From: Lacipirellulaceae bacterium
GTDB lineage: Bacteria > Planctomycetota > Planctomycetia > Pirellulales > Lacipirellulaceae
Length of the DNA: 64,000 nucleotides
Direction of reading: 5' to 3'
Assembly (NCBI GenBank): GCA_040218535.1
Contig: JAVJRG010000012.1
Coordinates: forward strand, 1,178,001-1,242,000
The position numbers were made by a program, and so were the translations under genes. Shown here piece by piece: positions 1 through 64,000 of the stretch (positions within the stretch are counted from its first letter, which is position 1; every line of letters starts with the position of its first letter). The notes under the pieces were generated by a model. It ran no database searches and was not told the origin of the DNA. It saw nothing but the letters and a program-made list of their open reading frames with translations.

Positions 1-2
1 TC

Positions 3-341
3 GATACGGAAACGCTCGATCTGCTCGGGCGCTTTGGTGCCGGTACAACACGGGAGTTCGGTGGTCCAGACAACGAGTGGGCACCGAATGCTTTGTTCGG
101 TCTCGACTACGAACATCGCATTACGAAGACACAGCGACTCGTTGCAACGGTCGACTACTATCCTGAGTTTGGCGACTTCTCGCGTTATCGAGTCGTGACC
201 GATGCTGGCTGGGAGATCGATCTCGACAAGCCGGAGAATGTGAGCTTGAAATTCTCGATCGTCGATCGTTATGACAGCACGCCCAACGGTCGCGATCCGA
301 ACAACTTCGACTACGCGATGCTCTTGATTTGGGGACTGTAG
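3..341 (+). CDS. DUF481 family protein, C-terminal part
   Basis: Only the last 112 codons are present; the reading frame is open from base 3 and the true start lies outside the window. The visible part has the alternating hydrophobic and polar strands of an outer-membrane beta-barrel and motifs typical of DUF481 (YdiY-like) C-termini: REFGGPDNEW, LFGLDYEH, and a last strand ending in FDYAMLLIWGL with the aromatic/hydrophobic terminal residues seen in barrel proteins. DUF481 proteins are predicted outer-membrane proteins of unknown biochemical role. The in-frame TTG at 93 is internal to the family alignment and not a real start. Family assignment is fairly secure from the motifs, function is not known. 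Confidence 0.7.
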   Translation, partial: DTETLDLLGRFGAGTTREFGGPDNEWAPNALFGLDYEHRITKTQRLVATVDYYPEFGDFSRYRVVTDAGWEIDLDKPENVSLKFSIVDRYDSTPNGRDPNNFDYAMLLIWGL

Positions 342-407
342 GGTAACTCCGATTAATCCAGCGGGTAGTGACCGCCTCCAAAGTTCGGTAAGATAGAGCA
401 ATTAGGG

Positions 408-425
408 CGTCACGCTTTAGTGACG
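408..425. other. Small inverted repeat before the thioesterase gene
   Basis: CGTCAC-GCTTTA-GTGACG is a perfect 6-bp stem with a 6-nt loop, 29 bp upstream of the ATG at 455 and 67 bp after the DUF481 stop. It has no T-tract, so it is a weak terminator candidate or a possible operator. Confidence 0.3.
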
Positions 426-454
426 GCCCAGTTCATGTTCTTGAGACGCTGCCG

Positions 455-907
455 ATGGACGACGCCCTGCTTGCCGAACTTGAGGCCACGCTGGCCAAGC
501 ACATGCCGATCTGCACGGCTATGGAGTTGGGTGTCGAAGGGTGGGATGGTGAGCGGCTCGCGATGAGCATGCCGCTGGAGCCGAACCGTAACCATCAGTA
601 TTCCGCCTTTGCGGGCAGTCTTAGCGCTCTTTGCACGATCACCGGCTGGGGTACGGTATTTATGTTGCTCAAGCAGAAGGGCTATGACGGCAACATCGTG
701 ATCCGGCGCAGCACAATTCGCTATCGACGCCCCGTCGTAGAGCGAAAGTTCGTGGCCCGAGGCTTGCCCCTGGAAAGCGACTGCTTGAAATACTTCTTTG
801 AGCTGATGGAAAGCAAGAACCGCTCCAAGATCGATGTGTCGGTCGAAATCGCGGACGATGACGGCCCATTTGTCACTTTCACGGGCTCTTACGTCGTCCA
901 AGACTAG
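455..907 (+). CDS. YiiD_C-type putative thioesterase (hotdog fold)
   Basis: 150 aa, ATG start. The whole protein matches the YiiD C-terminal domain family (PF09500), hotdog-fold putative thioesterases. Characteristic segments are the N-terminal helix with HMPICTAMEL, the central loop and helix NRNHQYSAFAGSLSALC, and the strand IRRSTIRYRRPV; the family usually has N-x-N/H then AFGGSLYAL at these places. The substrate, probably an acyl-CoA or acyl-ACP, cannot be read from sequence. There is no signal peptide, so it should be cytoplasmic. It stands alone between the DUF481 gene and hsp20, and its ribosome binding site is weak (TTGAGA). Family call is firm, activity is inferred. Confidence 0.8.
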   Translation: MDDALLAELEATLAKHMPICTAMELGVEGWDGERLAMSMPLEPNRNHQYSAFAGSLSALCTITGWGTVFMLLKQKGYDGNIVIRRSTIRYRRPVVERKFVARGLPLESDCLKYFFELMESKNRSKIDVSVEIADDDGPFVTFTGSYVVQD

Positions 908-1221
908 CGACGTCCATGAGCCGCCTGGCGGGCCCTAAAGCGAGTGCCAAAATGGCACTCACAGTCGGGGCATTTCTGTTCGGCTGCCAAGTTAGCGGCT
1001 GCCATATTGGCTCAATCCGCCACTGTTTACCCTGCCAGAATTGATCGTAAGTATATTTATGGCAATGGTTTACGGATTCCTATAACTTGTGGTCGAGTTT
1101 TGGTACGGAGCTTGCAACTTCTCCTCCCATGAATTCAATCTCGCGGAACTCGCTCAGCTAGGTAGCCGAGGCCGAAAACGCGAGCCAGTGCTAATTGCCG
1201 TTTTCACAAAGGAGAACAGCC
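908..1221. other. Intergenic region upstream of hsp20
   Basis: 314 bp without a convincing gene; a 62-codon frame at 944-1132 has no ribosome binding site and unnatural composition. The only structure is the hairpin at 942-960 and the strong hsp20 ribosome binding site AAAGGAGA at 1208-1215. Confidence 0.5.
942..960. promoter_or_regulatory. Perfect 8-bp palindrome GAGTGCCA-AAA-TGGCACTC
   Basis: Perfect inverted repeat with a 3-nt spacer, 261 bp upstream of the hsp20 ATG and 34 bp after the thioesterase stop. No T-run follows, which argues against a simple intrinsic terminator. The arms contain GCACTC/GAGTGC, as in the heat-shock operator CIRCE, but in the opposite orientation and with a 3-nt spacer instead of 9. 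It may be an operator or an attenuating hairpin. Confidence 0.35.
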
Positions 1222-1695
1222 ATGAGTAATGCCGTCAGCAAGAATCGAGTCCGTGAGTTCCTTCCCAATAACTGGAGCGATGTCGACACCCTCCTGGGCC
1301 ACTTTTTTGGCCCGACCTACGCAGGCGTGAAGTCCGTCAGCACGGGACGTTCGCCACTCGCACCGGCTAGCTTTTGGGAAGGGGAGGATGCCTACCACGT
1401 CGAAGTCGACCTTCCTGGAGTGGCTCGCGAGGATGTGGAAATTACCTTCGATAAGGGCGAACTGAAGATCGCCGCCGAGCGGAAGGCTTTCCACACAGAA
1501 ACCGACTCTGACTCGGACACACCAGTACGAAAGGGTTTGGTCGAAGAGCGCGTCTATGGAAAAGTCGAAAGAAGTGTCACGCTTCCTGACTCGGTGGATG
1601 CGGATTCGATCGAAGCACGGTTCGACAACGGAGTGCTAAGCTTGAGCATCGCGAAGCTGCCTGAAGTCCAACCGAAGCGTGTTGAAATCAAGTAG
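1222..1695 (+). CDS. Hsp20/alpha-crystallin small heat shock protein
   Basis: 157 aa. The start is the ATG at 1222, seven bases after a strong AAAGGAGA site; an upstream in-frame start at 1195 would add nine residues and has no such site. The alpha-crystallin domain spans roughly residues 48-150, with DAYHVEVDLPGVAREDVEI, the beta-strand GELKIAAER, and the conserved DNGVLSLSIAK near the end, followed by a short VEI tail that may be the C-terminal I/V-x-I anchoring motif. These proteins are ATP-independent holdases that bind unfolding proteins in the cytoplasm. It is monocistronic and closed by the strong terminator at 1741-1771. Confidence 0.95.
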   Translation: MSNAVSKNRVREFLPNNWSDVDTLLGHFFGPTYAGVKSVSTGRSPLAPASFWEGEDAYHVEVDLPGVAREDVEITFDKGELKIAAERKAFHTETDSDSDTPVRKGLVEERVYGKVERSVTLPDSVDADSIEARFDNGVLSLSIAKLPEVQPKRVEIK

Positions 1696-1721
1696 CCGCT
1701 TGCGGCTTAGCCGGCTAAGCC
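1694..1721. repeat. Palindromic REP-like sequence after hsp20
   Basis: Two overlapping palindromes begin in the hsp20 stop codon: AGCCGC-TT-GCGGCT (1694-1707) and GGCTTAGCC/GGCTAAGCC (1704-1721). Related TAGCCG/CGGCTTAGCC strings follow the nhaC stop at 20802-20828, which suggests a short dispersed palindrome family at gene ends. Confidence 0.4.
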
Positions 1722-1740
1722 ACAAATGGTTTGGATAACG

Positions 1741-1771
1741 AAAGAGACCGCACGTTTTGTGCGGTCTCTTT
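1741..1771. terminator. Bidirectional intrinsic terminator
   Basis: A 13-bp perfect stem, AAAGAGACCGCAC (1741-1753) and its complement (1759-1771), with loop GTTTT, a T-run on the right and an A-run on the left. It sits between the convergent hsp20 and SGNH hydrolase genes and can end transcription from both sides. Confidence 0.85.
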
Positions 1772-1796
1772 TGCTTTCGCGTTTAAGAATTCGCTT

Positions 1797-2543
1797 TCAA
1801 ATCCCAACCATACGACGCCAAGTTTGCGCCATAAGCGCATGTCCGGCGAGGGTTGGGTGCACACCATCAGCGGCCCAGTATTCGGGTTTTGTTCCTGCGG
1901 AGATCGCTTCATCAAACATCGTTTGAAAAGGAACCCAAATGGCTCCAGCCTTTTCCGCAACGCTCTTTGCCGCAGTACGCCTCTTGTCGAACTCAGGAAA
2001 CCAGGAATCATTTACCGCACCGCAGCGTAAGGCGAATGGTTCGCAGACGACGATCTTTGTTTCGGGAAGGGTTAGTCGAGTCTTCACCAGCAACTCGGTG
2101 AGTCCGTTTTGGTAAGTGGCGACCGTGCCTTCATACTTGCCGTTGATCTTGTGCCAGATGTCGTTCACTCCGATCAGGATGCTTAGCACAGCCGGTTTGA
2201 GATCAAGGCAATCCTTCTGCCACCGCTTATGGAGAGCGGGGACCTTATTGCCGCTAATGCCGCGGTTGAAGACCTTCAAGTTGAGTTTCTGATACTCAGC
2301 CAGCAGGCTGGCTCCGATGAGTGCGGGGTAACCATTGCCTAGCGTGTCTGCTGTGTTGGGCTTCTGTTCCGCTTTGCGATTGCGACGCACATCGGTGATC
2401 GAGTCACCCTGGAAGAGAATGACATCGCCTTCGCTGAGCTTGATAGGGTCGCTCGCTTCCGGTTCTGTCGCTGTCGAGTTGTTCGCAAGAGTGGCCGCCC
2501 CAACGGATAGGGCAGCGGTCTGAAGAGCTTGTCGTCGGTTCAT
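1797..2543 (-). CDS. SGNH/GDSL-type secreted hydrolase
   Basis: 248 aa. The N-terminus MNRRQALQTAALSVGAATLA is a twin-arginine-like signal, so export is likely. SGNH blocks are in order: block I FQGDSIT (nucleophile Ser near residue 50), block II NRGISGNKV (oxyanion Gly), block III LIGVNDIW (Asn), and block V ADGVHPTLAGH with catalytic Asp/His close to the C-terminus. These enzymes hydrolyse esters; in planctomycetes many act on acetylated polysaccharides, but the substrate here is unknown. The gene is alone on the minus strand and convergent with hsp20. Confidence 0.9.
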   Translation of the reverse strand: MNRRQALQTAALSVGAATLANNSTATEPEASDPIKLSEGDVILFQGDSITDVRRNRKAEQKPNTADTLGNGYPALIGASLLAEYQKLNLKVFNRGISGNKVPALHKRWQKDCLDLKPAVLSILIGVNDIWHKINGKYEGTVATYQNGLTELLVKTRLTLPETKIVVCEPFALRCGAVNDSWFPEFDKRRTAAKSVAEKAGAIWVPFQTMFDEAISAGTKPEYWAADGVHPTLAGHALMAQTWRRMVGI

Positions 2544-2626
2544 GGTTCTTTCTCGTTGTAGGGGGCTATTTCGTCTGTCACGTTTCTGATTCGCGTATCA
2601 TTCGCCACATCAACTCTCTTCGTGGC

Positions 2627-4114
2627 TTACCTCAATGATTCTGGCCTATCGATCAGGTCCAGCTCAAACTCCTGTTCTTCTATGACAAGGTTTTTAGCGA
2701 GCGGGAATTGGTGAGAGCGGCTCTCCCGAAAGTGCATGAAATAGCCTGCCGTGTTGGGCCACACAACGAGATCACCTGGCGAGATCCCAAGAGGGAAATT
2801 CAACCGCCGCCAAGTCAGCAGTTCGCTCTCGGTGCAGTAGGCACCGGTCAGATATCCCGAAATGGGCTCTCCATTAGGCTTTCCTGATTCACTCACGCGC
2901 ACCAAAAGCGGGTCAATAAGAAAGTCATCGTGCATCGTTCGGCACTGGGTGTTATTCATCGAGAGACCGATCAGGTGGTGCCCTGCCGGATGCTGCTTCA
3001 CGTAGGCGACTCTAGCGACCGTCATTCCAGAGCCGTTGAGCATGGCTCTTCCCGGTTCGCAGCGGAGTTGTAACCCGCGGGCGGTTATCGCTTGGGCAAT
3101 GGTTTCCTTGCCGTCAAAGGCTTGAGACTTGAAGACATTTGCCAGCCATTGCGAGGTATCGTGCTGATGAACACTAGGATAGACGTTCGGCGTGCCGACA
3201 ATCTTCCCCGCGTTCACCCCCAGACCCAAAGCGTGATTCTGATAGGTGATCGGCTCCCTCTCGCCCAGCAAGGCTCGGTGAAGCTCACCCCAGAACGCTT
3301 CCCACTGCGCAGCAGAGTCGAGATAGCTCATCGGAAAGCCTCCGCCCATGTCGATGAATTCGAGCGAGTGGCCGAATTGTTTCAGGCGATCTGAGACTTC
3401 TAGGCACTGTTCCAGCGCGGCAACTCGTTGGCGATAGTCGTAGCCATCGAGGTGGAAATGCAGACCTTTCAACAGCAGCGGATTCTCTTCGAAAGTACTA
3501 TCGAGGTCGCGTTCTACGAACTTCTCGAATTGATCGATGTCCACACCGAATCGGGAAAAGAGCTTCTCGCCGTGAAACTGGAAGCCGCTAAGCCGGAGGG
3601 CAACAATCGCTCTGGTGTCGAGTGCTTGGGCGACTTCGCGCACTAATTGTGCCTCGTCAGCATTGTCGATCGCGATGCAGACGTTATTGGAAACCGCTAG
3701 CTCGATCAGCTTCTGATCCTTGATCGCCGCGGTGAGGATTAGCTTGCCTGGTTGAGCCCCGAGTGCAAGGCTTTGGCGAAGCTCCTCGTGGCTCGCCACG
3801 TCGAGGCCAATGCCCGCTGCTAGCGCCGCCTCAACAAGTGAGACGCATTTGTTCGCTTTGCGAGCAAAGAAGACCTGTAAGTTCAGGTTGTGCTGCTGCG
3901 CGATGTTATTAAGTTCGCCGAGGTTGCGATGGAGCAGCTCAGGCTGAAGCAGATTGAGCGGCGAGCCATACTGATCGACCAGCCGGTTAAGGCTCGCTGG
4001 ATCGCCTAACAGTTCTTCCTGCCAGGGCTCAAGCCGAGCTGTTAGTGGCGTGACTCCCGCGCAGGCTTCACGAAGAGATTCAATCGAATTCAAAGGTTGT
4101 GTGGTCGCGCTCAA
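2627..4114 (-). CDS. Y4yA-like PLP-dependent decarboxylase (LysA/Orn-DAP-Arg decarboxylase 2 family)
   Basis: 495 aa, best start a TTG at 4114 (no ATG fits; the nearest AAGG is about 11 bases upstream). It has the alanine racemase-like PLP barrel of group-IV decarboxylases: FFARKANK carries the PLP lysine (the usual motif is YAxKAN), followed by GLDVASHEEL, then HFHLDGYD and DMGGGFP, which holds the glycine-rich phosphate loop. The C-terminal beta domain includes RCEPGRAML and GAYCTESELLTWRR, where LysA-like enzymes have the catalytic Cys-Glu-x-x-D motif; here it is C-T-E-S-E. It is longer than LysA (about 420 aa) and resembles the Y4yA family rather than true diaminopimelate decarboxylase. 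It is divergent from the amidase at 4190 with only 75 bp between them. Substrate unknown. Confidence 0.8.
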   Translation of the reverse strand: MSATTQPLNSIESLREACAGVTPLTARLEPWQEELLGDPASLNRLVDQYGSPLNLLQPELLHRNLGELNNIAQQHNLNLQVFFARKANKCVSLVEAALAAGIGLDVASHEELRQSLALGAQPGKLILTAAIKDQKLIELAVSNNVCIAIDNADEAQLVREVAQALDTRAIVALRLSGFQFHGEKLFSRFGVDIDQFEKFVERDLDSTFEENPLLLKGLHFHLDGYDYRQRVAALEQCLEVSDRLKQFGHSLEFIDMGGGFPMSYLDSAAQWEAFWGELHRALLGEREPITYQNHALGLGVNAGKIVGTPNVYPSVHQHDTSQWLANVFKSQAFDGKETIAQAITARGLQLRCEPGRAMLNGSGMTVARVAYVKQHPAGHHLIGLSMNNTQCRTMHDDFLIDPLLVRVSESGKPNGEPISGYLTGAYCTESELLTWRRLNFPLGISPGDLVVWPNTAGYFMHFRESRSHQFPLAKNLVIEEQEFELDLIDRPESLR

Positions 4115-4189
4115 GTTCTTGCTTGACCTTTCTGTCAGTCTGTTAGACTCATAGTTGTTGTCAAAAGCACTTTTATATCAGGTAACGCG

Positions 4190-5233
4190 ATGTCTGTCAG
4201 AAGTGAGCATTCAAGAGCTATTCGGGCTCGGCTTTTCTGTCGAGTTTTGCTCTCCACACTAGCCGTTTTTGTCCTTTCCTTCAGTTCTCAGGCCGTTGAG
4301 GTTGGTGAGCAGCTCGAACGATCGGGTGACGAGATTATGGTCTGTGGGCAGCTCTTCCACACGACTGCGCCGGTGGTGCTGTGGACAGACCCCAAGGGCT
4401 ATGATGCCTACCGCGTCGAGCGTCGGTTCAGTGAGTTTGAGACCTCTTCTTGGGAGCAATCGAAGCAGGCGAATCCGTTTCTCGACACACCGAATCGTTA
4501 CAACCTGAGGAAGGATACTTTGACGAAAGACCAGATCGAGCAAGTTCGCGGCGGCGGTTGGACGTTGCCGTTGCTGCGAGAGGTCGTCGATCAGTTCGTG
4601 ATGCATTACGACGTCTGCGGTGTGAGCCAGCAGTGCTTCAAAGTGCTGCATGACGGTCGAGGGCTGAGCGTGCATTTCATGCTGGACATCGACGGTACGA
4701 TTTACCAAACGCTTGATCTGAAGGAACGCGCCTGGCACGCGACGATTTCTAACACTAGGTCGATTGGAATCGAGATCGCCAGCATCGGCGCGTATCCCGA
4801 GGACAAGAAGGCTGTTCTAGAGCGTTGGTACACAGAAAAAGCCGACGGCACGATCCTGCATCCGCCACGCAGCTTGGGCCACTTGGGGCTGCGTCGAGAA
4901 CCCTTCAAGGCCATGCCTGCACGACCGAAGCCCGTCGTGGGGACGATCCAGGGCGTCGAGCTCTACCAGTACGATTTCACGCCCGAGCAGTACGACTCGC
5001 TGATCAAGCTCACAGCGACACTCTGCCGGGTTTTCCCGAAGCTCGATTGCGTCTATCCCCAGGATGACGAGGGCAAGCTCGTTCCCAAGAAGCTGCCCGA
5101 CGACCGATGGCGCGATTTCCAAGGCGTGCTAGGGCACTACCATGTGCAACTGAACAAAACAGACCCCGGGCCGGCGTTTGATTGGGAACGGGTAATCGGC
5201 GGTGCGAACAAACTGTTGGCTGGAAAAGAGTAG
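4190..5233 (+). CDS. Secreted N-acetylmuramoyl-L-alanine amidase (amidase_2)
   Basis: 347 aa with an N-terminal hydrophobic segment (LLSTLAVFVLSFSSQA, residues about 24-39) that reads as a signal peptide. The amidase_2/PGRP zinc domain is clear: VMHYDVCGVS with the first zinc His, SVHFMLDIDGTIYQTLD, WHATISNTRSIGIEIA with the second histidine, and GVLGHYHVQLNKTDPGPAF, containing the third ligand region and the KTDPG signature. The family cuts the amide bond between MurNAc and L-alanine of peptidoglycan or anhydro-muropeptides. The secretion signal places it in the periplasm or outside. It probably belongs functionally with the recycling genes downstream in the window. Confidence 0.9.
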   Translation: MSVRSEHSRAIRARLFCRVLLSTLAVFVLSFSSQAVEVGEQLERSGDEIMVCGQLFHTTAPVVLWTDPKGYDAYRVERRFSEFETSSWEQSKQANPFLDTPNRYNLRKDTLTKDQIEQVRGGGWTLPLLREVVDQFVMHYDVCGVSQQCFKVLHDGRGLSVHFMLDIDGTIYQTLDLKERAWHATISNTRSIGIEIASIGAYPEDKKAVLERWYTEKADGTILHPPRSLGHLGLRREPFKAMPARPKPVVGTIQGVELYQYDFTPEQYDSLIKLTATLCRVFPKLDCVYPQDDEGKLVPKKLPDDRWRDFQGVLGHYHVQLNKTDPGPAFDWERVIGGANKLLAGKE

Positions 5234-5253
5234 CAAAGAACCTTGTAATGGAT

Positions 5254-5279
5254 GCGCGAAACGATGAACCCCATGCGCT
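5254..5279 (-). promoter_or_regulatory. Phased GCGCA repeat, copy 1
   Basis: On the minus strand GCGCA-N16-GCGCA; on the plus strand the half-sites are GCGCG at 5254 and GCGCT at 5275 (on that strand they read as TGCGC complement). Start-to-start distance is 21 bp. It is 76 bp upstream of the EF-hand lipoprotein ATG at 5356. Confidence 0.6.
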
Positions 5280-5355
5280 CAGTTCGCTTCCGTGCCCAGG
5301 CTAGGTTGAATAACGTAGAAGGGAATCAATAACATTGTTTGTCAGGAAAGTATTT

Positions 5356-6003
5356 ATGATTTTTGCTCAACTCGGCAACTTGAAGCAGTTGGTAGTTCTT
5401 TCGGCTCTTGGAACCGTGCTTGGCTGCGGGGGGCCTTCCGCTGTGCCAGCGCCAAAGTTCGATCCGGAGGGTGCGGCAGCGAGTGCTATGGAACTGCACG
5501 ATGCGAACGGAGACGGTTCGATTGATGCCGAAGAACTAAAGAAAGCGCCTGCCTTAAAAGCGGCTCTCAAGACATTGGACACAGACAACAATGGTCAAGT
5601 TTCTGAAGAAGAAATAGTAGAGCGGGTCAAAGCCTGGGATCGCTCTCAAATCGGTGCCACGATATTCGATTGCACAGTCCTTCTCAATGGACAGCCGCTA
5701 GAGGGTGCAAAGGTCACGTTCGAACCAGCCGAATTCCTTGGCGATGTCATCATTGAGGCAGTTTCAACCACGAACATTATGGGAAGAACGAGCCCAAAGA
5801 TTCCAAAAGAGAAGCGGCCTACAGCCGACTTCCCACCAGGAATGCAAGCCGGTGCCTATGTCGTGCGAATTTCCAAGACTAGAGATGGAAAAGAGATGAT
5901 TCCTGCCAAGTACAACACCGAATCGATACTGGGCCAAGAAGTCGCCAAGGACGACTGGGCGATCAACAACAAACAAGTTCGATTTGAACTCAAGACTAAA
6001 TGA
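5356..6003 (+). CDS. EF-hand lipoprotein with transthyretin-like C-terminal domain
   Basis: 215 aa. ATG at 5356 is preceded by AGGAAAG (5344-5350); an upstream TTG at 5335 is less likely. The signal peptide ends in the lipobox VLGC, so it is a predicted lipoprotein. Residues about 45-90 hold two EF-hand loops, DANGDGSIDAEE and DTDNNGQVSEEE, both with good calcium ligands. The rest (FDCTVLLNGQPLEGAKVTF ... MQAGAYVVRISK) is the carboxypeptidase-regulatory or transthyretin-like beta domain common in planctomycete lipoproteins. Function is unknown. A phased GCGCA repeat lies upstream, which groups it with the DUF1559 and PEP-CTERM genes. Confidence 0.8.
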   Translation: MIFAQLGNLKQLVVLSALGTVLGCGGPSAVPAPKFDPEGAAASAMELHDANGDGSIDAEELKKAPALKAALKTLDTDNNGQVSEEEIVERVKAWDRSQIGATIFDCTVLLNGQPLEGAKVTFEPAEFLGDVIIEAVSTTNIMGRTSPKIPKEKRPTADFPPGMQAGAYVVRISKTRDGKEMIPAKYNTESILGQEVAKDDWAINNKQVRFELKTK

Positions 6004-6040
6004 GTTCGACAAGCTAAGCGACCCTAGCTAATCAAACGTT

Positions 6041-7171
6041 CTATTGAGAAATCACTTGGCCATCATTGCGGCTTGCGGAGTAACTGTGCGTAAAGGGATC
6101 GACGTCGTAGCTAATGGTTTGTACTGACCCGTCACAGTAAACCATGTTGAATCCTCCGGGATGTGCGCTGCCAAAGATTTTCGGATTTGTGACGAGCGGT
6201 CTATCTGGTGCTGGCTGCGCTTCTTCTTGCTGGTCGACTGTGCTATTGAGAAAGCTCCAAGCGACTTTCTGATTATCCCATTCATATCCGCAATAAGCCG
6301 CTTGATTGGTGTTAAATGAGACACTATCCGAGCTAAGATTTGTGCCACCTGCATATTCATTCGGGTTAATATTCTTTTCGCCGAATAAATAGGTATTCGA
6401 AGTTCCGTCTTCGATTTGTTGGACTTCAACCTCGCTTGCAACAAACGATACGCCATCTTGGCAACGAATTACTATATTTCGATTGCTTCTTGTTGCCGGC
6501 TCGCAAATGTTAATAGGTTTGCTTGCGAACTGGGCTTCGATGTGGGCGTCGACCGCTGAGTAGTCGCCATCCAGTGCTGGAGGAGCAGCCGCATTGTTGA
6601 ACCAAGTAGCACCATCGTGGAGGATAGCGGTTCCCGAGCTTGCTGCATAATCAAGCCGAAAGAGCCCCTCGGAAGTAGCCAATGGTTGCACCCAACTTCC
6701 TAGATTCTTGACGGGATTGTTCCAGACCGTGAGCACCAAGTTCGGAGTTCCCCGCGTAGGGCAGCGGTAAGCAGGTACTGGTGTCTGCAAAAGCTGTGTC
6801 AGTGCTGCCTGTCTTTCTGCGGAGCCGTAAGGTAAGCCCCTTCCAAGTTCCCGCAAGGTTTGCTGTTCCATGAAGGGAAGCAAGCTATATGCCCAACCTG
6901 CAGGTTGCTTCTTACCAAAGCCGCGATCAGGATCTGGACCCCAATCGTAGCTCCAGCCTCCGGTAGGGTAGAAACCTTGGGCGCTTTCATGATTGAGCGC
7001 TGCCAATCCCATCTGCTTCAGGTTGTTCAGGCACTGAGAGCGTCGCGCTGCCTCTCGGGCGGCTTGCACCGCCGGGAGTAGTAACCCGACTAGCACGCCG
7101 ATGATCGCGATCACTACCAAGAGTTCAACGAGGGTGAAACCAGATTGTTTTGGCTTACGAGAATTCTTCAT
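6041..7171 (-). CDS. DUF1559 pseudopilin-like protein 1
   Basis: 376 aa. The N-terminus [18 protein letters not shown] is a type IV prepilin/type II pseudopilin cleavage and methylation motif (G before F, E at position 5), followed by the DUF1559 signature [20 protein letters not shown]. The C-terminal region has [24 protein letters not shown], part of the H-X9-DG motif that defines the planctomycete family (TIGR04294). The role of these very abundant proteins is not established; they may form fibres or act as adhesins. A phased GCGCA repeat lies 109 bp upstream. Confidence 0.9.
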
Positions 7172-7279
7172 GCGAGTGTCTCTAGTCTACACGGGGTTGC
7201 TCAAGTCTGGGGCTGGCGACGTAGTTCAGCCACTATAGCTATTCTTGGTAGAACTCACAAAACCGACAACGGAAATTAA

Positions 7280-7305
7280 GCGCAATCGTTTCATTTCTAT
7301 GCGCA
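7280..7305 (+). promoter_or_regulatory. Phased GCGCA repeat, copy 2
   Basis: GCGCA at 7280 and 7301, 21 bp apart, in the promoter region of the minus-strand DUF1559 gene starting at 7171 (109 bp away). Confidence 0.65.
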
Positions 7306-7352
7306 AAACCTTGCGGTTTGTCCCGCCAAACTGCGGTAGCTGCTAGACCATG

Positions 7353-7393
7353 AAAAACGGCTCAGGCTCTGCTATGAAGCTGAGCCTGAGCCG
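7353..7393 (-). terminator. Intrinsic terminator of the PEP-CTERM gene
   Basis: Perfect 12-bp stem CGGCTCAGGCTC (7358-7369) with its complement (7382-7393) and a 12-nt loop; on the minus strand it is followed by TTTTT (7353-7357). It lies 27 bp after the stop of the PEP-CTERM gene at 7420. Confidence 0.85.
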
Positions 7394-7419
7394 CCAGGTG
7401 TCGAATATGTCGCCTAGTC

Positions 7420-8334
7420 TTAGCGGCGGCGGCGCACCAGAGCCAGACTACTCAAACTAAGTAGCATGAGCGAGCTTGGCTCAGGGATTCCAGGAATCGT
7501 CGTCACGTTGAGGTTATCGTAAACGATAAAGTGAGGTCCAACCGAGGAGAAAACGTCCGCGTAACCAAGGCTAACGAGGCCGTCAGACCCGTCGTTGCTG
7601 GTCTGGATAATCGGCGTGCCATTCAGCGAGTACCGAACAATATTCGGAGTGACGAAGATGGACAAAGTTGCCCATTGGTTACCAGGGGAACCAGCAAAAT
7701 CGCTAGTGGCACCCGGGAAAATCGCCTGGTAAGTATCGCCAGTGGCGTTGGTAGTGTTGTCGGAATTCAGGTACGAGGCATCACCGTCATTTAAGATGCC
7801 TGTTGGGGTCGAGTGACGGTAGTCGGATGCCGAACCACCTTCACCGGTCATGGCTAGTGTGTGGCCGTTGAGGACGACTGGAGTGAAAATGGAAAGAAAG
7901 TCAGAGCTATCACCACCGACACCGATGTGTGCGAACTCTGTCGAGCCCCCTGCACTTTCGACACCCATGTAGAAGTCGACTTGCAGCTCGTAGGCAATGG
8001 CATCGACGTTAATGTTGTTAAACGCCGTGATGTGATCGGCTGCCCCGGCGTCGTTGCCGGTTTCATTAGCAGCAAATCGGAGGCCACCGATGTCACCCGC
8101 AGTCGAGTTCGGGGCGAGCGGAATGCCAGCACCGACATAATCAAAAGCAAAAGCAACGGTGCTGTCGGGGGTGCCATCACCCGAAGCGGCATTGCTCTCA
8201 TCAACCACCGTGTACATTGCCGAGGAATCGACTTCGAAGTCGTCGGTGATCAAGGTGACTTGGCCCAAGGCCTGGCTTGTAAAGCCTAGCAGCGCTAAGC
8301 CCATACAGTAGCTAATCCATGTTGTACGCTTCAT
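7420..8334 (-). CDS. PEP-CTERM sorting domain protein 1
   Basis: 304 aa. It has a signal peptide (MKRTTWISYCMGLALLGFTSQALGQ), then a beta-rich, Asp/Thr/Gly-rich extracellular region without recognised domain, then the PEP-CTERM sorting signal IPEPSSLMLLSLSSLALVRRRR (proline-glutamate-proline, membrane helix, arginine tail). Such proteins are cut and anchored or exported by an exosortase, which is not encoded in this window. The body, with phrases such as VTLITDDFEVDSS and NLNVTTIPG, resembles LamG/concanavalin-like surface proteins, but I would not assign a fold. A phased GCGCA repeat lies upstream and a strong terminator downstream. Confidence 0.85.
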   Translation of the reverse strand: MKRTTWISYCMGLALLGFTSQALGQVTLITDDFEVDSSAMYTVVDESNAASGDGTPDSTVAFAFDYVGAGIPLAPNSTAGDIGGLRFAANETGNDAGAADHITAFNNINVDAIAYELQVDFYMGVESAGGSTEFAHIGVGGDSSDFLSIFTPVVLNGHTLAMTGEGGSASDYRHSTPTGILNDGDASYLNSDNTTNATGDTYQAIFPGATSDFAGSPGNQWATLSIFVTPNIVRYSLNGTPIIQTSNDGSDGLVSLGYADVFSSVGPHFIVYDNLNVTTIPGIPEPSSLMLLSLSSLALVRRRR

Positions 8335-8463
8335 TAGTACATACTCCCCTCAAAAAACTGAAAAAGAAAACAATTGAGTTGCCGGACTCGTGTTACGACT
8401 CTCACGACACTAGTTAGCCCAAGGCTGCTTAGTGCTCATCTGAGGTTGGCGTTAACGAAAAGG

Positions 8464-8478
8464 TTTGCGCGCCGCAAA
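8464..8478. other. Palindrome TTTGCG-CGC-CGCAAA
   Basis: Perfect 6-bp inverted repeat 130 bp upstream of the PEP-CTERM start at 8334. It contains TTTGCGC, related to the phased GCGCA half-site, but there is no partner at 21 bp. Possible accessory operator. Confidence 0.3.
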
Positions 8479-8560
8479 ACCGATGTCCCTCACTCGACCA
8501 ACCGCCATCCTTTACAATATTCAAACCGTTGCCGATTGTAAAACCTTTTGGCTGATTTGA

Positions 8561-8586
8561 GCGCAGTTTTTACGCGGTTTTGCGCA
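8561..8586 (+). promoter_or_regulatory. Phased GCGCA repeat, copy 3
   Basis: GCGCA at 8561 and 8582, 21 bp apart, 227 bp upstream of the PEP-CTERM gene that starts at 8334 on the minus strand. Confidence 0.65.
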
Positions 8587-8824
8587 GGTGTAAATTGATC
8601 ATCCGTCTAACATCGGATTGCATATGCGGTCGTGCGCCAGACACCATAAGCAGGTGCTTCGTTTCCGACAAAGTTCAAAAAGTGGTCGTCGTACGAAGTA
8701 GATCATGTGGCTTAAGGCTGGCCGTCCTTGTTGTTGCCTGGCTTCAGGTGCTCGGATTGTTCGGAGTCTGAATCCACTTGATCGCTAGCCTTTGCCCGTC
8801 TGCGGTTTGCCTCAACACGAAAAC

Positions 8825-8850
8825 GCGCACGGGATTCCAAGTGTTGCGCA
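8825..8850 (+). promoter_or_regulatory. Phased GCGCA repeat, copy 4
   Basis: GCGCA at 8825 and 8846, 21 bp apart, 131 bp upstream of the lipoprotein ATG at 8982, the first gene of a lipoprotein-DUF1559 operon. Confidence 0.65.
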
Positions 8851-8981
8851 AAAGCACTTAAAAAGCTCCACTTTCCGCGAGATTCGCTTTCAAAGTGATT
8901 GAAAGTTGTGCAATACTGAGCGATGGCAAATATCTCGAAGCAAAATGTTGCTTGATGGGTTGCAGGAATTGGTTAGTTGAT

Positions 8982-9422
8982 ATGAATAAACGTTTCGCGG
9001 GCTTGTTGTTGATGTTAGGCGTCTTCCTAACATTGGCCTCTGGTTGCGGACCGACCCAGAAGAGAGAACCAACGACTGTCGAGCAGGCTCACCTCAAGGT
9101 GCTGGGAATCATGTACGGTAAGTTCATGAGTTCCAGCCGCGGGCAAGCTCCTAAGAATGAGAAAGAGTTGCTCGCGTACCTGAATGCGAATCGTCCGAGC
9201 TGGGAGAAAATCGTCGGTAGTGCTGAGGAACTACTCATTTCACCATTCAACAAGAAACCCTTCGTGATCTTTTACGGAGATCAGTTTTCAAAGCACAACA
9301 CAGACGGTTCCCTTTGGATGGCTCACGAACAGGCAGGAGATGGCGGACAGCAGCGAGCGATCAATATTCGAGGCGATGTTGAGCTTTTGGATGCTCAACA
9401 AGTGCAGCAAATGTTCCCGTGA
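8982..9422 (+). CDS. Small lipoprotein in operon with DUF1559
   Basis: 146 aa. The chosen ATG gives a clean lipoprotein signal: MNKRFAGLLLMLGVFLTLASGC, with lipobox LASGC; the longer frame from 8895 would bury it. The mature part is soluble and has no domain I can name; QAHLKVLGIMYGKFM followed by PKNEKELLAYL looks like a helical N-terminal half typical of small planctomycete lipoproteins found next to DUF1559 genes. It abuts the next gene (GTGA overlap at 9419-9422 if that gene uses GTG, otherwise a 14-bp gap), so the two are translated together. Function unknown. Confidence 0.75.
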   Translation: MNKRFAGLLLMLGVFLTLASGCGPTQKREPTTVEQAHLKVLGIMYGKFMSSSRGQAPKNEKELLAYLNANRPSWEKIVGSAEELLISPFNKKPFVIFYGDQFSKHNTDGSLWMAHEQAGDGGQQRAINIRGDVELLDAQQVQQMFP

Positions 9423-9436
9423 AGAGAGTGATTTCT

Positions 9437-10546
9437 ATGTCAATCAGCTACGACCCCCCAAGTTCTCGGTCGCGACAGATCTCGTTTCAAGCTAGGCACA
9501 AAAGCGGTTTTACGCTTGTCGAACTGCTTGTGGTGATTGCCATTATCGGTGTGCTCGTGGGTTTGTTGCTTCCTGCCGTACAAGCAGCCCGGGAAGCGGC
9601 TCGTCGGACGCAATGCTTGAATCAATTGAAGCAAATCGGGCTCGCCTGCCAAAACTTTGTTTCCGCGAAAGAAAGTTTTCCAACTGGTGGCAGCTTTATC
9701 TTCCCTGAAATCAGCAATTACGTAGATGGCGGCAGACCTGTTGGCCACGAAAAGCAAGGTTTGGGCTGGGGCTATCAAATACTCGATTATCTAGAGAAAG
9801 AGAATTTGGCGAATATCACGACGCAAGCCCAGCTCCAATCGACGATCGTGGCCGATTATATTTGCCCTTCACGTCGGGCACCTTTCGCCACACAAGATGT
9901 CTTAAGTCCCGCACTGCAGGTTACGCTGTCCGATTACGTCGGTGTGATTCCTTGCGGGTTTGAAAATGCCACGTCAACGGTGCGTCTCCGGCCAGACGAA
10001 AATGCAAGCCGAAGAGAGAGATTTTTTGGAGGACCCGGATCAACCTTTATCCTTCAAATTCCCCCAGACGAAGTCTACATGGGCGTGATTACGCGAACCC
10101 CAATTGGCTTTACGAATTCAGCACGCACAGGTTTTATTCGTCGTCGGGTTGCGGGCACTGAATTGCCAGTAAGAATGGAACAAATCACCGACGGAACAAG
10201 CAACACCATGCTGATCGGCGAGAAGTTTTTGCGACCTGATTTGTATGAGGGCGGTAGCGCATCAGACGACAAAGGATGGACCGATGGCTGGGACCCCGAC
10301 ACGATGCGTTCCACTTGCTTCAAACCTTTGCAGGATACCCTGGCCGGCACGTCGGGCGGTTCCTTAGAAAACCTCTACGGCTTTAACGCCGATGTTGTAA
10401 ATTTTGGATCCGCGCATCCAGGAGGACTCAACACAGTGTTTGCGGATGGGTCGGTCCATACCATTAGTTACGACATCGATGTGCAAGTATTCGACAACCT
10501 CGGTGATCGACAAGACGGCGAGGTCATCGACTTTGATCAACTCTAA
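9437..10546 (+). CDS. DUF1559 pseudopilin-like protein 2
   Basis: 369 aa from the ATG at 9437 (GTG at 9419, overlapping the previous stop, is an alternative). The prepilin motif [18 protein letters not shown] starts about residue 27, followed by [20 protein letters not shown]. Near the end [20 protein letters not shown] is the H-X9-DG signature. Between them lie the usual variable beta-rich domain and the EQITDGTSNTMLIGEK motif shared by the family. It is the second gene of an operon with the lipoprotein at 8982 and so is probably controlled from the repeat at 8825-8850. Confidence 0.9.
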   Translation: MSISYDPPSSRSRQISFQARHKSGFTLVELLVVIAIIGVLVGLLLPAVQAAREAARRTQCLNQLKQIGLACQNFVSAKESFPTGGSFIFPEISNYVDGGRPVGHEKQGLGWGYQILDYLEKENLANITTQAQLQSTIVADYICPSRRAPFATQDVLSPALQVTLSDYVGVIPCGFENATSTVRLRPDENASRRERFFGGPGSTFILQIPPDEVYMGVITRTPIGFTNSARTGFIRRRVAGTELPVRMEQITDGTSNTMLIGEKFLRPDLYEGGSASDDKGWTDGWDPDTMRSTCFKPLQDTLAGTSGGSLENLYGFNADVVNFGSAHPGGLNTVFADGSVHTISYDIDVQVFDNLGDRQDGEVIDFDQL

Positions 10547-10614
10547 AGCTCAAAGCAGGTAGCCTCGATCAGAATCGCTTTCTGAACTTGGTTATCCATT
10601 CCCAGGCAAGAACC

Positions 10615-10626
10615 GTAACGCGTTAC
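10615..10626. promoter_or_regulatory. 12-bp perfect palindrome GTAACGCGTTAC
   Basis: Perfect palindrome 24 bp before phased GCGCA repeat 5. Its length and symmetry fit a dimeric repressor site. No copy was noticed elsewhere in the window. Confidence 0.3.
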
Positions 10627-10650
10627 ATAACAATCGATAAACCCGACCCT

Positions 10651-10676
10651 GCGCAAAGCCGTGTGAGGCATGCGCA
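10651..10676 (+). promoter_or_regulatory. Phased GCGCA repeat, copy 5
   Basis: TGCGCAAA at 10650 and TGCGCAAAA at 10671, so both half-sites are strong; 21 bp apart and 287 bp upstream of the ATG at 10964. Confidence 0.7.
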
Positions 10677-10963
10677 AAAGCATGGCTGGGCTTTGTGTTG
10701 ATAGCCGAAAAGCAGTGAAACACGCATCAAACTGGCCATAAGTTTCTTGAGACAAAGGACTCTACTTGTTAATCTGAGATTAACGGAGAAGAAGAGTTTA
10801 ACGGCAGCGATTGGTGGCTGCAGCTTCGATGAGAAGCTGTTTGGGATGGCGGCGAGAGGCTGAGTGAGTTGTGCAATCTTCTGCCCGGTACGGCAGAGCA
10901 TTGCGTGTCCGATTGATGGTTGCTTTCGAAAGGCAACAGTTCTACTGAAGGGGAATTTAATCC

Positions 10964-12502
10964 ATGTTTACTCGTCCAAAAATCCTGACCTGCATGCTGG
11001 TAGGCTTGATTGTTTCAAGTCCTGCCCTGGTCAACGCTCAAGTATTTACCGATGACGATTTTCTTGCCGCTGACTACACGACTAGCGGAACCGGCAACAC
11101 CGATATTCGCTTTAACGTTGACTACAGCAATATCGACATTTTTGGTGATGGGTTTCTAACCGTTAACGTACCTGAAGCACCCAACTCCTCGGGAGGTGCT
11201 GCGACAACCGGTGTTTTCGTTTCGGCAAACAACGACAGTACGGTATCAGGTACCGAATCGTTTTCGTCGGTCTCTCCAACACTGGCAAATGTCAACGTTG
11301 GTGCTGGCACAGCGACGCCCAACTTTGTAATGCAGGTCGACGTTTTTAACAGTACCGGCCCCGGTATTGATACCCTAGGCAATGGTGATCCTAACGACTT
11401 CGATTTTACCGGAACAACCAACTACTCATTTGTAGGCATCAACCAAACGAACACGACGGTTCGTATTCAAGAACTCAACGCTGGAGCAACCACCGGACAA
11501 GGTGTCGCTCTTGCAATCACCGCAGACACCGGTGCTGCTGAGGATTACATGCCCCATTACGGTGGCGTTGGTTACCGTTTCCGTGCCGGATTGGGTGCCA
11601 ACACTTCGGGCGACGGTTCGAACTTCCGTTCTGGCCAAGCTGACAATCCAGATCTTCGTACAGGACTTGTTGGCGACGTGATCAATGAAGCATGGCAGGG
11701 AGAAGCTGCGGCAGTAGGTACCTTCGACTTTGGAACAGGAGTCCCCGAGAATGAGCTGAATCAATTCTCAGGAGATTCGCTCTACTTTTCGCCAGATCCA
11801 ACTGATTCGGGCTCATTCCTCAGCGATGGCTCTGGTGTTGACCGCAGTTACTTTGCAGAAGCGTTTCCAACCCATGACGACCCATTGGTTGTCACTGCAA
11901 ACCTCGCTTCACCGCAAGAACTTCTTCCCAACAGCTTTGGAACTGCTGGTGTCGTTTACAATCGATGGGCGACGCATCGTGCGTACTACATCGATGGTGT
12001 GGTTACCTTCACCGTCGAAGATTCCGTAGCCGGCGTTGAGGTTGTGATCATGGAGAAGGAAATCAACGACCCCAGCGATCCCGGAGCCGATACCGTCTTC
12101 GACGACACCAGCGATGCCGGCTCAGTTGTTCTCGGATTCTGGGACCGCTTTGGTGGCTCGATTGCTCTCAGCCCTGAAGGTGCAAACTTTGCCATCTATG
12201 ACAACCTAAGTGTCACTGCAGCCAGTTCTGGCGATGCACCAACACTCGCAGCAGCTATCGCAGGCTTCCTGCCAGGAGCTACCGGCGACAACGGTGACGA
12301 GAACGGTGACCTCTTCGTCGATGGAACCGACTTCTTGCTCCTGCAGCAGGCCGATGCCGACTTGACTGCTTGGGGCACAAACTATGGTTCAAGCGTTGCA
12401 ACCGTTGCCTCTGGTGCAGTGCCTGAGCCGACGAGTGCACTTTTGATGACGAGCTTATTGCTTGGCTTGCTAGCTCCTCGACGAGCGAGCCAACGCTCGT
12501 AG
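10964..12502 (+). CDS. PEP-CTERM protein with dockerin-like repeat
   Basis: 512 aa, ATG after a GAAGGGG site. N-terminal signal peptide (LTCMLVGLIVSSPALVNA). The long central region is Gly/Asp/Asn/Thr rich, as in secreted beta-sheet surface proteins, with no domain I recognise. Near the C-terminus GDENGDLFVDGTDFLLLQQ is a dockerin-like calcium loop of the planctomycete kind (D-x-N-x-D-x-x-V-D-x-x-D). The end, VPEPTSALLMTSLLLGLLAPRR, is a PEP-CTERM anchor, although the arginine tail is short. It is probably exported and anchored to the envelope. Function unknown. The terminator at 12563-12627 follows. Confidence 0.8.
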   Translation: MFTRPKILTCMLVGLIVSSPALVNAQVFTDDDFLAADYTTSGTGNTDIRFNVDYSNIDIFGDGFLTVNVPEAPNSSGGAATTGVFVSANNDSTVSGTESFSSVSPTLANVNVGAGTATPNFVMQVDVFNSTGPGIDTLGNGDPNDFDFTGTTNYSFVGINQTNTTVRIQELNAGATTGQGVALAITADTGAAEDYMPHYGGVGYRFRAGLGANTSGDGSNFRSGQADNPDLRTGLVGDVINEAWQGEAAAVGTFDFGTGVPENELNQFSGDSLYFSPDPTDSGSFLSDGSGVDRSYFAEAFPTHDDPLVVTANLASPQELLPNSFGTAGVVYNRWATHRAYYIDGVVTFTVEDSVAGVEVVIMEKEINDPSDPGADTVFDDTSDAGSVVLGFWDRFGGSIALSPEGANFAIYDNLSVTAASSGDAPTLAAAIAGFLPGATGDNGDENGDLFVDGTDFLLLQQADADLTAWGTNYGSSVATVASGAVPEPTSALLMTSLLLGLLAPRRASQRS

Positions 12503-12562
12503 TTTGGGGTTTTGTCCCACTGAACTCACATGGGGCAGACGGCCTCATGGCCGTTTGAAATG

Positions 12563-12627
12563 GACCCCGAGAGAAACGAGTTTATTCGCAAGCCTTGCGA
12601 GTAGACCGTTGCTCTCGGGGTCGTTTT
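12563..12627 (+). terminator. Long-loop intrinsic terminator
   Basis: Outer 11-bp stem GACCCCGAGAG (12563-12573) with its complement (12612-12622), enclosing a second perfect hairpin TCGCAAG-C-CTTGCGA (12586-12600), followed by TTTTTGTTT. It lies 60 bp after the stop of the PEP-CTERM gene. Confidence 0.75.
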
Positions 12628-12761
12628 TGTTTGAGACGTGTCGAAGCAGTCGTGCGATCCAGACCGCTGTAGCACGAAGAGAAACTGAGGTGGAATCTTC
12701 TGCGGCGTGCTCTGCCGCTCATGCTTGAAGTCATGTTTTCTTGAAACAAGCCGCAGTGGTT

Positions 12762-12787
12762 TCGCAAGAGCGTGAACCGAATGCGCA
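12762..12787 (+). promoter_or_regulatory. Phased GCGCA repeat, copy 6 (one mismatch)
   Basis: TCGCA at 12762 and GCGCA at 12783, 21 bp apart, 146 bp upstream of the DUF1559 GTG start at 12934. The TTCGCAAgAGCGTGA context is almost the same as in copy 12, which supports it as a real site. Confidence 0.55.
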
Positions 12788-12933
12788 TAACTTATCATTC
12801 GATGGGCAGACTTAGCTTTTGCTTGATGCTCGCGATAAGATTCCGCTAGTCAGAAAGGTTTCGCGAGTACTATAATGAGGGTCAACAACGTTGCCCGGCG
12901 GCAAGCTCCCCAACGGTCCAAGGAGAATTAGTT

Positions 12934-14037
12934 GTGCGTACTCGACTCTTGATTGCCCGCCATAGATTCGCAAGTAGCGAACGTCGGCGGCCCGGTTTTA
13001 CGCTGGTAGAACTTCTTGTTGTCATTGCCATCATTGGCGTCTTAGTCGGGTTGCTCTTGCCCGCGGTCCAAGCAGCGCGCGAAGCCGCGAGGCGTATGTC
13101 TTGTCAAAACAATGCTCATAATTTGGCGCTTGCAGTTTTGAACTACGAAAGTGGACGAAAGAATCTGCCGCCAGCTACAAACATGGTGCCTAGAGTGACT
13201 GGTGGTCGGTTGGGAACGGAACGTGGCTACATTCCTTTCTCGGCAGCCACGCCTGGAACGAACTTTAGTTGGATTGTCAAAATCCTTCCTTATATGGAGG
13301 GTGGGGCACTCTACGATGCTTTTGATTTTACCGTTTCACCAATGGAACAAGACCTGAACGTCAATCCCCAACTTGCGCAGATTCCAGCACTGCAATGTGC
13401 CTCCGACGAAGCCTCAAGTCGATTCTATGAATCTGCCGCCCATACGAATGGTCGCAGGTTTGCCAAAGGTAACTATGCCGTCTATTGTTCTCCGGAGCAC
13501 CCCATTGCTTCTGGGATCTGGCCAGGCGCTCTTGTCAATGGAGAGCAGCCTATGTCTCGGATCACCGACGGTACTAGCAATACGTTGATGATTGCTGAAG
13601 TTCGCACCCGTGATGAACTGACCGATCATCGGGGAGTCTGGGCCCTCGACTGGCCTAATACGACTGTCCTAGGCATGGACATGCACGGCGACGTTGGGGC
13701 TCTCACGAATATCGTCGAACAAACCATCGACGTGGATTATCGTCCGGGCCCGCAATACGTTCAGTACGCGCTCACGCCAAACCTGCAGCCGGGTAACTTG
13801 GGAATCGATGAGCTTCGAGAGTGCGTGAATCCTGAGGAAGCAAGCGTCCAGAATATGCAATGTGTCACGGGACGCGGTGATTGGACCGGCGCTCCCCGAA
13901 GTTTGCACACGGGCGGGGTGAATACTGCTAACTGCGATGGCAGCGTGCGATTCCTCACCGATGATATCGACCCGCTGGTGATGGGAGTTCTGATTTGCAT
14001 CAACGATGGCGTTCCTATCGATCCGGAACAATTATGA
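12934..14037 (+). CDS. DUF1559 pseudopilin-like protein 3
   Basis: 367 aa, GTG start at 12934 after CAAGGAGAA. The prepilin motif [18 protein letters not shown] begins near residue 20, followed by [20 protein letters not shown]. The family motif SRITDGTSNTLMIAEV is in the middle and LHTGGVNTANCDGSVRFLTDD near the end corresponds to H-X9-DG. A small membrane protein gene follows after 95 bp on the same strand. The upstream region carries phased repeat 6. Confidence 0.9.
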   Translation: MRTRLLIARHRFASSERRRPGFTLVELLVVIAIIGVLVGLLLPAVQAAREAARRMSCQNNAHNLALAVLNYESGRKNLPPATNMVPRVTGGRLGTERGYIPFSAATPGTNFSWIVKILPYMEGGALYDAFDFTVSPMEQDLNVNPQLAQIPALQCASDEASSRFYESAAHTNGRRFAKGNYAVYCSPEHPIASGIWPGALVNGEQPMSRITDGTSNTLMIAEVRTRDELTDHRGVWALDWPNTTVLGMDMHGDVGALTNIVEQTIDVDYRPGPQYVQYALTPNLQPGNLGIDELRECVNPEEASVQNMQCVTGRGDWTGAPRSLHTGGVNTANCDGSVRFLTDDIDPLVMGVLICINDGVPIDPEQL

Positions 14038-14132
14038 TGCACCGTCGATGAAAGTTGCATGGATCATGACGAAGTCGATCTATGCAATTGATAACAGCCT
14101 CCCGTGACGCAATCCTCAGTTGAGAACTTGGA

Positions 14133-14510
14133 ATGAAATCTCTCTTACCGCCTATTGCTGTTGGCTTAGGCGTGATCTTGCTGCTCGCAAGTTTTTTGTG
14201 GTCCACGATCTTCCCTGCGACTGCTACCTGGACCGAGGAAAAGAATGCTCGGATGGTTGAGTTGCAGAATAATGCTCATAAGTTGCTCTATCTTGCCGAG
14301 AGCGCGCGGAGCAAACCGAAGTACGATGGGCCCACGCCTGAAGAGGCTCGTGCGAAATTCGACGAAGCGAAAGCGGAACTCGACACGCTCAAGGCAGAGT
14401 TTGAGAGCATTCGTGACCGCCCAAACACCGTTGCCACCTATCTGAAATGGATTGGCTCAGGTGCCGTGCTGCTAGGCGCAATTGGAGTAATGGCTGCTCG
14501 TGGAGGTTAG
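14133..14510 (+). CDS. Small membrane protein with coiled coil
   Basis: 125 aa, not recognised. An N-terminal transmembrane helix (IAVGLGVILLLASFLWSTIF, residues 8-27) is followed by a charged, Ala/Glu/Lys-rich segment (residues 38-100) that should form a helical coiled coil, and a second transmembrane helix near the end (WIGSGAVLLGAIGVMAA). This gives a helical hairpin with its middle on one side of the membrane. It lies downstream of a DUF1559 gene on the same strand and may be cotranscribed with it. No function can be inferred; possibly a membrane partner of the pseudopilin. Confidence 0.65.
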   Translation: MKSLLPPIAVGLGVILLLASFLWSTIFPATATWTEEKNARMVELQNNAHKLLYLAESARSKPKYDGPTPEEARAKFDEAKAELDTLKAEFESIRDRPNTVATYLKWIGSGAVLLGAIGVMAARGG

Positions 14511-14559
14511 CTGGAGAGCTTTGCCGTCCAAAGGCAAGCATCGAGGCGTTGACAACGAG

Positions 14560-17500
14560 CTACTTGGAATAGCCTCTAAGGCTCGTGCGTCCCTCCGAGA
14601 TTTGATCGAAGACAGCATCTAGAGCTTCTTCCGCATCGTCTGAGTACGTAGTACTTTGAACCGCTCCGGTTCCGTCGGCACGATCTCGTGATGTGCTTTG
14701 CGATTCACCTACAGGGCTGAAACTCTGCTGTGGGAATGCGTTCTCCGAGGTGCTACTGGCTGCATTAGAGATCCCGTTGTATTCTTCGCTCCGTGCTTGA
14801 GCAGAGTGGTAATCCAGTTCAACTGCTTGGGCCAACGCTGTCAGTTCACCCTGTGAAGCCCCATTGGAGACGTTGGAGACGAATGCCGCGACGTTGCCGA
14901 CGGTGCCATATTGGTTATCCCAGATGACGAGGTCAGCCCCGTCAACAGCTTCATCGGCGTTCGCGTCGCCTTGCGAGAGCGTGGCACCAGAGCTTATGCC
15001 GGACCCTCGTTGCCACGCGAGGAAGTCAGCGCCATCAACGATTCCGCTGCCGTTGAAGTCGGCGTCTTCTGATGTTGCGGGGGCCATCAGTTGAACACGC
15101 ACGGCATCTGCAATGACGACTGAGCCGCCCGTGCTCGCCGCAGCATCAAGAGTCACTGAGTGATTGCCGGCGGTGAAATCATAAGTCCCAAGCGAAACCC
15201 AAACGAGATCGTTGTTCCGCTGATTGATGCTTACGGTTTGCGAACCATTACCTGTGTCGATCTGGTAAACCGTGTCTAAGGCACGGTTGGTTCCCGCACG
15301 ATATTGAACAAAGACTTCAGCTTCGCCAGCGAAGGGTAGATCGAACTCCCACTCGGCAGTCGCTGAATCGCCAACCACGGCAAAGCGGTAGGTGCTGCCG
15401 TTGAAGCCCGTGCTGCCAGAGGTGGTCCAACTACCCGTCTCAGTATAAACCGTGGGGCCATCATCGTTATCGAGGATCAGCTCGACATCACTCAGCACCA
15501 CGTCGTATTCGAAGAACTCAAGCACACGTGACATAACTGAGTTCCGTGTGCTTTCGTCCGTGATGGTTTCGAAGGGGAAACCGAAGTTGACGACCTTGGT
15601 GCCCGTTCCGCTGTTATATTGAATTGCCGCAGTTCCTCCGGTGCCACCGACGTAACTCAGCGCACTGGTTGAACCTGCTGCCGGGTTGATAACGTCAGGG
15701 AACTCAACGTTGTAGAACTGCGATCCGTCATCAAAGTTGAAGGAGAGTCCCTCAAAGATTGAACCGCTCGTTCCTTGCACACTATAAGTCCCCGCATCGT
15801 CGGAGACGTAATCCGCTCGCAACTGGTTGTTATAGAAAAAAGGACCGTTGCCGAGGGCATCAAGGTCCCAGCCCACTTCGGCCCCGGAAAGGAAGAGCTG
15901 TCCTCCGCCGGATAAAAAGTTGGTTACGAGCGTCTGCTCAGTCGTATTGAAGGTATCGTCGGCCGAAGACTCTTCGCCAAGGATCCAAATGACGCTCTCG
16001 TAGTCGGTGAGATCGATATCGCCGGAGATGACTTTCTCGTTGGATGCCGTATCGACGGCCAATCCTTGGGTCGTGGTTTCGATGGCCGAAGCGACTTGCA
16101 CCGCATAATCAAAGGAATTGCTCTGCCGTGGTCGGACCCGGTCTGCACCCGACTGAACCGGGTTCTGCGACTTATCGAGTCGATCGAACCCGTTGACGAT
16201 CAGGATGTTCTTACTTGTTCCGTTCGGGAGGCTAGCGACGACTTCCGACGCGCGACCTTCGCCACCGGAGTTCACAGCGACGACTTTGAAGTAGTAGGCA
16301 CCTTCGTTGGGATCGAGGCCATTGAACGTATGGCTTGTCGTGCCCGCACCAGCGACAAACGTTCCTCCATCGAAGCCGTAGCCGTTGGTCGAACCATAAA
16401 TACGGTAGCCGGTTGGCGCGTCCCCCTCGGCGTCGCTAACGGTTGGAGCCGTCCAAGAGACGGTCACGCTACCTGAGCCCACCGACTCCGCAGAGACTTG
16501 CTCCACTTGTCCGGGGACCATGACGATTGGTGTAGAGCCGGAATCGACGTTGTTGAAGTACTTCACCGTGCCTTGGTAAGTTGCCCGCGCAATGGCATCT
16601 CGGACGTTTGCATCCCGTAGAAGATCGGTATCCAGGCTGTTATCGTGGAAGCCCGTCTCGATAATCGTCGCGTCGAATTCATTCTGGATGACTGAGTTGT
16701 TGATTTCGCCAAAATCAATGTCTGCCCGATCGAGTGTGACGATGGAGCCCCGATCGAACCAGTTGTGCTCGAACTCACCATTGAGATCCACGAGGTCGTC
16801 GTTCACCTCACGCGCGAGAGTGTTGGCGAGCAGGAACTGGTTTGGAGTGGCTCCTGGCCCATTGTAGAGCCCGAGAACGCCACGGCTTGAGCCTCCCGCG
16901 GCATTCGAATGGAAGCTCACGAATACGCGATCAGAAAGAGAGCCATCGGTCTCGCGGTTCATGTACTCAGAGTAACGCGGAGCGAGCGAAACAGTCGCGC
17001 TGCGATCACTGCTGGAGGTGCGATACTCACTTGTAGCGATCCCCTGAGAGCGCTCGACGTGCCACTCAACCCAATAGAGCCCCGCTTCGTCCTCGCGATC
17101 GCGACCCGAGATCGTGCCGCTTTGCTGTACGTCGCCGACCCCGTTACCGAAGCGGATCATGTCGGCAATCACCACTCGGCCCGCCTCACTGGAGCGGTTG
17201 CTGATGTCGACCGATCCTGTCGTCCCTTCCTCAAAATGATAGGTGCCAAGATAAACGAGCCCGTTGCCCACGCGGCGATGGTTGACCGTGACTTCAGTAG
17301 TTCCCCCCGAGTGGTGGACGCGATAGAGCTGGTCGGAGGCACGGTCTGAGCCGTATCGTGTCCAAGCATAGACGGGATAAAAACCAGCCTCGGTAATGTT
17401 CGGACGGTAATTAGCCGTGGCCGTTTCTGTGGCCGAGGTGCTGGCGAAGCGATAAGGCAACTCTCCTGCTTCACCGAAGTAAATGGGCGAGCTACTGTCG

Positions 17501-17913
17501 CTCCAGGCTCCTGTAAATGTCACTTCCGCATCGACGTTGTCGAGGACGACTTCATTCGGCTGGTGGCCCACGGGTCGTAGGGGCACAACGGTTGCGCCCG
17601 AGTTGAACAAGTAGTCCGTGTAGAAGGTCATCTGATCTTGGTTGCCAAGATCTTCGATCATGTTGAGCAACAGAGGGCGTTGGAATGCCCAATTGCCTGC
17701 ACTGGGCGAGTCACCTGTGATGCCGTGGCCACCATGGGTGTAGACGATCTTCCCCGAGAGCGCACCATCAGGCTGCGTCCCCACGTCAACGAGGCCCGCC
17801 GCCGCCAGCGCGATGCGAGGCTCCAGGGGTTCATAGTTAAGCGACTTGGCTGGCGCGTTCTTCCCTGCTGGCCGACTGCTCATCGGCCAGAGGTTCTTCC
17901 AGAAGTTCTTCAT
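14560..17913 (-). CDS. Large secreted amidase_3 with golvesin-like, FN3 and dockerin-like domains
   Basis: 1117 aa. The N-terminus has the LEPR motif (YEPLEPRIALAAAG) found on exported planctomycete proteins. Amidase_3 elements are split: YTHGGHG (His near 60/63), then a golvesin C-terminal-like beta domain (about 130-258), then WVEWHVERSQGI, FVSFHSNA (His 335) and the catalytic-type glutamate in IIETGFHDN (Glu 419). A fibronectin type III domain follows (about 467-562), then a region beginning NILIVNGFDRLDKS that looks like a glutamine amidotransferase-like fold, a second golvesin-like domain (about 815-935), and a dockerin-like pair (DFNGSGIVDGADFLAW and GDANADEAVDGADLVIW). It should cleave MurNAc-L-Ala bonds outside the cell. 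Phased GCGCA repeat 7 lies 127 bp upstream. The domain borders are estimates. Confidence 0.8.
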   Translation of the reverse strand: MKNFWKNLWPMSSRPAGKNAPAKSLNYEPLEPRIALAAAGLVDVGTQPDGALSGKIVYTHGGHGITGDSPSAGNWAFQRPLLLNMIEDLGNQDQMTFYTDYLFNSGATVVPLRPVGHQPNEVVLDNVDAEVTFTGAWSDSSSPIYFGEAGELPYRFASTSATETATANYRPNITEAGFYPVYAWTRYGSDRASDQLYRVHHSGGTTEVTVNHRRVGNGLVYLGTYHFEEGTTGSVDISNRSSEAGRVVIADMIRFGNGVGDVQQSGTISGRDREDEAGLYWVEWHVERSQGIATSEYRTSSSDRSATVSLAPRYSEYMNRETDGSLSDRVFVSFHSNAAGGSSRGVLGLYNGPGATPNQFLLANTLAREVNDDLVDLNGEFEHNWFDRGSIVTLDRADIDFGEINNSVIQNEFDATIIETGFHDNSLDTDLLRDANVRDAIARATYQGTVKYFNNVDSGSTPIVMVPGQVEQVSAESVGSGSVTVSWTAPTVSDAEGDAPTGYRIYGSTNGYGFDGGTFVAGAGTTSHTFNGLDPNEGAYYFKVVAVNSGGEGRASEVVASLPNGTSKNILIVNGFDRLDKSQNPVQSGADRVRPRQSNSFDYAVQVASAIETTTQGLAVDTASNEKVISGDIDLTDYESVIWILGEESSADDTFNTTEQTLVTNFLSGGGQLFLSGAEVGWDLDALGNGPFFYNNQLRADYVSDDAGTYSVQGTSGSIFEGLSFNFDDGSQFYNVEFPDVINPAAGSTSALSYVGGTGGTAAIQYNSGTGTKVVNFGFPFETITDESTRNSVMSRVLEFFEYDVVLSDVELILDNDDGPTVYTETGSWTTSGSTGFNGSTYRFAVVGDSATAEWEFDLPFAGEAEVFVQYRAGTNRALDTVYQIDTGNGSQTVSINQRNNDLVWVSLGTYDFTAGNHSVTLDAAASTGGSVVIADAVRVQLMAPATSEDADFNGSGIVDGADFLAWQRGSGISSGATLSQGDANADEAVDGADLVIWDNQYGTVGNVAAFVSNVSNGASQGELTALAQAVELDYHSAQARSEEYNGISNAASSTSENAFPQQSFSPVGESQSTSRDRADGTGAVQSTTYSDDAEEALDAVFDQISEGRTSLRGYSK

Positions 17914-18039
17914 CGGTTCCGTTTCGAGAATGAATGTTCCGCAGGCAGGAGTGGCCTTTCCGCGTTCTGAGGCGAAGCAGAGCCACTAATTTCCATTGTA
18001 CACGCGACGACAAAGACAAGAAGTTTTCGTCGCTCGAAT

Positions 18040-18065
18040 GCGCGAGGTGGAGAACGGATTGCGCG
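18040..18065 (-). promoter_or_regulatory. Phased GCGCA repeat, copy 7
   Basis: Minus-strand GCGCA-N16-GCGCA (plus-strand GCGCG at 18040 and 18061), 21 bp apart, 127 bp upstream of the amidase_3 start at 17913 and in the same orientation. Confidence 0.65.
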
Positions 18066-18147
18066 AAATCGATGCCGTTGATTACCTTTTTGGAGCGTGT
18101 TTCGACGCTAGAACGTCAGAGCGGTGGTTGGCCTCGTCGCTACCACC

Positions 18148-18987
18148 TCACCAAGAGAGGCACTCTTCAGCCATCACTCCCGTACTGACTTTGGTAACGG
18201 GGCCGGTCATCGTCGCGGCAAAGTCGGTGTCAAATGCGATACTTAAGAGCCCGCCGGGCATCTCGACGGTGATCTCCGCATCGCATTCACCGAGACGATG
18301 GGCAACCGCAGCGGCTGCCGTGCTGCTACTTCCCGAGGCGAGGGTATAGCCGGCTCCACGTTCCCAGATCTCAATTTGAATCCGATTGCGATCAATCACC
18401 TTCATGAATTGCACGTTCGTGCGAGCGGGAAACCGCGGATCCGTCTCAATCTTTGGTCCCAGTCGATGAGCCAACTCCTGGGTAGGTGTATCAACGAGGA
18501 CCACGCAGTGAGGGTTGCCAACGGTCGCGGCGCAGAATGTCAGCGTTTCCTCGTTGATGTCCATTTCTTCATTGATGACTTCTCGCGATTCTCCCTTAAC
18601 GGGGATTGCTTCACTCTGGAAACTGACTCTGCCCATCTCAACGCGGACGCTTTGCCCTGAATCCTGAACCTCGCAGCGAACGGCACCCCCCAGGGTTTCG
18701 ACAGTAAATGGTGCTTGTTGCACCAGACCTTCGTCCCAGAGAAACCGCGCAAAAATTCGCAGCCCGTTGCCGCTTTTCTCAGCTTCACTCCCATCCGGGT
18801 TGAGGATCCTCAGTCCAAAGTCACACGCGGTGCTTTCCAGCGGTCCCAAGAGGATGCCATCCGAGCCCAGTCCATAATTGCGATGGCAGATTCTGCGGGT
18901 TGTTTCATCCGTCAGTTCGGTAGCCAAGTCCTGAGGGCGAATTACCAGATAGTCGTTGCCGAGGGCATGGTACTTTGCATAATTCAT
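18148..18987 (-). CDS. DapF-family protein with both catalytic Cys replaced by Ser
   Basis: 279 aa from the ATG at 18987; a longer frame to 19185 adds an unrelated basic tail and would overlap nhaC on the other strand. The diaminopimelate epimerase fold is plain: HALGNDYLVI, CHRNYGLGSDGIL, RILNPDGSEAE, VGNPHCVV, RTNVQFM and WERGAGYTLA are all in register. In true DapF the two catalytic cysteines sit in CGNG and ACGSG/ACGTG. Here these are S72-G-N-G and A-S218-G-S, so both acid-base residues are serine. Either it is an isomerase with altered chemistry or substrate, or it is not a racemase. It is divergent from nhaC (74 bp) and lies in a cell-wall gene neighbourhood. Confidence 0.85.
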   Translation of the reverse strand: MNYAKYHALGNDYLVIRPQDLATELTDETTRRICHRNYGLGSDGILLGPLESTACDFGLRILNPDGSEAEKSGNGLRIFARFLWDEGLVQQAPFTVETLGGAVRCEVQDSGQSVRVEMGRVSFQSEAIPVKGESREVINEEMDINEETLTFCAATVGNPHCVVLVDTPTQELAHRLGPKIETDPRFPARTNVQFMKVIDRNRIQIEIWERGAGYTLASGSSSTAAAAVAHRLGECDAEITVEMPGGLLSIAFDTDFAATMTGPVTKVSTGVMAEECLSW

Positions 18988-19061
18988 GTCTGCCTCAAGA
19001 GCACAAGTCATTGGAATCTTCTGAGTCAGCCCCAGCATATCACCGCCAAGGCAAAGAATCG

Positions 19062-20804
19062 ATGTCGTCTGATTGGCCTGCAATGGAAGCTCCGAAAACT
19101 CAGCCTTTACGGTCACCGACCTTTTGGATCTTCGTCGTTGCGTGTGCGCTGGCTTTCGGCGTTGGAAAGAACCGATTGCCGACACTGAGCTTCAATAAGA
19201 CGGAGCTTGAGGTCCAGCGGGATGACTTTCTCAATGAGCTTGTCGAAGTCGACGGTGACCGACGCTCCGTCCACGCGGCTATCCCTTTGCAGCATGTTTC
19301 GTTGGAGCCGGGTAAGTACTTGGCCTATGAAGGCAACTCCTCTGCTAAAGGATCGGTCAAACGCTACTATCTCGTAACCGTTGAGCCGCACTGGGGAATC
19401 TGGTCGTTCCTACCAGCGGTGATCACGATTGGACTCTGCTGGATCACCAAAGAGCCGATTACTTCTCTATTGGCCGGCATCGTCGTGGGCGCACTGCTTA
19501 TGGGGCAGTACGACCTTCTGGGAGGCGTCTTAATCCCTGCTATCAGCACGAAGAAAGCGGCCACGATTCTGATCTTATACCTATGGCTACTTGGTGGGCT
19601 GATGGGTATCTGGACTCGCACGGGAGCCTCGCAAGCGTTTGCCGACTACATGGCTAAGAACTATGTGCGCGGACCACGCTCCGCGAAGTTCATCACTTGG
19701 CTACTAGGCATCGCCTTCTTCCAGGGTGGCACGATTAGCTCCGTACTCGTGGGCACGACGGTTCGACCACTAGCAGATAAGGAACGCGTCTCTCACGAAG
19801 AGCTCTCGTTGATCGTTGACGCGACTTCCTCACCGATCGCGATCCTGCTGGCCTTTAACGCTTGGCCTTTTTACATCCAAGCTTTCCTAGGCGTCGCGGG
19901 TGTCAGCTACCTTGCGACCGAGGCGGATCGCCTACGCTTTTTCTTTGCGTCGGTACCGCTGAGCTTTTATGCGCTGTTCTCTGTTCTAGCGACGTTGTTG
20001 ATCGCCCTCGACAGGCACCCTGCTCTGCCCAAGAAGCTGAAACAAGCTCGCTTACGTGCGCTCGAGACCGGCGAGCTGAATGCGCCAGGTTCGAAGCCAC
20101 TAGCGATGGAATCAGAGAGCCAGCGGAAGCCAGAAATCGATCACAAGAGCCGCCCTGTCGACTTCTTCCTGCCGCTAATCACCCTGCTAGGGATTGCCGT
20201 CGGCACTTATTGGTGGCTTGACTCCCCGAACGTACTGTGGGCATTTGGAGCAGCGTTGCTACTAGCCGGTTGCTTGGCGGCTTTCAGGGGGATGAATCTT
20301 CGGGAGATTATCGGAGGGGTGATTGAAGGACAACGAAGCGTCATCTTGGGAAGCGTGATCCTCTTACTCGCGATTGCGATCGGAAAGATTTCCCAGGACG
20401 TCGGTGCGGGTCGCTACCTCGTTTCACTACTAGGAGATTTCTCCTGGTACTGGGCTTTGCCGGCGACCGTGTTTGTAATTGCGGTGCTGATTGCGTTCTC
20501 CACAGGTACCTGCTGGGGAACCTACGCGGTCACTTTCCCCTTAGTGATGCCATTGGCTCATGCCGTGGCGACCAATCAAGAGCTAGGTCATCCCCAGTTA
20601 TTCATGTCGCTCTGCTTCGCGGCTTGCTTGAACGGGGGCGTCTTCGGGGACCAGTGTTCGCCGATCTCGGACACCACTATCTTGAGCGCGATCTCCACCG
20701 AAGCCGATCTCATGGACCACGTGACGACGCAAATCCCAATCGCGCTGCAAGCGGCTGCCCTGGCGATTCTGCTCTGGACTGGAATCGCGTTCTACTGTGC
20801 GTAG
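19062..20804 (+). CDS. NhaC-family Na+/H+ antiporter-like protein 1
   Basis: 580 aa from the ATG at 19062 (AAGG about 10 bases upstream); ATG 19083 is an alternative, and earlier starts run into dapF. After a first membrane helix (FWIFVVACALAFGVG) there is a hydrophilic extracytoplasmic segment of about 70 residues, then about ten membrane helices with NhaC-family motifs: VDATSSPIAILLAFNAWPF, STGTCWGTYAVTFPL and GVFGDQCSPISDTTILS. The family exchanges sodium for protons or, in some members, couples organic-acid transport to ions. The substrate is not known. It sits between dapF-like and LD-carboxypeptidase genes and has a paralogue at 24046. Confidence 0.85.
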   Translation: MSSDWPAMEAPKTQPLRSPTFWIFVVACALAFGVGKNRLPTLSFNKTELEVQRDDFLNELVEVDGDRRSVHAAIPLQHVSLEPGKYLAYEGNSSAKGSVKRYYLVTVEPHWGIWSFLPAVITIGLCWITKEPITSLLAGIVVGALLMGQYDLLGGVLIPAISTKKAATILILYLWLLGGLMGIWTRTGASQAFADYMAKNYVRGPRSAKFITWLLGIAFFQGGTISSVLVGTTVRPLADKERVSHEELSLIVDATSSPIAILLAFNAWPFYIQAFLGVAGVSYLATEADRLRFFFASVPLSFYALFSVLATLLIALDRHPALPKKLKQARLRALETGELNAPGSKPLAMESESQRKPEIDHKSRPVDFFLPLITLLGIAVGTYWWLDSPNVLWAFGAALLLAGCLAAFRGMNLREIIGGVIEGQRSVILGSVILLLAIAIGKISQDVGAGRYLVSLLGDFSWYWALPATVFVIAVLIAFSTGTCWGTYAVTFPLVMPLAHAVATNQELGHPQLFMSLCFAACLNGGVFGDQCSPISDTTILSAISTEADLMDHVTTQIPIALQAAALAILLWTGIAFYCA

Positions 20805-20815
20805 CCGATTGCCAG

Positions 20816-21889
20816 CTACGGCTTAGCCGTTGGCGGTAGGATTCTCAGCGTTGCCGCATCAGCGTCGACTTCAACCATCCCACCCATCGGAACGGCAGCA
20901 TTCGCCGGATGGTGGCCAATTGGGTAGTTGATCAGAACGGGAATGTCCAACGGTTCGAAGTATTGCCTGAGAACACCGGTGACCGAGAATCTTTCATCCT
21001 CGGTCATCTGATCTTTCTCGCGATCGTAATTCTCAGTGAACTGACCGAGCACCGCACCTTTCAGGGTATCAAGCTTGCCGGCCAGTTTCAGTTGGCACAG
21101 CATCCGATCCACTCGATAGGGAGCCTCGCGTGTGTCCTCGATCATTAGAATGGCGCCTGCAGTGTCAATCTCGTAAGGGGTTCCCATGAGGGACACAACC
21201 AACGAAAGGTTGCCTCCGGTGAGTCGGCCCCTCGCTTTTCCTTTGCCGATTCCTTCAGGTTGTGGGACCTCTTGCGAAGGCTTGATGACGTATCCCTGGT
21301 CATCGCCTTCTGACTGTTGGAGTGCTTTGTAAAAGTATTCTTCGGCGAATGCTGGCAAGTTCGGTTCATCGTCGTCTCCCCAGACGCCATTGGGCGAGTG
21401 AAACGTGACGAGGCCCGCTTTCTTATTGATGGCCAAATGCAAGGCGGTAATGTCGCTGTAGCCGGTGAGCACCTTGGGATTCTCGCGGATCACGTCGTAA
21501 TCGAGTGAATCGAGGATGCGCATCACGCCGTAGCCGCCGCGTCCGGAGAAGATGGCGTCGACTTCCTTGTCTTGGAAAGCACGCATGAGCTCTTCCGCAC
21601 GTCGCTCGTCAGTACCGGCCAGGAATCCGTATTCGCTAAACATCGCTTCGTCGAGCTTTACCTTGTAGCCACGTTTCTCGAGTCGCCCCTTCGTTACCAT
21701 GATCGAGTCGCGACTCAGCGGACTCGCTGAGGCAACGAACATGATCGTATCGCCCGGGCGAATCTTCCTAGGCCAGATCATCGCCGGTTGCGAGGTTGAA
21801 TTCGCCTCCTTCGCAATCGTTTGGGAATCGATTCCGATTAGTAAGAAACAGACCAAGACCGTGCAGCAGACTTTATCGTAGAGAGACAT
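20816..21889 (-). CDS. LD-carboxypeptidase (peptidase S66), secreted
   Basis: 357 aa with a signal peptide (VCCTVLVCFLLIGIDSQTIA). The S66 catalytic residues are visible: Ser145 in LTGYSDITALH, Glu251 in LMIEDTREAPYRVDRM, and His326 in YPIGHHPANAAVPMG. GRGGYGVMRILD is the usual motif before the nucleophile. These enzymes remove the terminal D-alanine from murein tetrapeptides (LdcA) or cleave related isopeptides (MccF). LdcA of E. coli is cytoplasmic, while this one is predicted exported. It is convergent with nhaC, the two stops being 11 bp apart, and divergent from ggt. Confidence 0.9.
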   Translation of the reverse strand: MSLYDKVCCTVLVCFLLIGIDSQTIAKEANSTSQPAMIWPRKIRPGDTIMFVASASPLSRDSIMVTKGRLEKRGYKVKLDEAMFSEYGFLAGTDERRAEELMRAFQDKEVDAIFSGRGGYGVMRILDSLDYDVIRENPKVLTGYSDITALHLAINKKAGLVTFHSPNGVWGDDDEPNLPAFAEEYFYKALQQSEGDDQGYVIKPSQEVPQPEGIGKGKARGRLTGGNLSLVVSLMGTPYEIDTAGAILMIEDTREAPYRVDRMLCQLKLAGKLDTLKGAVLGQFTENYDREKDQMTEDERFSVTGVLRQYFEPLDIPVLINYPIGHHPANAAVPMGGMVEVDADAATLRILPPTAKP

Positions 21890-22016
21890 TCTTCACCCTT
21901 ATGCCATTGATTGCTTGAAATTTGGCGTCACCGATAGTCTATTGCAAACGCACCGAAGTTGTCGCGTGAGTAAGCCACGAATTTGTTTCACTGTTTTACG
22001 CAAGTGAGTCTACGAG

Positions 22017-23708
22017 ATGCGCAGCACCCTTTCGTCAATAACACTCTGCCTAGCGATTGTCGTTCTTGTCTCCCAACCAAGTTTAGCCGAGAGCGAACGT
22101 TGCGTCGTCGCGTCCGTTCAGCCGCTGGCTACCCAGGCTGGAGTCGCGGCGTTTGAGAGAGGCGGCAATGCCGTTGACGCGGCAATCGCCACGGCACTGA
22201 CGCTGGGCGTTGTGGATACGCCCAACTCAGGTCTAGGAGGGGGCTGCTTCATTCTCATCCGCAAACCTGATGGCACGCTCCTGGCAATCGACGGGCGTGA
22301 AATGGCCCCTGCCGCTGCGACCAGAGACATGTACCTCGTCGATGGTAAAGTCGATACGCAACTTAGCGTGCGAGGGCCGCTCGCCGTCGGTGTCCCAGGC
22401 GCACTGGCCGCCTATGAACGAGCGATCAATCAATGCGGCACACAGTCCTTGGCGAGCTTGCTGCTGCCGGCAGCTAATATTGCTGAGGAAGGCTTTCCCA
22501 TTGATCGCGTCTACGCCGGCAAGCTTGCGAGTAAGGCTTCCGAACTGGCGATGTTTTCAGGCAGTGCCGAAGTGTTGCTGAAGCCCGATGGCAGTCCTTT
22601 TCGGAGCGGGGAGACGCTCCGGCAAACTGACCTCGCCAACTCCTATCGACAGATTGCCGAACACGGCCCGGCTTGGTTCTACGAGGGCGAATTCGCCAAG
22701 GCTGTCGGAGATTGGATGGCCGAGAACGACGGGATTTTGACAGCCGCCGATTTCGCTGGCTACAAAACGGTCGAGCGCGAACCGATCGTCACCACTTACC
22801 GCGATTGGCAGATCGTCGGCTTCCCGCCACCCAGCTCCGGCGGAGTTCACGTCGCTCAGATTCTAAACATACTTGAGCACTACGACTTGAAGGCGGAGTT
22901 TGAGAAGGATCCGGTACGAGGAACCCATCTAGTTGTTGAGGCCATGAAACTGGCATTCGCCGATCGTGCATACTGGCTCGGTGATCCCGACTACGCCAAA
23001 GTTCCACGAGGTCTGGTTGAGAAGTCGTATGCGAAAGAACTGGCTGCGAAGATCGACCCAACGAAGGCTAGCGAAGTTCCTCAGCATGGCAATCCGCCCG
23101 ACGCAAAGGCCTCCGTCTTCGAGCGACACACCACGCACATTGCTGCTGCGGATAGTGAAGGCTACTGGGTAGCAATCACCGCGACCATCAATACCTCGTT
23201 CGGATCGAAGGTGATCGTACCCGGTACGGGGATCGTACTGAACAATGAGATGGACGACTTCTCCAGCGCACCGGGCGTTGCCAACGCATTTGGTTTGATC
23301 GGCGCCGAGAACAACGCGGTTGCTGCTGGGAAGCGTCCCCTATCGAGCATGAGTCCGACCATCGTTCTGGACAAACAAGGGGAACCCGTGATGACACTTG
23401 GTGCCGCGGGCGGTCCGAAGATCATCACCCAAGTGCTCAACACAACGATCCGCACACTGGATCTAGAGCAAGACCTGTCCGACGCAGTTGCTGCGCCGAG
23501 GTTCCATCACCAATGGCGACCAGACCTAGTGCAGATCGAATCGACCTTGGAGCCAGAGATCGTTGCCGGATTGAAAGCAATGGGACATGAGATGAAAGTT
23601 CTCACCGCCAATGGCATTACACAAGCGATTGGTCTCGACGACGAGGGCAACTTCATCGGCGTGCACGATCCGCGCATCCCGGGGAAAGTCGGGTATGGGT
23701 CGCGATGA
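22017..23708 (+). CDS. ggt: Gamma-glutamyltransferase
   Basis: 563 aa. Signal peptide MRSTLSSITLCLAIVVLVSQPSLA, so periplasmic. GGT motifs occur in order: GGNAVDAAIAT, GLGGGCFILIR, DGREMAP, the autoprocessing/nucleophile site HTTHIAAAD (Thr372), LNNEMDDFS, and KRPLSSMSPTI with the gamma-glutamyl-binding SS. The precursor self-cleaves before Thr372 into large and small subunits. It hydrolyses or transfers gamma-glutamyl groups, for example from glutathione or from gamma-D-Glu-containing peptides. Its place between LD-carboxypeptidase and the D-Glu/dipeptide epimerase operon fits a role in using wall peptides, which is inference. Confidence 0.95.
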   Translation: MRSTLSSITLCLAIVVLVSQPSLAESERCVVASVQPLATQAGVAAFERGGNAVDAAIATALTLGVVDTPNSGLGGGCFILIRKPDGTLLAIDGREMAPAAATRDMYLVDGKVDTQLSVRGPLAVGVPGALAAYERAINQCGTQSLASLLLPAANIAEEGFPIDRVYAGKLASKASELAMFSGSAEVLLKPDGSPFRSGETLRQTDLANSYRQIAEHGPAWFYEGEFAKAVGDWMAENDGILTAADFAGYKTVEREPIVTTYRDWQIVGFPPPSSGGVHVAQILNILEHYDLKAEFEKDPVRGTHLVVEAMKLAFADRAYWLGDPDYAKVPRGLVEKSYAKELAAKIDPTKASEVPQHGNPPDAKASVFERHTTHIAAADSEGYWVAITATINTSFGSKVIVPGTGIVLNNEMDDFSSAPGVANAFGLIGAENNAVAAGKRPLSSMSPTIVLDKQGEPVMTLGAAGGPKIITQVLNTTIRTLDLEQDLSDAVAAPRFHHQWRPDLVQIESTLEPEIVAGLKAMGHEMKVLTANGITQAIGLDDEGNFIGVHDPRIPGKVGYGSR

Positions 23709-24045
23709 GTCGTCAGTAATCCTCTGAGTCTAGCCTGGAAAGACTACTCGAACGAGTAGTTAGAAGCTTTAGCTAGTAGCAAGGCTGAAACCATTACTAG
23801 CCCCGGGATTTATCCCGGGGGCTATGACAGTATTGGGGTAGTCGACCGCGTCAGACGATTTTTTTGTCAGCGGAGCATTGCCGCGGTCGAAATAAGCCGC
23901 CGTTGATTTCGGTCTCGTTTTAGTTCGGCCGCTTGGATGGCCGTGCTGCTCGACCGATGGTATGGCAGACTCAGATACCCCGGGATAAATCCCGGGGCTA
24001 ACAAAATGTGAATACCAGAACTTAGTAGGCACTGGAAAAGATGAA
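23709..24045. other. Intergenic region holding a REP-like doublet
   Basis: 337 bp between the convergent ggt and second nhaC genes. It contains an ACTACTCG-AA-CGAGTAGT hairpin (23743-23760) 35 bp after the ggt stop and the repeat-bounded element at 23798-24000. No gene is present. Confidence 0.55.
23798..24000. repeat. 203-bp element with perfect 21-bp terminal inverted repeats
   Basis: The ends (23798-23818 and 23980-24000) are exact reverse complements, and each is also almost a palindrome: CCCCGGGATTTATCCCGGGG type. The interior contains another inverted pair, CGACCGCG (23843-23850) and CGCGGTCG (23882-23889). It has no open frame and no evident target duplication. It looks like a REP/BIME-like doublet or a MITE rather than a terminator. 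Confidence 0.6.
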
Positions 24046-25761
24046 CTACTGTGCTGCTTCGGCGGCGACATTCTCCTCCGCCCGTTTCCCAACGAGAAAG
24101 ACAAACGCCACCAACGCAGCCGCCTGCACCGGCAGCAGCATCCAGACGGAGACGCCCCATCCTAGCGGCAATGTGCCCAATAAAACGCTGACCGTACCGA
24201 CGACGATTGCGTAAGGCATTTGAGTGACGACGTGAGCCACGTGATCGCAGGCGCAAGCTTGCGAGGACAGAATCGTCGTATCGGAGATGGGTGAACAGTG
24301 GTCACCAAAAATGGCGCCCGCGAGGACACCCCCCACCGAGGCAAGCAAGATTGGGTTTGTTGCCGCTGCTTCACCTCCACCAGCAATCAGGAGCGCGTGC
24401 GTGAGCGATATGACCATCGGCAGCAATAGCCCCATCGTGCCGTAGCTAGTTCCCGTAGCGAAGGATAACGCCGCTGCCAGTAGAAAGACGATCGTTGGTA
24501 GTAACTTGAGTGTTGTTGAAGTGGAGTCGGCCGTTCCTTCTTCAACTTGTTCCGTAGTACCGAGAATCTTCTTCGCGAGAAAATCACCCGTGTAAAGACG
24601 GTGGTCTTTGAATTCGTAGGGAGTCTCTGAGAGTTGCCCCTCGACGGATTTGCTTCCCGTAAGTTGGGAGAGTGCCGACGCACACCACAGGATGGCAATC
24701 GCGGGAAGGACAACCATGGCACCTTTGCCCGCGGCTTGAACCAATTGTCTCCAGTTCATCAAGCGTTGGCCGAGAGCCAGAACACCTGCACACACAAGGC
24801 CGACCAGCGCCCCGTATTGCAAACTCATGCTCGAGCTGGCCGCGCCGAGGATATCTCTTAGCTTGGCTGTTTCGAGGCCATTCTCTTCCGCCAAATTATG
24901 CCAGCCTGTGGAATACATCAGCCAGACGACAACACTCAGTGTAACGACGATTGGCAGCACCGCGTTGTACCAACGAGCGGGGACGTTTGCGGGCAGGTCG
25001 TCGAGAGCGATCTCTTCGCTGGCTCCATCCGGATTGTCGGGCTCTTCAACGGAGTCTTGATTTAGACGACGTCGCTCCGCACGCAGCATAGGACCAAAAT
25101 CTCGCCCGGTGAGCGCGATCAGAGGCACAAGCACCAAGGACATCAGCACGTAGAAGCGATAGGGAATACTTCCTAGAAACAGGTCGATCGCGGTCCAGGT
25201 ATTCTCGCCGCTGATGGTTTCGATCCCCTCGTTGACGTACTGGATTTCAATGGCTACCCAAGTCGAAAGCAGGGAGAGTCCAGCTACCGGAGCGGCGGTT
25301 GAATCCACCAGGTAAGCAAGTTTCTCACGCGAAATTTTCAGGCGATCGCAAAGCGGACGGAGAGTTCCTCCCAGGAGGATCGTATTCGCGTAGTCGTCAA
25401 AGAAGATCAGCATCCCTAACAACCAAGTTGTCAGTTGCCCTCCTCGACGCGTTTTCGCCAGCGGCGAGATCAGGTGGATAAAACCTTGCATGCCGCCACT
25501 ACGGCAAATCACCCCGATCATCGCTCCCATGAGTAAGGTAAAGCTGAAAACCCGCAGCCGACCTTCGCTGACAAAGGTTGGCCACATGTGGACTTCGCAC
25601 GTATCTTGAACTGCGGCAACCAAGTTGCCGCCAGTGGTCAGCAGAGCGCCGCAGAAAACCCCGGCAAACAAGGAAATCGCCGCCTTCCGTGTCACGATTG
25701 CCAGAATGATGGCAACGATCGGAGGAAGGAGGCTTAGCCAACCGTAGGGATGCGAATCCAT
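24046..25761 (-). CDS. NhaC-family Na+/H+ antiporter-like protein 2
   Basis: 571 aa, about 11-12 membrane helices. NhaC-type motifs: FFDDYANTILLGGTLRPLCD, VDSTAAPVAGLSLLSTWVA, FATGTSYGTMGLLLPMV and IFGDHCSPISDTTILSSQA. A hydrophilic stretch around residues 215-255 forms a large loop. It lacks the extracytoplasmic insert of the first paralogue and is a separate branch of the family. It is the last gene of a minus-strand run: DUF1611, epimerase, double serine hydrolase, nhaC, with gaps of 39, 16 and 61 bp. Cotransport of a wall-derived amino acid is possible but only inferred. Confidence 0.85.
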   Translation of the reverse strand: MDSHPYGWLSLLPPIVAIILAIVTRKAAISLFAGVFCGALLTTGGNLVAAVQDTCEVHMWPTFVSEGRLRVFSFTLLMGAMIGVICRSGGMQGFIHLISPLAKTRRGGQLTTWLLGMLIFFDDYANTILLGGTLRPLCDRLKISREKLAYLVDSTAAPVAGLSLLSTWVAIEIQYVNEGIETISGENTWTAIDLFLGSIPYRFYVLMSLVLVPLIALTGRDFGPMLRAERRRLNQDSVEEPDNPDGASEEIALDDLPANVPARWYNAVLPIVVTLSVVVWLMYSTGWHNLAEENGLETAKLRDILGAASSSMSLQYGALVGLVCAGVLALGQRLMNWRQLVQAAGKGAMVVLPAIAILWCASALSQLTGSKSVEGQLSETPYEFKDHRLYTGDFLAKKILGTTEQVEEGTADSTSTTLKLLPTIVFLLAAALSFATGTSYGTMGLLLPMVISLTHALLIAGGGEAAATNPILLASVGGVLAGAIFGDHCSPISDTTILSSQACACDHVAHVVTQMPYAIVVGTVSVLLGTLPLGWGVSVWMLLPVQAAALVAFVFLVGKRAEENVAAEAAQ

Positions 25762-25822
25762 GAGAGTCGATCAGTCGCGTTGTTGAAAAAGCCCGTTGTT
25801 GAAAAAGAGAGTCGAATCGCTC

Positions 25823-27871
25823 TCAAGGTTGCTTACTGGCAAGTTGTTTCCGTGCCCAGCGATAAAGGTTCTTCGAGTCCGTGTAACGGGCGTCCGTCGA
25901 AGTGGAACCGAGAACGACGACCATCAGTGACTTCCCGTCTTGGGTTTGTTCGGAAACCAGGCAGGAGCCAGCTGCGGAGGTCGTCCCCGTCTTTACGCCG
26001 CCAAAGCCCTCGATCTTGAGCAAGCGGTTCGTGTTGTTCCACTTCAAGTTTCGCTTATAGCCGCCCGGTCCAACGACCGTGCAGCCATGTTGCACGGTTC
26101 CCACATACTTTTTAAACAAAGGTTGCCGCATGGCACTGCTCGCGAGTTTTAGCAGGTCGACCGTCGAGGTATGATGCCCCGCGGCGGTTAAGCCATGCGT
26201 GTTTTTGAACTGCGAGTTGGTCATGCCCAGTTCTTTAGCGGTCTGATTCATGGCGGCAATGAATTGATCGAGCGGATCGTTGCTCGTTTCGCCGTCCGGG
26301 CTGACCCGGCTGCCAAAGTGTTCGGCCAGCGCTACCGAAGCATCATTTCCTGAAGGAAGTAGGAGTCCGTAAAGGAGTTCGTCAACGCTCAACTTTTCTC
26401 CTTGGCGAACTCTTGCGGAAGAACCGCTCGTTTCGTCAGCGCGCTTCGAGAAAGTGACTATCTCATTCAAGGCATCAGGGTTTTTGTCGATGAAGCTAGT
26501 GACAACGTAACCGGTCATGATCTTCGTTGTGCTGGCCATGTCCAACGGCTTCTCGGCTTGATGTCCCCAAAGTAACTCGCCCGTCTTTCCATCGCCGATG
26601 GCCCAGGCCTTGGCGGTTACGAAAGGAGGGCCTTTCAGGTCGTCGGCGGGCTGCTTTTCAATCTTTTGGGCGTTGATGACTTCCGGAGCACCTGGGTCAT
26701 TCTCTTCGACCAGCGTTCCGAGTGCCTTCCAAGTTTCAGGACCGACGACTCCCTTTTCGCTCAGGTTGTTGGCCTCCTGGAATCGAATGACCGCCTGTTG
26801 GGTTGCGGGCCCGAAGTCGCCGTCGACGCCGATTGACTGATTAGCAGGGAGTTTCGAGTTGAGGGTCCGCTGCAAAGACTCGACTAACAGACCGTTGGCC
26901 CCAATCCGAAGAATCGGATCGCCGGAGTCTTTGACTTCTTTTCCTTGGTTGAAGAGGTCGTAAACCTCCTTCGCAATATAAGAGCAGAGCATATCGCCAG
27001 CGTTATCGGGTCCCCAACTCTTGTCCTCGTTCTTGTTAGTAAGCACGCAAAGCAGCATCGGGCCATGTGGGCCGACGATGATCCCCGCGTCGGTGCGTGA
27101 GCTGTTGACCGACCCGGTCTTGTGCATGACTTTTGCTTCCGGGGGAAGCAACTTGGGGAATTTCTCCGGATAGACGTCGTTGGACATTTGCTCAATCATC
27201 TGCTCGCTGGCCTTCTCGCTGACGAGCTTCTTCTCGTGGAGCGTTTCCAGCAGCTTGATCATTTCTGCTGCCGTTGTGCTCCCCAAGCCAAACTTGTTGC
27301 TACGCTCAGGGAAAATCGAGCTGTCACGCCGGTAGACCTTGGAATGGAGTTTTGTGTTTGGGCAGTCCAGCGACTCCATCAGTTTCGCGGTCGCTGGCAG
27401 GCCGACTTGATCGATTACCAAGTTGGTCGCGGTGTTGTCGGAATGCGACATCATCAAATGAATCACATTATTCAGGGAAAGCTCGGTGCCCCCCTCAAAG
27501 TGCTCAGTGAGGATGCCCGAACCGGGGACCTTATCTTCTTCCTTCATGGTGACACGTTTTTCGAGATCGAGTTCGCCCTCTTCGATCGCCTTGTAGGCAG
27601 CGATCATCAACGGGAATTTAATGAGGCTAGCCGTGGGCATTGGCTTCTCAGCCTGATGCTGAAAAGTGGCCCCTGACTTTAAGTCCTTGATCATGACGCC
27701 GACGTCTCCGTCATGGGCATCGATCAGCGGCTGAACTTTTTCCGCCAAAGCTTTGGAAAGTACGATGGAGTCTTCGTGATGCTTCGCATGGCACACGCTT
27801 GCAGCGACATACAGTAAAACGGCAAAGGAAACGCTGGCGACGAAACGGTTCGCAGATAGAGATATTTTCAT
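25823..27871 (-). CDS. Fusion of class A beta-lactamase-like domain, peptidoglycan-binding domain and D,D-carboxypeptidase
   Basis: 682 aa from the ATG at 27871, which gives a signal peptide (SVSFAVLLYVAASVCHA); the longer frame to 27994 is not signal-like and overlaps the epimerase. Residues about 35-295 are a class A-like serine hydrolase with S82LIK, S144DN and K251TGS; I do not see the deacylating ExxLN motif, so it may be a peptidase rather than a lactamase. Residues about 318-385 are a PG_binding_1 domain (VDGDFGPATQQAVIRFQ). Residues about 415-682 are an S11 D-Ala-D-Ala carboxypeptidase with S447TTK, S507GN and K627TGT. It is a periplasmic wall enzyme with two active sites, cotranscribed with the epimerase. 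Confidence 0.85.
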   Translation of the reverse strand: MKISLSANRFVASVSFAVLLYVAASVCHAKHHEDSIVLSKALAEKVQPLIDAHDGDVGVMIKDLKSGATFQHQAEKPMPTASLIKFPLMIAAYKAIEEGELDLEKRVTMKEEDKVPGSGILTEHFEGGTELSLNNVIHLMMSHSDNTATNLVIDQVGLPATAKLMESLDCPNTKLHSKVYRRDSSIFPERSNKFGLGSTTAAEMIKLLETLHEKKLVSEKASEQMIEQMSNDVYPEKFPKLLPPEAKVMHKTGSVNSSRTDAGIIVGPHGPMLLCVLTNKNEDKSWGPDNAGDMLCSYIAKEVYDLFNQGKEVKDSGDPILRIGANGLLVESLQRTLNSKLPANQSIGVDGDFGPATQQAVIRFQEANNLSEKGVVGPETWKALGTLVEENDPGAPEVINAQKIEKQPADDLKGPPFVTAKAWAIGDGKTGELLWGHQAEKPLDMASTTKIMTGYVVTSFIDKNPDALNEIVTFSKRADETSGSSARVRQGEKLSVDELLYGLLLPSGNDASVALAEHFGSRVSPDGETSNDPLDQFIAAMNQTAKELGMTNSQFKNTHGLTAAGHHTSTVDLLKLASSAMRQPLFKKYVGTVQHGCTVVGPGGYKRNLKWNNTNRLLKIEGFGGVKTGTTSAAGSCLVSEQTQDGKSLMVVVLGSTSTDARYTDSKNLYRWARKQLASKQP

Positions 27872-27887
27872 CGTAGTTCTCGAAATT

Positions 27888-28910
27888 TTAGGAAAGCAAA
27901 GCCACCCCGTTGCCGGGCAGGTCGGGATAGAGGCAGGTGCCTCTCTCAACGACAACGCCGCTGGCGATATCCTTGGCAAGCAAAGCGGCACCATCCATGT
28001 CTACGTAATCCAGTAGGGGCAATAGTTGGGCTATCGCTGAGATGCCCACGGTCGATTCGGTCATGCACCCGACCATGACCTTCATGCCGAGTTCGCGCGC
28101 CTCGCGGATCATTCGCCGTGCAGGCGTCAATCCGCCGCACTTGACGAGCTTAATATTGATCGCGTGAAAGCTGCCTTCGCAGGCGGCGACATCTTCCTCG
28201 GTAATGCAGCTCTCGTCGGCCACCAATGGCAATGCCGATTCCTGATAGACTTTGCGCATGCCTTCGCGATCTTCGCGCGGCAAGGGTTGCTCAATGAACT
28301 CGACGCCGAGCTCGGCCAATTCGTGGGAGTACTCGATGGCCTGCTCTGCCTTCCAACCGCAGTTGGCATCGACTCGGAAGGTTGCCTCGGTATGCTTTCG
28401 TAGCTCTTTGACGATGTCTAAGTCGTAATCGGTCCCGAGTTTAATCTTGTAGATCGGCCAGTCGGGCACTTCCTTGAGCTTTGCGACCATGACTTCGACG
28501 GAGTCGATGCCGATCGTGAAGTTCGATTGGGGAATCTCCTCAGTCGAGAGTCCCCACAGTTGATAGACAGGCTGGCCCTGCTGTTTACCCCACAGGTCGT
28601 AAGCCGCTTGGTCGAGCGCACACAATGCGAAAGGACAATCTTGCAATTCCTTCGAAGCGACGGTCCACAGGCTCTCGGGAGATAGCTCGTCAATCGATTC
28701 GACAAGGCTCTTTACAGACTGAAGCGCGTCCTGCATGCGCTGGAGCGTCATGTCGTAGTAGGTATTGGTGGTCGCTTCACCAAATCCCGAGTGCGTGCCG
28801 TCGGAGAGCTCGACAATGAGCGTTGGCTGCACCTCGGTTGTTTCGCGAGAGATTGTAAACGCGTGTTTGAGTGGCAGCTCGAAGGTGTGCGTTAGGAGCT
28901 TGAGGGGCAT
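27888..28910 (-). CDS. Dipeptide epimerase / N-acetyl-Glu racemase (enolase superfamily)
   Basis: 340 aa, cytoplasmic. It is a muconate-lactonizing subgroup enolase: K155-I-K157 in YKIKLG, metal ligands Asp181 (FRVDANCGW), Glu207 (EFIEQPLP) and Asp232 (LVADESC), and the second base Lys254 in INIKLVKCGG. This layout is that of L-Ala-D/L-Glu epimerases such as YcjG/YkfB, which feed murein peptide glutamate into metabolism. It is 39 bp after a DUF1611 gene; the DgcN-DgcA pair described for D-glutamate use has the same composition (DUF1611 acetyltransferase plus an enolase-family racemase), so N-acetyl-D-glutamate is an alternative substrate. Sequence alone does not separate the two. Confidence 0.85.
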   Translation of the reverse strand: MPLKLLTHTFELPLKHAFTISRETTEVQPTLIVELSDGTHSGFGEATTNTYYDMTLQRMQDALQSVKSLVESIDELSPESLWTVASKELQDCPFALCALDQAAYDLWGKQQGQPVYQLWGLSTEEIPQSNFTIGIDSVEVMVAKLKEVPDWPIYKIKLGTDYDLDIVKELRKHTEATFRVDANCGWKAEQAIEYSHELAELGVEFIEQPLPREDREGMRKVYQESALPLVADESCITEEDVAACEGSFHAINIKLVKCGGLTPARRMIREARELGMKVMVGCMTESTVGISAIAQLLPLLDYVDMDGAALLAKDIASGVVVERGTCLYPDLPGNGVALLS

Positions 28911-28949
28911 GACTGGCTGATGCCGCTGCTGTTGTGCTTAGGAGTTTGA

Positions 28950-30011
28950 CTACGTGGTTGCTAACTGAGGCTGCAACTGGGCCCTCAGTTTTTGCACGGC
29001 TTCGACTAACTCATCAGGACCGTGGCGAATGACATCGCAGACGGGCAAGCCCAGCTCATTGCGGACTCGCTCGCGCTCTGCCTCCGCTTCCTCGGCAGAA
29101 ACCATGCGGCTATTCATCGCGACGCCAATCACCTGCGAGGGATGCATGAGGTTGGCGATCATTTCGTAGGTGTCGCGTAGCTTAGCCAGCGGCTGCAATG
29201 GGACTTGCTCCATGTGGCTCACGACCGTCCGGCCGACTTCGTAGCAAAGGATCATGCCGTGGGGGCGACAGCCGTGGAGCAGGCCCAGAGTGACGGCTGA
29301 GTACCGCGGGTGCGCGATACTTCCCTGCCCTTCGACAAACATCACTTCGTGATGCTGGTTGGCAAGGATGAGTTTCTCGACCGCACCGCTGAGAAAATCG
29401 GAGACCACCGTGTCGATGGGACAGCCTTCGCCTTCAACCAAGATGCCTGTCTGACCGGTGGCAACGAATTTTGCGTCGACCCCCTGACGTTTCATTGCGT
29501 TCGTCAGTTCCAGCGAGACCACCATCTTACCGATCGAGCAGTCTTGGCCCACGGTGTTGATGCGAAGGCAATCCTCGTTGACCTCGGACCAATTGGCGAC
29601 CTCATGCTCGTCGTTCTTGCGAACGTCGACAAGACTCGCGCCGCTTTGCTGTGCCGCCGCCAGGAATTCTTTGTCTTCGGAAAGAAAATGATGCAGGCCA
29701 GAGATGACATCCATGCCTTTGGCGAGCGCTTCAAGGACGATCTTCCTCCAGGCTTCCGGCAACTTCCCGCCGGGAGGAGCGATGCCAATCATCAACGCGG
29801 TTGCCTCAGGCGCTTCTGCTAAGCCGGAGACGAAGGGCGTCTCTCCACCGACTTCGAGGACTTCAGCAGTTGTTTTGCTCGCCTGCGTCGAATCGAGCAA
29901 GGCGACGACTTCGTCCGCGCAGTAACGCAGCATGCAGACGGCCGTCTTGGCGGTGACGGGCTCGGAGTAGCCCTCCGTGAGGATAATTAATCGGCGAAGT
30001 TCGCTGCTCAT
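28950..30011 (-). CDS. DUF1611 / DgcN-like protein
   Basis: 353 aa. Matches DUF1611 (PF07755), with an N-terminal Rossmann-like half and a C-terminal P-loop NTPase-like half. Visible motifs are VGQDCSIGKMVVSLEL (modified Walker A; the family usually has GTDCxxGKxT), ATGQTGILVEGEGCPID and FVEGQGSIAHPRYSAVTL. Members next to enolase-type racemases have been called DgcN, an N-acetyltransferase acting on D-glutamate. It is the first gene of a four-gene minus-strand operon that also holds the epimerase and a wall carboxypeptidase, so a role in D-amino acid recovery from peptidoglycan is likely but inferred. Confidence 0.75.
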   Translation of the reverse strand: MSSELRRLIILTEGYSEPVTAKTAVCMLRYCADEVVALLDSTQASKTTAEVLEVGGETPFVSGLAEAPEATALMIGIAPPGGKLPEAWRKIVLEALAKGMDVISGLHHFLSEDKEFLAAAQQSGASLVDVRKNDEHEVANWSEVNEDCLRINTVGQDCSIGKMVVSLELTNAMKRQGVDAKFVATGQTGILVEGEGCPIDTVVSDFLSGAVEKLILANQHHEVMFVEGQGSIAHPRYSAVTLGLLHGCRPHGMILCYEVGRTVVSHMEQVPLQPLAKLRDTYEMIANLMHPSQVIGVAMNSRMVSAEEAEAERERVRNELGLPVCDVIRHGPDELVEAVQKLRAQLQPQLATT

Positions 30012-30150
30012 CGATTCTCTTTATTATTCGTAAGAACACTAATGTAAGTTCGCGCCGTTGTCGTGCCCTCAGTCTATCGCTGACGCTGTTCGCTGAGAAG
30101 TTGTCGAGACTTCATCGACGTTCGTTTTCCAAACATAAAAACTTCCAAAT

Positions 30151-30203
30151 AAAAAAGCCCCCCGGGTATTGCAAACCGTGGGGATTTGCAACTACCCGAG
30201 GGG
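30151..30203 (-). terminator. Intrinsic terminator of PEP-CTERM gene 30245
   Basis: A long imperfect stem: CCCC(C)GGGTA-TTGCAAA (30160-30175) pairs with TTTGCAA-c-TACCCGaGGGG (30185-30203). On the minus strand it is followed by six Ts (30151-30156). It lies 42 bp after the stop at 30245. Confidence 0.8.
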
Positions 30204-30244
30204 TCTTGGAGGTATCGCTCAATTCGTCGCGAAACGAAATGTCA

Positions 30245-30988
30245 CTAAGCTGTACGTCGGCGTGTGGTAATCAGAGCACAACCGGCGAAGCCTAAAAGCA
30301 TCAATGAGGTTGGCTCAGGAATCGCCAACTCCCACATGACGCCTGCGAGACGTTGGGAAACGAAGGTATTGGCGTTAGCTGACATAGAGACTGTGTACGT
30401 CGTCCCAGATGTCAGTGGTACCGTGCCAAGTTTGAACCAAGAATTGTTTGCTCCACCGACGAAAGCTGGGCCGGGATCAAGGTCAGCTCCGGTGCCGCCA
30501 TTGTTCTGATCCACGGCAAGAACAACTAGATCTGCACCATCGTTGGTGACCGTAAAATTCGAGCCGGCTGGGTTCACGTTCGTTGATGCGGGAAACGTGA
30601 CATAAACATTGTAGAGGCCTGAGCCACCACCGACTTGCCCGCTCGCGGTTTCCGTGCCAAAGCCCGTCGTCGAGCCGAGTAGGGATCCAGCCGCTGGGAA
30701 GAAGTTGTCAGCATCAACGCCAGGTGTGTAAGACATGACGTAGGTGTCACCGGCAGTAGCGCCGTCGCCACCGAACAAACTATCGTGATCAGGAAGGCCC
30801 ACAGCGGCACTAGGAATGCTTTCGGAAGCGGTTGTTGTGTCGCCGCCGAAACTGAAATTCGGATTGAGAGAGCCAGGAGTTGTGCCTCCGGCTGGATCAA
30901 GATCGACCGCTGCGGTGAAGGCGGCTTGAGCAACACCTCCGGCTAGAAGGACCGCACAAGCGGCCGTTAAACTTAGTATCTTCTTCAT
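30245..30988 (-). CDS. PEP-CTERM sorting domain protein 2
   Basis: 247 aa. Signal peptide MKKILSLTAACAVLLAGGVAQA, a Gly/Asp/Ser-rich beta-type body without a domain I know, and the C-terminal anchor IPEPTSLMLLGFAGCALITTRRRTA. The body contains repeated PxSTNVNPAGSNFTV-like strands, suggesting a single extracellular beta-sandwich (the segment VYVTFPASTNVNPAGSNF precedes a paired strand VVLAVDQNNGG). It is monocistronic, with phased repeat 8 upstream (161 bp) and a terminator downstream. Function unknown; surface location inferred from the sorting signal. Confidence 0.8.
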   Translation of the reverse strand: MKKILSLTAACAVLLAGGVAQAAFTAAVDLDPAGGTTPGSLNPNFSFGGDTTTASESIPSAAVGLPDHDSLFGGDGATAGDTYVMSYTPGVDADNFFPAAGSLLGSTTGFGTETASGQVGGGSGLYNVYVTFPASTNVNPAGSNFTVTNDGADLVVLAVDQNNGGTGADLDPGPAFVGGANNSWFKLGTVPLTSGTTYTVSMSANANTFVSQRLAGVMWELAIPEPTSLMLLGFAGCALITTRRRTA

Positions 30989-31148
30989 GAGAACTTACCC
31001 TCCGTATCAATGGTGAAAAGCAGGCAGCCAACGGGCTGCTGTTGAGTGAAAACGGGACCCTAATGCAAACTCTTTAAAACGGAAGCGAGATCCCTCCGCT
31101 TCACTATTATTATGCTAAAAACTGGCAACAGGATTGCCAATAAAATCA

Positions 31149-31174
31149 GCGCAGAATAGTGTCGTTTCTGCGCA
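31149..31174 (+). promoter_or_regulatory. Phased GCGCA repeat, copy 8
   Basis: AGCGCAGAA at 31148 and TGCGCATAA at 31169; half-sites start at 31149 and 31170, 21 bp apart, 161 bp upstream of the PEP-CTERM start at 30988. Confidence 0.65.
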
Positions 31175-31181
31175 TAATTCG

Positions 31182-31601
31182 CTATTTCAGATCGAAATTG
31201 GCTTCCATCGGTTCTGTCTGATTACCGACGGTCGCCTTCAATCCTGATCTCTTGGGGTGCTGATACCTCGCAGGAACCGCGTTTGGGTCGGGCGGCGGCA
31301 TCGGGTCGCCCTCTTTAAAGCCCTCAGGTAGGTTCGAGTCAGGCTGAATCACGACCGAGTAATCACCTGCCGGTAACTGAATCTCGTACTTCCCTCCATC
31401 GGAAAGAATGCCGTTGAGAGGACGGCCTCCTGTGCGAGGTAAGAAGCTAATCGCTCCTCCTGAAACGGGTCGCTCTTTGTAGGATACCATCCCCGTGACC
31501 GTGGTGGTCTCGACGGTTTCGCTACAGCCGGTGATGTTGGCAACAATCAAGCAACAACAGGCGATGCAGACGAGACCAGTGGAGTGCAAACTTCTACTCA
31601 T
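31182..31601 (-). CDS. Transthyretin-like lipoprotein in operon with DUF1559
   Basis: 139 aa from ATG 31601, which overlaps the end of the DUF1559 gene by eight bases; a GTG at 31616 is possible. Signal and lipobox: IACCCLIVANITGC, with cysteine after ITG. The mature part VTGMVSYKERPVSGGAISFLP ... YEIQLPAGDYSVVIQP is a carboxypeptidase-regulatory/transthyretin-like beta domain, as in many planctomycete lipoproteins encoded directly after DUF1559 genes. Translational coupling to the pseudopilin suggests they act together. Function unknown. Confidence 0.8.
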   Translation of the reverse strand: MSRSLHSTGLVCIACCCLIVANITGCSETVETTTVTGMVSYKERPVSGGAISFLPRTGGRPLNGILSDGGKYEIQLPAGDYSVVIQPDSNLPEGFKEGDPMPPPDPNAVPARYQHPKRSGLKATVGNQTEPMEANFDLK

Positions 31602-32700
31602 TGACGACTTCACCACCGTTACGTGAGCCCAAGGCTAGCAATGTGTTGAGGTCCATCGAGTCCGAAAGAAAAGAGACGCTGGCATCACCACGAGAGAAGT
31701 TGACACCACCGGGGTGACGACTGGCAAAGGGAAGATCGTTCACCGAAATTACCTTCGGCGTTCCTGGTGCGATGTCAGGACGATCCCCAGCGTTGTTGTC
31801 GTGAAGTTTGTAAGCGCCAGTTAGCGGATCGTGGTTCAGTGGATAAAGGTCCGTAATGTTTTTACTTGCGAAGTGGGCTGTCGATGGCTGTGGGCCCTGG
31901 GGTTTCACGGCAGGCTGTCCGCGTTGTTGCCTTGGCAAGGTGCTGCCGGTCCAGTAGGCACCAATCATCCAAGCACGAATTTGGTAGGTACGCTCACCGA
32001 TAAGCAAGGTATTGCTCAGTCCATCGGTTGCTTCGCGAAGTTCCACGCCATCGCCTTGGACAATCAATCCATCGTAGTTGTTGGGGCCGAAGAGATCATT
32101 CACATTTGCGGAGACGCAGTAGTGCTCGTTGTCTCGATCTGCGGGACAAACACCCGTGCGGGCAAAATAGGAGCCTGCCACGCCCGCATAACTCATCCCC
32201 TTGCGGTCCGCATTGCCGAATTTCTCTCTTTGTTCTGCGAGTGCAGGATCACTAGGGCAAAGATTCATTGGCGGCAAGAGCTTATTCAATTCATCCATGT
32301 CCGAGCTATAGGCGTCCGGATCACCATTCTGTGCTAGTTGTTGGTCATAAATTGCCAAGGCTTGCTGGCTGATAGCGCCTTGCTCTAAGTAGGGGAGAAT
32401 AAGCACAGGCCAACCGAACCCACTACGCTGACTCTTCAGTGCATTTAATGAGGATGGTGGCAATTCACCGCGGGAAGATTCATAGTTGAGACACGACAGC
32501 CCGATGTTCTTGAGGTTGTTCGTGCAGCTTAACCGACGGGCCGTTTCACGGGCTGCTTGCACCGCTGGCAGAAGCAGGCCGACGAGCACGCCAATAATGG
32601 CGATCACGACCAAAAGCTCAACAAGCGTGAAGCCGAATTGAGTTCTATTACCTGGCGATTTTGAGCGCGATGACACGTGTTGACTGCGGGAGAGGCTCAT
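31594..32700 (-). CDS. DUF1559 pseudopilin-like protein 4
   Basis: 368 aa from the ATG at 32700, preceded by GGAGA; an upstream start at 32754 adds an implausible leader. The prepilin motif [18 protein letters not shown] starts near residue 22, then AVQAARETARRLSCTNNLKN. The family motif REATDGLSNTLLIGER and, near the end, FASRHPGGVNFSRGDASVSFLSD are visible; the expected DG of H-X9-DG is GD-A here, a small deviation. Phased repeat 9 lies 138 bp upstream. It overlaps the downstream lipoprotein gene. Confidence 0.9.
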   Translation of the reverse strand: MSLSRSQHVSSRSKSPGNRTQFGFTLVELLVVIAIIGVLVGLLLPAVQAARETARRLSCTNNLKNIGLSCLNYESSRGELPPSSLNALKSQRSGFGWPVLILPYLEQGAISQQALAIYDQQLAQNGDPDAYSSDMDELNKLLPPMNLCPSDPALAEQREKFGNADRKGMSYAGVAGSYFARTGVCPADRDNEHYCVSANVNDLFGPNNYDGLIVQGDGVELREATDGLSNTLLIGERTYQIRAWMIGAYWTGSTLPRQQRGQPAVKPQGPQPSTAHFASKNITDLYPLNHDPLTGAYKLHDNNAGDRPDIAPGTPKVISVNDLPFASRHPGGVNFSRGDASVSFLSDSMDLNTLLALGSRNGGEVVNE

Positions 32701-32837
32701 AGGTGTCTCCAGAGGAAGAGCGGCAACTAGCGGAAAGCTGTATTGCCTCAACAAAACGGGAAAGCAAAAGCGCAGTTTGTCTGCTCTTTCACTAATCCCA
32801 TGTTACGAATCCTGTCGAAAGAAGCCAAGCAAAATAA

Positions 32838-32863
32838 GCGCAAACTTATCTCGCCGAAGCGCA
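32838..32863 (+). promoter_or_regulatory. Phased GCGCA repeat, copy 9
   Basis: AGCGCA at 32837 and at 32858; half-sites start at 32838 and 32859, 21 bp apart. It is 138 bp upstream of the DUF1559 start at 32700 and 14 bp downstream of the stop of the SpoIID gene. Confidence 0.65.
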
Positions 32864-32876
32864 GTGAGGGGCTCGG

Positions 32877-34538
32877 TTATGCCGACAGCGTAGCTTGGTG
32901 TGCACACCGTTCGCGAGCGAGGAAAGCTATGGAGCAGGAGAAGATGAGAAGTAGGAACGCACGCGGCTCGGGTACCGCACTGGCTGCTGCCAATGAGTTG
33001 GACATCCCCAAGTTCTGCTGCCAAATGAGGAAATCGTCCCCATCAACCGTGCCGTCGGCGTTGGCATCCCCGTCGCTCACGGTCGCCCCGGTCAATTGGC
33101 CATAGCCACTTTCCCAAAAAACAAGGTCTGAACCGTTGACCGTGCCGTCACCGTTGAAGTCGCCCGGTATTGGCGGAGTGAAAACTGCTTGCGGGTCCCA
33201 GAACACATCGTCGAGATAAACCTGAGCATCACTGGAGCCGATCAGTTGAATCGAATCGATGGTAATATGCGTCGCGTCAATCTCGCCATCCGAGCCACCG
33301 ACCCAAGCGTTCCACTCGCTCTCTTCTTCAAGAAACCATTCGTACTTGTGCCACTGGTTGTCGGCAATGACTGAGCGGAACTCACCTCTCTCCGTCGAAC
33401 TGATATCGTTTGCCGAATTAGGATCGTCTATCGCCAGCGATACCGTCAGACCCGGGTCGTCGGTTTTCAACCAGAAGCCGATCGAACCAATGGACTCGAC
33501 CTGGACATTGGAGATTCGCTGAGCCGCTCGATTACTCACGCTGTTGTCGTCATCGTAGCGGGCTCCCGAAATGTGGCGGAGCAGGAAGTCAGTACCAGAG
33601 GATTCATCGTAAGTAATGTCTAACAGTTGTGAATGAGTCCCACTAAACGCTTCCGCGCTCGAACGTGCCGCAGTGGATCCTGCAACGTTGGCAGATGTTG
33701 AACCGGAGAAGGTTGGTGAGCGATGAAAAGTGCCCTCATGGCCTGAAATGTTGCCGTCGGTTAGACCGCTGTAATCGTCGAAGTCAATCAAAGTCTTCAA
33801 TCCATACTGCACACCCGTGCCGGCGGTCGTGGCTGTGCGAAGCTGAATGTCCGCTCCGTAGTAGTATTTGAGGATATCGAGGTAAGAGACGCTGTTGTCA
33901 GAAAGATAGTCCGCACCGTTTTGGCTCTTGGCTCCTCGGTTGGGCCAGTTGGGGTTGGAGACCGTGCCTTGGAATCCCAAGGGCGTCCCCATGTTGAATC
34001 CTGCATGGTCGCCACTGTCGTAGGTGTAGGTAACCCATTGCTCAGTGCTGGTCGGGTCGGAATCGCCTGGATCGACGATCACGCCAGGATTATTCACGTT
34101 GAACGGGCCACTGGGAATCGCTCCCGCAACGTAGAACGCGGCGACGAGTACGTCTCTCGGGGTTCCGTTATTGTCGTTATCACGAACCCAGAGGATCTCC
34201 CCCTCGGTTGCTTGCGCCGCCTGATGGTGAATCGAGCCTGGGCTGCCTGCGCAGCTGTAGACTTGATCGATGGTTCCATCGTTGATGAAACCTTTATTAT
34301 CGATCTGAAAGTAAGCGTAGGTTCGAGCCGCAACGGCTTGTGCCTTGAGTGCCTCGAAGCTGGCCAGACCGTTTTCGCATTGGATGACACTAGGGACGTA
34401 GTCGCTCTCCGTGGGGACGTTCCCTGAGCCGGTCACGTTGATTGTGGGCAGTGCATTGAACTCCCCTTGGCCATGGACCCTGCCAACATCGCCAAGCGCG
34501 AGCAGAAGTAAGGCAACTGGAATGAGGAAAACTCGCAT
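32877..34538 (-). CDS. SpoIID-domain protein with CBM-like, dockerin-like and PEP-CTERM segments
   Basis: 553 aa. Signal peptide (LIPVALLLLALGDVGRVHG). Residues about 42-235 are a SpoIID domain (PF08486): DYVPSVIQCENGLASFEALK followed by AQAVAARTYA. SpoIID family enzymes are lytic transglycosylases that cut glycan strands from which amidases have removed the peptides; the catalytic glutamate of the family aligns with Glu55 here. Residues about 240-450 form a jelly-roll module (IGFWLKTDDPG) shared with the GHL10 protein at 46747. Then come two dockerin-like loops (DFNGDGTVNGSDLVFW, DANADGTVDGDDFLIW) and VPEPRAFLLLIFSCSIAFLA as PEP-CTERM. A surface-anchored peptidoglycan transglycosylase in a non-sporulating lineage is unusual. 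Confidence 0.85.
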   Translation of the reverse strand: MRVFLIPVALLLLALGDVGRVHGQGEFNALPTINVTGSGNVPTESDYVPSVIQCENGLASFEALKAQAVAARTYAYFQIDNKGFINDGTIDQVYSCAGSPGSIHHQAAQATEGEILWVRDNDNNGTPRDVLVAAFYVAGAIPSGPFNVNNPGVIVDPGDSDPTSTEQWVTYTYDSGDHAGFNMGTPLGFQGTVSNPNWPNRGAKSQNGADYLSDNSVSYLDILKYYYGADIQLRTATTAGTGVQYGLKTLIDFDDYSGLTDGNISGHEGTFHRSPTFSGSTSANVAGSTAARSSAEAFSGTHSQLLDITYDESSGTDFLLRHISGARYDDDNSVSNRAAQRISNVQVESIGSIGFWLKTDDPGLTVSLAIDDPNSANDISSTERGEFRSVIADNQWHKYEWFLEEESEWNAWVGGSDGEIDATHITIDSIQLIGSSDAQVYLDDVFWDPQAVFTPPIPGDFNGDGTVNGSDLVFWESGYGQLTGATVSDGDANADGTVDGDDFLIWQQNLGMSNSLAAASAVPEPRAFLLLIFSCSIAFLARERCAHQATLSA

Positions 34539-34606
34539 GGGCGTATTCTCGGATAACGGATCTCTGCGAGCAGCGGGGCTCGCCTGAGTGGTTGCAGATA
34601 TGAAAA

Positions 34607-34641
34607 GGCCGTATCACGCGCTGCCCCGGGCGTGATACGGC
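34607..34641 (-). terminator. Intrinsic terminator of PEP-CTERM gene 34671
   Basis: Perfect 12-bp stem GCCGTATCACGC (34608-34619) with its complement (34630-34641) and a 10-nt loop; on the minus strand CCTTTTCAT follows. It separates the gene at 34671 from the SpoIID gene starting at 34538, which therefore may need its own promoter. Confidence 0.75.
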
Positions 34642-34670
34642 TGAAGAAAATGAACTCGTTGAAAGGAAAC

Positions 34671-35924
34671 TTAAGAACGTCGTCTTAAAGCTAACCCGAT
34701 CGTGGCGATCAACATCCCAAGAACTGCCGAGGTTGGTTCCGGCACGGCTCCGACGCTGGCAAGAGAGTTCGGGTTGGTGCCGTACTGGGTTTGGAAAATA
34801 CCTACGTCGTCGCTATTGATCGCCCCATCGCTGTTGGCATCGCCATCGACAAAGAGCGGGTCTAACGTGCCAAAGTTTTGCTGTAGGGTGAGAAAGTCAT
34901 CACCATCAACCAAGTTGCTACCATCAAAGTCAGCGTTGTCAGTCCCGCCGACAACGAGGTCAATCAGGTCGAGGCTAATGTTGTCGACGACAGACTCATT
35001 GTTGCCCGTCACTCCCGAGGGACCGCCTATCCGCAAGCTATTGAATGGGTCGTAATCGAATGCGTCGGCGGCATTGCCATCTTGCGGCGAAATGGTCCAA
35101 GTCACCGATGAGTCAACGCCCGGCGTACCCACACCTTCGGTAGCCTCGCTATTCTTTAGGCCATCCCGGTATAAGTCGAGTTCCAAGGTTACAGTCGTTT
35201 CGGTAATTGTTGCCGAATAACGATGCCAACCAACGCCGATGTCGACAGGTGTTACTAATCCGTCTGGATTGGGCTCTGCAGAAGAATCGACGGTATCTAA
35301 GACCGGGTCGAGTGGGAAAAACTGCCAATTAGGCGATTGGATTAGAGGAGCACCGATAGTCGTTCCATCAAATAGAATAACGCGATAAGCGAAACCGGTT
35401 ACGTCAGTAATTTCCGTACCATCGGTGGGGTCTGTCGTCGCTGCATTCCAATGGCCCAATTCAATAATGTTACTTGTTGTCGGCGTAAACAAGTTTCGGT
35501 CGTAGATGCTACGCAAACCAATCGACGCTCGCTTATTGCCGGCGGTATCGTCAAACATATCCCCCGAGAGGCGTACTGCTTGGGTGCTGCTGGGAACTAC
35601 TTCGAACGAAGGCGTTAGGAAGTCATCGTCAGGGTCGTACTCGTTGATGTTATCCAGAATATTTACCGCTTTGCCATCAATGCCTGGTGGATTGTCATTG
35701 GGAGGGTCAATGGCGAGACCCGGATCTGGAATCAACAAGCCCTGAGTAGCGATCGTATTTTTTCCCGATCCGTCCTTCGGACGCCACACTGCTTCAAACG
35801 CACTTTGATTGGCGTAGCCATTGAAGTTTTCCGTAAGGATATTCGTATCAGCCATAGCCATCGGAACTGATCCCATCACGACTAATGCGGATAGGCATAG
35901 CAGGGCAGCATTTCTTAATTTCAT
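34671..35924 (-). CDS. PEP-CTERM protein with dockerin-like repeats
   Basis: 417 aa. Signal peptide (LRNAALLCLSALVVMGSVPMAMA). The body (residues 25-320) is a beta-rich extracellular domain with ILTENFNGYANQSAFEAVWRP at the start, which resembles LamG/concanavalin-like domains but is not assigned. Two dockerin-like loops follow (DFDGSNLVDGDDFLTL and DANSDGAINSDDVGIF), then the anchor VPEPTSAVLGMLIATIGLALRRR. Phased repeat 10 lies 161 bp upstream, exactly the same distance as repeat 8 from its PEP-CTERM gene. It is followed by the SpoIID gene and preceded by a XylR-type regulator on the same strand. Confidence 0.8.
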   Translation of the reverse strand: MKLRNAALLCLSALVVMGSVPMAMADTNILTENFNGYANQSAFEAVWRPKDGSGKNTIATQGLLIPDPGLAIDPPNDNPPGIDGKAVNILDNINEYDPDDDFLTPSFEVVPSSTQAVRLSGDMFDDTAGNKRASIGLRSIYDRNLFTPTTSNIIELGHWNAATTDPTDGTEITDVTGFAYRVILFDGTTIGAPLIQSPNWQFFPLDPVLDTVDSSAEPNPDGLVTPVDIGVGWHRYSATITETTVTLELDLYRDGLKNSEATEGVGTPGVDSSVTWTISPQDGNAADAFDYDPFNSLRIGGPSGVTGNNESVVDNISLDLIDLVVGGTDNADFDGSNLVDGDDFLTLQQNFGTLDPLFVDGDANSDGAINSDDVGIFQTQYGTNPNSLASVGAVPEPTSAVLGMLIATIGLALRRRS

Positions 35925-36084
35925 GATCCTTGTTCCCCTCTGATTACATTACGGATAGCGCTCGTAGAAAAGGAAAGCCGTACCATCAGGACTTTCTTTG
36001 TGCAGTACTGCACAATTGCACGCCATGCGGCATCTACTTCTATCTCTATCCTACACAGTCCCAAGAGAATCGCGCGAAAATTGT

Positions 36085-36110
36085 GCGCAGTTTTTTATCG
36101 GGAAAGCGCA
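36085..36110 (+). promoter_or_regulatory. Phased GCGCA repeat, copy 10
   Basis: TGCGCAG at 36084 and AGCGCAT at 36105; half-sites start at 36085 and 36106, 21 bp apart. It lies 161 bp upstream of the PEP-CTERM start at 35924 and 24 bp downstream of the stop of the XylR-type regulator gene. Confidence 0.65.
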
Positions 36111-36133
36111 TCCAAGCGACGCTTGTTTCGTTC

Positions 36134-37348
36134 TCAGCCAGCAAAAGTCTGCTTGCGGTAAGCCAATGGCGTCTTCCCTTCACGCTTTCGGAAGGCAACC
36201 CCAAAACGCGTAGCGTTGGCAAAGCCGCAGGCGGTGGCGATCTCGCTAATTGACATAGTCGTTTGCGACAGCAATTCGCGGCCTTTTTCGAGACGAACGC
36301 GGCGAATTTCCTCGGCGGGAGATCGGCCTAGATAGTTGCGAAATTGAATCTCAAGGCAGCGGCGTGATACAGGGATTTCGCGCAGGATGTCTTTCACGAC
36401 GATGTCCTGAAAGGCATGAGCCCGGATGAAACGCAGGGCACGGACAACCGTCTCGTCGTCGATGGCGAGGATGTCCGTCGATTGGCGGCTGGTGACGCCC
36501 TTGGGAGGAATCAGCCGAGGCTCCTCAGAAACTTGCTCTCCCTGGCTCAGCCGATCTAAGAGGGCCATCGCTTCGTACCCGATGCGCTGTCCGGCAATGG
36601 CAATGCTGGAAAGCGGCGGGGTGGAAACGTCGCACATCAATTCATCGTTGTGGCCGGCTAGGATGGCGATCTCGTCGGGGACGCGTATTTCGCGAAGGTG
36701 GCAGATCTCAGCTAACTGCCGTCCCCGGTGGGCATCAACGGTGAGAATTCCAATCGGAAACTCAAGCGAGTCTAACCAGCTACTGACGCGTCGTTGCTGC
36801 TCGTCCCAACCAATTTTGCGACCCACTCGATAGCCAGGCTTGTACTCGTCGCAGGGAAAGCCTGCTTCACGGACGGCAGACATGAACTCTCGGCCCCGCT
36901 TCGTCGAGTACTCATGGCTTGGGGGAGCGAAGAAAGCGAAACGCTCGAACCCGCGGTCTCGCAAATGTTCCAGTGCGAGTTGGGCACGAATGGCGTCGTC
37001 CGTAACGACGTCATGAATCCCTTCTTGACCTTCGTAAAGCGTGTCGATGTTGATCGTCGGAAGTCCACGACGGCGAATGTGTTCAAGCTGCAACCGATTG
37101 CTGATTCGTGCAATGATGCCGTCGCCACACCACTTGTCTGGTAAACTCGAACGTAGCTCGTGATCACGCGGATCGATGAGAAGGTGCCAATGGCCGTAGG
37201 TTTGTGCGTAGTCGGCTATCCCTCGAATGACGCTAGCTTCCCAACTCCCCTCGGTTTCAATTAGAACCGCGACTTGTCGGACTTGGCGTTTTGGAGAATC
37301 AGTTTCGGGCATAGCTGGCGAAGGGAGAGAGAAGCCGAAGTTCATCAA
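36134..37348 (-). CDS. XylR-like AraC-family regulator (LacI-type sensor plus AraC HTH)
   Basis: 404 aa. Residues about 22-290 are a periplasmic-binding-protein-like sugar sensor (VRQVAVLIETEGSWEASVIRGI, GIIARISNR, VVTDDAIRAQLALEHLRDRGF, AILAGHNDELMCDVSTPPLSSI). Residues about 300-400 are an AraC/XylS HTH pair (IVVKDILREIPVSRRCLEIQF and MSISEIATACGFANATRFGVAFRKREGKTP, shown here in parts). This is the XylR class common in planctomycetes, which activates sugar catabolic genes when a sugar binds. It is divergent from anmK, so a cell-wall amino sugar is a plausible effector. It is also a candidate binder of the phased GCGCA sites, since AraC proteins use half-sites two helical turns apart. Confidence 0.9.
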   Translation of the reverse strand: MMNFGFSLPSPAMPETDSPKRQVRQVAVLIETEGSWEASVIRGIADYAQTYGHWHLLIDPRDHELRSSLPDKWCGDGIIARISNRLQLEHIRRRGLPTINIDTLYEGQEGIHDVVTDDAIRAQLALEHLRDRGFERFAFFAPPSHEYSTKRGREFMSAVREAGFPCDEYKPGYRVGRKIGWDEQQRRVSSWLDSLEFPIGILTVDAHRGRQLAEICHLREIRVPDEIAILAGHNDELMCDVSTPPLSSIAIAGQRIGYEAMALLDRLSQGEQVSEEPRLIPPKGVTSRQSTDILAIDDETVVRALRFIRAHAFQDIVVKDILREIPVSRRCLEIQFRNYLGRSPAEEIRRVRLEKGRELLSQTTMSISEIATACGFANATRFGVAFRKREGKTPLAYRKQTFAG

Positions 37349-37400
37349 ACTATGACCAGTATAAACAAGCCTTGCGCGAATTCGAGAGGAATAATCCGTA

Positions 37401-37413
37401 TTCGTTAAACGAA
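37401..37413. promoter_or_regulatory. 13-bp palindrome TTCGTTAAACGAA in regulator-anmK intergenic region
   Basis: Perfect inverted repeat TTCGTT-A-AACGAA, 53 bp upstream of the XylR-type regulator start at 37348 and on the anmK side 163 bp from ATG 37576. Candidate autoregulatory or anmK operator. Confidence 0.4.
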
Positions 37414-37575
37414 CTTATCTCTTATTTGCGCATGATAATAGCGTTTTTTCTTGTTATTTAGGGCATGGATGCACCGGTTGAGACTCTTCAAGGTCGTCGC
37501 TATCCTGAGTCGAGGTCATCAAGCAACGATTCACTTTTGGCCCCATTCTCCCGTTCTCCAGCATTGGCAGTTTCT

Positions 37576-38664
37576 ATGAGCACACGATTGAAGCAGAAAG
37601 TTGCCGTCGGGCTCATGAGCGGGACCTCAGGAGATGGCGTCGATGCCGCGCTGCTTAGCACGGATGGTGATAGCAAGATTGCATTCTATGGTGGGCTAAC
37701 ACACTCGTTCGACGAAGATCTACGAAGCCGACTGCTCGAAGCCTCGCAGCACGATGTGCCGACTTCGGAATTGCTGCGATTGGAGAAAGACATCAGTCTG
37801 CATCACTGCGAAGCAGTGCGCATGCTCCTCGATCAGCACAAGAAGGAAGCAAAAAAAGTAGAAGTGATCGGCTTTCACGGGCACACGATTCGCCATATGC
37901 CTAGTGAAGGGATCACAATGCAGATCGGTAACCCTTGGCTCCTAGCCCGGGATTTTGGTCTGCCCGTCATCAACGATTTTCGCCGTTGCGACATGGCTGC
38001 CAACGGGCATGGCGCACCCTTGGTAGCGCTCTTCCATCGCGCATTGTTTCTCAACGAGCCACATCCATTGGTCGTGTTGAATCTTGGTGGGGTTGCAAAC
38101 GTCACCTGGTTGGGAGCCAACGACGAAATCATCGCCGGAGATACTGGTCCCGGATGTGGGCTTCTCGATGAGTGGGCACAAGCGATGGCCGATCTGCCTC
38201 ACGACCGCGATGGTCAGCTTTCTTCTACGGGAACGCCTCACCAAGAAACCGTTGAGAAGTCACTAGAAGCAGAGTTTTTTCAAAGACCACTGCCGAAAGC
38301 AGCTGATCGATATGACTTCGACCATGTTGACGTTTCGCGACTCAGCGTAAACGACGGAGCCGCTACCCTTTGTGCGGTTACGGCGGAGGCGGTGTATCGA
38401 GCAGTCAAGGAACTCCCGTGTATGCCGGAAAAGGTTTGGGCGACCGGAGGAGGAACTCATCATCCAATTTTGATGAAGATGTTGGCCGATCGGTTCGGCA
38501 GCATCAGCAATGTTGATGAGATGGGGCTCAACCCAGACACGCTTGAAGCGGAGTGCTTCGCGTGGTTGGCTGTCCGTCATCAGCAGGGTTTGCCTTTGAC
38601 AATTCCCGAGGTCACCGGTTGCGACAAGCCTGTTGTTGGTGGCGTCGAAGCGAATTTCCGATAA
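37576..38664 (+). CDS. anmK: Anhydro-N-acetylmuramic acid kinase
   Basis: 362 aa from ATG 37576; the frame is open back to an ATG at 37465, but those residues (RRYPESRSSSNDS) do not fit the family. The AnmK signature is complete: GLMSGTSGDGVDAALL (phosphate loop), GFHGHTIRHMP, NDFRRCDMAANGHGAPLV (catalytic Asp139), LNLGGVANVTWL and DTGPGCGLLDEW, and WATGGGTHHPILMKM. The enzyme opens and phosphorylates 1,6-anhydro-MurNAc to MurNAc-6-phosphate, the step that follows lytic transglycosylase action. It is convergent with the murK-like gene (6 bp between stops) and divergent from the XylR regulator. Confidence 0.95.
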   Translation: MSTRLKQKVAVGLMSGTSGDGVDAALLSTDGDSKIAFYGGLTHSFDEDLRSRLLEASQHDVPTSELLRLEKDISLHHCEAVRMLLDQHKKEAKKVEVIGFHGHTIRHMPSEGITMQIGNPWLLARDFGLPVINDFRRCDMAANGHGAPLVALFHRALFLNEPHPLVVLNLGGVANVTWLGANDEIIAGDTGPGCGLLDEWAQAMADLPHDRDGQLSSTGTPHQETVEKSLEAEFFQRPLPKAADRYDFDHVDVSRLSVNDGAATLCAVTAEAVYRAVKELPCMPEKVWATGGGTHHPILMKMLADRFGSISNVDEMGLNPDTLEAECFAWLAVRHQQGLPLTIPEVTGCDKPVVGGVEANFR

Positions 38665-38670
38665 GAACGC

Positions 38671-39657
38671 TTAATCGGAGCTTTCAAGGTTCTTACGGGC
38701 TAGCTCCAAACAACCAACGACCGGATCAGTCACGATCTTCAGCGGGTTCGGTTCAACCGCTGAATCGTCAAGCTTCCTCAGCATCGATTTACGGATCGGC
38801 TCACTCCCGCAAAGCACTCCGCCGGCTAGTGCGAGAGGAAAGCTACTGCCTAGGGATAGTTTCTCCGCTGTCGTCTCGGCGAGCTTCGCAAGGGACGTTG
38901 CGGCTTGATCAACAATCCCAAGGGCCACCTCATCGTTGCTTTCCGCTGCCACGCTGACTTCACGCGCAAGGCTGGCAATGGCATAGCGGGTTTGGTTTTC
39001 CGATGAGAGCGCTTCGAGCAGTTTTCTTGGATCGCTTGCGCCAACTTGTTTAAGAATTGCGTCGGTCAGAATCGTTTCACCCCCGCGACCATCATGGGCT
39101 TGAGCTACTGCGCGTAGGGCCTCTTGTCCTATCGAAAACGCGCTCCCTTCGTCCCCAAACCAGTACCCCCAGCCCCCGGTAATGATCGTGCTGTCCTCAG
39201 TACTTCTGCCAATCGCAACCGAACCGGTCCCGGAGATGAGAGCAACCCCAGAGCCTGCGGGCGTGCCGGCGGAGAGGACTGCTTGTGCATCGTGAATGAT
39301 TTCAAGCTTTTGGGCGATTTCTTGCCGCTCTACCCAGAGCGAGATCTGCTGCTGAACGCTTTCTAGTCCTGCTCCAGAGAGGGCAAACACTGCGAAATCG
39401 ACGCTTCGCGGAGAGAAGGGCGAATCTTTCCACGCCTGGAGAATCGCCGCTTGCAGATTCGCGGTTGCCTCGGAGAGGCCAACGGCCATGACATTAGAAG
39501 TGCCGGCTCGACCACGTCCTATGATGGACATGTCTTCTCCGGGCCTAATCAGCGCCAGCCAAGCGACGGTCTTGGTGCCTCCGCCATCAACGCCTAGGAC
39601 GATCAGCGACTGAGTCTCGTCAAGCTCGCTGCGAGTCGGTTCCTGAGACACAGTCAC
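38671..39657 (-). CDS. BadF/MurK-like amino sugar kinase
   Basis: 328 aa. ASKHA fold of the BadF/BadG ATPase family (PF01869): VLGVDGGGTKTVAWLAL (phosphate 1), GRAGTSNVMAVG, VALISGTGSVAIGR (phosphate 2) and GGWGYWFGDEGSAFSIGQEAL. Members next to murQ are N-acetylmuramate/N-acetylglucosamine kinases (MurK), which phosphorylate the free sugars. Its ATG overlaps the murQ stop by four bases (ATGA, 39654-39657), so it is translationally coupled to murQ. Substrates are therefore likely MurNAc and GlcNAc; not distinguishable from sequence alone. Confidence 0.85.
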   Translation of the reverse strand: MTVSQEPTRSELDETQSLIVLGVDGGGTKTVAWLALIRPGEDMSIIGRGRAGTSNVMAVGLSEATANLQAAILQAWKDSPFSPRSVDFAVFALSGAGLESVQQQISLWVERQEIAQKLEIIHDAQAVLSAGTPAGSGVALISGTGSVAIGRSTEDSTIITGGWGYWFGDEGSAFSIGQEALRAVAQAHDGRGGETILTDAILKQVGASDPRKLLEALSSENQTRYAIASLAREVSVAAESNDEVALGIVDQAATSLAKLAETTAEKLSLGSSFPLALAGGVLCGSEPIRKSMLRKLDDSAVEPNPLKIVTDPVVGCLELARKNLESSD

Positions 39658-40553
39658 TTGTGCCCGTTTTGCAAGGCATTACGGAGATGTCCCCGAGCAG
39701 CCGCCAGATGTTTCCTCGCGGTCTCGGGGTCTTGATCGAGGCGATGACTGACGATGGCCGTTTTCAGTTCACCATCGCAGCGATCCAACAGCTCCTTCGC
39801 TTCCTCGGAAGTTAGATCTGTCAAATCACAAACGATGCGTTTCATCCGCTCGGTTAGCTTCGTATTGGTTGCCTGCAGATCAACCATGAGATTGCCATAG
39901 GTCTTACCGAGGCAAACCATTGCTCCCGTTGAGAGCATGTTGAGAACCATCTTCGTGGCGGTTCCCGCTTTCATGCGTGTTGATCCGCTCAAAACTTCAG
40001 GACCGACGACTGGAGTGATGCTAAGGTCAGCACGCGCGGTGAGCGCTCCGTCTTGGTTGCAGCTAAAACCAATCGTATAAGCTCCTTGGCTTCGTGCGTA
40101 ATCCAAGCCGCCGATCACGTACGGAGTTCGCCCGCTGGATGCGATTCCAACAACAACGTCCTGGCTGCAGAGATCAATTTTCCGCAAGTCTTCGGCTGCG
40201 AGGTCGGGAGAATCTTCAGCTCCTTCGACCGCTTTTAGCATGGCACCTGGGCCGCCCGCGATGATTCCAACCACCTGTGAAGGGTCTGCATTGAAGGTGG
40301 GAGGACATTCCGCCGCGTCGAGGATACCAAGTCTGCCAGAGGTTCCGGCCCCGATGTAAACCAATCGTCCCCCATGTTGCAATCGATTGGCGATCACCTC
40401 GATTCCTTTGGCAATCGCCGGCGCTTGTTCGCCTACGGCAGCCGCGATCTTGGCATCTTCGGAATTGATCAATTCAACGATCGCGGCAGGACTTAATCCG
40501 TCCAACCGTTCCGAAGCCGGGTTCCTTGACTCAGTGGTGAGGTTTTCCAACAT
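39654..40553 (-). CDS. murQ: N-acetylmuramic acid 6-phosphate etherase
   Basis: 299 aa, single SIS domain. MurQ motifs: YIGAGTSGRLGILDAAECPP with catalytic Glu82, VEGAEDS with Glu113, and STRMKAGTATKMVLNMLSTG. It cleaves the D-lactyl ether of MurNAc-6-P to give GlcNAc-6-P and D-lactate in the cytoplasm. It is the first gene of murQ-murK; phased GCGCA repeat 11 lies 44 bp upstream of its start, close enough to overlap the promoter. Confidence 0.95.
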   Translation of the reverse strand: MLENLTTESRNPASERLDGLSPAAIVELINSEDAKIAAAVGEQAPAIAKGIEVIANRLQHGGRLVYIGAGTSGRLGILDAAECPPTFNADPSQVVGIIAGGPGAMLKAVEGAEDSPDLAAEDLRKIDLCSQDVVVGIASSGRTPYVIGGLDYARSQGAYTIGFSCNQDGALTARADLSITPVVGPEVLSGSTRMKAGTATKMVLNMLSTGAMVCLGKTYGNLMVDLQATNTKLTERMKRIVCDLTDLTSEEAKELLDRCDGELKTAIVSHRLDQDPETARKHLAAARGHLRNALQNGHK

Positions 40554-40882
40554 GCCCCCATTCTAGTATGAGCCTTGGTATCGAGACAGATTTACTGCGC
40601 GAAAGAGAGAAACAACTGCGCTGAGCTTTCTCCAAGATTCCTCACCGCGCCACTAGCCTAGAGCGTAGAGCGGTTATCATTAGTCATCGGCGTTCAAGCT
40701 ATCTTTCTCGACCAAACAGATGTGCCTAGGACAAGCTAGAGTCATCCACGAGGCGTGCGACAGCCCCTTCAATTCCCGTTCAGCAGCAATCGTTAAATCA
40801 TTTTTGGGTTCTTCGATCTCTACAGTAGGTCCTGATGAGTACCCCATTAACGTCATTCATCGAAGCTAGGATTCAGTAAGCA
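40554..40882. other. Divergent murQ-nagB intergenic region
   Basis: 329 bp between murQ (minus) and the nagB fusion (plus). It contains phased GCGCA repeat 11 near murQ. I see no other gene or clear hairpin. Confidence 0.5.
40597..40622 (-). promoter_or_regulatory. Phased GCGCA repeat, copy 11
   Basis: Minus-strand GCGCA-N16-GCGCA (plus-strand GCGCG at 40597 and GCGCT at 40618), 21 bp apart, 44 bp upstream of the murQ start and in the same orientation as murQ. Confidence 0.65.
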
Positions 40883-42847
40883 ATGAGCACAGCGGAATAC
40901 TCCACAGATCGACTTCTCTTTAACGAAGGTGCCGAGCTGGAGAAGATTTCTTGCCACGTCTTTCAAAACGCTAAAAACGCCAGCACTTACGTAGCTGCTC
41001 AAATTGCCGACCTTATTAGGAGTAGGACGGAACAAGGGGAGATGTGCGTACTGGGTCTTGCAACTGGCAGTACCCCGGTTTCTGTCTATGACGAATTGGT
41101 TCGGCTTCATCAGGAGGAAGGCCTTAGCTTTCGGAACGTCATCACGTTCAATCTAGATGAGTATTTCCCAATGCAGCCTGAAGAGCTGCAGAGTTACGTT
41201 CGCTTTATGAACGAGCATCTCTTTGATCGGGTTGATATTCAGAAAGAGAACGCACACGTTCCTGATGGAACACTCGATGAATCGGAAGTGGCCGACTACT
41301 GTCGCGACTACGAACAAGCGATCATTGACGCAGGCGGCATCGACATTCAACTATTAGGCATCGGACGCACGGGGCATATCGGCTTCAACGAGCCGGGTTC
41401 GGGGCGTGAAAGCCGCACGCGTCTCATTACGCTCGATAAGGTGACTCGTCGTGACGCAGCCAGCGACTTCTTCGGGGAAGAGCATGTTCCGAAACGGGCC
41501 ATCACGATGGGCGTGGGGACGATTCTCGAAGCACGGCAGATTTATCTGCTCGCTTTTGGTGAAGGGAAAGCGCCGGTTGTTGCCCAAGCGATCGAGGGTG
41601 AGGTTTCTAAGTCCATCGCGGCCAGCTTTCTGCAGGAACATGCCAATGCCAAAATCGTTCTCGACGACGCGGCCGCTGAGCAGCTCACCCGCTACCGTTG
41701 TCCATGGGTGCTGGGTCCTTGCGATTGGGACGAGGCCCTGATACGCAAGGCCGTCATTTGGCTCTCACAACATTTGCAAAAGCCGATCCTCAAGCTGACG
41801 GTCGAAGATTACAACGAAGAGGACCTGCAAGAACTGTTGGCAAAGTATGGCACGGCCTACGATATCAATCTAAAGGTGTTCCGTCATCTGCAGTCGACAA
41901 TTACGGGTTGGCCGGGTGGCAAACCGGCTCATGCGCGTCTGCCCGGTGATCGTCCGCGCGAACATGACGATATCTTTCCGAAGCGAGTGCTGGTCTTCTC
42001 GCCGCATCCCGACGACGACGTGATCTCAATGGGAGGCACGCTTGGCCGGCTGGCTGACCAGGGGCACGAGGTGCATGTTGCCTATCAGACTTCAGGCAAC
42101 ATTGCCGTCTTCGACGACGATGTCCGTCGCCAAGCCGACCTGATTTCTGACTTCAAAGATGCTTTCGAAATCCCCGACGAAAAGGTCAGCGAAATACTCA
42201 ACGGGATTCAAGAGGCGTTGGCAAACAAGTCGCCTGGGCAAGTCGACAGTGATGCTGTTCAAGAAGTGAAAGGCCTGATCCGTAGAGGTGAGGCGCGTGC
42301 AGGGGCACGAGTTTGCGGGGTCCCTGCCGAGCGACTTCACTTTCTTGACATGCCGTTTTACGAGACGGGTCGCGTTCGCAAGAAACCGCTTGGCGAGGAA
42401 GATATTCAAATCATTGTGAACTTGTTGCAAGAACTGAAGCCGCACCAAGTTTACGCAGCAGGCGACTTGTCCGATCCTCACGGCACGCACCGAACTTGCC
42501 TGAAGGCAATCTTACAGGCGTGCGATCGCGTGCAGCAGGAATCGTGGTACGAGGTGTGCGATGTCTGGCTTTACCGTGGCGCTTGGCAAGAGTGGAGTCC
42601 GCACCAGATCGAAATGTCGGTTCCACTAAGCCCGGACGAGATGCTCCGTAAACGCAACGCGATCTTCAAGCACGAATCGCAGAAAGACCGCGCCCTTTTC
42701 CCTGGCCCTGACCCGCGAGAGTTCTGGCAACGGGCTGAAGATCGAAACCACAAAACGGCACATGTTTACGACGCGTTGGGACTAGCCGAGTATGAAGCGA
42801 TTGAAGGCTTCGTTCGTTGGAAGGGCGACTTGGACGCGTTGGTATAG
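40883..42847 (+). CDS. nagB: Glucosamine-6-phosphate deaminase fused to PIG-L deacetylase domain
   Basis: 654 aa. Residues about 20-300 are NagB: VLGLATGSTPVSVYDEL, TFNLDEY (Asp92 as the ring-opening/isomerising base), and GIGRTGHIGFNEPGS with His165 and Glu170. The E. coli triad residue Asp141 corresponds to Thr163 here. Residues about 365-640 are a PIG-L/LmbE zinc deacetylase: VLVFSPHPDDDVISMGG and DLSDPHGTHRTC carry the metal ligands. No nagA is in the neighbourhood, so the PIG-L half may deacetylate GlcNAc-6-P and pass GlcN-6-P to NagB to give fructose-6-P and ammonia. It heads a plus-strand run with the symporter and the AmiE-NamZ fusion. Confidence 0.9.
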   Translation: MSTAEYSTDRLLFNEGAELEKISCHVFQNAKNASTYVAAQIADLIRSRTEQGEMCVLGLATGSTPVSVYDELVRLHQEEGLSFRNVITFNLDEYFPMQPEELQSYVRFMNEHLFDRVDIQKENAHVPDGTLDESEVADYCRDYEQAIIDAGGIDIQLLGIGRTGHIGFNEPGSGRESRTRLITLDKVTRRDAASDFFGEEHVPKRAITMGVGTILEARQIYLLAFGEGKAPVVAQAIEGEVSKSIAASFLQEHANAKIVLDDAAAEQLTRYRCPWVLGPCDWDEALIRKAVIWLSQHLQKPILKLTVEDYNEEDLQELLAKYGTAYDINLKVFRHLQSTITGWPGGKPAHARLPGDRPREHDDIFPKRVLVFSPHPDDDVISMGGTLGRLADQGHEVHVAYQTSGNIAVFDDDVRRQADLISDFKDAFEIPDEKVSEILNGIQEALANKSPGQVDSDAVQEVKGLIRRGEARAGARVCGVPAERLHFLDMPFYETGRVRKKPLGEEDIQIIVNLLQELKPHQVYAAGDLSDPHGTHRTCLKAILQACDRVQQESWYEVCDVWLYRGAWQEWSPHQIEMSVPLSPDEMLRKRNAIFKHESQKDRALFPGPDPREFWQRAEDRNHKTAHVYDALGLAEYEAIEGFVRWKGDLDALV

Positions 42848-42907
42848 TAGCAACCCTGGACTTAGCTCAGCCGTCCCGACTCTGACCTTATCCGGATACT
42901 TTTCGCC

Positions 42908-44383
42908 ATTCAAACCGTCGACTCGGTCATCGTTGTTCTTTACCTCTTGGGCGCCCTCGGCCTGGGGCTCTGGGTAGGGCGCGGTCAGAAGAGTACGGTT
43001 GACTACTTCTTGGGCGGTAGGTCGCTCCCCTGGTGGGCGTTGTTGCTTTCGATCGTTGCTACCGAGACCAGCACAGTGACGTTTCTTAGCGTCCCAGGGT
43101 TCGTTTTCGCCGCGGGTGGCGATATGACCTTCCTGCAAATCACCTTCGGCTACGTTGTTGGCCGAATCCTGGTCGCCTATCTCCTCTTGCCGCTCTTTTT
43201 TCGTGGTGAACTGTTCACCTCTTACGAGGTGCTCGAAACCCGCTTTGGCACCGCGACCCGCCGTGCGACTTCGCTCCTCTTCTTGATCACGCGAAACGTC
43301 AGCGACGCGCTCCGGCTCTATCTCTCGGCACTTGCCATGCGAGAGGCGATCGGTCTGGATTTTACGACCTGCGTCGTGGGCCTTGGCATCATTACTATCG
43401 CCTACACTTTCTTTGGAGGGATGAAGTCCGTCGTCTGGAACGATTGTGTCCAGTTCGTTATCTATATGCTGGGTGCCTTCATTGCGCTGCTTGTGATCCG
43501 CAATCAACTTCCAGGCGGCTGGGAGCAGCTTTGGAAGTTTGGCCAGGATAGCAATCGCTTACGAGTGTTTGATTTCGATTTCGATCTCACGAAGAAAACG
43601 ATGACGTTTTGGGCCGGACTGGTTGGTGGGCTCTTCTTAACGGCTGCCACGCACGGCACTGACCAAATGATGGTCCAGCGCTATTTGTCTGCCAAGTCAG
43701 AACGCTCCGCGGGTCTGGCGATCATCATGAGCGGCGTGCTTGTTATGGCACAGTTTGCATTGTTCCTATTCATCGGAGCAGCGCTCGCTTGTTTCTACCA
43801 AGAGTTTCCCGTTAGTGAGCAGTTCGGCGACAAAGGGAACGACCGTGTGTTTGCATACTTTATCGTTAATAACTTGCCGGTTGGGCTGGTTGGTTTGACC
43901 ATTGCGGCCGTACTAGCTGCAACGATGTCGACACTCTCCAGTTCACTGAACTCTTCGGCCACGGCGTTCATTAACGATATTTATCTTCCTTTGAGAAAGA
44001 ACGAGTTGAATGCTGTACAGCAGTTTAAGCTTGGACAACTCTCCACGGCGGTCTTTGGTGTATTACAAATCATTATCGCCCTGCTAAGTGAAGAGTACGG
44101 AGCAACACAGAATACGGTAGGTAAAGTACTTTCAGTAGCAGGGTTTGCGCTAGGTCCTATGTTAGGGATGTACTTTCTAGCTGTACTTACCCAGCGCGTG
44201 ACACAGGTCCCCGCTCTGCTTGGCTTCGCTTGTGGAATCTATGTCTTGGTTTGCGTGACCTATATTGCTAGCGTCCACTGGGCGTGGTTCTCTGCGATCG
44301 GCGCAGTTTCAACATTGCTTTACGGGCTGATGTTTAGCTTTCTAATCGACAAGTCTCCCTCGGACTCGTTGCAAGGTAACTAG
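42908..44383 (+). CDS. Sodium:solute symporter (SSS family), unusual start
   Basis: About 491 aa with about 13 membrane helices. SSS motifs: STVDYFLGGRSLPWWALL, ATETSTVTFLSVPGF, and ATMSTLSSSLNSSATAFINDI, with the sodium-site Ser/Thr pair. The frame is open from 42866, but no ATG, GTG or TTG occurs before TTG 42947, which would cut the first helix in half (SVIVVLYLLGALGLGLWVG). ATT at 42908 would give the expected N-terminus, so I use it; a non-canonical start or a sequence error are both possible. It lies between nagB and amiE-namZ (8-bp gap), so GlcNAc, MurNAc or a muropeptide is the likely cargo. Confidence 0.8.
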   Translation: MQTVDSVIVVLYLLGALGLGLWVGRGQKSTVDYFLGGRSLPWWALLLSIVATETSTVTFLSVPGFVFAAGGDMTFLQITFGYVVGRILVAYLLLPLFFRGELFTSYEVLETRFGTATRRATSLLFLITRNVSDALRLYLSALAMREAIGLDFTTCVVGLGIITIAYTFFGGMKSVVWNDCVQFVIYMLGAFIALLVIRNQLPGGWEQLWKFGQDSNRLRVFDFDFDLTKKTMTFWAGLVGGLFLTAATHGTDQMMVQRYLSAKSERSAGLAIIMSGVLVMAQFALFLFIGAALACFYQEFPVSEQFGDKGNDRVFAYFIVNNLPVGLVGLTIAAVLAATMSTLSSSLNSSATAFINDIYLPLRKNELNAVQQFKLGQLSTAVFGVLQIIIALLSEEYGATQNTVGKVLSVAGFALGPMLGMYFLAVLTQRVTQVPALLGFACGIYVLVCVTYIASVHWAWFSAIGAVSTLLYGLMFSFLIDKSPSDSLQGN

Positions 44384-44391
44384 AGGATGCT

Positions 44392-46743
44392 ATGAATTCT
44401 TACAAACTGCTATTAGCAATCTTTCTTCTTGCGTGCCTGCAGAGTGCCACTTCGGCAGAGCAGTTACTGCCTTCCTCTCGTCTCGAAAAAACCACGCCCG
44501 AGCGTCTTGGGTTCGATCCCGGGCACCTTTCGCGAATTGAGACGCAGGTTCGCAGCGAGATTCTCAAAGGGAAAATCCCCGGTGCGGTCGTCGTGGTTGG
44601 TCGCCAGAAGGGCATCGCCTATGCCAAGGCGTTCGGAAATCGTCAGGTGGAACCTTCTAAAGAGAAGATGATGCTCGACACCGTGTTCGATCTAGCGTCG
44701 CTGACAAAACCAATCGCCACAGCAACCAGCATCATGATTCTTGTCGAGCGTGGGCAAGTCAGTCTACGTGAACCGGTTTCCACGTACCTGCCTGAATTCG
44801 GCCAGAACGGCAAAAAGTTAATCACGGTCGAACAACTGCTGACTCATCAGGGAGGACTCATCCCTGATAACAAATTGGCGGACTATCAAGACGGAATTGA
44901 CCAGGCCTGGACGAACATCTGGGAGCTTGAGCCGACCGACGCTTTAGGGAAGCGTTTCGTTTACACGGACGTGGGTTTTCTTGTCTTGGCCAAGATCGTC
45001 GAGAAAGTCAGCGGGCAAACGATTGCTGAGTTTGCTCTGGAGAATATCTATCAACCCCTCGGCATGACCGAGACCGGTTACGTGCCCGCGGATGAACTTC
45101 GACAGCGAGCTGCCACAACGGAGCAACGCGAGGGGCGCTGGATGAAAGGTGAGGTCCACGACCCGCGCGCTTATTTGCTTGAGGGAGTCGCCGGGCACGC
45201 GGGACTATTCTCGACAGCTCACGATTTGTCAATTTACGCTCGCGCGTTGCTGGCCGGAGGCACCCTTGATGGGCGGCGAATTCTCGGCCGGATAACGCTC
45301 AACGAAATGACCTCCCCACGCAACATCGCCGGGCAACGACGGGGGCTCGGCTGGGACATGCGGAGCAAGTACTCCAGCAATCGGGGCGAACTGCTCACTA
45401 AGCACGCTTTTGGTCATGGCGGCTTCACCGGCACGGCCATTTGGATTGATCCCGAGCTTGATCTGTTCTACATCGTTCTCTCCAATCGCGTTCATCCCGA
45501 CGGTAAGGGGAGCGTTAATCCACTTGCGGGGCGGATAGGTACGATCGCAGCCGCATCGATCGTTGAAACGAAGAAACCTGCCGCGACACGCTCCAAAGCT
45601 TCCAGCGGACGAGTCGTTTTCAATGGAATTGATGTGCTCGAGCGTGAGAAGTTCAAGTCCCTAGCCGGTGCACGAGTCGGACTAATCACGAACCACACAG
45701 GACTCAACCGCGAGGGAAAACGGACGGTTGATTTGATTCACACTGCGGAGCGGACCGAGTTGGTCGCCATCTTCAGCCCGGAACATGGCCTGCAAGGAAA
45801 ACTCGATCAGGCAAACATCGACCACACCACCGACGAGGCAACGGGCTTGCCGGTTTACAGTCTCTATGGCGAGTCGCGCAAACCGAGCGAGGGGCAACTC
45901 CAAGGTATCGACACGCTGGTCTTCGATATCCAAGACATAGGTGCGCGGTTCTATACGTACATCTCGACGATGGGGTTGGCGATGGAAGCAGCGGCGGAGC
46001 AAGGCATTCGCTTCGTCGTGCTGGATCGTCCGAATCCCTTGAATGGTCTCATCATCGAGGGGCCGCTGCTGGACGAAGGAAAAGAGTCTTTCATCGCCTA
46101 CCACTCGATGCCGGTCCGTCATGGCATGACGATTGGCGAACTGGCGAAGATGTTCCGCAAGGAACGAAACCTGAACCTCGCTCTCCGCGTTGTTGAAATA
46201 ACGGGTTGGAGTCGCGGTGACTATTGGGATCAAACCGGTCTCACTTGGGTAAACCCCTCACCGAATATGCGTAGCTTGAACCAAGCGGTGCTTTACCCGG
46301 GAGTCTGTTTGCTGGAGCCAACCAATGTATCGGTAGGCCGCGGTACCGATACCCCGTTCGAAGTCGTGGGGGCACCATGGATTAAGGAGCGTGAGTTGGC
46401 CAAACACCTCAACAGCATGGAGTTGGCGGGCGTCCGCTTTGTTCCAATCCGATTCACCCCCACAGCGAGCAAGCATAAGGGCGAAGAATGCGGAGGCGTG
46501 AATATCATCGTCACGAATCGACAAGGCTTTCGAGCCTTCCCGGTCGGCTTGCACCTAGCCGCGGCGCTCCAGCAGTTCTACCCAGACGATTGGGATACCA
46601 CGCGAATGAATCACCTTTTGCGCAGCGATGATGTGTTGGCGACTATTCTCCAGTCCAAAAGCCTTGCGGAGTGCAAAGCGAAGTGCCAGCAGCAATCAAA
46701 CCTGTTTAAGAAGAGGCGGCAGCCGTACTTGCTGTATCGGTAG
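44392..46743 (+). CDS. AmiE-NamZ fusion: beta-lactamase-fold amidase plus exo-N-acetylmuramidase (DUF1343)
   Basis: 783 aa, signal peptide MNSYKLLLAIFLLACLQSATSA. Residues about 35-390 are a class C beta-lactamase-like serine hydrolase: S103LTK, Y191TD, and HGGFTGT (342-348). Residues about 410-783 are DUF1343 (PF07075): GIDVLE, GLITNHTGLNREGKRT, FSPEHGLQG, LVFDIQDIGARFYTYISTMG, LDRPNPL and PSPNMRSLNQAVLYPG. In Bacillus subtilis the separate proteins AmiE (YbbE) and NamZ (YbbC) work with NagZ: AmiE removes peptides from MurNAc and NamZ releases terminal MurNAc. Here both are joined in one exported protein, next to a symporter, with NagZ 7 kb further. Convergent with the GHL10 gene (3 bp apart). 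Confidence 0.9.
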   Translation: MNSYKLLLAIFLLACLQSATSAEQLLPSSRLEKTTPERLGFDPGHLSRIETQVRSEILKGKIPGAVVVVGRQKGIAYAKAFGNRQVEPSKEKMMLDTVFDLASLTKPIATATSIMILVERGQVSLREPVSTYLPEFGQNGKKLITVEQLLTHQGGLIPDNKLADYQDGIDQAWTNIWELEPTDALGKRFVYTDVGFLVLAKIVEKVSGQTIAEFALENIYQPLGMTETGYVPADELRQRAATTEQREGRWMKGEVHDPRAYLLEGVAGHAGLFSTAHDLSIYARALLAGGTLDGRRILGRITLNEMTSPRNIAGQRRGLGWDMRSKYSSNRGELLTKHAFGHGGFTGTAIWIDPELDLFYIVLSNRVHPDGKGSVNPLAGRIGTIAAASIVETKKPAATRSKASSGRVVFNGIDVLEREKFKSLAGARVGLITNHTGLNREGKRTVDLIHTAERTELVAIFSPEHGLQGKLDQANIDHTTDEATGLPVYSLYGESRKPSEGQLQGIDTLVFDIQDIGARFYTYISTMGLAMEAAAEQGIRFVVLDRPNPLNGLIIEGPLLDEGKESFIAYHSMPVRHGMTIGELAKMFRKERNLNLALRVVEITGWSRGDYWDQTGLTWVNPSPNMRSLNQAVLYPGVCLLEPTNVSVGRGTDTPFEVVGAPWIKERELAKHLNSMELAGVRFVPIRFTPTASKHKGEECGGVNIIVTNRQGFRAFPVGLHLAAALQQFYPDDWDTTRMNHLLRSDDVLATILQSKSLAECKAKCQQQSNLFKKRRQPYLLYR

Positions 46744-46746
46744 CCG

Positions 46747-48741
46747 CTAACGCCGCTTGCGTGCAGAACCGGCAGTTCCCGTGATTGCCAAAATTAGAAG
46801 CACAGTGGTACTAGGCTCTGGAACTGCTGAGGAGGCCAACGCACCAGAGCCGCTGGGCGCAAAGTTCTGTTGCCAGGTCAGAAAGTCTGCACCGTCGGAG
46901 TTGCCATCGTCGTTCGCATCCGAGTCGCCGTTCGCTCCATAGTCGCCGAGCCACTGCGTAAGGTCCTGGCCATCAACGTCGCCATCCCCGTCGAAGTCCG
47001 CAGGGTCGGTCGCTACCAAGCCGGCCAAGTATCCATCCGGATTGTGCGAAATCGTATCGAGGTAGATCGTTGCATCACCTGCTCCAAAAAACTGAATCGA
47101 ATCGATGGTCACCGTTGAGCCCGTGATACTTCCGTTTCCGGTTACCCAACCTTCCCATTGCCGATCGTCTTCGAGATTCCACTGGTAGAGGTGCCACTCG
47201 CCATCGGCCTGGACTGGTTGAAGAAATCCCCGGTCCGCGGTGCCCGGATCGTCGAGAGCAATTTGTACGGTAATCCCCGGATCGTCGGTCTTCAGCCAAA
47301 AGCCGATGAAACCCTCTGAGGTGAAGGCATCGTTGTTGCCGGGGCTACCGCCGCCAGCCAGATGTCGGAAGAACCATCCCCCAGGATCGCCGTCGATAAA
47401 CAATTCTTGTGATCCACTGCCGCTCTGGGCTTCGGTGGTCACCATCGTCGCGGTCGAGTTCGCACCGATGCCAATATTCGATCCGGAAAATGTCGGAGAC
47501 GAACTGAAGTTGCCCTCGTTCACCTCGAAATCTTCCAAGGAGTTGCCTTGCCCACTGGCATTGGGGTCGCTGAACGAATCGATAAGTGCCTTAATGGATG
47601 CCCGCTCGCTGGAGCTATAGCCGTTGAAGTAAGCCGGCTGGTCGTAGAAGTTGATTCCGTCGGCTCCCATTAAGAAGGCGCGTTCGATTTGGCTCCGCGT
47701 CAAGGCGGCCCCGCCTCCGCCGCCCGCGACATGAAGATAGGAGGCGAGTGTTGGCCTTACGTCCGTGTTCGTCGGAATGCTCATGGTATTAAGCAGGTTG
47801 TCATTGAACAAATCACCGTCATTGGACGCACTCAAGTAGATCATAGGCATCATGATGTCGAAGTAATCGTTCTCCAGCCATGTCCGGTAGTCCTGCATGT
47901 AGTCGTTCACGCCCACATCCGGATCACGCCATACCGAGGCCGAGTATTCCATCGTCCGACCGGTGCTCGTTTCCGCGGCATTCACCGTTTGGCTGATTGT
48001 TGCCACGAGGTCGGTAATCCGCCCCGCGATGTAGTTCTCATAAGCCGCCGCATTCGCTGGGTTCGAGCCGTCCAAGCCCGTTGCCGCGTTGAACAGCTGA
48101 TGCGAGAGCGAATCGTGCGGCAAGCGATCAAAGTTCGAAGTGCCCGGGATATAGCGAATGTAGTCGAGATGGATGCCGTCGACGTTGTAGTTGGTCGCCA
48201 CATCGTTGACCACGTTGTTGATGTGCGTGTGAACCTCCGGCAGGATTGGATTCACGCTGGAATAAGGCAACGTGCCCCAGCCGGCTTGCGGTTCAAGGTT
48301 GCCGTTCAAATCACGCAGGCGGAAGCTGGGATTCGTGTTGTTGTACATGTGGCCGCTTGGTGGATTGATTGAATTCGTGTTCCACATGTTGGTGGAATTG
48401 AACCAAGCATGGACTTTCAAGCCACGTGAGTGTGCCGCATCGAGGGCCGTCTGCAAGGGGTCGAACCCGTTGGTCATGAATGCAGCCCGCGGTTCGACGT
48501 TGCTGTTGTACAGAGCGTCGCCGCGTGCTCGTACTTGCCAGACAACATCGGTGAACCCTTCATCAGCAGCATCCTGCATGATGCTGTTGATCTCGTTGGT
48601 CATCGACGTGATGTTACCTGTGAATGGAAAGTCGAAACGGTCAACGAAGATCGTTCTCGTTTCTCCAAAGTCAGCTCGTGCCGTTGTTGTCACAGAAAGC
48701 AGAATGGTGGCGCATGCTGCGTGAAAAAGAAAAGCTCTCAT
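46747..48741 (-). CDS. GHL10/DigH-type glycosidase with jelly-roll, dockerin-like and PEP-CTERM segments
   Basis: 664 aa from ATG 48741, seven codons after another ATG; a GGGA lies just upstream. Signal peptide (FLFHAACATILLSVTTTARA). Residues about 25-375 are a GHL10 domain (PF02638): DVVWQVRARGDALYNS, GLKVHAWFNSTNMW, NVDGIHLDYIRY and YSASVWRDPDVG. E. coli DigH of this family cleaves peptide-free glycan strands. Residues about 385-590 hold the same jelly-roll module as the SpoIID protein (IGFWLKTDDPGITVQIALDD). Then dockerin-like loops (DFDGDGDVDGQDLTQW, DANDDGNSDGADFLTW) and VPEPSTTVLLILAITGTAG with RKRR tail. A surface-anchored denuded-glycan hydrolase is the likely role. Confidence 0.85.
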   Translation of the reverse strand: MRAFLFHAACATILLSVTTTARADFGETRTIFVDRFDFPFTGNITSMTNEINSIMQDAADEGFTDVVWQVRARGDALYNSNVEPRAAFMTNGFDPLQTALDAAHSRGLKVHAWFNSTNMWNTNSINPPSGHMYNNTNPSFRLRDLNGNLEPQAGWGTLPYSSVNPILPEVHTHINNVVNDVATNYNVDGIHLDYIRYIPGTSNFDRLPHDSLSHQLFNAATGLDGSNPANAAAYENYIAGRITDLVATISQTVNAAETSTGRTMEYSASVWRDPDVGVNDYMQDYRTWLENDYFDIMMPMIYLSASNDGDLFNDNLLNTMSIPTNTDVRPTLASYLHVAGGGGGAALTRSQIERAFLMGADGINFYDQPAYFNGYSSSERASIKALIDSFSDPNASGQGNSLEDFEVNEGNFSSSPTFSGSNIGIGANSTATMVTTEAQSGSGSQELFIDGDPGGWFFRHLAGGGSPGNNDAFTSEGFIGFWLKTDDPGITVQIALDDPGTADRGFLQPVQADGEWHLYQWNLEDDRQWEGWVTGNGSITGSTVTIDSIQFFGAGDATIYLDTISHNPDGYLAGLVATDPADFDGDGDVDGQDLTQWLGDYGANGDSDANDDGNSDGADFLTWQQNFAPSGSGALASSAVPEPSTTVLLILAITGTAGSARKRR

Positions 48742-48875
48742 CGTTTCCCTGTTCCGTATCAAATGAAGAGACGCATTACCTCCATGTTAGGCACTGGCGA
48801 AGAACTAAACAACGTTATGGTTCTGTCCGATTTCCGAAAGAATAAGCACGACTTGTGCTGTGTTCATTAGCCGCT

Positions 48876-48901
48876 TCGCAAAAGCGTGAGGGGTTTGCGC
48901 A
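48876..48901 (+). promoter_or_regulatory. Phased GCGCA repeat, copy 12 (one mismatch)
   Basis: TCGCA at 48876 and GCGCA at 48897, 21 bp apart, in the divergent promoter region of the GHL10 gene (48741, minus, 134 bp away) and the DUF1559-led operon (48991, plus, 89 bp away). The TTCGCAAAAGCGTGA context nearly repeats copy 6. Confidence 0.55.
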
Positions 48902-48990
48902 AGTCGGAGGTGTCCACTTATGGGTTTGCCTTAGAATCGACTGCAAGGCAGCTTGGTCCACGCTTGCAACTCCAACGAGGAATGTTTGTT

Positions 48991-50016
48991 GTGTCTCAAA
49001 AGATAAAGTCTCCGCACAGGAGGAAGGCTTTCACCTTAGTCGAGTTACTCGTAGTGTTCGCTATTATCGGCGTGTTAGTTGGACTGTTGCTCAGCGCCGT
49101 TCAGGCTGCTCGCGAGTCTGCCCGCAGGATGAATTGCCAAAGCAATCTAAAGAATGTCTCGCTGGCGTGCCTGTCCTACGAGTCTTCTCAGGGAAGATTG
49201 CCGCCCGGCTCAGCGATCAATCGTGTCCGCACGCGCAACGGGCTCAGCCTGCACGTCGAGCTTCTCTCGTATGTCGAACAGAATGCTCTGGAGGAGTCAA
49301 TCAAACGGCAGGTCGAAACCTTCCGCAAGAACGACCCCGCGCGACAGCCGCCGAATATCTATGACCTTGAGCAAGTCAATGAAATTGAGGTCGAGATCTA
49401 TCGTTGCCCTAGCGATAGCGAAGTGATTGACAATCGCAACGGCGAGGACCTTTCGGCCTCCAGCTACGCGGGTGTCACCGGCTCGGCAGCCAGCCGTGGT
49501 GATGCGGAACATTTTGTGGGAGAGGACGACAACCTTTGCGGTGTCGTCAACTTCGACGGCGTTTTCTTCCCAGGTAGTCGCGTGAAGCTGCGGCAGATTC
49601 AAGACGGCACCACCAACACGTTGTTATTTGGGGAGCGTTGGTATCAGTTGCGTGCTTGGACGGCCGGCGCGTTCTGGCGACCTGAGGCAACGGGTAGTCT
49701 AGCGACTATGCCGGTGCCTGATTCTTGCCTCAGTGCGTTAAAGAACGTCGACATGAAGGCTCCCTTGAATGCTTCGCTCCCAACGGACGGCTACTACCGC
49801 GGTCACGAAGACGATGACCGTCCGGGCCCCGCACCGCCCGAACTGAAAATCACCGGATACAATAATTTGCCGTTTGGAAGTTTTCACCCGGGCGGTGCCA
49901 ACTTCAGCACGGTCGATGGGAGCGTCCATTTCGTTAATAATGATATCGCTGGGGAGATTTTACTTGCCCTTGCTTCACGTGATGGAGCGGAGCTTACCCC
50001 GGAGCCCTGGAATTAG
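48991..50016 (+). CDS. DUF1559 pseudopilin-like protein 5
   Basis: 341 aa from GTG 48991, 10 bases after GAGG (48977-48980), the same arrangement as the GTG start of DUF1559 protein 3; ATG 48982 is too close to that site, and GTG 48886 gives a long odd leader. The prepilin motif [18 protein letters not shown] has Ala instead of the usual Gly before Phe, which could affect cleavage. AVQAARESARRMNCQSNLKN follows; later RQIQDGTTNTLLFGER and FGSFHPGGANFSTVDGSVHFV (H-X9-DG). It is the first gene of a six-gene plus-strand run with peptidoglycan enzymes. Confidence 0.9.
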   Translation: MSQKIKSPHRRKAFTLVELLVVFAIIGVLVGLLLSAVQAARESARRMNCQSNLKNVSLACLSYESSQGRLPPGSAINRVRTRNGLSLHVELLSYVEQNALEESIKRQVETFRKNDPARQPPNIYDLEQVNEIEVEIYRCPSDSEVIDNRNGEDLSASSYAGVTGSAASRGDAEHFVGEDDNLCGVVNFDGVFFPGSRVKLRQIQDGTTNTLLFGERWYQLRAWTAGAFWRPEATGSLATMPVPDSCLSALKNVDMKAPLNASLPTDGYYRGHEDDDRPGPAPPELKITGYNNLPFGSFHPGGANFSTVDGSVHFVNNDIAGEILLALASRDGAELTPEPWN

Positions 50017-50059
50017 TTGATACAATCTATCGGCTGAGCCAAATCGTAAGGACCAATTC

Positions 50060-51619
50060 TTGCTTGTTTCTCGTCACAGATATGCTGTCTTTCTATTGCT
50101 TGCTTTCGGTTTGTTCTTGAGTGGCTCACCTGCAAGTTTCGCGGATGAAGCGAAGAACCTCACTCCATCGCCGCGACGTGAGTTTCGCGCCGCCTGGATC
50201 GCGACCGTTGCCAACATCGATTGGCCCTCGAAACCTGGGTTGAGTACCGAAGAGCAGAAGCGAGAGCTGATCGCGCTGCTGGATTGTGCCGTTGAGCTGA
50301 ATCTCAACGCGATTGTTTTTCAAGTACGTCCGCATTGCGATGCGCTTTATGCCTCGGAGTTGGAACCTTGGTCGGAGTATCTCACCGGCACGATGGGCAA
50401 GCCGCCCGCGCCGTTCTATGACCCGCTGGAACTGGCGGTCGAGGAATGCCATCGTAGGGGATTGGAGCTGCACGCTTGGTTCAATCCCTATCGAGCGTCG
50501 CATCCCTCGGGCAAGAGCGAATTGTCAGAGGATCACATCAGCAAACTGAAGCCGGAGGCTGTACGTGAGTACGGTAAGTACCTCTGGCTCGATCCTGGTG
50601 AACCGTCAGCCGTGGATCATTCGTTGGCCGTGATTCTCGACGTGGTCCGTCGTTACGACATTGATGGCGTCCACTTTGATGACTACTTTTATCCGTATCC
50701 GATCAATGACGACGATGGGAAGCCACTCGACTTTCCTGACGAAGCGAGTTGGGAGAAGTCGCAAGCGACTAGCGCTTCACTTTCCAGAAACGACTGGCGA
50801 CGGCAGAATGTTAATCAGTTCATTGCCCGCGTTGCCGAAGAAGTAAAGAAAGCGAAACCTTGGGTGAAGTTCGGCGTCAGCCCGTTTGGGATTTGGCGTC
50901 CAGGATACCCTAGCGGCGTGACCGGGTTTGACGCTTATGACAAGCTCTACGCTGATTCGCAAAAGTGGTTCCACGAGGGGACTGTCGATTACTTAACGCC
51001 TCAGCTTTATTGGAAACTCGGCAGCAAAGGCCAAAGCTACTCGGCATTGCTCCGCTGGTGGCAAGAGGAGAACAAGCAGAACCGCCATCTGTGGCCGGGG
51101 CAATATACTTCTCGCCTGCTGGGCGAAGGTGCCAAAGCGTGGCCGTCTGAAGAGATCGTTGCACAAATCTGGGCAACCCGAGCGCAAGAAGGTGCCACAG
51201 GGAACGTCCACTTCAGTATGAAAGCATTAGCTCGGAACTCGGATGGCATCGCTGATGATTTGAAGTCGGGAGCGTATCAAGAGCCTGCGTTAGTGCCAGC
51301 GACTCCTTGGCTCGACGCACGCGGCAAGGTGCCTGCAATACCTAAGGTTGAGGCCAAGCTTCTGCAAGATTTGGCGGTGGTGGAGTTTGCCACTGAGGAT
51401 GGCAAGCAGCCCTGGCTGTGGACGGTGAGTGCGAAGTATGGTCCCCACTGGAAGATACGTGTGGTCCCTGGGCATAATAATCGTCTAGAAATGCCGGAAA
51501 CGTCTCGCTTCGAGGGTGAGTTGCACGCGTTGGAAAGCGTCGGCGTTTCCGCGGTCGACCGCCTTGGCCGACAAAGCGAGTACTCTTCGACCGTTTATTC
51601 TTCCGGCCAGTCCCACTAA
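50060..51619 (+). CDS. GHL10/DigH-type glycosidase, secreted
   Basis: 519 aa, TTG start at 50060 with AAGGA seven bases upstream. Signal peptide (YAVFLLLAFGLFLSGSPASFA). GHL10 domain (PF02638) at residues about 38-370: REFRAAWIATVANIDWPSKPG, AIVFQVRPHCDALYASELEPW, GLELHAWFNPYRASHP, DIDGVHFDDYFYPYP and KFGVSPFGIWRPG are the classic family motifs, and the C-terminal 120 residues form a beta domain as in other UPF0748/YngK proteins. The family includes DigH, which cuts glycan free of peptides. It differs from the GHL10 at 46747 in lacking jelly-roll, dockerin and PEP-CTERM parts. It is followed directly by ampG. Confidence 0.9.
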   Translation: MLVSRHRYAVFLLLAFGLFLSGSPASFADEAKNLTPSPRREFRAAWIATVANIDWPSKPGLSTEEQKRELIALLDCAVELNLNAIVFQVRPHCDALYASELEPWSEYLTGTMGKPPAPFYDPLELAVEECHRRGLELHAWFNPYRASHPSGKSELSEDHISKLKPEAVREYGKYLWLDPGEPSAVDHSLAVILDVVRRYDIDGVHFDDYFYPYPINDDDGKPLDFPDEASWEKSQATSASLSRNDWRRQNVNQFIARVAEEVKKAKPWVKFGVSPFGIWRPGYPSGVTGFDAYDKLYADSQKWFHEGTVDYLTPQLYWKLGSKGQSYSALLRWWQEENKQNRHLWPGQYTSRLLGEGAKAWPSEEIVAQIWATRAQEGATGNVHFSMKALARNSDGIADDLKSGAYQEPALVPATPWLDARGKVPAIPKVEAKLLQDLAVVEFATEDGKQPWLWTVSAKYGPHWKIRVVPGHNNRLEMPETSRFEGELHALESVGVSAVDRLGRQSEYSSTVYSSGQSH

Positions 51620-51633
51620 CGAAACGCATTCTC

Positions 51634-53052
51634 TTGTCCGAAGTTTCCGTTCCGCCTGCTGAAGAAGCTACGAAGAGCGAGCGGAATCCGTGGCTGTGGA
51701 TTCCCAGTCTGTACTTTGCTGAAGGGATTCCCAATGTCATCGTCGTGACCGTCTCGGTCGTCATGTTCAAGAATATGGGCGTTTCCAACACGCTCATTGG
51801 GCTGTACACAAGTTGGCTCTACTTGCCGTGGGTGATCAAGCCTATTTGGAGTCCGCTGGTCGATCTGATGAAAACGAAGCGTTGGTGGATTGTCGCCATG
51901 CAGCTTCTGATCGGTGCCGGCTTAGGTGGCGTTGCCTTGAGTTTGCCGGGTGATAATTTTGTCCGCTACTCAATGCTGTTTCTGTGGCTGTTGGCTTTCA
52001 GTTCCGCAACTCATGATATCGCGGCGGACGGATTCTACATGTTGGGCTTGTCGGAGCATCAACAGACGTGGTTCGTAGGAATCCGCAGCACGTTTTATCG
52101 ACTCGCGATGATCACGGGCCAAGGGCTGCTGGTTATCTTGGCCGGCCGGTTGGAAAAGTTGTTTACTGAGCCGTCAACGGAATTGTTGACATTTCATATT
52201 TCAGCTCTTGGAGGCGGGCAAAGCCTCTCGTCTCTTTATTTTTGGTTCGCACAGCATCACGAGGGCGTTGCGGCCGCTTGGTCAATCACGCTTGGCGTGG
52301 CTGCGGCGTTATTCATTCTGATTGCGTTCTGGCATTGGCTGACCCTACCCAAGCCCAAGGGAGACGAGCTGCGAAGTTCCACCACGCTCAGCCAACTTTA
52401 CGCGGGAACGCTGGATACCTTCGGTTCTTTTTTTCGTAAGAAAGAGATTGTTTCTATTCTTGCCTTTCTCTTGCTTTATCGCTTGGCAGAAGCCCAGTTG
52501 GCGAAGATGGCTTCTCCGTTTCTTTTGGACAAACGCTCATTGGGCGGGTTAGGGCTGGAGACCGATAAAGTGGGAATCGTCTACGGAACGGTCGGCGTCA
52601 CGTTGCTCACACTTGGGGGTATCCTCGGCGGAGTGGTTGCTGCGAATCAGGGGCTTAAGCATTGGTTGTGGACGATGGCTCTCGCCATCAACTTACCGAA
52701 TGTCGTTTACGTCGTCCTAGCCTACACCCAACCAGAGAACCTGCTACTCGTTAACTTAGCTGTTGCGATTGAGCAATTCGGCTATGGTTTCGGGTTCACG
52801 GCTTACATGCTGTTTACGCTCTACATTGCCAAGGGCGAACACGAGACCGCGCATTACGCGATCGGCACCGGATTCATGGCCCTCGGGATGATGCTCCCCG
52901 GCATGGTCAGCGGTTGGTTGCAAACGAAGCTGGGTTACCAGCATTTCTTTCTATGGGTGATGCTTTGCACAATCCCCAGCTTTGCTGTTTGCAAGCTTGT
53001 GAAGATCGATCCCAATTTTGGTCGTCGTGAAGCTGCGCCGGGAGGCGAGTGA
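51634..53052 (+). CDS. AmpG-like muropeptide permease (MFS)
   Basis: 472 aa, TTG start 51634, 14 bp after the GHL10 stop. About 12 membrane helices with the AmpG pattern: IPSLYFAEGIPNVIV at the start, VSNTLIGLYTSWLYLPWVIKPIW, SSATHDIAADGFYM (AmpG has A-x-Q-D-I-x-x-D-A) and LLYRLAEAQLAKMASPFLL. E. coli AmpG imports GlcNAc-anhydroMurNAc peptides. Its place between DigH-like and NagZ genes fits that role. The exact cargo (with or without peptide) is unknown. Its stop overlaps the next start by one base. Confidence 0.85.
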   Translation: MSEVSVPPAEEATKSERNPWLWIPSLYFAEGIPNVIVVTVSVVMFKNMGVSNTLIGLYTSWLYLPWVIKPIWSPLVDLMKTKRWWIVAMQLLIGAGLGGVALSLPGDNFVRYSMLFLWLLAFSSATHDIAADGFYMLGLSEHQQTWFVGIRSTFYRLAMITGQGLLVILAGRLEKLFTEPSTELLTFHISALGGGQSLSSLYFWFAQHHEGVAAAWSITLGVAAALFILIAFWHWLTLPKPKGDELRSSTTLSQLYAGTLDTFGSFFRKKEIVSILAFLLLYRLAEAQLAKMASPFLLDKRSLGGLGLETDKVGIVYGTVGVTLLTLGGILGGVVAANQGLKHWLWTMALAINLPNVVYVVLAYTQPENLLLVNLAVAIEQFGYGFGFTAYMLFTLYIAKGEHETAHYAIGTGFMALGMMLPGMVSGWLQTKLGYQHFFLWVMLCTIPSFAVCKLVKIDPNFGRREAAPGGE

Positions 53053-53978
53053 TGCAAATTGCTCGACTGCGAAAGGAGAATGCTTCCGCTCTCTTGGAAT
53101 TATGGAATGGCGTCGCAACTCACGACAGCGTGACCGCGCAGATTTTCGCTGAAAAGATTTGGGGGGATGCCGACTTTGACGAAGAGTTAGCACTTGTTGC
53201 CTTTGAAGCCGACGAACCCGAAGCCGATGAACCCGTTGCATTCGCTCATGCTGTGGTGAGGCAACTTGCCACCGGCAGTCGCGGCTACTTTAAATTCGTT
53301 GCCGTTGCACCCCAGTATCAACGCCAAGGAATCGGTCGTCAGCTCGTTGAACAGCTGCACCAGAAGCTAATGGAACAAGGCGTAAAAGAAGTACGGATTG
53401 CCGAGTCAGCCCCAAATTACTTGACGCCCGGTGTTGACGTAAGGTACGAAACCGCGATCGGGTTTTTTGAAGCCCTGGGTTACGAACGAATCGGCGAAGC
53501 GAAGAACCTGTTGCTCAATCTGAGGGAGCGAGATTTCTCGACCACGGACCGCGTAAACGAGTTGGCGAGTACCGGCATCGAGATTTGTCGTGCCACGTGC
53601 AAAGTAATGCCGCAAGTCAATGAGTTTCTCGATGCGTTCTGGCCTAGTTGGAAAGCAGAGGTCGCCCTGGCCATGACTTGCAATCCGCCTGCGATGCATC
53701 TTGCTCTTTCGAAGGAGTCGGTTGTTGGCTTCTCGGCCTACGACGGCAACAATCAAGGGACCGGCTGGTTTGGCCCGATGGGCACTCACCCTGATTTCCG
53801 CGGACAGGGGATCGGGCAGGTTCTTTTGGCACGTTGCCTGCGTGATTTGCAATCACAAGGTCTCTCTCAGGCGATTATTCCCTGGGTAAGCGAGACGAGC
53901 CTCTACGAAAGTCAACTTGGTGCGGTACTTGATCGCACTTTCGTTCGCTGGGAGCGAAAACTGGCGTGGATTTGCTAG
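53052..53978 (+). CDS. Tandem GNAT acetyltransferase
   Basis: 308 aa, ATG 53052 sharing one base with the ampG stop (TGATG). Two GNAT domains: residues 1-150 with the acetyl-CoA motif QYQRQGIGRQLVEQL, and residues about 170-308 with PDFRGQGIGQVLLARCL. Tandem GNATs of this size include aminoglycoside, mycothiol and amino-sugar acetyltransferases. Being translationally coupled to ampG and followed by nagZ, it probably acts on an imported wall sugar or peptide, for example re-acetylating glucosamine. That is inference from context only. Confidence 0.8.
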   Translation: MQIARLRKENASALLELWNGVATHDSVTAQIFAEKIWGDADFDEELALVAFEADEPEADEPVAFAHAVVRQLATGSRGYFKFVAVAPQYQRQGIGRQLVEQLHQKLMEQGVKEVRIAESAPNYLTPGVDVRYETAIGFFEALGYERIGEAKNLLLNLRERDFSTTDRVNELASTGIEICRATCKVMPQVNEFLDAFWPSWKAEVALAMTCNPPAMHLALSKESVVGFSAYDGNNQGTGWFGPMGTHPDFRGQGIGQVLLARCLRDLQSQGLSQAIIPWVSETSLYESQLGAVLDRTFVRWERKLAWIC

Positions 53979-54000
53979 CCGTGCGCGAGGGAAAGATACG

Positions 54001-55542
54001 ATGTTAGACAATCAGCCAACGACGATTCGCGAGAAGCTCGCTCAGTTGATGTTCGTGCGCATCGGTTCCAATCTACCGCCAGTCGTTACTGCCGACGAGG
54101 ATGTTGCGAGAGTCGAAGAGCTTCTCAGTGAGCTTCCGCTTGGAGGGTTGATCCTCTTCAACGGTCGGCGGAAAGAAACTTCAGCCACGCTGGCTCAGCT
54201 CCAATCGAAGAGCGAGTTTCCCTTGTTGGTGGGAGCTGATATTGAGCGTGGCGTCGGACAGCAAGTCTTGGGGCATGCCGTTTTCCCTCACGCAATGGCC
54301 TTCGATGCGTCCGGTCCTGAGGCCGTTCCCTTGGCGCGTGAGTTTGCTCAGGTAACCGCTCAGATGGCACGTGCCAATGGGATCCATATCGCCTTTGCGC
54401 CTGTTGCCGATGTGAACTCCGAGCCCAAGAACCCAATCATTGCCACGCGAGCGTTCGGAAATACCCCTGATCGCGCCGCAGAACTTGTAGCCGCCTCTAT
54501 CGAAAGTGCTCAAGCAGCCGGATTGTTAACAACCGCGAAGCACTTTCCTGGCCATGGTGACACCAAGGACGATTCCCATAGTGACTTGCCGTTGGTTGAA
54601 AAGTCCCGAGAAGAGTTGGAAGCCTGCGAGCTTGTTCCCTTTCGAGCAGCGATTGAGCAGCAAGTCGCTCTGATCATGACCGCCCACGTGCAATACTCGC
54701 AGCTTGACTCGTCAGGCAATCCGGCGACGCTCTCGTCGAATATCCTAACGGAGATTCTTCGCAACGAACTAAACTACAAGGGCGTTATCGTCAGCGATAG
54801 TCTTCTGATGGAAGGTGTGAAACAGCAGACCGACAACGAAGGCGATCTAGCGATTGCCGCAATCAACGCCGGCGTTGATCTACTGCTCGACGTTGCCGAT
54901 CCTGTCGCGACGCTTGCTTCTCTGGAGAAGGCGGTTTCGGCAGGCCAGCTCCAAGCCGACCGTGTTGAGGAGGCTTTCGACCGTGTCTGGAATCTCAAGC
55001 GGATGGTCTTCGAAGGGAACACTCCTCGAAGTAGCAATCCCGAAGAGGGTGAAGAGGCCGCAATTCAACTGGCGGAAAGAGCCGCCCGTGGTGCCGTCAC
55101 GGTGGTCAACAACACTGAAGGCATGTTACCCCTTTCCAAAGAGAAGAGCCTACTTGCAGTGTTGCTGAAGCCGTTCACGACGAGTCTTGATGATCAGGAG
55201 CAGCCGCTCGCCTCAGCACTCCGTAGCCGGTTCGACGCGGTCAATTACTTTGAGCTTGGCCCGGAGAGCGACGAAGCCCTCACGGCGAAGATCCTCAAGC
55301 AGGCAGAATCAGCCGAACAGGTTTTGGTCGCCATGATCGTCAAACCGGCGGCCTGGCATCGTTTTGGGTTGAGTGAGGAACACGCCACGCTCACCAAAGC
55401 GCTGCTGATGAATCCTAACTGCGTCCTCGTTTCTCTTGGCACCCGCGAAGCGTTCGACCCATTTCCCGAAGCGAAAGTACAGATATGCACGTTCAGCGAC
55501 GTTCCCGTCTCGCAACGCGCCTTAGTGGAAGCACTCGTTTAG
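54001..55542 (+). CDS. nagZ: Beta-N-acetylhexosaminidase NagZ (GH3)
   Basis: 513 aa from ATG 54001 with a good GAGGGAAAG site; there is no signal peptide, so it is cytoplasmic like Gram-negative NagZ. GH3 motifs: LLVGADIERGVGQQV, APVADVNSEPKNPIIATRAFG, the NagZ-specific catalytic loop KHFPGHGDTKDDSHSDLP (residues 180-197), and the nucleophile Asp266 in GVIVSDSLLMEG. A C-terminal extension of about 150 residues is present, as in the two-domain B. subtilis NagZ, while E. coli NagZ is 341 aa. It removes GlcNAc from imported muropeptides. It lies in the ampG-GNAT-nagZ-dipeptidase run. Confidence 0.95.
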   Translation: MLDNQPTTIREKLAQLMFVRIGSNLPPVVTADEDVARVEELLSELPLGGLILFNGRRKETSATLAQLQSKSEFPLLVGADIERGVGQQVLGHAVFPHAMAFDASGPEAVPLAREFAQVTAQMARANGIHIAFAPVADVNSEPKNPIIATRAFGNTPDRAAELVAASIESAQAAGLLTTAKHFPGHGDTKDDSHSDLPLVEKSREELEACELVPFRAAIEQQVALIMTAHVQYSQLDSSGNPATLSSNILTEILRNELNYKGVIVSDSLLMEGVKQQTDNEGDLAIAAINAGVDLLLDVADPVATLASLEKAVSAGQLQADRVEEAFDRVWNLKRMVFEGNTPRSSNPEEGEEAAIQLAERAARGAVTVVNNTEGMLPLSKEKSLLAVLLKPFTTSLDDQEQPLASALRSRFDAVNYFELGPESDEALTAKILKQAESAEQVLVAMIVKPAAWHRFGLSEEHATLTKALLMNPNCVLVSLGTREAFDPFPEAKVQICTFSDVPVSQRALVEALV

Positions 55543-55604
55543 AATGCCACAGAAGCTGAACTTCCTGAAGTAATTTTCTCCAGCGAAACTGAGTCGTGAT
55601 ATCT

Positions 55605-56870
55605 ATGACCGCACGCCGAATCTTATTGGCACTTACCGTTGCTTGGCTGCTTGTTCTAGCCGCTACTTCGCCATTGCTGGCTCAAGAAACAGACAGCAGC
55701 AAACGATTGAGAGCCCCAGTCGTACTCACCGACGAAGCGAAGCGGATTCATGAGTCTGCGATTCTCATCGACGGGCATAACGATCTTCCCTGGGAGCTGA
55801 GGAAGCAGGGTTCGGTCACGTTTGATCGCCTCGATTTGGCGAAGTTGCAAAAAGGCAAAGTTCACACGGACATCCCCCGTCTTCGAGAGGGCGGTATGGG
55901 GGCTCAGTTCTGGTCCGTCTACGTGCCGGCCAGCACCGCGGGCGAAGGAAAGGCCCTGTTGATGACGCTCGAGCAAATAAACATGGTCGAGGCCATGGTG
56001 GAGCGCTACCCGGAGACTTTTGAGTTTGCCTACACGGTAGAAGACATTCGCCGGATTCATCGTGAGGGGAAGATCGCTTCCTTGATTGGCGTTGAGGGAG
56101 GGCATTCGATTGAGAGTTCACTGAATGTGTTGAGGCAGCTCTACGACTTGGGTGCCCGCTATATGACACTCACGCATTCTGACAATGTTCCCTGGGCCGA
56201 CTCCGCAACCGATGATCCAGAGCACAATGGCCTCACGGAATTTGGCGAACAGGTTGTTGCGGAGATGAATCGCCTGGGAATGCTTGTCGACCTTTCGCAC
56301 GTTTCGCCAGCGACTATGAAGCACGCGCTTCGCGTCACCAAAGCGCCGGTTATTTTCTCACACTCCTCCGCACGAGCCGTTGCTGACCATCCGCGGAATG
56401 TTCCCGACGACGTGCTGAAACTCGTCACGGAGAATGATGGCGTGGTCATGGTGAACTATTTTTCGTCCTTCGTTGTTCCCCAGTCTGCCCAGCGGGACTT
56501 TGCTCGGACCGCCTATCGCGAAGAGCTCAAGAAGGAGATGAGCGACGCCAAAGAAATCGACGCTAAAATGCGAGCCTGGGAATCCGCCCGGCCAATCACT
56601 CCGGGGACGATTCACGATCTGGTGGATCATATCGTCCACATGATTAACGTCGCAGGGATTGATCATGTGGGGCTCGGCTCCGACTACGACGGCGTTCCCG
56701 TCGTGCCAGTTCAGCTTGAAGATGTCAGCACGTTTCCACTGATCACCCAAGCCTTGTTGGATCGAGGATATAACGAGGAGCAGATTCACAAAGTACTCGG
56801 CGAGAACTTGCTGAGAGTGATGAAGCGGGCCGAGGAAGTAGCTGCAGAGCTTCAACAAGCCGGCGAGTGA
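55605..56870 (+). CDS. Membrane dipeptidase (renal dipeptidase, M19), secreted
   Basis: 421 aa from ATG 55605, nine bases after an in-frame GTG. Signal peptide ([21 protein letters not shown]). M19 zinc motifs in order: [13 protein letters not shown] (His-x-Asp), [13 protein letters not shown] (bridging Glu), [14 protein letters not shown] and [15 protein letters not shown] (His ligands), and [14 protein letters not shown]. These enzymes cleave dipeptides including those with a C-terminal D-residue, so they can digest wall-derived dipeptides such as L-Ala-D-Glu or D-Ala-D-Ala. Last gene of the operon; convergent with the beta-galactosidase (5 bp between stops). Confidence 0.9.
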
Positions 56871-56875
56871 GCCAG

Positions 56876-60847
<3,972 letters not shown>

Positions 60848-60874
60848 TCAATACAACGGGTCATGTCCTGAACG

Positions 60875-60904
60875 TTGCGAGACTTCGCAAGACGAGCTTG
60901 CGAA
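60875..60904. promoter_or_regulatory. Inverted/direct TTGCGA repeats upstream of beta-galactosidase
   Basis: TTGCGA (60875-60880), TTCGCAA (60884-60890) and TTGCGAA (60898-60904) form two overlapping inverted repeats (3- and 7-bp spacers) 76 bp upstream of the gene start and 95 bp from the AraC-family gene end at 60999. Candidate operator. Confidence 0.45.
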
Positions 60905-60998
60905 CCGAGGCGATGATCGGTTAAATGCGAGTCCGAAAAGAACTATGAATCCTGCGTAGGCCTGAGTCAAGGCACCGACGAGCGGCCAGTTTGCACAG

Positions 60999-61733
60999 TT
61001 ATCGTGTCCGATACTGCGAAGGAGAGACGTGCATTATCTTTCGAAAACTTCTGCTGAGGTGAGCGTGGTCGTAAAATCCGCAGGATTGGGCGATCTCCGA
61101 GACGCTCAGGTCCGTCTCTCGTAGGAGTTTGGCCGCATGTTCAACTCGCACTCGAACCAAGTACTGCCTTGGCGAGGTTTCGAAAGCGTGGCGAAAACGG
61201 CGTTCAAAATGGCTTACCGAGAGCCCGGCCATTTCAGCCAGTTGTTCGCTAGAGAGATGATCAGCAAAGTGGGTGTGAAGGTGTTCCATCACCGTGGCAA
61301 ACTTATCCACGCCGCCGACATTCGCTTGAATGCGTTCCACTTGGCGAGAGAATCCGGCGACTCCGATCACCCGACCGCGAGTGTCTCTTAGCGGGATTTT
61401 GCTTGTCATTACCAGACGGGGCGAACCAAGGTCTTCCGGGGCGCTTTCGATGCGATTCACGAGTGGCTCGCCAGATTCCATTACCGCTCTGTCATCAGCG
61501 CGATACTCGTCTGCCCGTGATTTTGGAAAGAAGTCGTGATCCGTCTTGCCGATTGCTTCCGCCTCGGAGGCCACACCGCAATATTCACACCCGCGACGAT
61601 TGAGAGCCATGAACCTTCCTACGCGGTCTTTTGCGAAAAACGAGAGGTTAGGCTGATAATTAAAGAGGGCCAGGATCTGATCTGCAGGGCCCAGCTTCTT
61701 GAAGAAATCCCTCTGTGGTTTGGTATTTTTCAT
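60999..61733 (-). CDS. PAS-AraC family transcriptional regulator
   Basis: 244 aa. Residues about 15-125 are a PAS domain (LSFFAKDRVGRFMALNRRGC, IPLRDTRGRVIGVAGFSRQ); residues about 145-244 are AraC/XylS HTH motifs (SSEQLAEMAGLSVSHFERRF and LSVSEIAQSCGFYDHAHLSR, ending in GKIMHVSPSQYRTR-like form). A cytoplasmic PAS sensor with two CxxC-like cysteines (GCEYCG) may bind a ligand or metal. It lies 199 bp upstream of the beta-galactosidase on the same strand and is the likely local regulator. It is divergent from the alpha/beta hydrolase (70 bp). Confidence 0.85.
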   Translation of the reverse strand: MKNTKPQRDFFKKLGPADQILALFNYQPNLSFFAKDRVGRFMALNRRGCEYCGVASEAEAIGKTDHDFFPKSRADEYRADDRAVMESGEPLVNRIESAPEDLGSPRLVMTSKIPLRDTRGRVIGVAGFSRQVERIQANVGGVDKFATVMEHLHTHFADHLSSEQLAEMAGLSVSHFERRFRHAFETSPRQYLVRVRVEHAAKLLRETDLSVSEIAQSCGFYDHAHLSRSFRKIMHVSPSQYRTR

Positions 61734-61803
61734 GCAGCAATTTTACACAGAAATGAGCCCTCGGTGCAAGACAAGCGATGCTTCCCATGTAAGAATCAAA
61801 CTC

Positions 61804-62592
61804 ATGAATACCAAAGTCAATCATATCGCTTTCCCCACAAGCATCCTGTTACCGGCACTTGCGATCGTGCTCTCTCATCCTAATTCATTAGTTGCGAAAG
61901 ACACGCGTCCGATCGTCATTATTCATGGCGCTTGGGGCGGCGCCCATCATTGGAAGGCGGTCGACGACGCACTCACGCACAAGCATGGCCGGACCGTACG
62001 CCGTGCGTCGCTGACAGGTTTAGGAGAACGGTCGCATCTGGCAACGCCCAAAGTGAATCTCGATACCCATATACGTGACGTGGTGAACCTGATTGAGTTT
62101 GATGATCTGAATTCAGTCATCCTCATAGCGCATAGCTATGGAGGTGCGGTTGGGCAGGGAGTTGTCGAAGCGATTCCCAAGCGAATCGCCACGGTGATTT
62201 ACATCGATTCCAGTTTGCTTGAAGACGGAGAGTGTTGCGTAGAGGACGACCCAAAAGATCGCGAATTGTATACCCGTCGAGCCAAAGAAGATGGTGATGG
62301 CTGGCTAGTTCCCGTCGATTGGCCCAACCCGATGCGGGACACGCCGCATCCCTTGGCGACCTTTTTACAGCCGATCAAGTTGACAAGTGACATTCATAAA
62401 CAGGTGCCAGCCACTTATTGGTTGCTCGCCGATGGCAAGCCACCGGAGCAAGACAAACGGTACCGTTTTTACCAGCGTGCTGTCGAGCGTAAACTAAATG
62501 TCAAGGTCTTCTCGTGGGGCCACAACCCACAACGAGAACGCCCTGACGATCTCACGAAGGAATTGGTCGCCAGCATTAGCAAAAGTAACTGA
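61804..62592 (+). CDS. Alpha/beta hydrolase with signal peptide
   Basis: 262 aa from ATG 61804; an earlier frame start at 61699 overlaps the AraC gene and is not signal-like. Signal peptide (AFPTSILLPALAIVLSHPNSLVA). Alpha/beta hydrolase fold: IVIIHGAWGGAHHW (oxyanion HG), nucleophile Ser in LIAHSYGGAVGQ, and a C-terminal His in SWGHNPQRERPDD. It resembles the MenH/hydroxynitrile lyase-like salicylate esterase group. No substrate can be named. A weak ribosome binding site precedes it. Not obviously linked to the recycling genes. Confidence 0.8.
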   Translation: MNTKVNHIAFPTSILLPALAIVLSHPNSLVAKDTRPIVIIHGAWGGAHHWKAVDDALTHKHGRTVRRASLTGLGERSHLATPKVNLDTHIRDVVNLIEFDDLNSVILIAHSYGGAVGQGVVEAIPKRIATVIYIDSSLLEDGECCVEDDPKDRELYTRRAKEDGDGWLVPVDWPNPMRDTPHPLATFLQPIKLTSDIHKQVPATYWLLADGKPPEQDKRYRFYQRAVERKLNVKVFSWGHNPQRERPDDLTKELVASISKSN

Positions 62593-62648
62593 AGTTAAGC
62601 GAACTAGTACGCGTTCTCAGTAAACCCTCAAAGAAGCCAGTATTTCAA

Positions 62649-64000
62649 ATGTTGCGAAAGTCTCTATTCCCACTGATCCTACTAGCCAGCTGCCTTTCAG
62701 TGGTTGGCAAGGCCACAGCAGCTGACGAACTCAAGTTCAATCGCGATATCCGTCCCATCCTGTCAGACAAGTGCTATTACTGCCACGGTCCAGATGAGAG
62801 TACTCGCGAAGCGGATATGCGCCTCGATTCTCGCGAAGAGGCTGAGTATGTCCTGGAGGGCGAACTCCTTGAGCGCATCAACAGCGACGACCCCGATATG
62901 CTGATGCCGCCCCCGCATTCGAAGCTGGAGCTTTCAGAGGAAGAGAAGCAGACGCTCAAAACGTGGATCGAACAAGGTGCACCTTATCAGGGTCATTGGG
63001 CGTTCGAACTGCTGCCAGATACGGTTGAAGTACCTGATGTCAGTGAACCCGCGTGGTGCCGACAGCCGATCGATCGTTTCGTCATGGCCAAGCAAGAGGA
63101 AAACGGACTGTCACCCAGCCCACCTGCAGAACCGCTGCGTTGGCTTCGGCGAGTTACCCTCGACCTAACCGGTTTGCCGCCAACAATCCAGCAGATCACT
63201 CAGTTCCAGAAAGCACTGAAACAGGGTGAGGCGGCGTACGAAGAAACGGTTGACTCTCTGCTGGCTTCTACCGCTTACGGTGAACACATGTCCGTGGCAT
63301 GGTTGGATGCAGCTCGCTACGCGGATTCTTACGGCTATCAATCGGACCGACTCAACACCCAGTGGCCTTACCGCGATTGGGTCGTGCGAGCTTTCAATGA
63401 GAATCTGCCCTACGATGATTTCCTCACCTGGCAGCTCGCCGGCGATCTGCTGGAAGATCCGACGCGGGATCAACGTCTCGCTACTGCGTTCAATCGGATC
63501 CATCGTTTGAACAACGAGGGAGGCGCCGTCTTCGAGGAGTGGCGCATTGAGAATGTTGCCGATCGGGTCCAGACCTTCGGGACCGCGGTACTCGGGCTCA
63601 CGATGGAATGTTGCCGTTGCCACGATCATAAGTACGACCCGATCCCGATGCGTGACTACTACTCGCTCTCAGCATTTTTCAATTCGATCGATGAAAATGG
63701 CGTCTACGACAACTCGGAGAAGGTGCCCAATCCTTCCCTCTTACTTCCGACGGCCGAGCAAACGACCGCACTCGAGCAAGCACGGCAGAAAGTTCGTGAA
63801 GCCGAGCTGGCCCATCAGATGGCCACAATGGCTGCGAAGGTTCAATTTGCGAAAGAGGGTCCACCTGAAAGTTCCTCGGCGGAAATCCCCGGCCTGGTCC
63901 GTTCACTAAGCTTCGATGCTCCCTTCGAGAAGAGTCTCAAAGAGATTTACTACCCCGGCTCAGGTGATCGTGGACAGTCAAAACCTTTGCCGACGGTTGA
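62649..64000 (+). CDS. PSD1/DUF1549-type cytochrome-domain protein, 5' part
   Basis: 450 codons are present and the frame runs off the right edge, so the end is missing. Signal peptide (LFPLILLASCLSVVGKATAA), then the planctomycete cytochrome C domain PSCyt1 (FNRDIRPILSDKCYYCHGPDE, a CxxCH haem site, near residues 32-52), a DUF1549 region (PIDRFVMAKQEENGLSPSP, RVTLDLTGLPPT, YGEHMSVAWLDAARYADSYG) with RCHDHKYDPIPMRDYYSLSA near the end. DUF1549/DUF1553 proteins are abundant in planctomycetes and usually paired with a DUF1501 sulfatase-like gene, which would be expected just outside the window. Function is unknown, possibly polysaccharide degradation. Confidence 0.85.
   Translation, partial: MLRKSLFPLILLASCLSVVGKATAADELKFNRDIRPILSDKCYYCHGPDESTREADMRLDSREEAEYVLEGELLERINSDDPDMLMPPPHSKLELSEEEKQTLKTWIEQGAPYQGHWAFELLPDTVEVPDVSEPAWCRQPIDRFVMAKQEENGLSPSPPAEPLRWLRRVTLDLTGLPPTIQQITQFQKALKQGEAAYEETVDSLLASTAYGEHMSVAWLDAARYADSYGYQSDRLNTQWPYRDWVVRAFNENLPYDDFLTWQLAGDLLEDPTRDQRLATAFNRIHRLNNEGGAVFEEWRIENVADRVQTFGTAVLGLTMECCRCHDHKYDPIPMRDYYSLSAFFNSIDENGVYDNSEKVPNPSLLLPTAEQTTALEQARQKVREAELAHQMATMAAKVQFAKEGPPESSSAEIPGLVRSLSFDAPFEKSLKEIYYPGSGDRGQSKPLPTV

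What the first reader, a model, noticed from the sequence alone, without database searches (positions are those of the whole stretch)
18148..18987. DapF homologue with both catalytic cysteines changed to serine
All DapF motifs are present but CGNG is S72GNG and ACGSG/ACGTG is AS218GS. Two-base cysteine chemistry is the defining feature of the family. A single sequence error cannot explain both. The sequence points to a different reaction, a hydroxyl-based racemase or a non-racemase role, and the neighbouring Y4yA-like decarboxylase and NhaC transporter suggest an amino-acid pathway.
Basis: partly seen in the sequence, partly recalled or inferred. Interest (0 to 1): 0.75.

Follow-up and report, generated by a model that had tools for sequence, protein, structure and literature searches.

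The report
Widespread DapF relatives lacking catalytic cysteines
This gene belongs to a branch of the enzyme family that makes meso-diaminopimelate for lysine and bacterial cell walls, in which both textbook catalytic cysteines are serines, and in many bacteria it seems to be the only copy, so the two-cysteine rule may not be universal.

Summary
A 279-aa DapF homologue on the minus strand (18151-18987) has Ser at both catalytic Cys positions (S72, S218). The sister genome has the same pair. A species-genome scan kept 80 relatives, labelled as 11 phyla; all 80 are Ser/Ser. So are 43 of 43 loci read from a verrucomicrobial draw. With motif columns removed, Ser/Ser proteins form one side of one branch, support 99. 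No mixed Ser/Cys protein appeared, and the DAP-contacting residues are kept.

In 38 of 54 genomes the Ser/Ser protein is the only DapF match. LysA and DapB are usually present, meso-DAP dehydrogenase in 0 of 40. Four of 85 loci have dapA-dapB beside it.

Against: Cys-to-Ser mutants of relatives nearly lose activity. Six DapF-less relatives of the window's genome still carry LysA-family genes. The window genome has a divergent LysA and a MurE without the DAP motif. No activity is measured.

Verdict: a real, widespread new variant of a known kind; probably (0.68) a cysteine-free DAP epimerase.

The parts
18148..18987 (-). Ser/Ser DapF homologue, 279 aa plus stop
   Evidence: TIGR00652 243.6 bits, PF01678 197 bits; AlphaFold model mean pLDDT 94.9; the first 26 PDB matches are DAP epimerases or O-ureidoserine racemase, TM (query) 0.72-0.93
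18772..18774 (-). Codon AGC of Ser72, in place of the N-terminal catalytic Cys (KSGNG instead of MCGNG), just before helix 73-85
18334..18336 (-). Codon TCG of Ser218, in place of the C-terminal catalytic Cys (LASGSSS instead of LACGTGA), just before helix 219-231
18775..18777 (-). Codon of Lys71, invariant in the Ser/Ser clade (85 of 85), Met in 63 of 65 Cys/Cys proteins
18346..18348 (-). Codon of Tyr214, 83 of 85 in the Ser/Ser clade, Glu in 52 of 65 Cys/Cys proteins and Tyr in none
14560..17913 (-). Downstream neighbour, 1117-aa protein with Golvesin_C, fn3 and a weak Amidase_3 match (29.9 bits, cut-off 27); homologue at the same place in the sister genome
19065..20804 (+). Divergent upstream neighbour, Na+/H+ antiporter (NhaC-like) family (open frame begins at 18975); conserved in the sister genome
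20816..21889 (-). LD-carboxypeptidase family S66 (context)
22017..23708 (+). Gamma-glutamyltransferase (context)

Best explanation
The protein is one member of a widely spread branch of the DapF family that most likely still catalyses LL-DAP to meso-DAP epimerization. The two opposed general acid/base residues at the helix N-termini are serine hydroxyls instead of a thiol/thiolate pair. SHOWN: the gene, both serines, their conservation, the single clade, the predicted fold and the conserved DAP contacts, the sole-copy pattern, and dapA-dapB linkage in four loci. INFERRED: that it binds DAP; that Ser72 and Ser218 move the protons; that residues changed together with them (Lys71, Tyr214, Ser221, Ser222, Ile78, Gln193) make the hydroxyls competent. 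In the window's own genome it would feed lysine synthesis, and DAP for the wall only if its unusual MurE still uses DAP.
For: (1) Ser/Ser in 80 of 80 loci kept by the collection scan and in 43 of 43 loci read of 57 Ser/Ser-type matches in a verrucomicrobial draw (two of these genomes were seen before). Unique-sequence alignment: 85 Ser/Ser, 65 Cys/Cys, 0 mixed. (2) Serine is kept although its codon has moved between the AGY and TCN boxes: AGY/TCN 97, TCN/TCN 38, AGY/AGY 15 loci, some from the same genome. (3) Residues that touch DAP in Anabaena DapF (PMC12039745, passages) are invariant in all 85: N11, N63, N74, N158, N191, E209, R210; S220 in 84. (4) Only PF01678 gene in the window's genome and only match in 38 of 54 Ser/Ser genomes; 46 of 57 Ser/Ser-type genomes have exactly one match. 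(5) In 40 genomes, 39 of them sole-copy: LysA over cut-off 31, DapB over cut-off 29, DAP dehydrogenase 0, with the control ringing in 2 of 14 named genomes. (6) dapF-dapA-dapB on one strand in L077, L097, L106, and dapB-dapA-dapF in L093. (7) DapF fold in the model. (8) Precedent in the same fold: a natural Ser/Cys 4-hydroxyproline epimerase (PMC4113996, passages).
Against: No activity is measured for any Ser/Ser member that I found. Cys-to-Ser changes nearly kill relatives: PddB single mutants below 0.1%, with the same said of Mt-DapF (PMC8225329, passages); HisR C67S and C209S greatly reduced (PMC11602996, passages). I read of no active double Ser. Six relatives without a DapF match (G004, G023, G028, G034, G035 of the family, G048 of the order) have LysA-family genes (over cut-off in G023, G028, G034, G048), so LysA does not prove a DapF step. 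The window's LysA only just passes its cut-off (303.9 vs 297.9) and has ENGR/CENND instead of EPGR/CESGD. Its MurE is below cut-off without DNPR. 81 of 85 loci show no dapA/dapB nearby, many with short flanks, nor does any of the 43 loci (flanks about 1.5-3 kb). In G447, which has both forms, it is the Cys copy (in two frames) that lies between lysA and dapA-dapB. 16 of 54 Ser/Ser genomes have further DapF matches; in 15 of these one extra copy was read, and all are Cys where covered.
Confidence: 0.68

Rival explanations
1. A DapF-fold isomerase acting on another amino acid or doing another alpha-carbon reaction (elimination, or racemization of lanthionine, hydroxy-DAP, glutamate or a dipeptide), with Ser/Ser marking the change.
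For: Catalytic-residue changes accompany other activities in the proline racemase superfamily (Cys/Thr and Ser/Thr dehydratases, PMC4113996, passages; PMC4364671, passages). DapF homologues with other substrates exist (HisR, PddB, O-ureidoserine racemase). Chlamydial DapF also racemizes glutamate (PMC5885031, passages). In four of five cyanobacterium-labelled genomes examined the Ser/Ser copy is accompanied by higher-scoring Cys/Cys DapF copies, and in G447 the Cys copy holds the dap-operon place.
Against: DAP-contacting residues are invariant in 85 proteins; it is the only DapF match in 38 of 54 genomes; dapA-dapB linkage in four loci.
Confidence: 0.18
2. Salvage role in this genus: an enzyme handling DAP released from foreign peptidoglycan rather than a biosynthetic step.
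For: Syntenic neighbours in both genomes of the genus: amidase-like protein, LD-carboxypeptidase, gamma-glutamyltransferase, two NhaC-type transporters. MurE lacks DNPR in both.
Against: The amidase-like and NhaC neighbour clusters were seen in no other of the 85 loci compared (clusters 37 and 38; three Planctomycetota-type loci had only 0.6-1.5 kb flanks). DapB and an LL-DAP aminotransferase-like gene are present in the genome.
Confidence: 0.06
3. Catalytically dead pseudoenzyme with a binding or regulatory role.
For: Both catalytic cysteines are lost.
Against: Both serines and the DAP contacts are conserved over proteins labelled as 11 phyla, and in 38 of 54 genomes the protein is the only DapF match.
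Confidence: 0.05
4. Sequencing or assembly error.
For: None.
Against: Same residues in an independent genome of the genus and in 123 further loci (80, 43).
Confidence: 0

Closest known systems
Diaminopimelate epimerase DapF (TIGR00652, PF01678; H. influenzae, E. coli, Anabaena, Arabidopsis enzymes)
   Same: Fold (predicted), length, helix-capping position of both catalytic residues, DAP-contacting residues, curated family scores, dapA-dapB linkage in four loci
   Different: Both catalytic cysteines (Cys73 and Cys217 in H. influenzae, numbering recalled) are Ser; Met71 to Lys, Glu214 to Tyr, GTGA to GSSS and Cys78 to Ile around them; a separate clade with one change on the tree
Ser/Cys 4-hydroxyproline 2-epimerase (B9JQV3, Avi_0518) of the proline racemase superfamily
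   Same: DapF-type fold with a natural Ser in place of one catalytic Cys, and epimerase activity kept (PMC4113996, passages)
   Different: Only one Cys replaced; other substrate; hydroxyproline epimerases in the fold search are 14-16% identical to this protein
Bifunctional DapF/glutamate racemase of Chlamydia (NF038284)
   Same: DapF homologue; proposed for the PVC superphylum (PMC5885031, passages)
   Different: Both Cys present; this protein scores 47.4 of the 350 bits needed
DapF C73S and C217S mutants (PDB 2q9h, 2q9j)
   Same: One Ser at the same place; structures match the model, TM 0.86 and 0.85
   Different: Laboratory single mutants, not natural double Ser

Membership tests
DapF, two-cysteine diaminopimelate epimerase | Homology and full-length match to the curated model | tested here: met
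   243.6 bits vs cut-off 114.65, residues 1-273; PF01678 197 bits
DapF, two-cysteine diaminopimelate epimerase | Two catalytic cysteines at the N-termini of the central helices | tested here: not met
   Ser72 and Ser218; positions at helix starts kept
DapF, two-cysteine diaminopimelate epimerase | DAP-contacting residues (Asn11, Asn63, Asn158, Asn191, Glu209, Arg210, GNG) | tested here: met
   Invariant in 85 Ser/Ser proteins (one later locus, L225, has Val at 73); contacts taken from PMC12039745 passages
DapF, two-cysteine diaminopimelate epimerase | DAP epimerase fold | tested here: met
   Predicted model, pLDDT 94.9; the first 26 PDB matches are DAP epimerases or O-ureidoserine racemase
DapF, two-cysteine diaminopimelate epimerase | Place in the DAP pathway (sole copy, linkage, LysA, no dehydrogenase) | tested here: inconclusive
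   Supports in many genomes, but LysA-family genes without a DapF match occur in 6 relatives
DapF, two-cysteine diaminopimelate epimerase | LL-/meso-DAP epimerase activity | not testable with these tools
   No assay data found for any Ser/Ser member
Proline racemase superfamily (PF05544) | Score over Pfam's gathering threshold | tested here: not met
   17.7 bits vs 27
Bifunctional DapF/glutamate racemase NF038284 | Score over curated cut-off | tested here: not met
   47.4 vs 350 bits

The most novel reading that the evidence does not exclude
[quoted passage not shown] On the tree the form changes state once; it is found in genomes labelled as 11 phyla and is the only DapF, hence the likely only source of meso-DAP, in many of them. 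Such an enzyme should resist thiol reagents, aziridine-DAP alkylation at cysteine and the disulfide redox switch.
Probability: 0.6. Interest if true: 0.82.

Novelty: new variant of a known kind. Interest (0 to 1): 0.68.

Why it matters
DapF is a standard example of a cofactor-free enzyme that uses a thiolate to remove an alpha proton. A natural branch without either catalytic cysteine, strongly conserved and often the only copy, makes the question 'is the thiol needed?' directly testable with natural sequences. It also warns that the curated model TIGR00652 names these proteins DapF although the defining residues are absent, and that cysteine-directed DapF inhibitors would not be expected to act on them. 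The co-changed residues give a concrete list for studying how a hydroxyl could do the work.

Tried and rejected
Second normal dapF in the window's genome: none. Ser/Ser as a local oddity: rejected. Conserved operon partner across phyla: apart from dapA-dapB in four loci none stood out; of the clusters I inspected, the others were antisense frames over dapF, sensor-type proteins, or synteny within Opitutia-type loci (a greedy frame caller, so weak). Meso-DAP dehydrogenase as the alternative route: 0 of 40. TIGR03542-type DapL in the genome: only sub-threshold aminotransferases; one, C12:941109, scores 496 bits over 307 aa against NF004937 (cut-off 585 for the full length), so it is probably an LL-DAP aminotransferase. 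Viral relatives: none confirmed. Plasmids: two hits at 34-38% identity, residues not read. dN/dS between G000 and G001 failed: dN 0.18, dS not estimable. Literature searches (open-licence PMC only; two searches listed 20 of 172 and 15 of 56 papers): no title or abstract start shown described natural Ser/Ser DapF proteins; subscription papers are not covered. Two 'C/T' readings are probably gap placements (L063 and L229 were misaligned and read C/C in the MAFFT alignments), but one search did not print their names. G125, a partial 50% match, was not fetched. On re-checking I added results I had first left out (G048, the G447 operon, the 43 loci without dapA-dapB) and lowered the main odds from 0.70 to 0.68 and the novel case from 0.62 to 0.60.

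Full report
1. The observation. The gene lies on the minus strand, 18987-18151, 279 aa. It is a full-length DapF homologue: TIGR00652 243.6 bits (cut-off 114.65), PF01678 197 bits; the first 26 PDB fold matches are DAP epimerases or O-ureidoserine racemase, 26-38% identical (sequence search). Both catalytic cysteines are serine: KS72GNG and LAS218GSSS. The window lies in a 5.36-Mb assembly (95.8% complete; planctomycete-like by gene content, my inference, as the tools name no organism). PF01678 matches there only in this gene (its two halves).

2. It is a clade, not an accident. Among 59 near relatives, only the window's genome and the one other genome of its genus (75% identity) have strong matches; the 28 other loci fetched are all Cys/Cys at 30-36% identity, and seven genomes have no match. 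A draw of 392 genomes of the phylum added three Ser/Ser proteins at 64, 49 and 47% identity; the 25 other new loci fetched there are Cys/Cys (L063 being misaligned there and read). Most matches beyond the best 30 were not fetched. All 80 are Ser/Ser. Phyla by NCBI label: Verrucomicrobiota 40, Thermodesulfobacteriota 10, Myxococcota 7, Cyanobacteriota 5, Planctomycetota 4, Chloroflexota 3, Pseudomonadota 2, one each of Acidobacteriota, Armatimonadota, Sumerlaeota and Actinomycetota, five unassigned. Most are metagenome-assembled, so single labels may be wrong. The scan's query was Ser/Ser, so this set is not a random sample of DapF.

3. A second, less biased look. In 288 genomes of the phylum of one Opitutaceae-labelled Ser/Ser genome, 57 have a match of at least 222 bits and the next is at 173 bits, a clean gap. 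Forty-three of the 57 were read and all are Ser/Ser, down to 46% identity; two are genomes seen before. Seven further loci, DapF copies of lower identity, read MCG and ACG where covered. On 150 unique proteins there are 85 Ser/Ser, 65 Cys/Cys and no mixed pair. A tree of 84 chosen proteins, with 11 columns around the two residues removed, places all 47 Ser/Ser proteins on one side of one branch, SH-aLRT 99, one change of state. The serine codons have moved between the AGY and TCN boxes at both places (97, 38 and 15 loci), yet serine stays.

4. The pocket. In Anabaena DapF, DAP is held by Asn13, Asn66, Asn164, Asn197, Glu215, Arg216 and the GN and GT stretches after the two cysteines (PMC12039745, passages). 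The equivalents N11, N63, N158, N191, E209, R210, G73, N74 and G219 are invariant in all 85 Ser/Ser proteins, and S220 in 84; one locus read later, L225, has Val at 73. The AlphaFold model (46-sequence alignment, pLDDT 94.9) puts Ser72 and Ser218 directly before helices 73-85 and 219-231, the places of the two cysteines. Changed together with the serines are M71K (85 of 85), C78I (85), E214Y (83), G221S (85), A222S (78) and E/H/N193Q (85).

5. Pathway evidence. Of 54 genomes reached through Ser/Ser loci (50 of the 80 scan loci and four others), 38 have exactly one DapF-family match. In 40 genomes (39 sole-copy, plus G115 which has both forms) LysA is over cut-off in 31, any match in 39; DapB over cut-off in 29, any match in 34; meso-DAP dehydrogenase in 0, while the control rang in 2 of 14 named genomes; MurE over cut-off in 24, any match in 40. 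Of those 24 MurE loci 20 showed DNPR; L258 and L260 lacked it in the frame read, and L257 and L259 gave no readable frame. Twenty-six sole-copy genomes have LysA at 395 bits or more. In L077, L097 and L106 the gene is followed on the same strand by dapA and dapB, and in L093 the order is dapB-dapA-dapF: 4 of 85 loci searched (names checked for L077). Opitutaceae strains contain DAP by GC/MS, and one has a listed DapF (PMC5303756, passages); as I read it the method did not resolve isomers, and I could not read that DapF's residues.

6. Results against. Six relatives without a DapF match carry LysA-family genes: G004, G023, G028, G034, G035 (one genus of the window's family) and G048 (same order); G008, also without a match but 66% complete, was not tested for LysA. 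The five of the family have the divergent LysA type of the window's genome (65-69% identical to it), G023 and G034 together with a canonical one. That type has ENGR and CENND in the window's genome, and no member read has EPGR or a CESGD-like motif; it also occurs at 51-53% identity in four sole-copy Ser/Ser genomes of deltaproteobacterial label (G452, G481, G482, G486). The window's MurE scores 221 of 257.3 bits and lacks DNPR and GKGHE, as does its sister's. So for this genus the need for meso-DAP is less certain than for the clade as a whole. No dapA or dapB was seen beside 81 of 85 loci or beside any of the 43 loci, flanks often short. In G447, which has both forms, the Cys copy, split over two frames, lies between lysA and dapA-dapB. 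Four of five cyanobacterium-labelled genomes searched carry Cys/Cys copies as well. Chemically, Cys-to-Ser mutants of PddB keep below 0.1% activity, as is said there of Mt-DapF (PMC8225329, passages), and those of HisR are greatly reduced (PMC11602996, passages). Against that, nature has a Ser/Cys 4-hydroxyproline epimerase in the same fold (PMC4113996, passages).

7. Mechanism. Most likely: LL-DAP binds as in DapF; one serine, polarised by its helix dipole and the changed shell, accepts the alpha proton, and the other donates one from the opposite face. That Lys71 or Tyr214 lowers the serine pKa is inference without a measured distance. In Cys/Cys DapF the pair can close into an inactivating disulfide (PMC5296763, passages); a Ser/Ser enzyme cannot.

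8. Filing. By curated score it would be named DapF; by its catalytic residues it fails the family's definition. I therefore file it as a sister branch ('Ser/Ser DapF') that probably works like DapF, and not as a canonical two-cysteine epimerase. In eight literature searches no title or abstract start shown described it; the library covers open-licence papers only and two of the lists were capped.

Noticed in passing
L298 5462-6742 (G000:C10), also L178, L179, L286-L297: A divergent LysA-like decarboxylase clade with ENGR and CENND motifs (read in the G000 protein) in place of EPGR and CESGD; the other members read also lack EPGR and CESGD-like motifs. It is shared by several genera of the window's family and by four genomes of deltaproteobacterial label, and is present in the five DapF-less genomes of the family.
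   Followed up: partly
L064 and L262 (G000:C5:1045493-1046764, G001:C1:2314348-2315625): MurE homologue of the genus scores below the curated cut-off and lacks the DNPR and GKGHE motifs, so its third-position amino acid is uncertain.
   Followed up: partly
G004, G023, G028, G034, G035, G048: Five genomes of one neighbouring genus (one a single contig) and one of the order have LysA-family genes but no DapF match; how they make meso-DAP, if they do, is open. The search used the Ser/Ser protein, not a family model.
   Followed up: partly
L234 (G447:C314:3843-4645) and L233 (G494:C44:7607-8471): In two genomes that also carry a Ser/Ser copy, the Cys/Cys dapF match is split over two reading frames: pseudogene in replacement, or draft-assembly error.
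   Followed up: no
window 4190-5233, 14560-17913, 20816-21889, 22017-23708, 25823-27994: Many wall-peptide enzymes lie around the gene (amidase-like, LD-carboxypeptidase S66, gamma-glutamyltransferase, beta-lactamase2 plus D-Ala-D-Ala carboxypeptidase), and the part from about 14800 to 25500 is syntenic in the sister genome. The first one is named by eye only.
   Followed up: partly
window 6041-7171, 9419-10546, 12934-14037: Three prepilin-type '[34 protein letters not shown]' proteins, the ordinary planctomycete type (DUF1559, name recalled).
   Followed up: no
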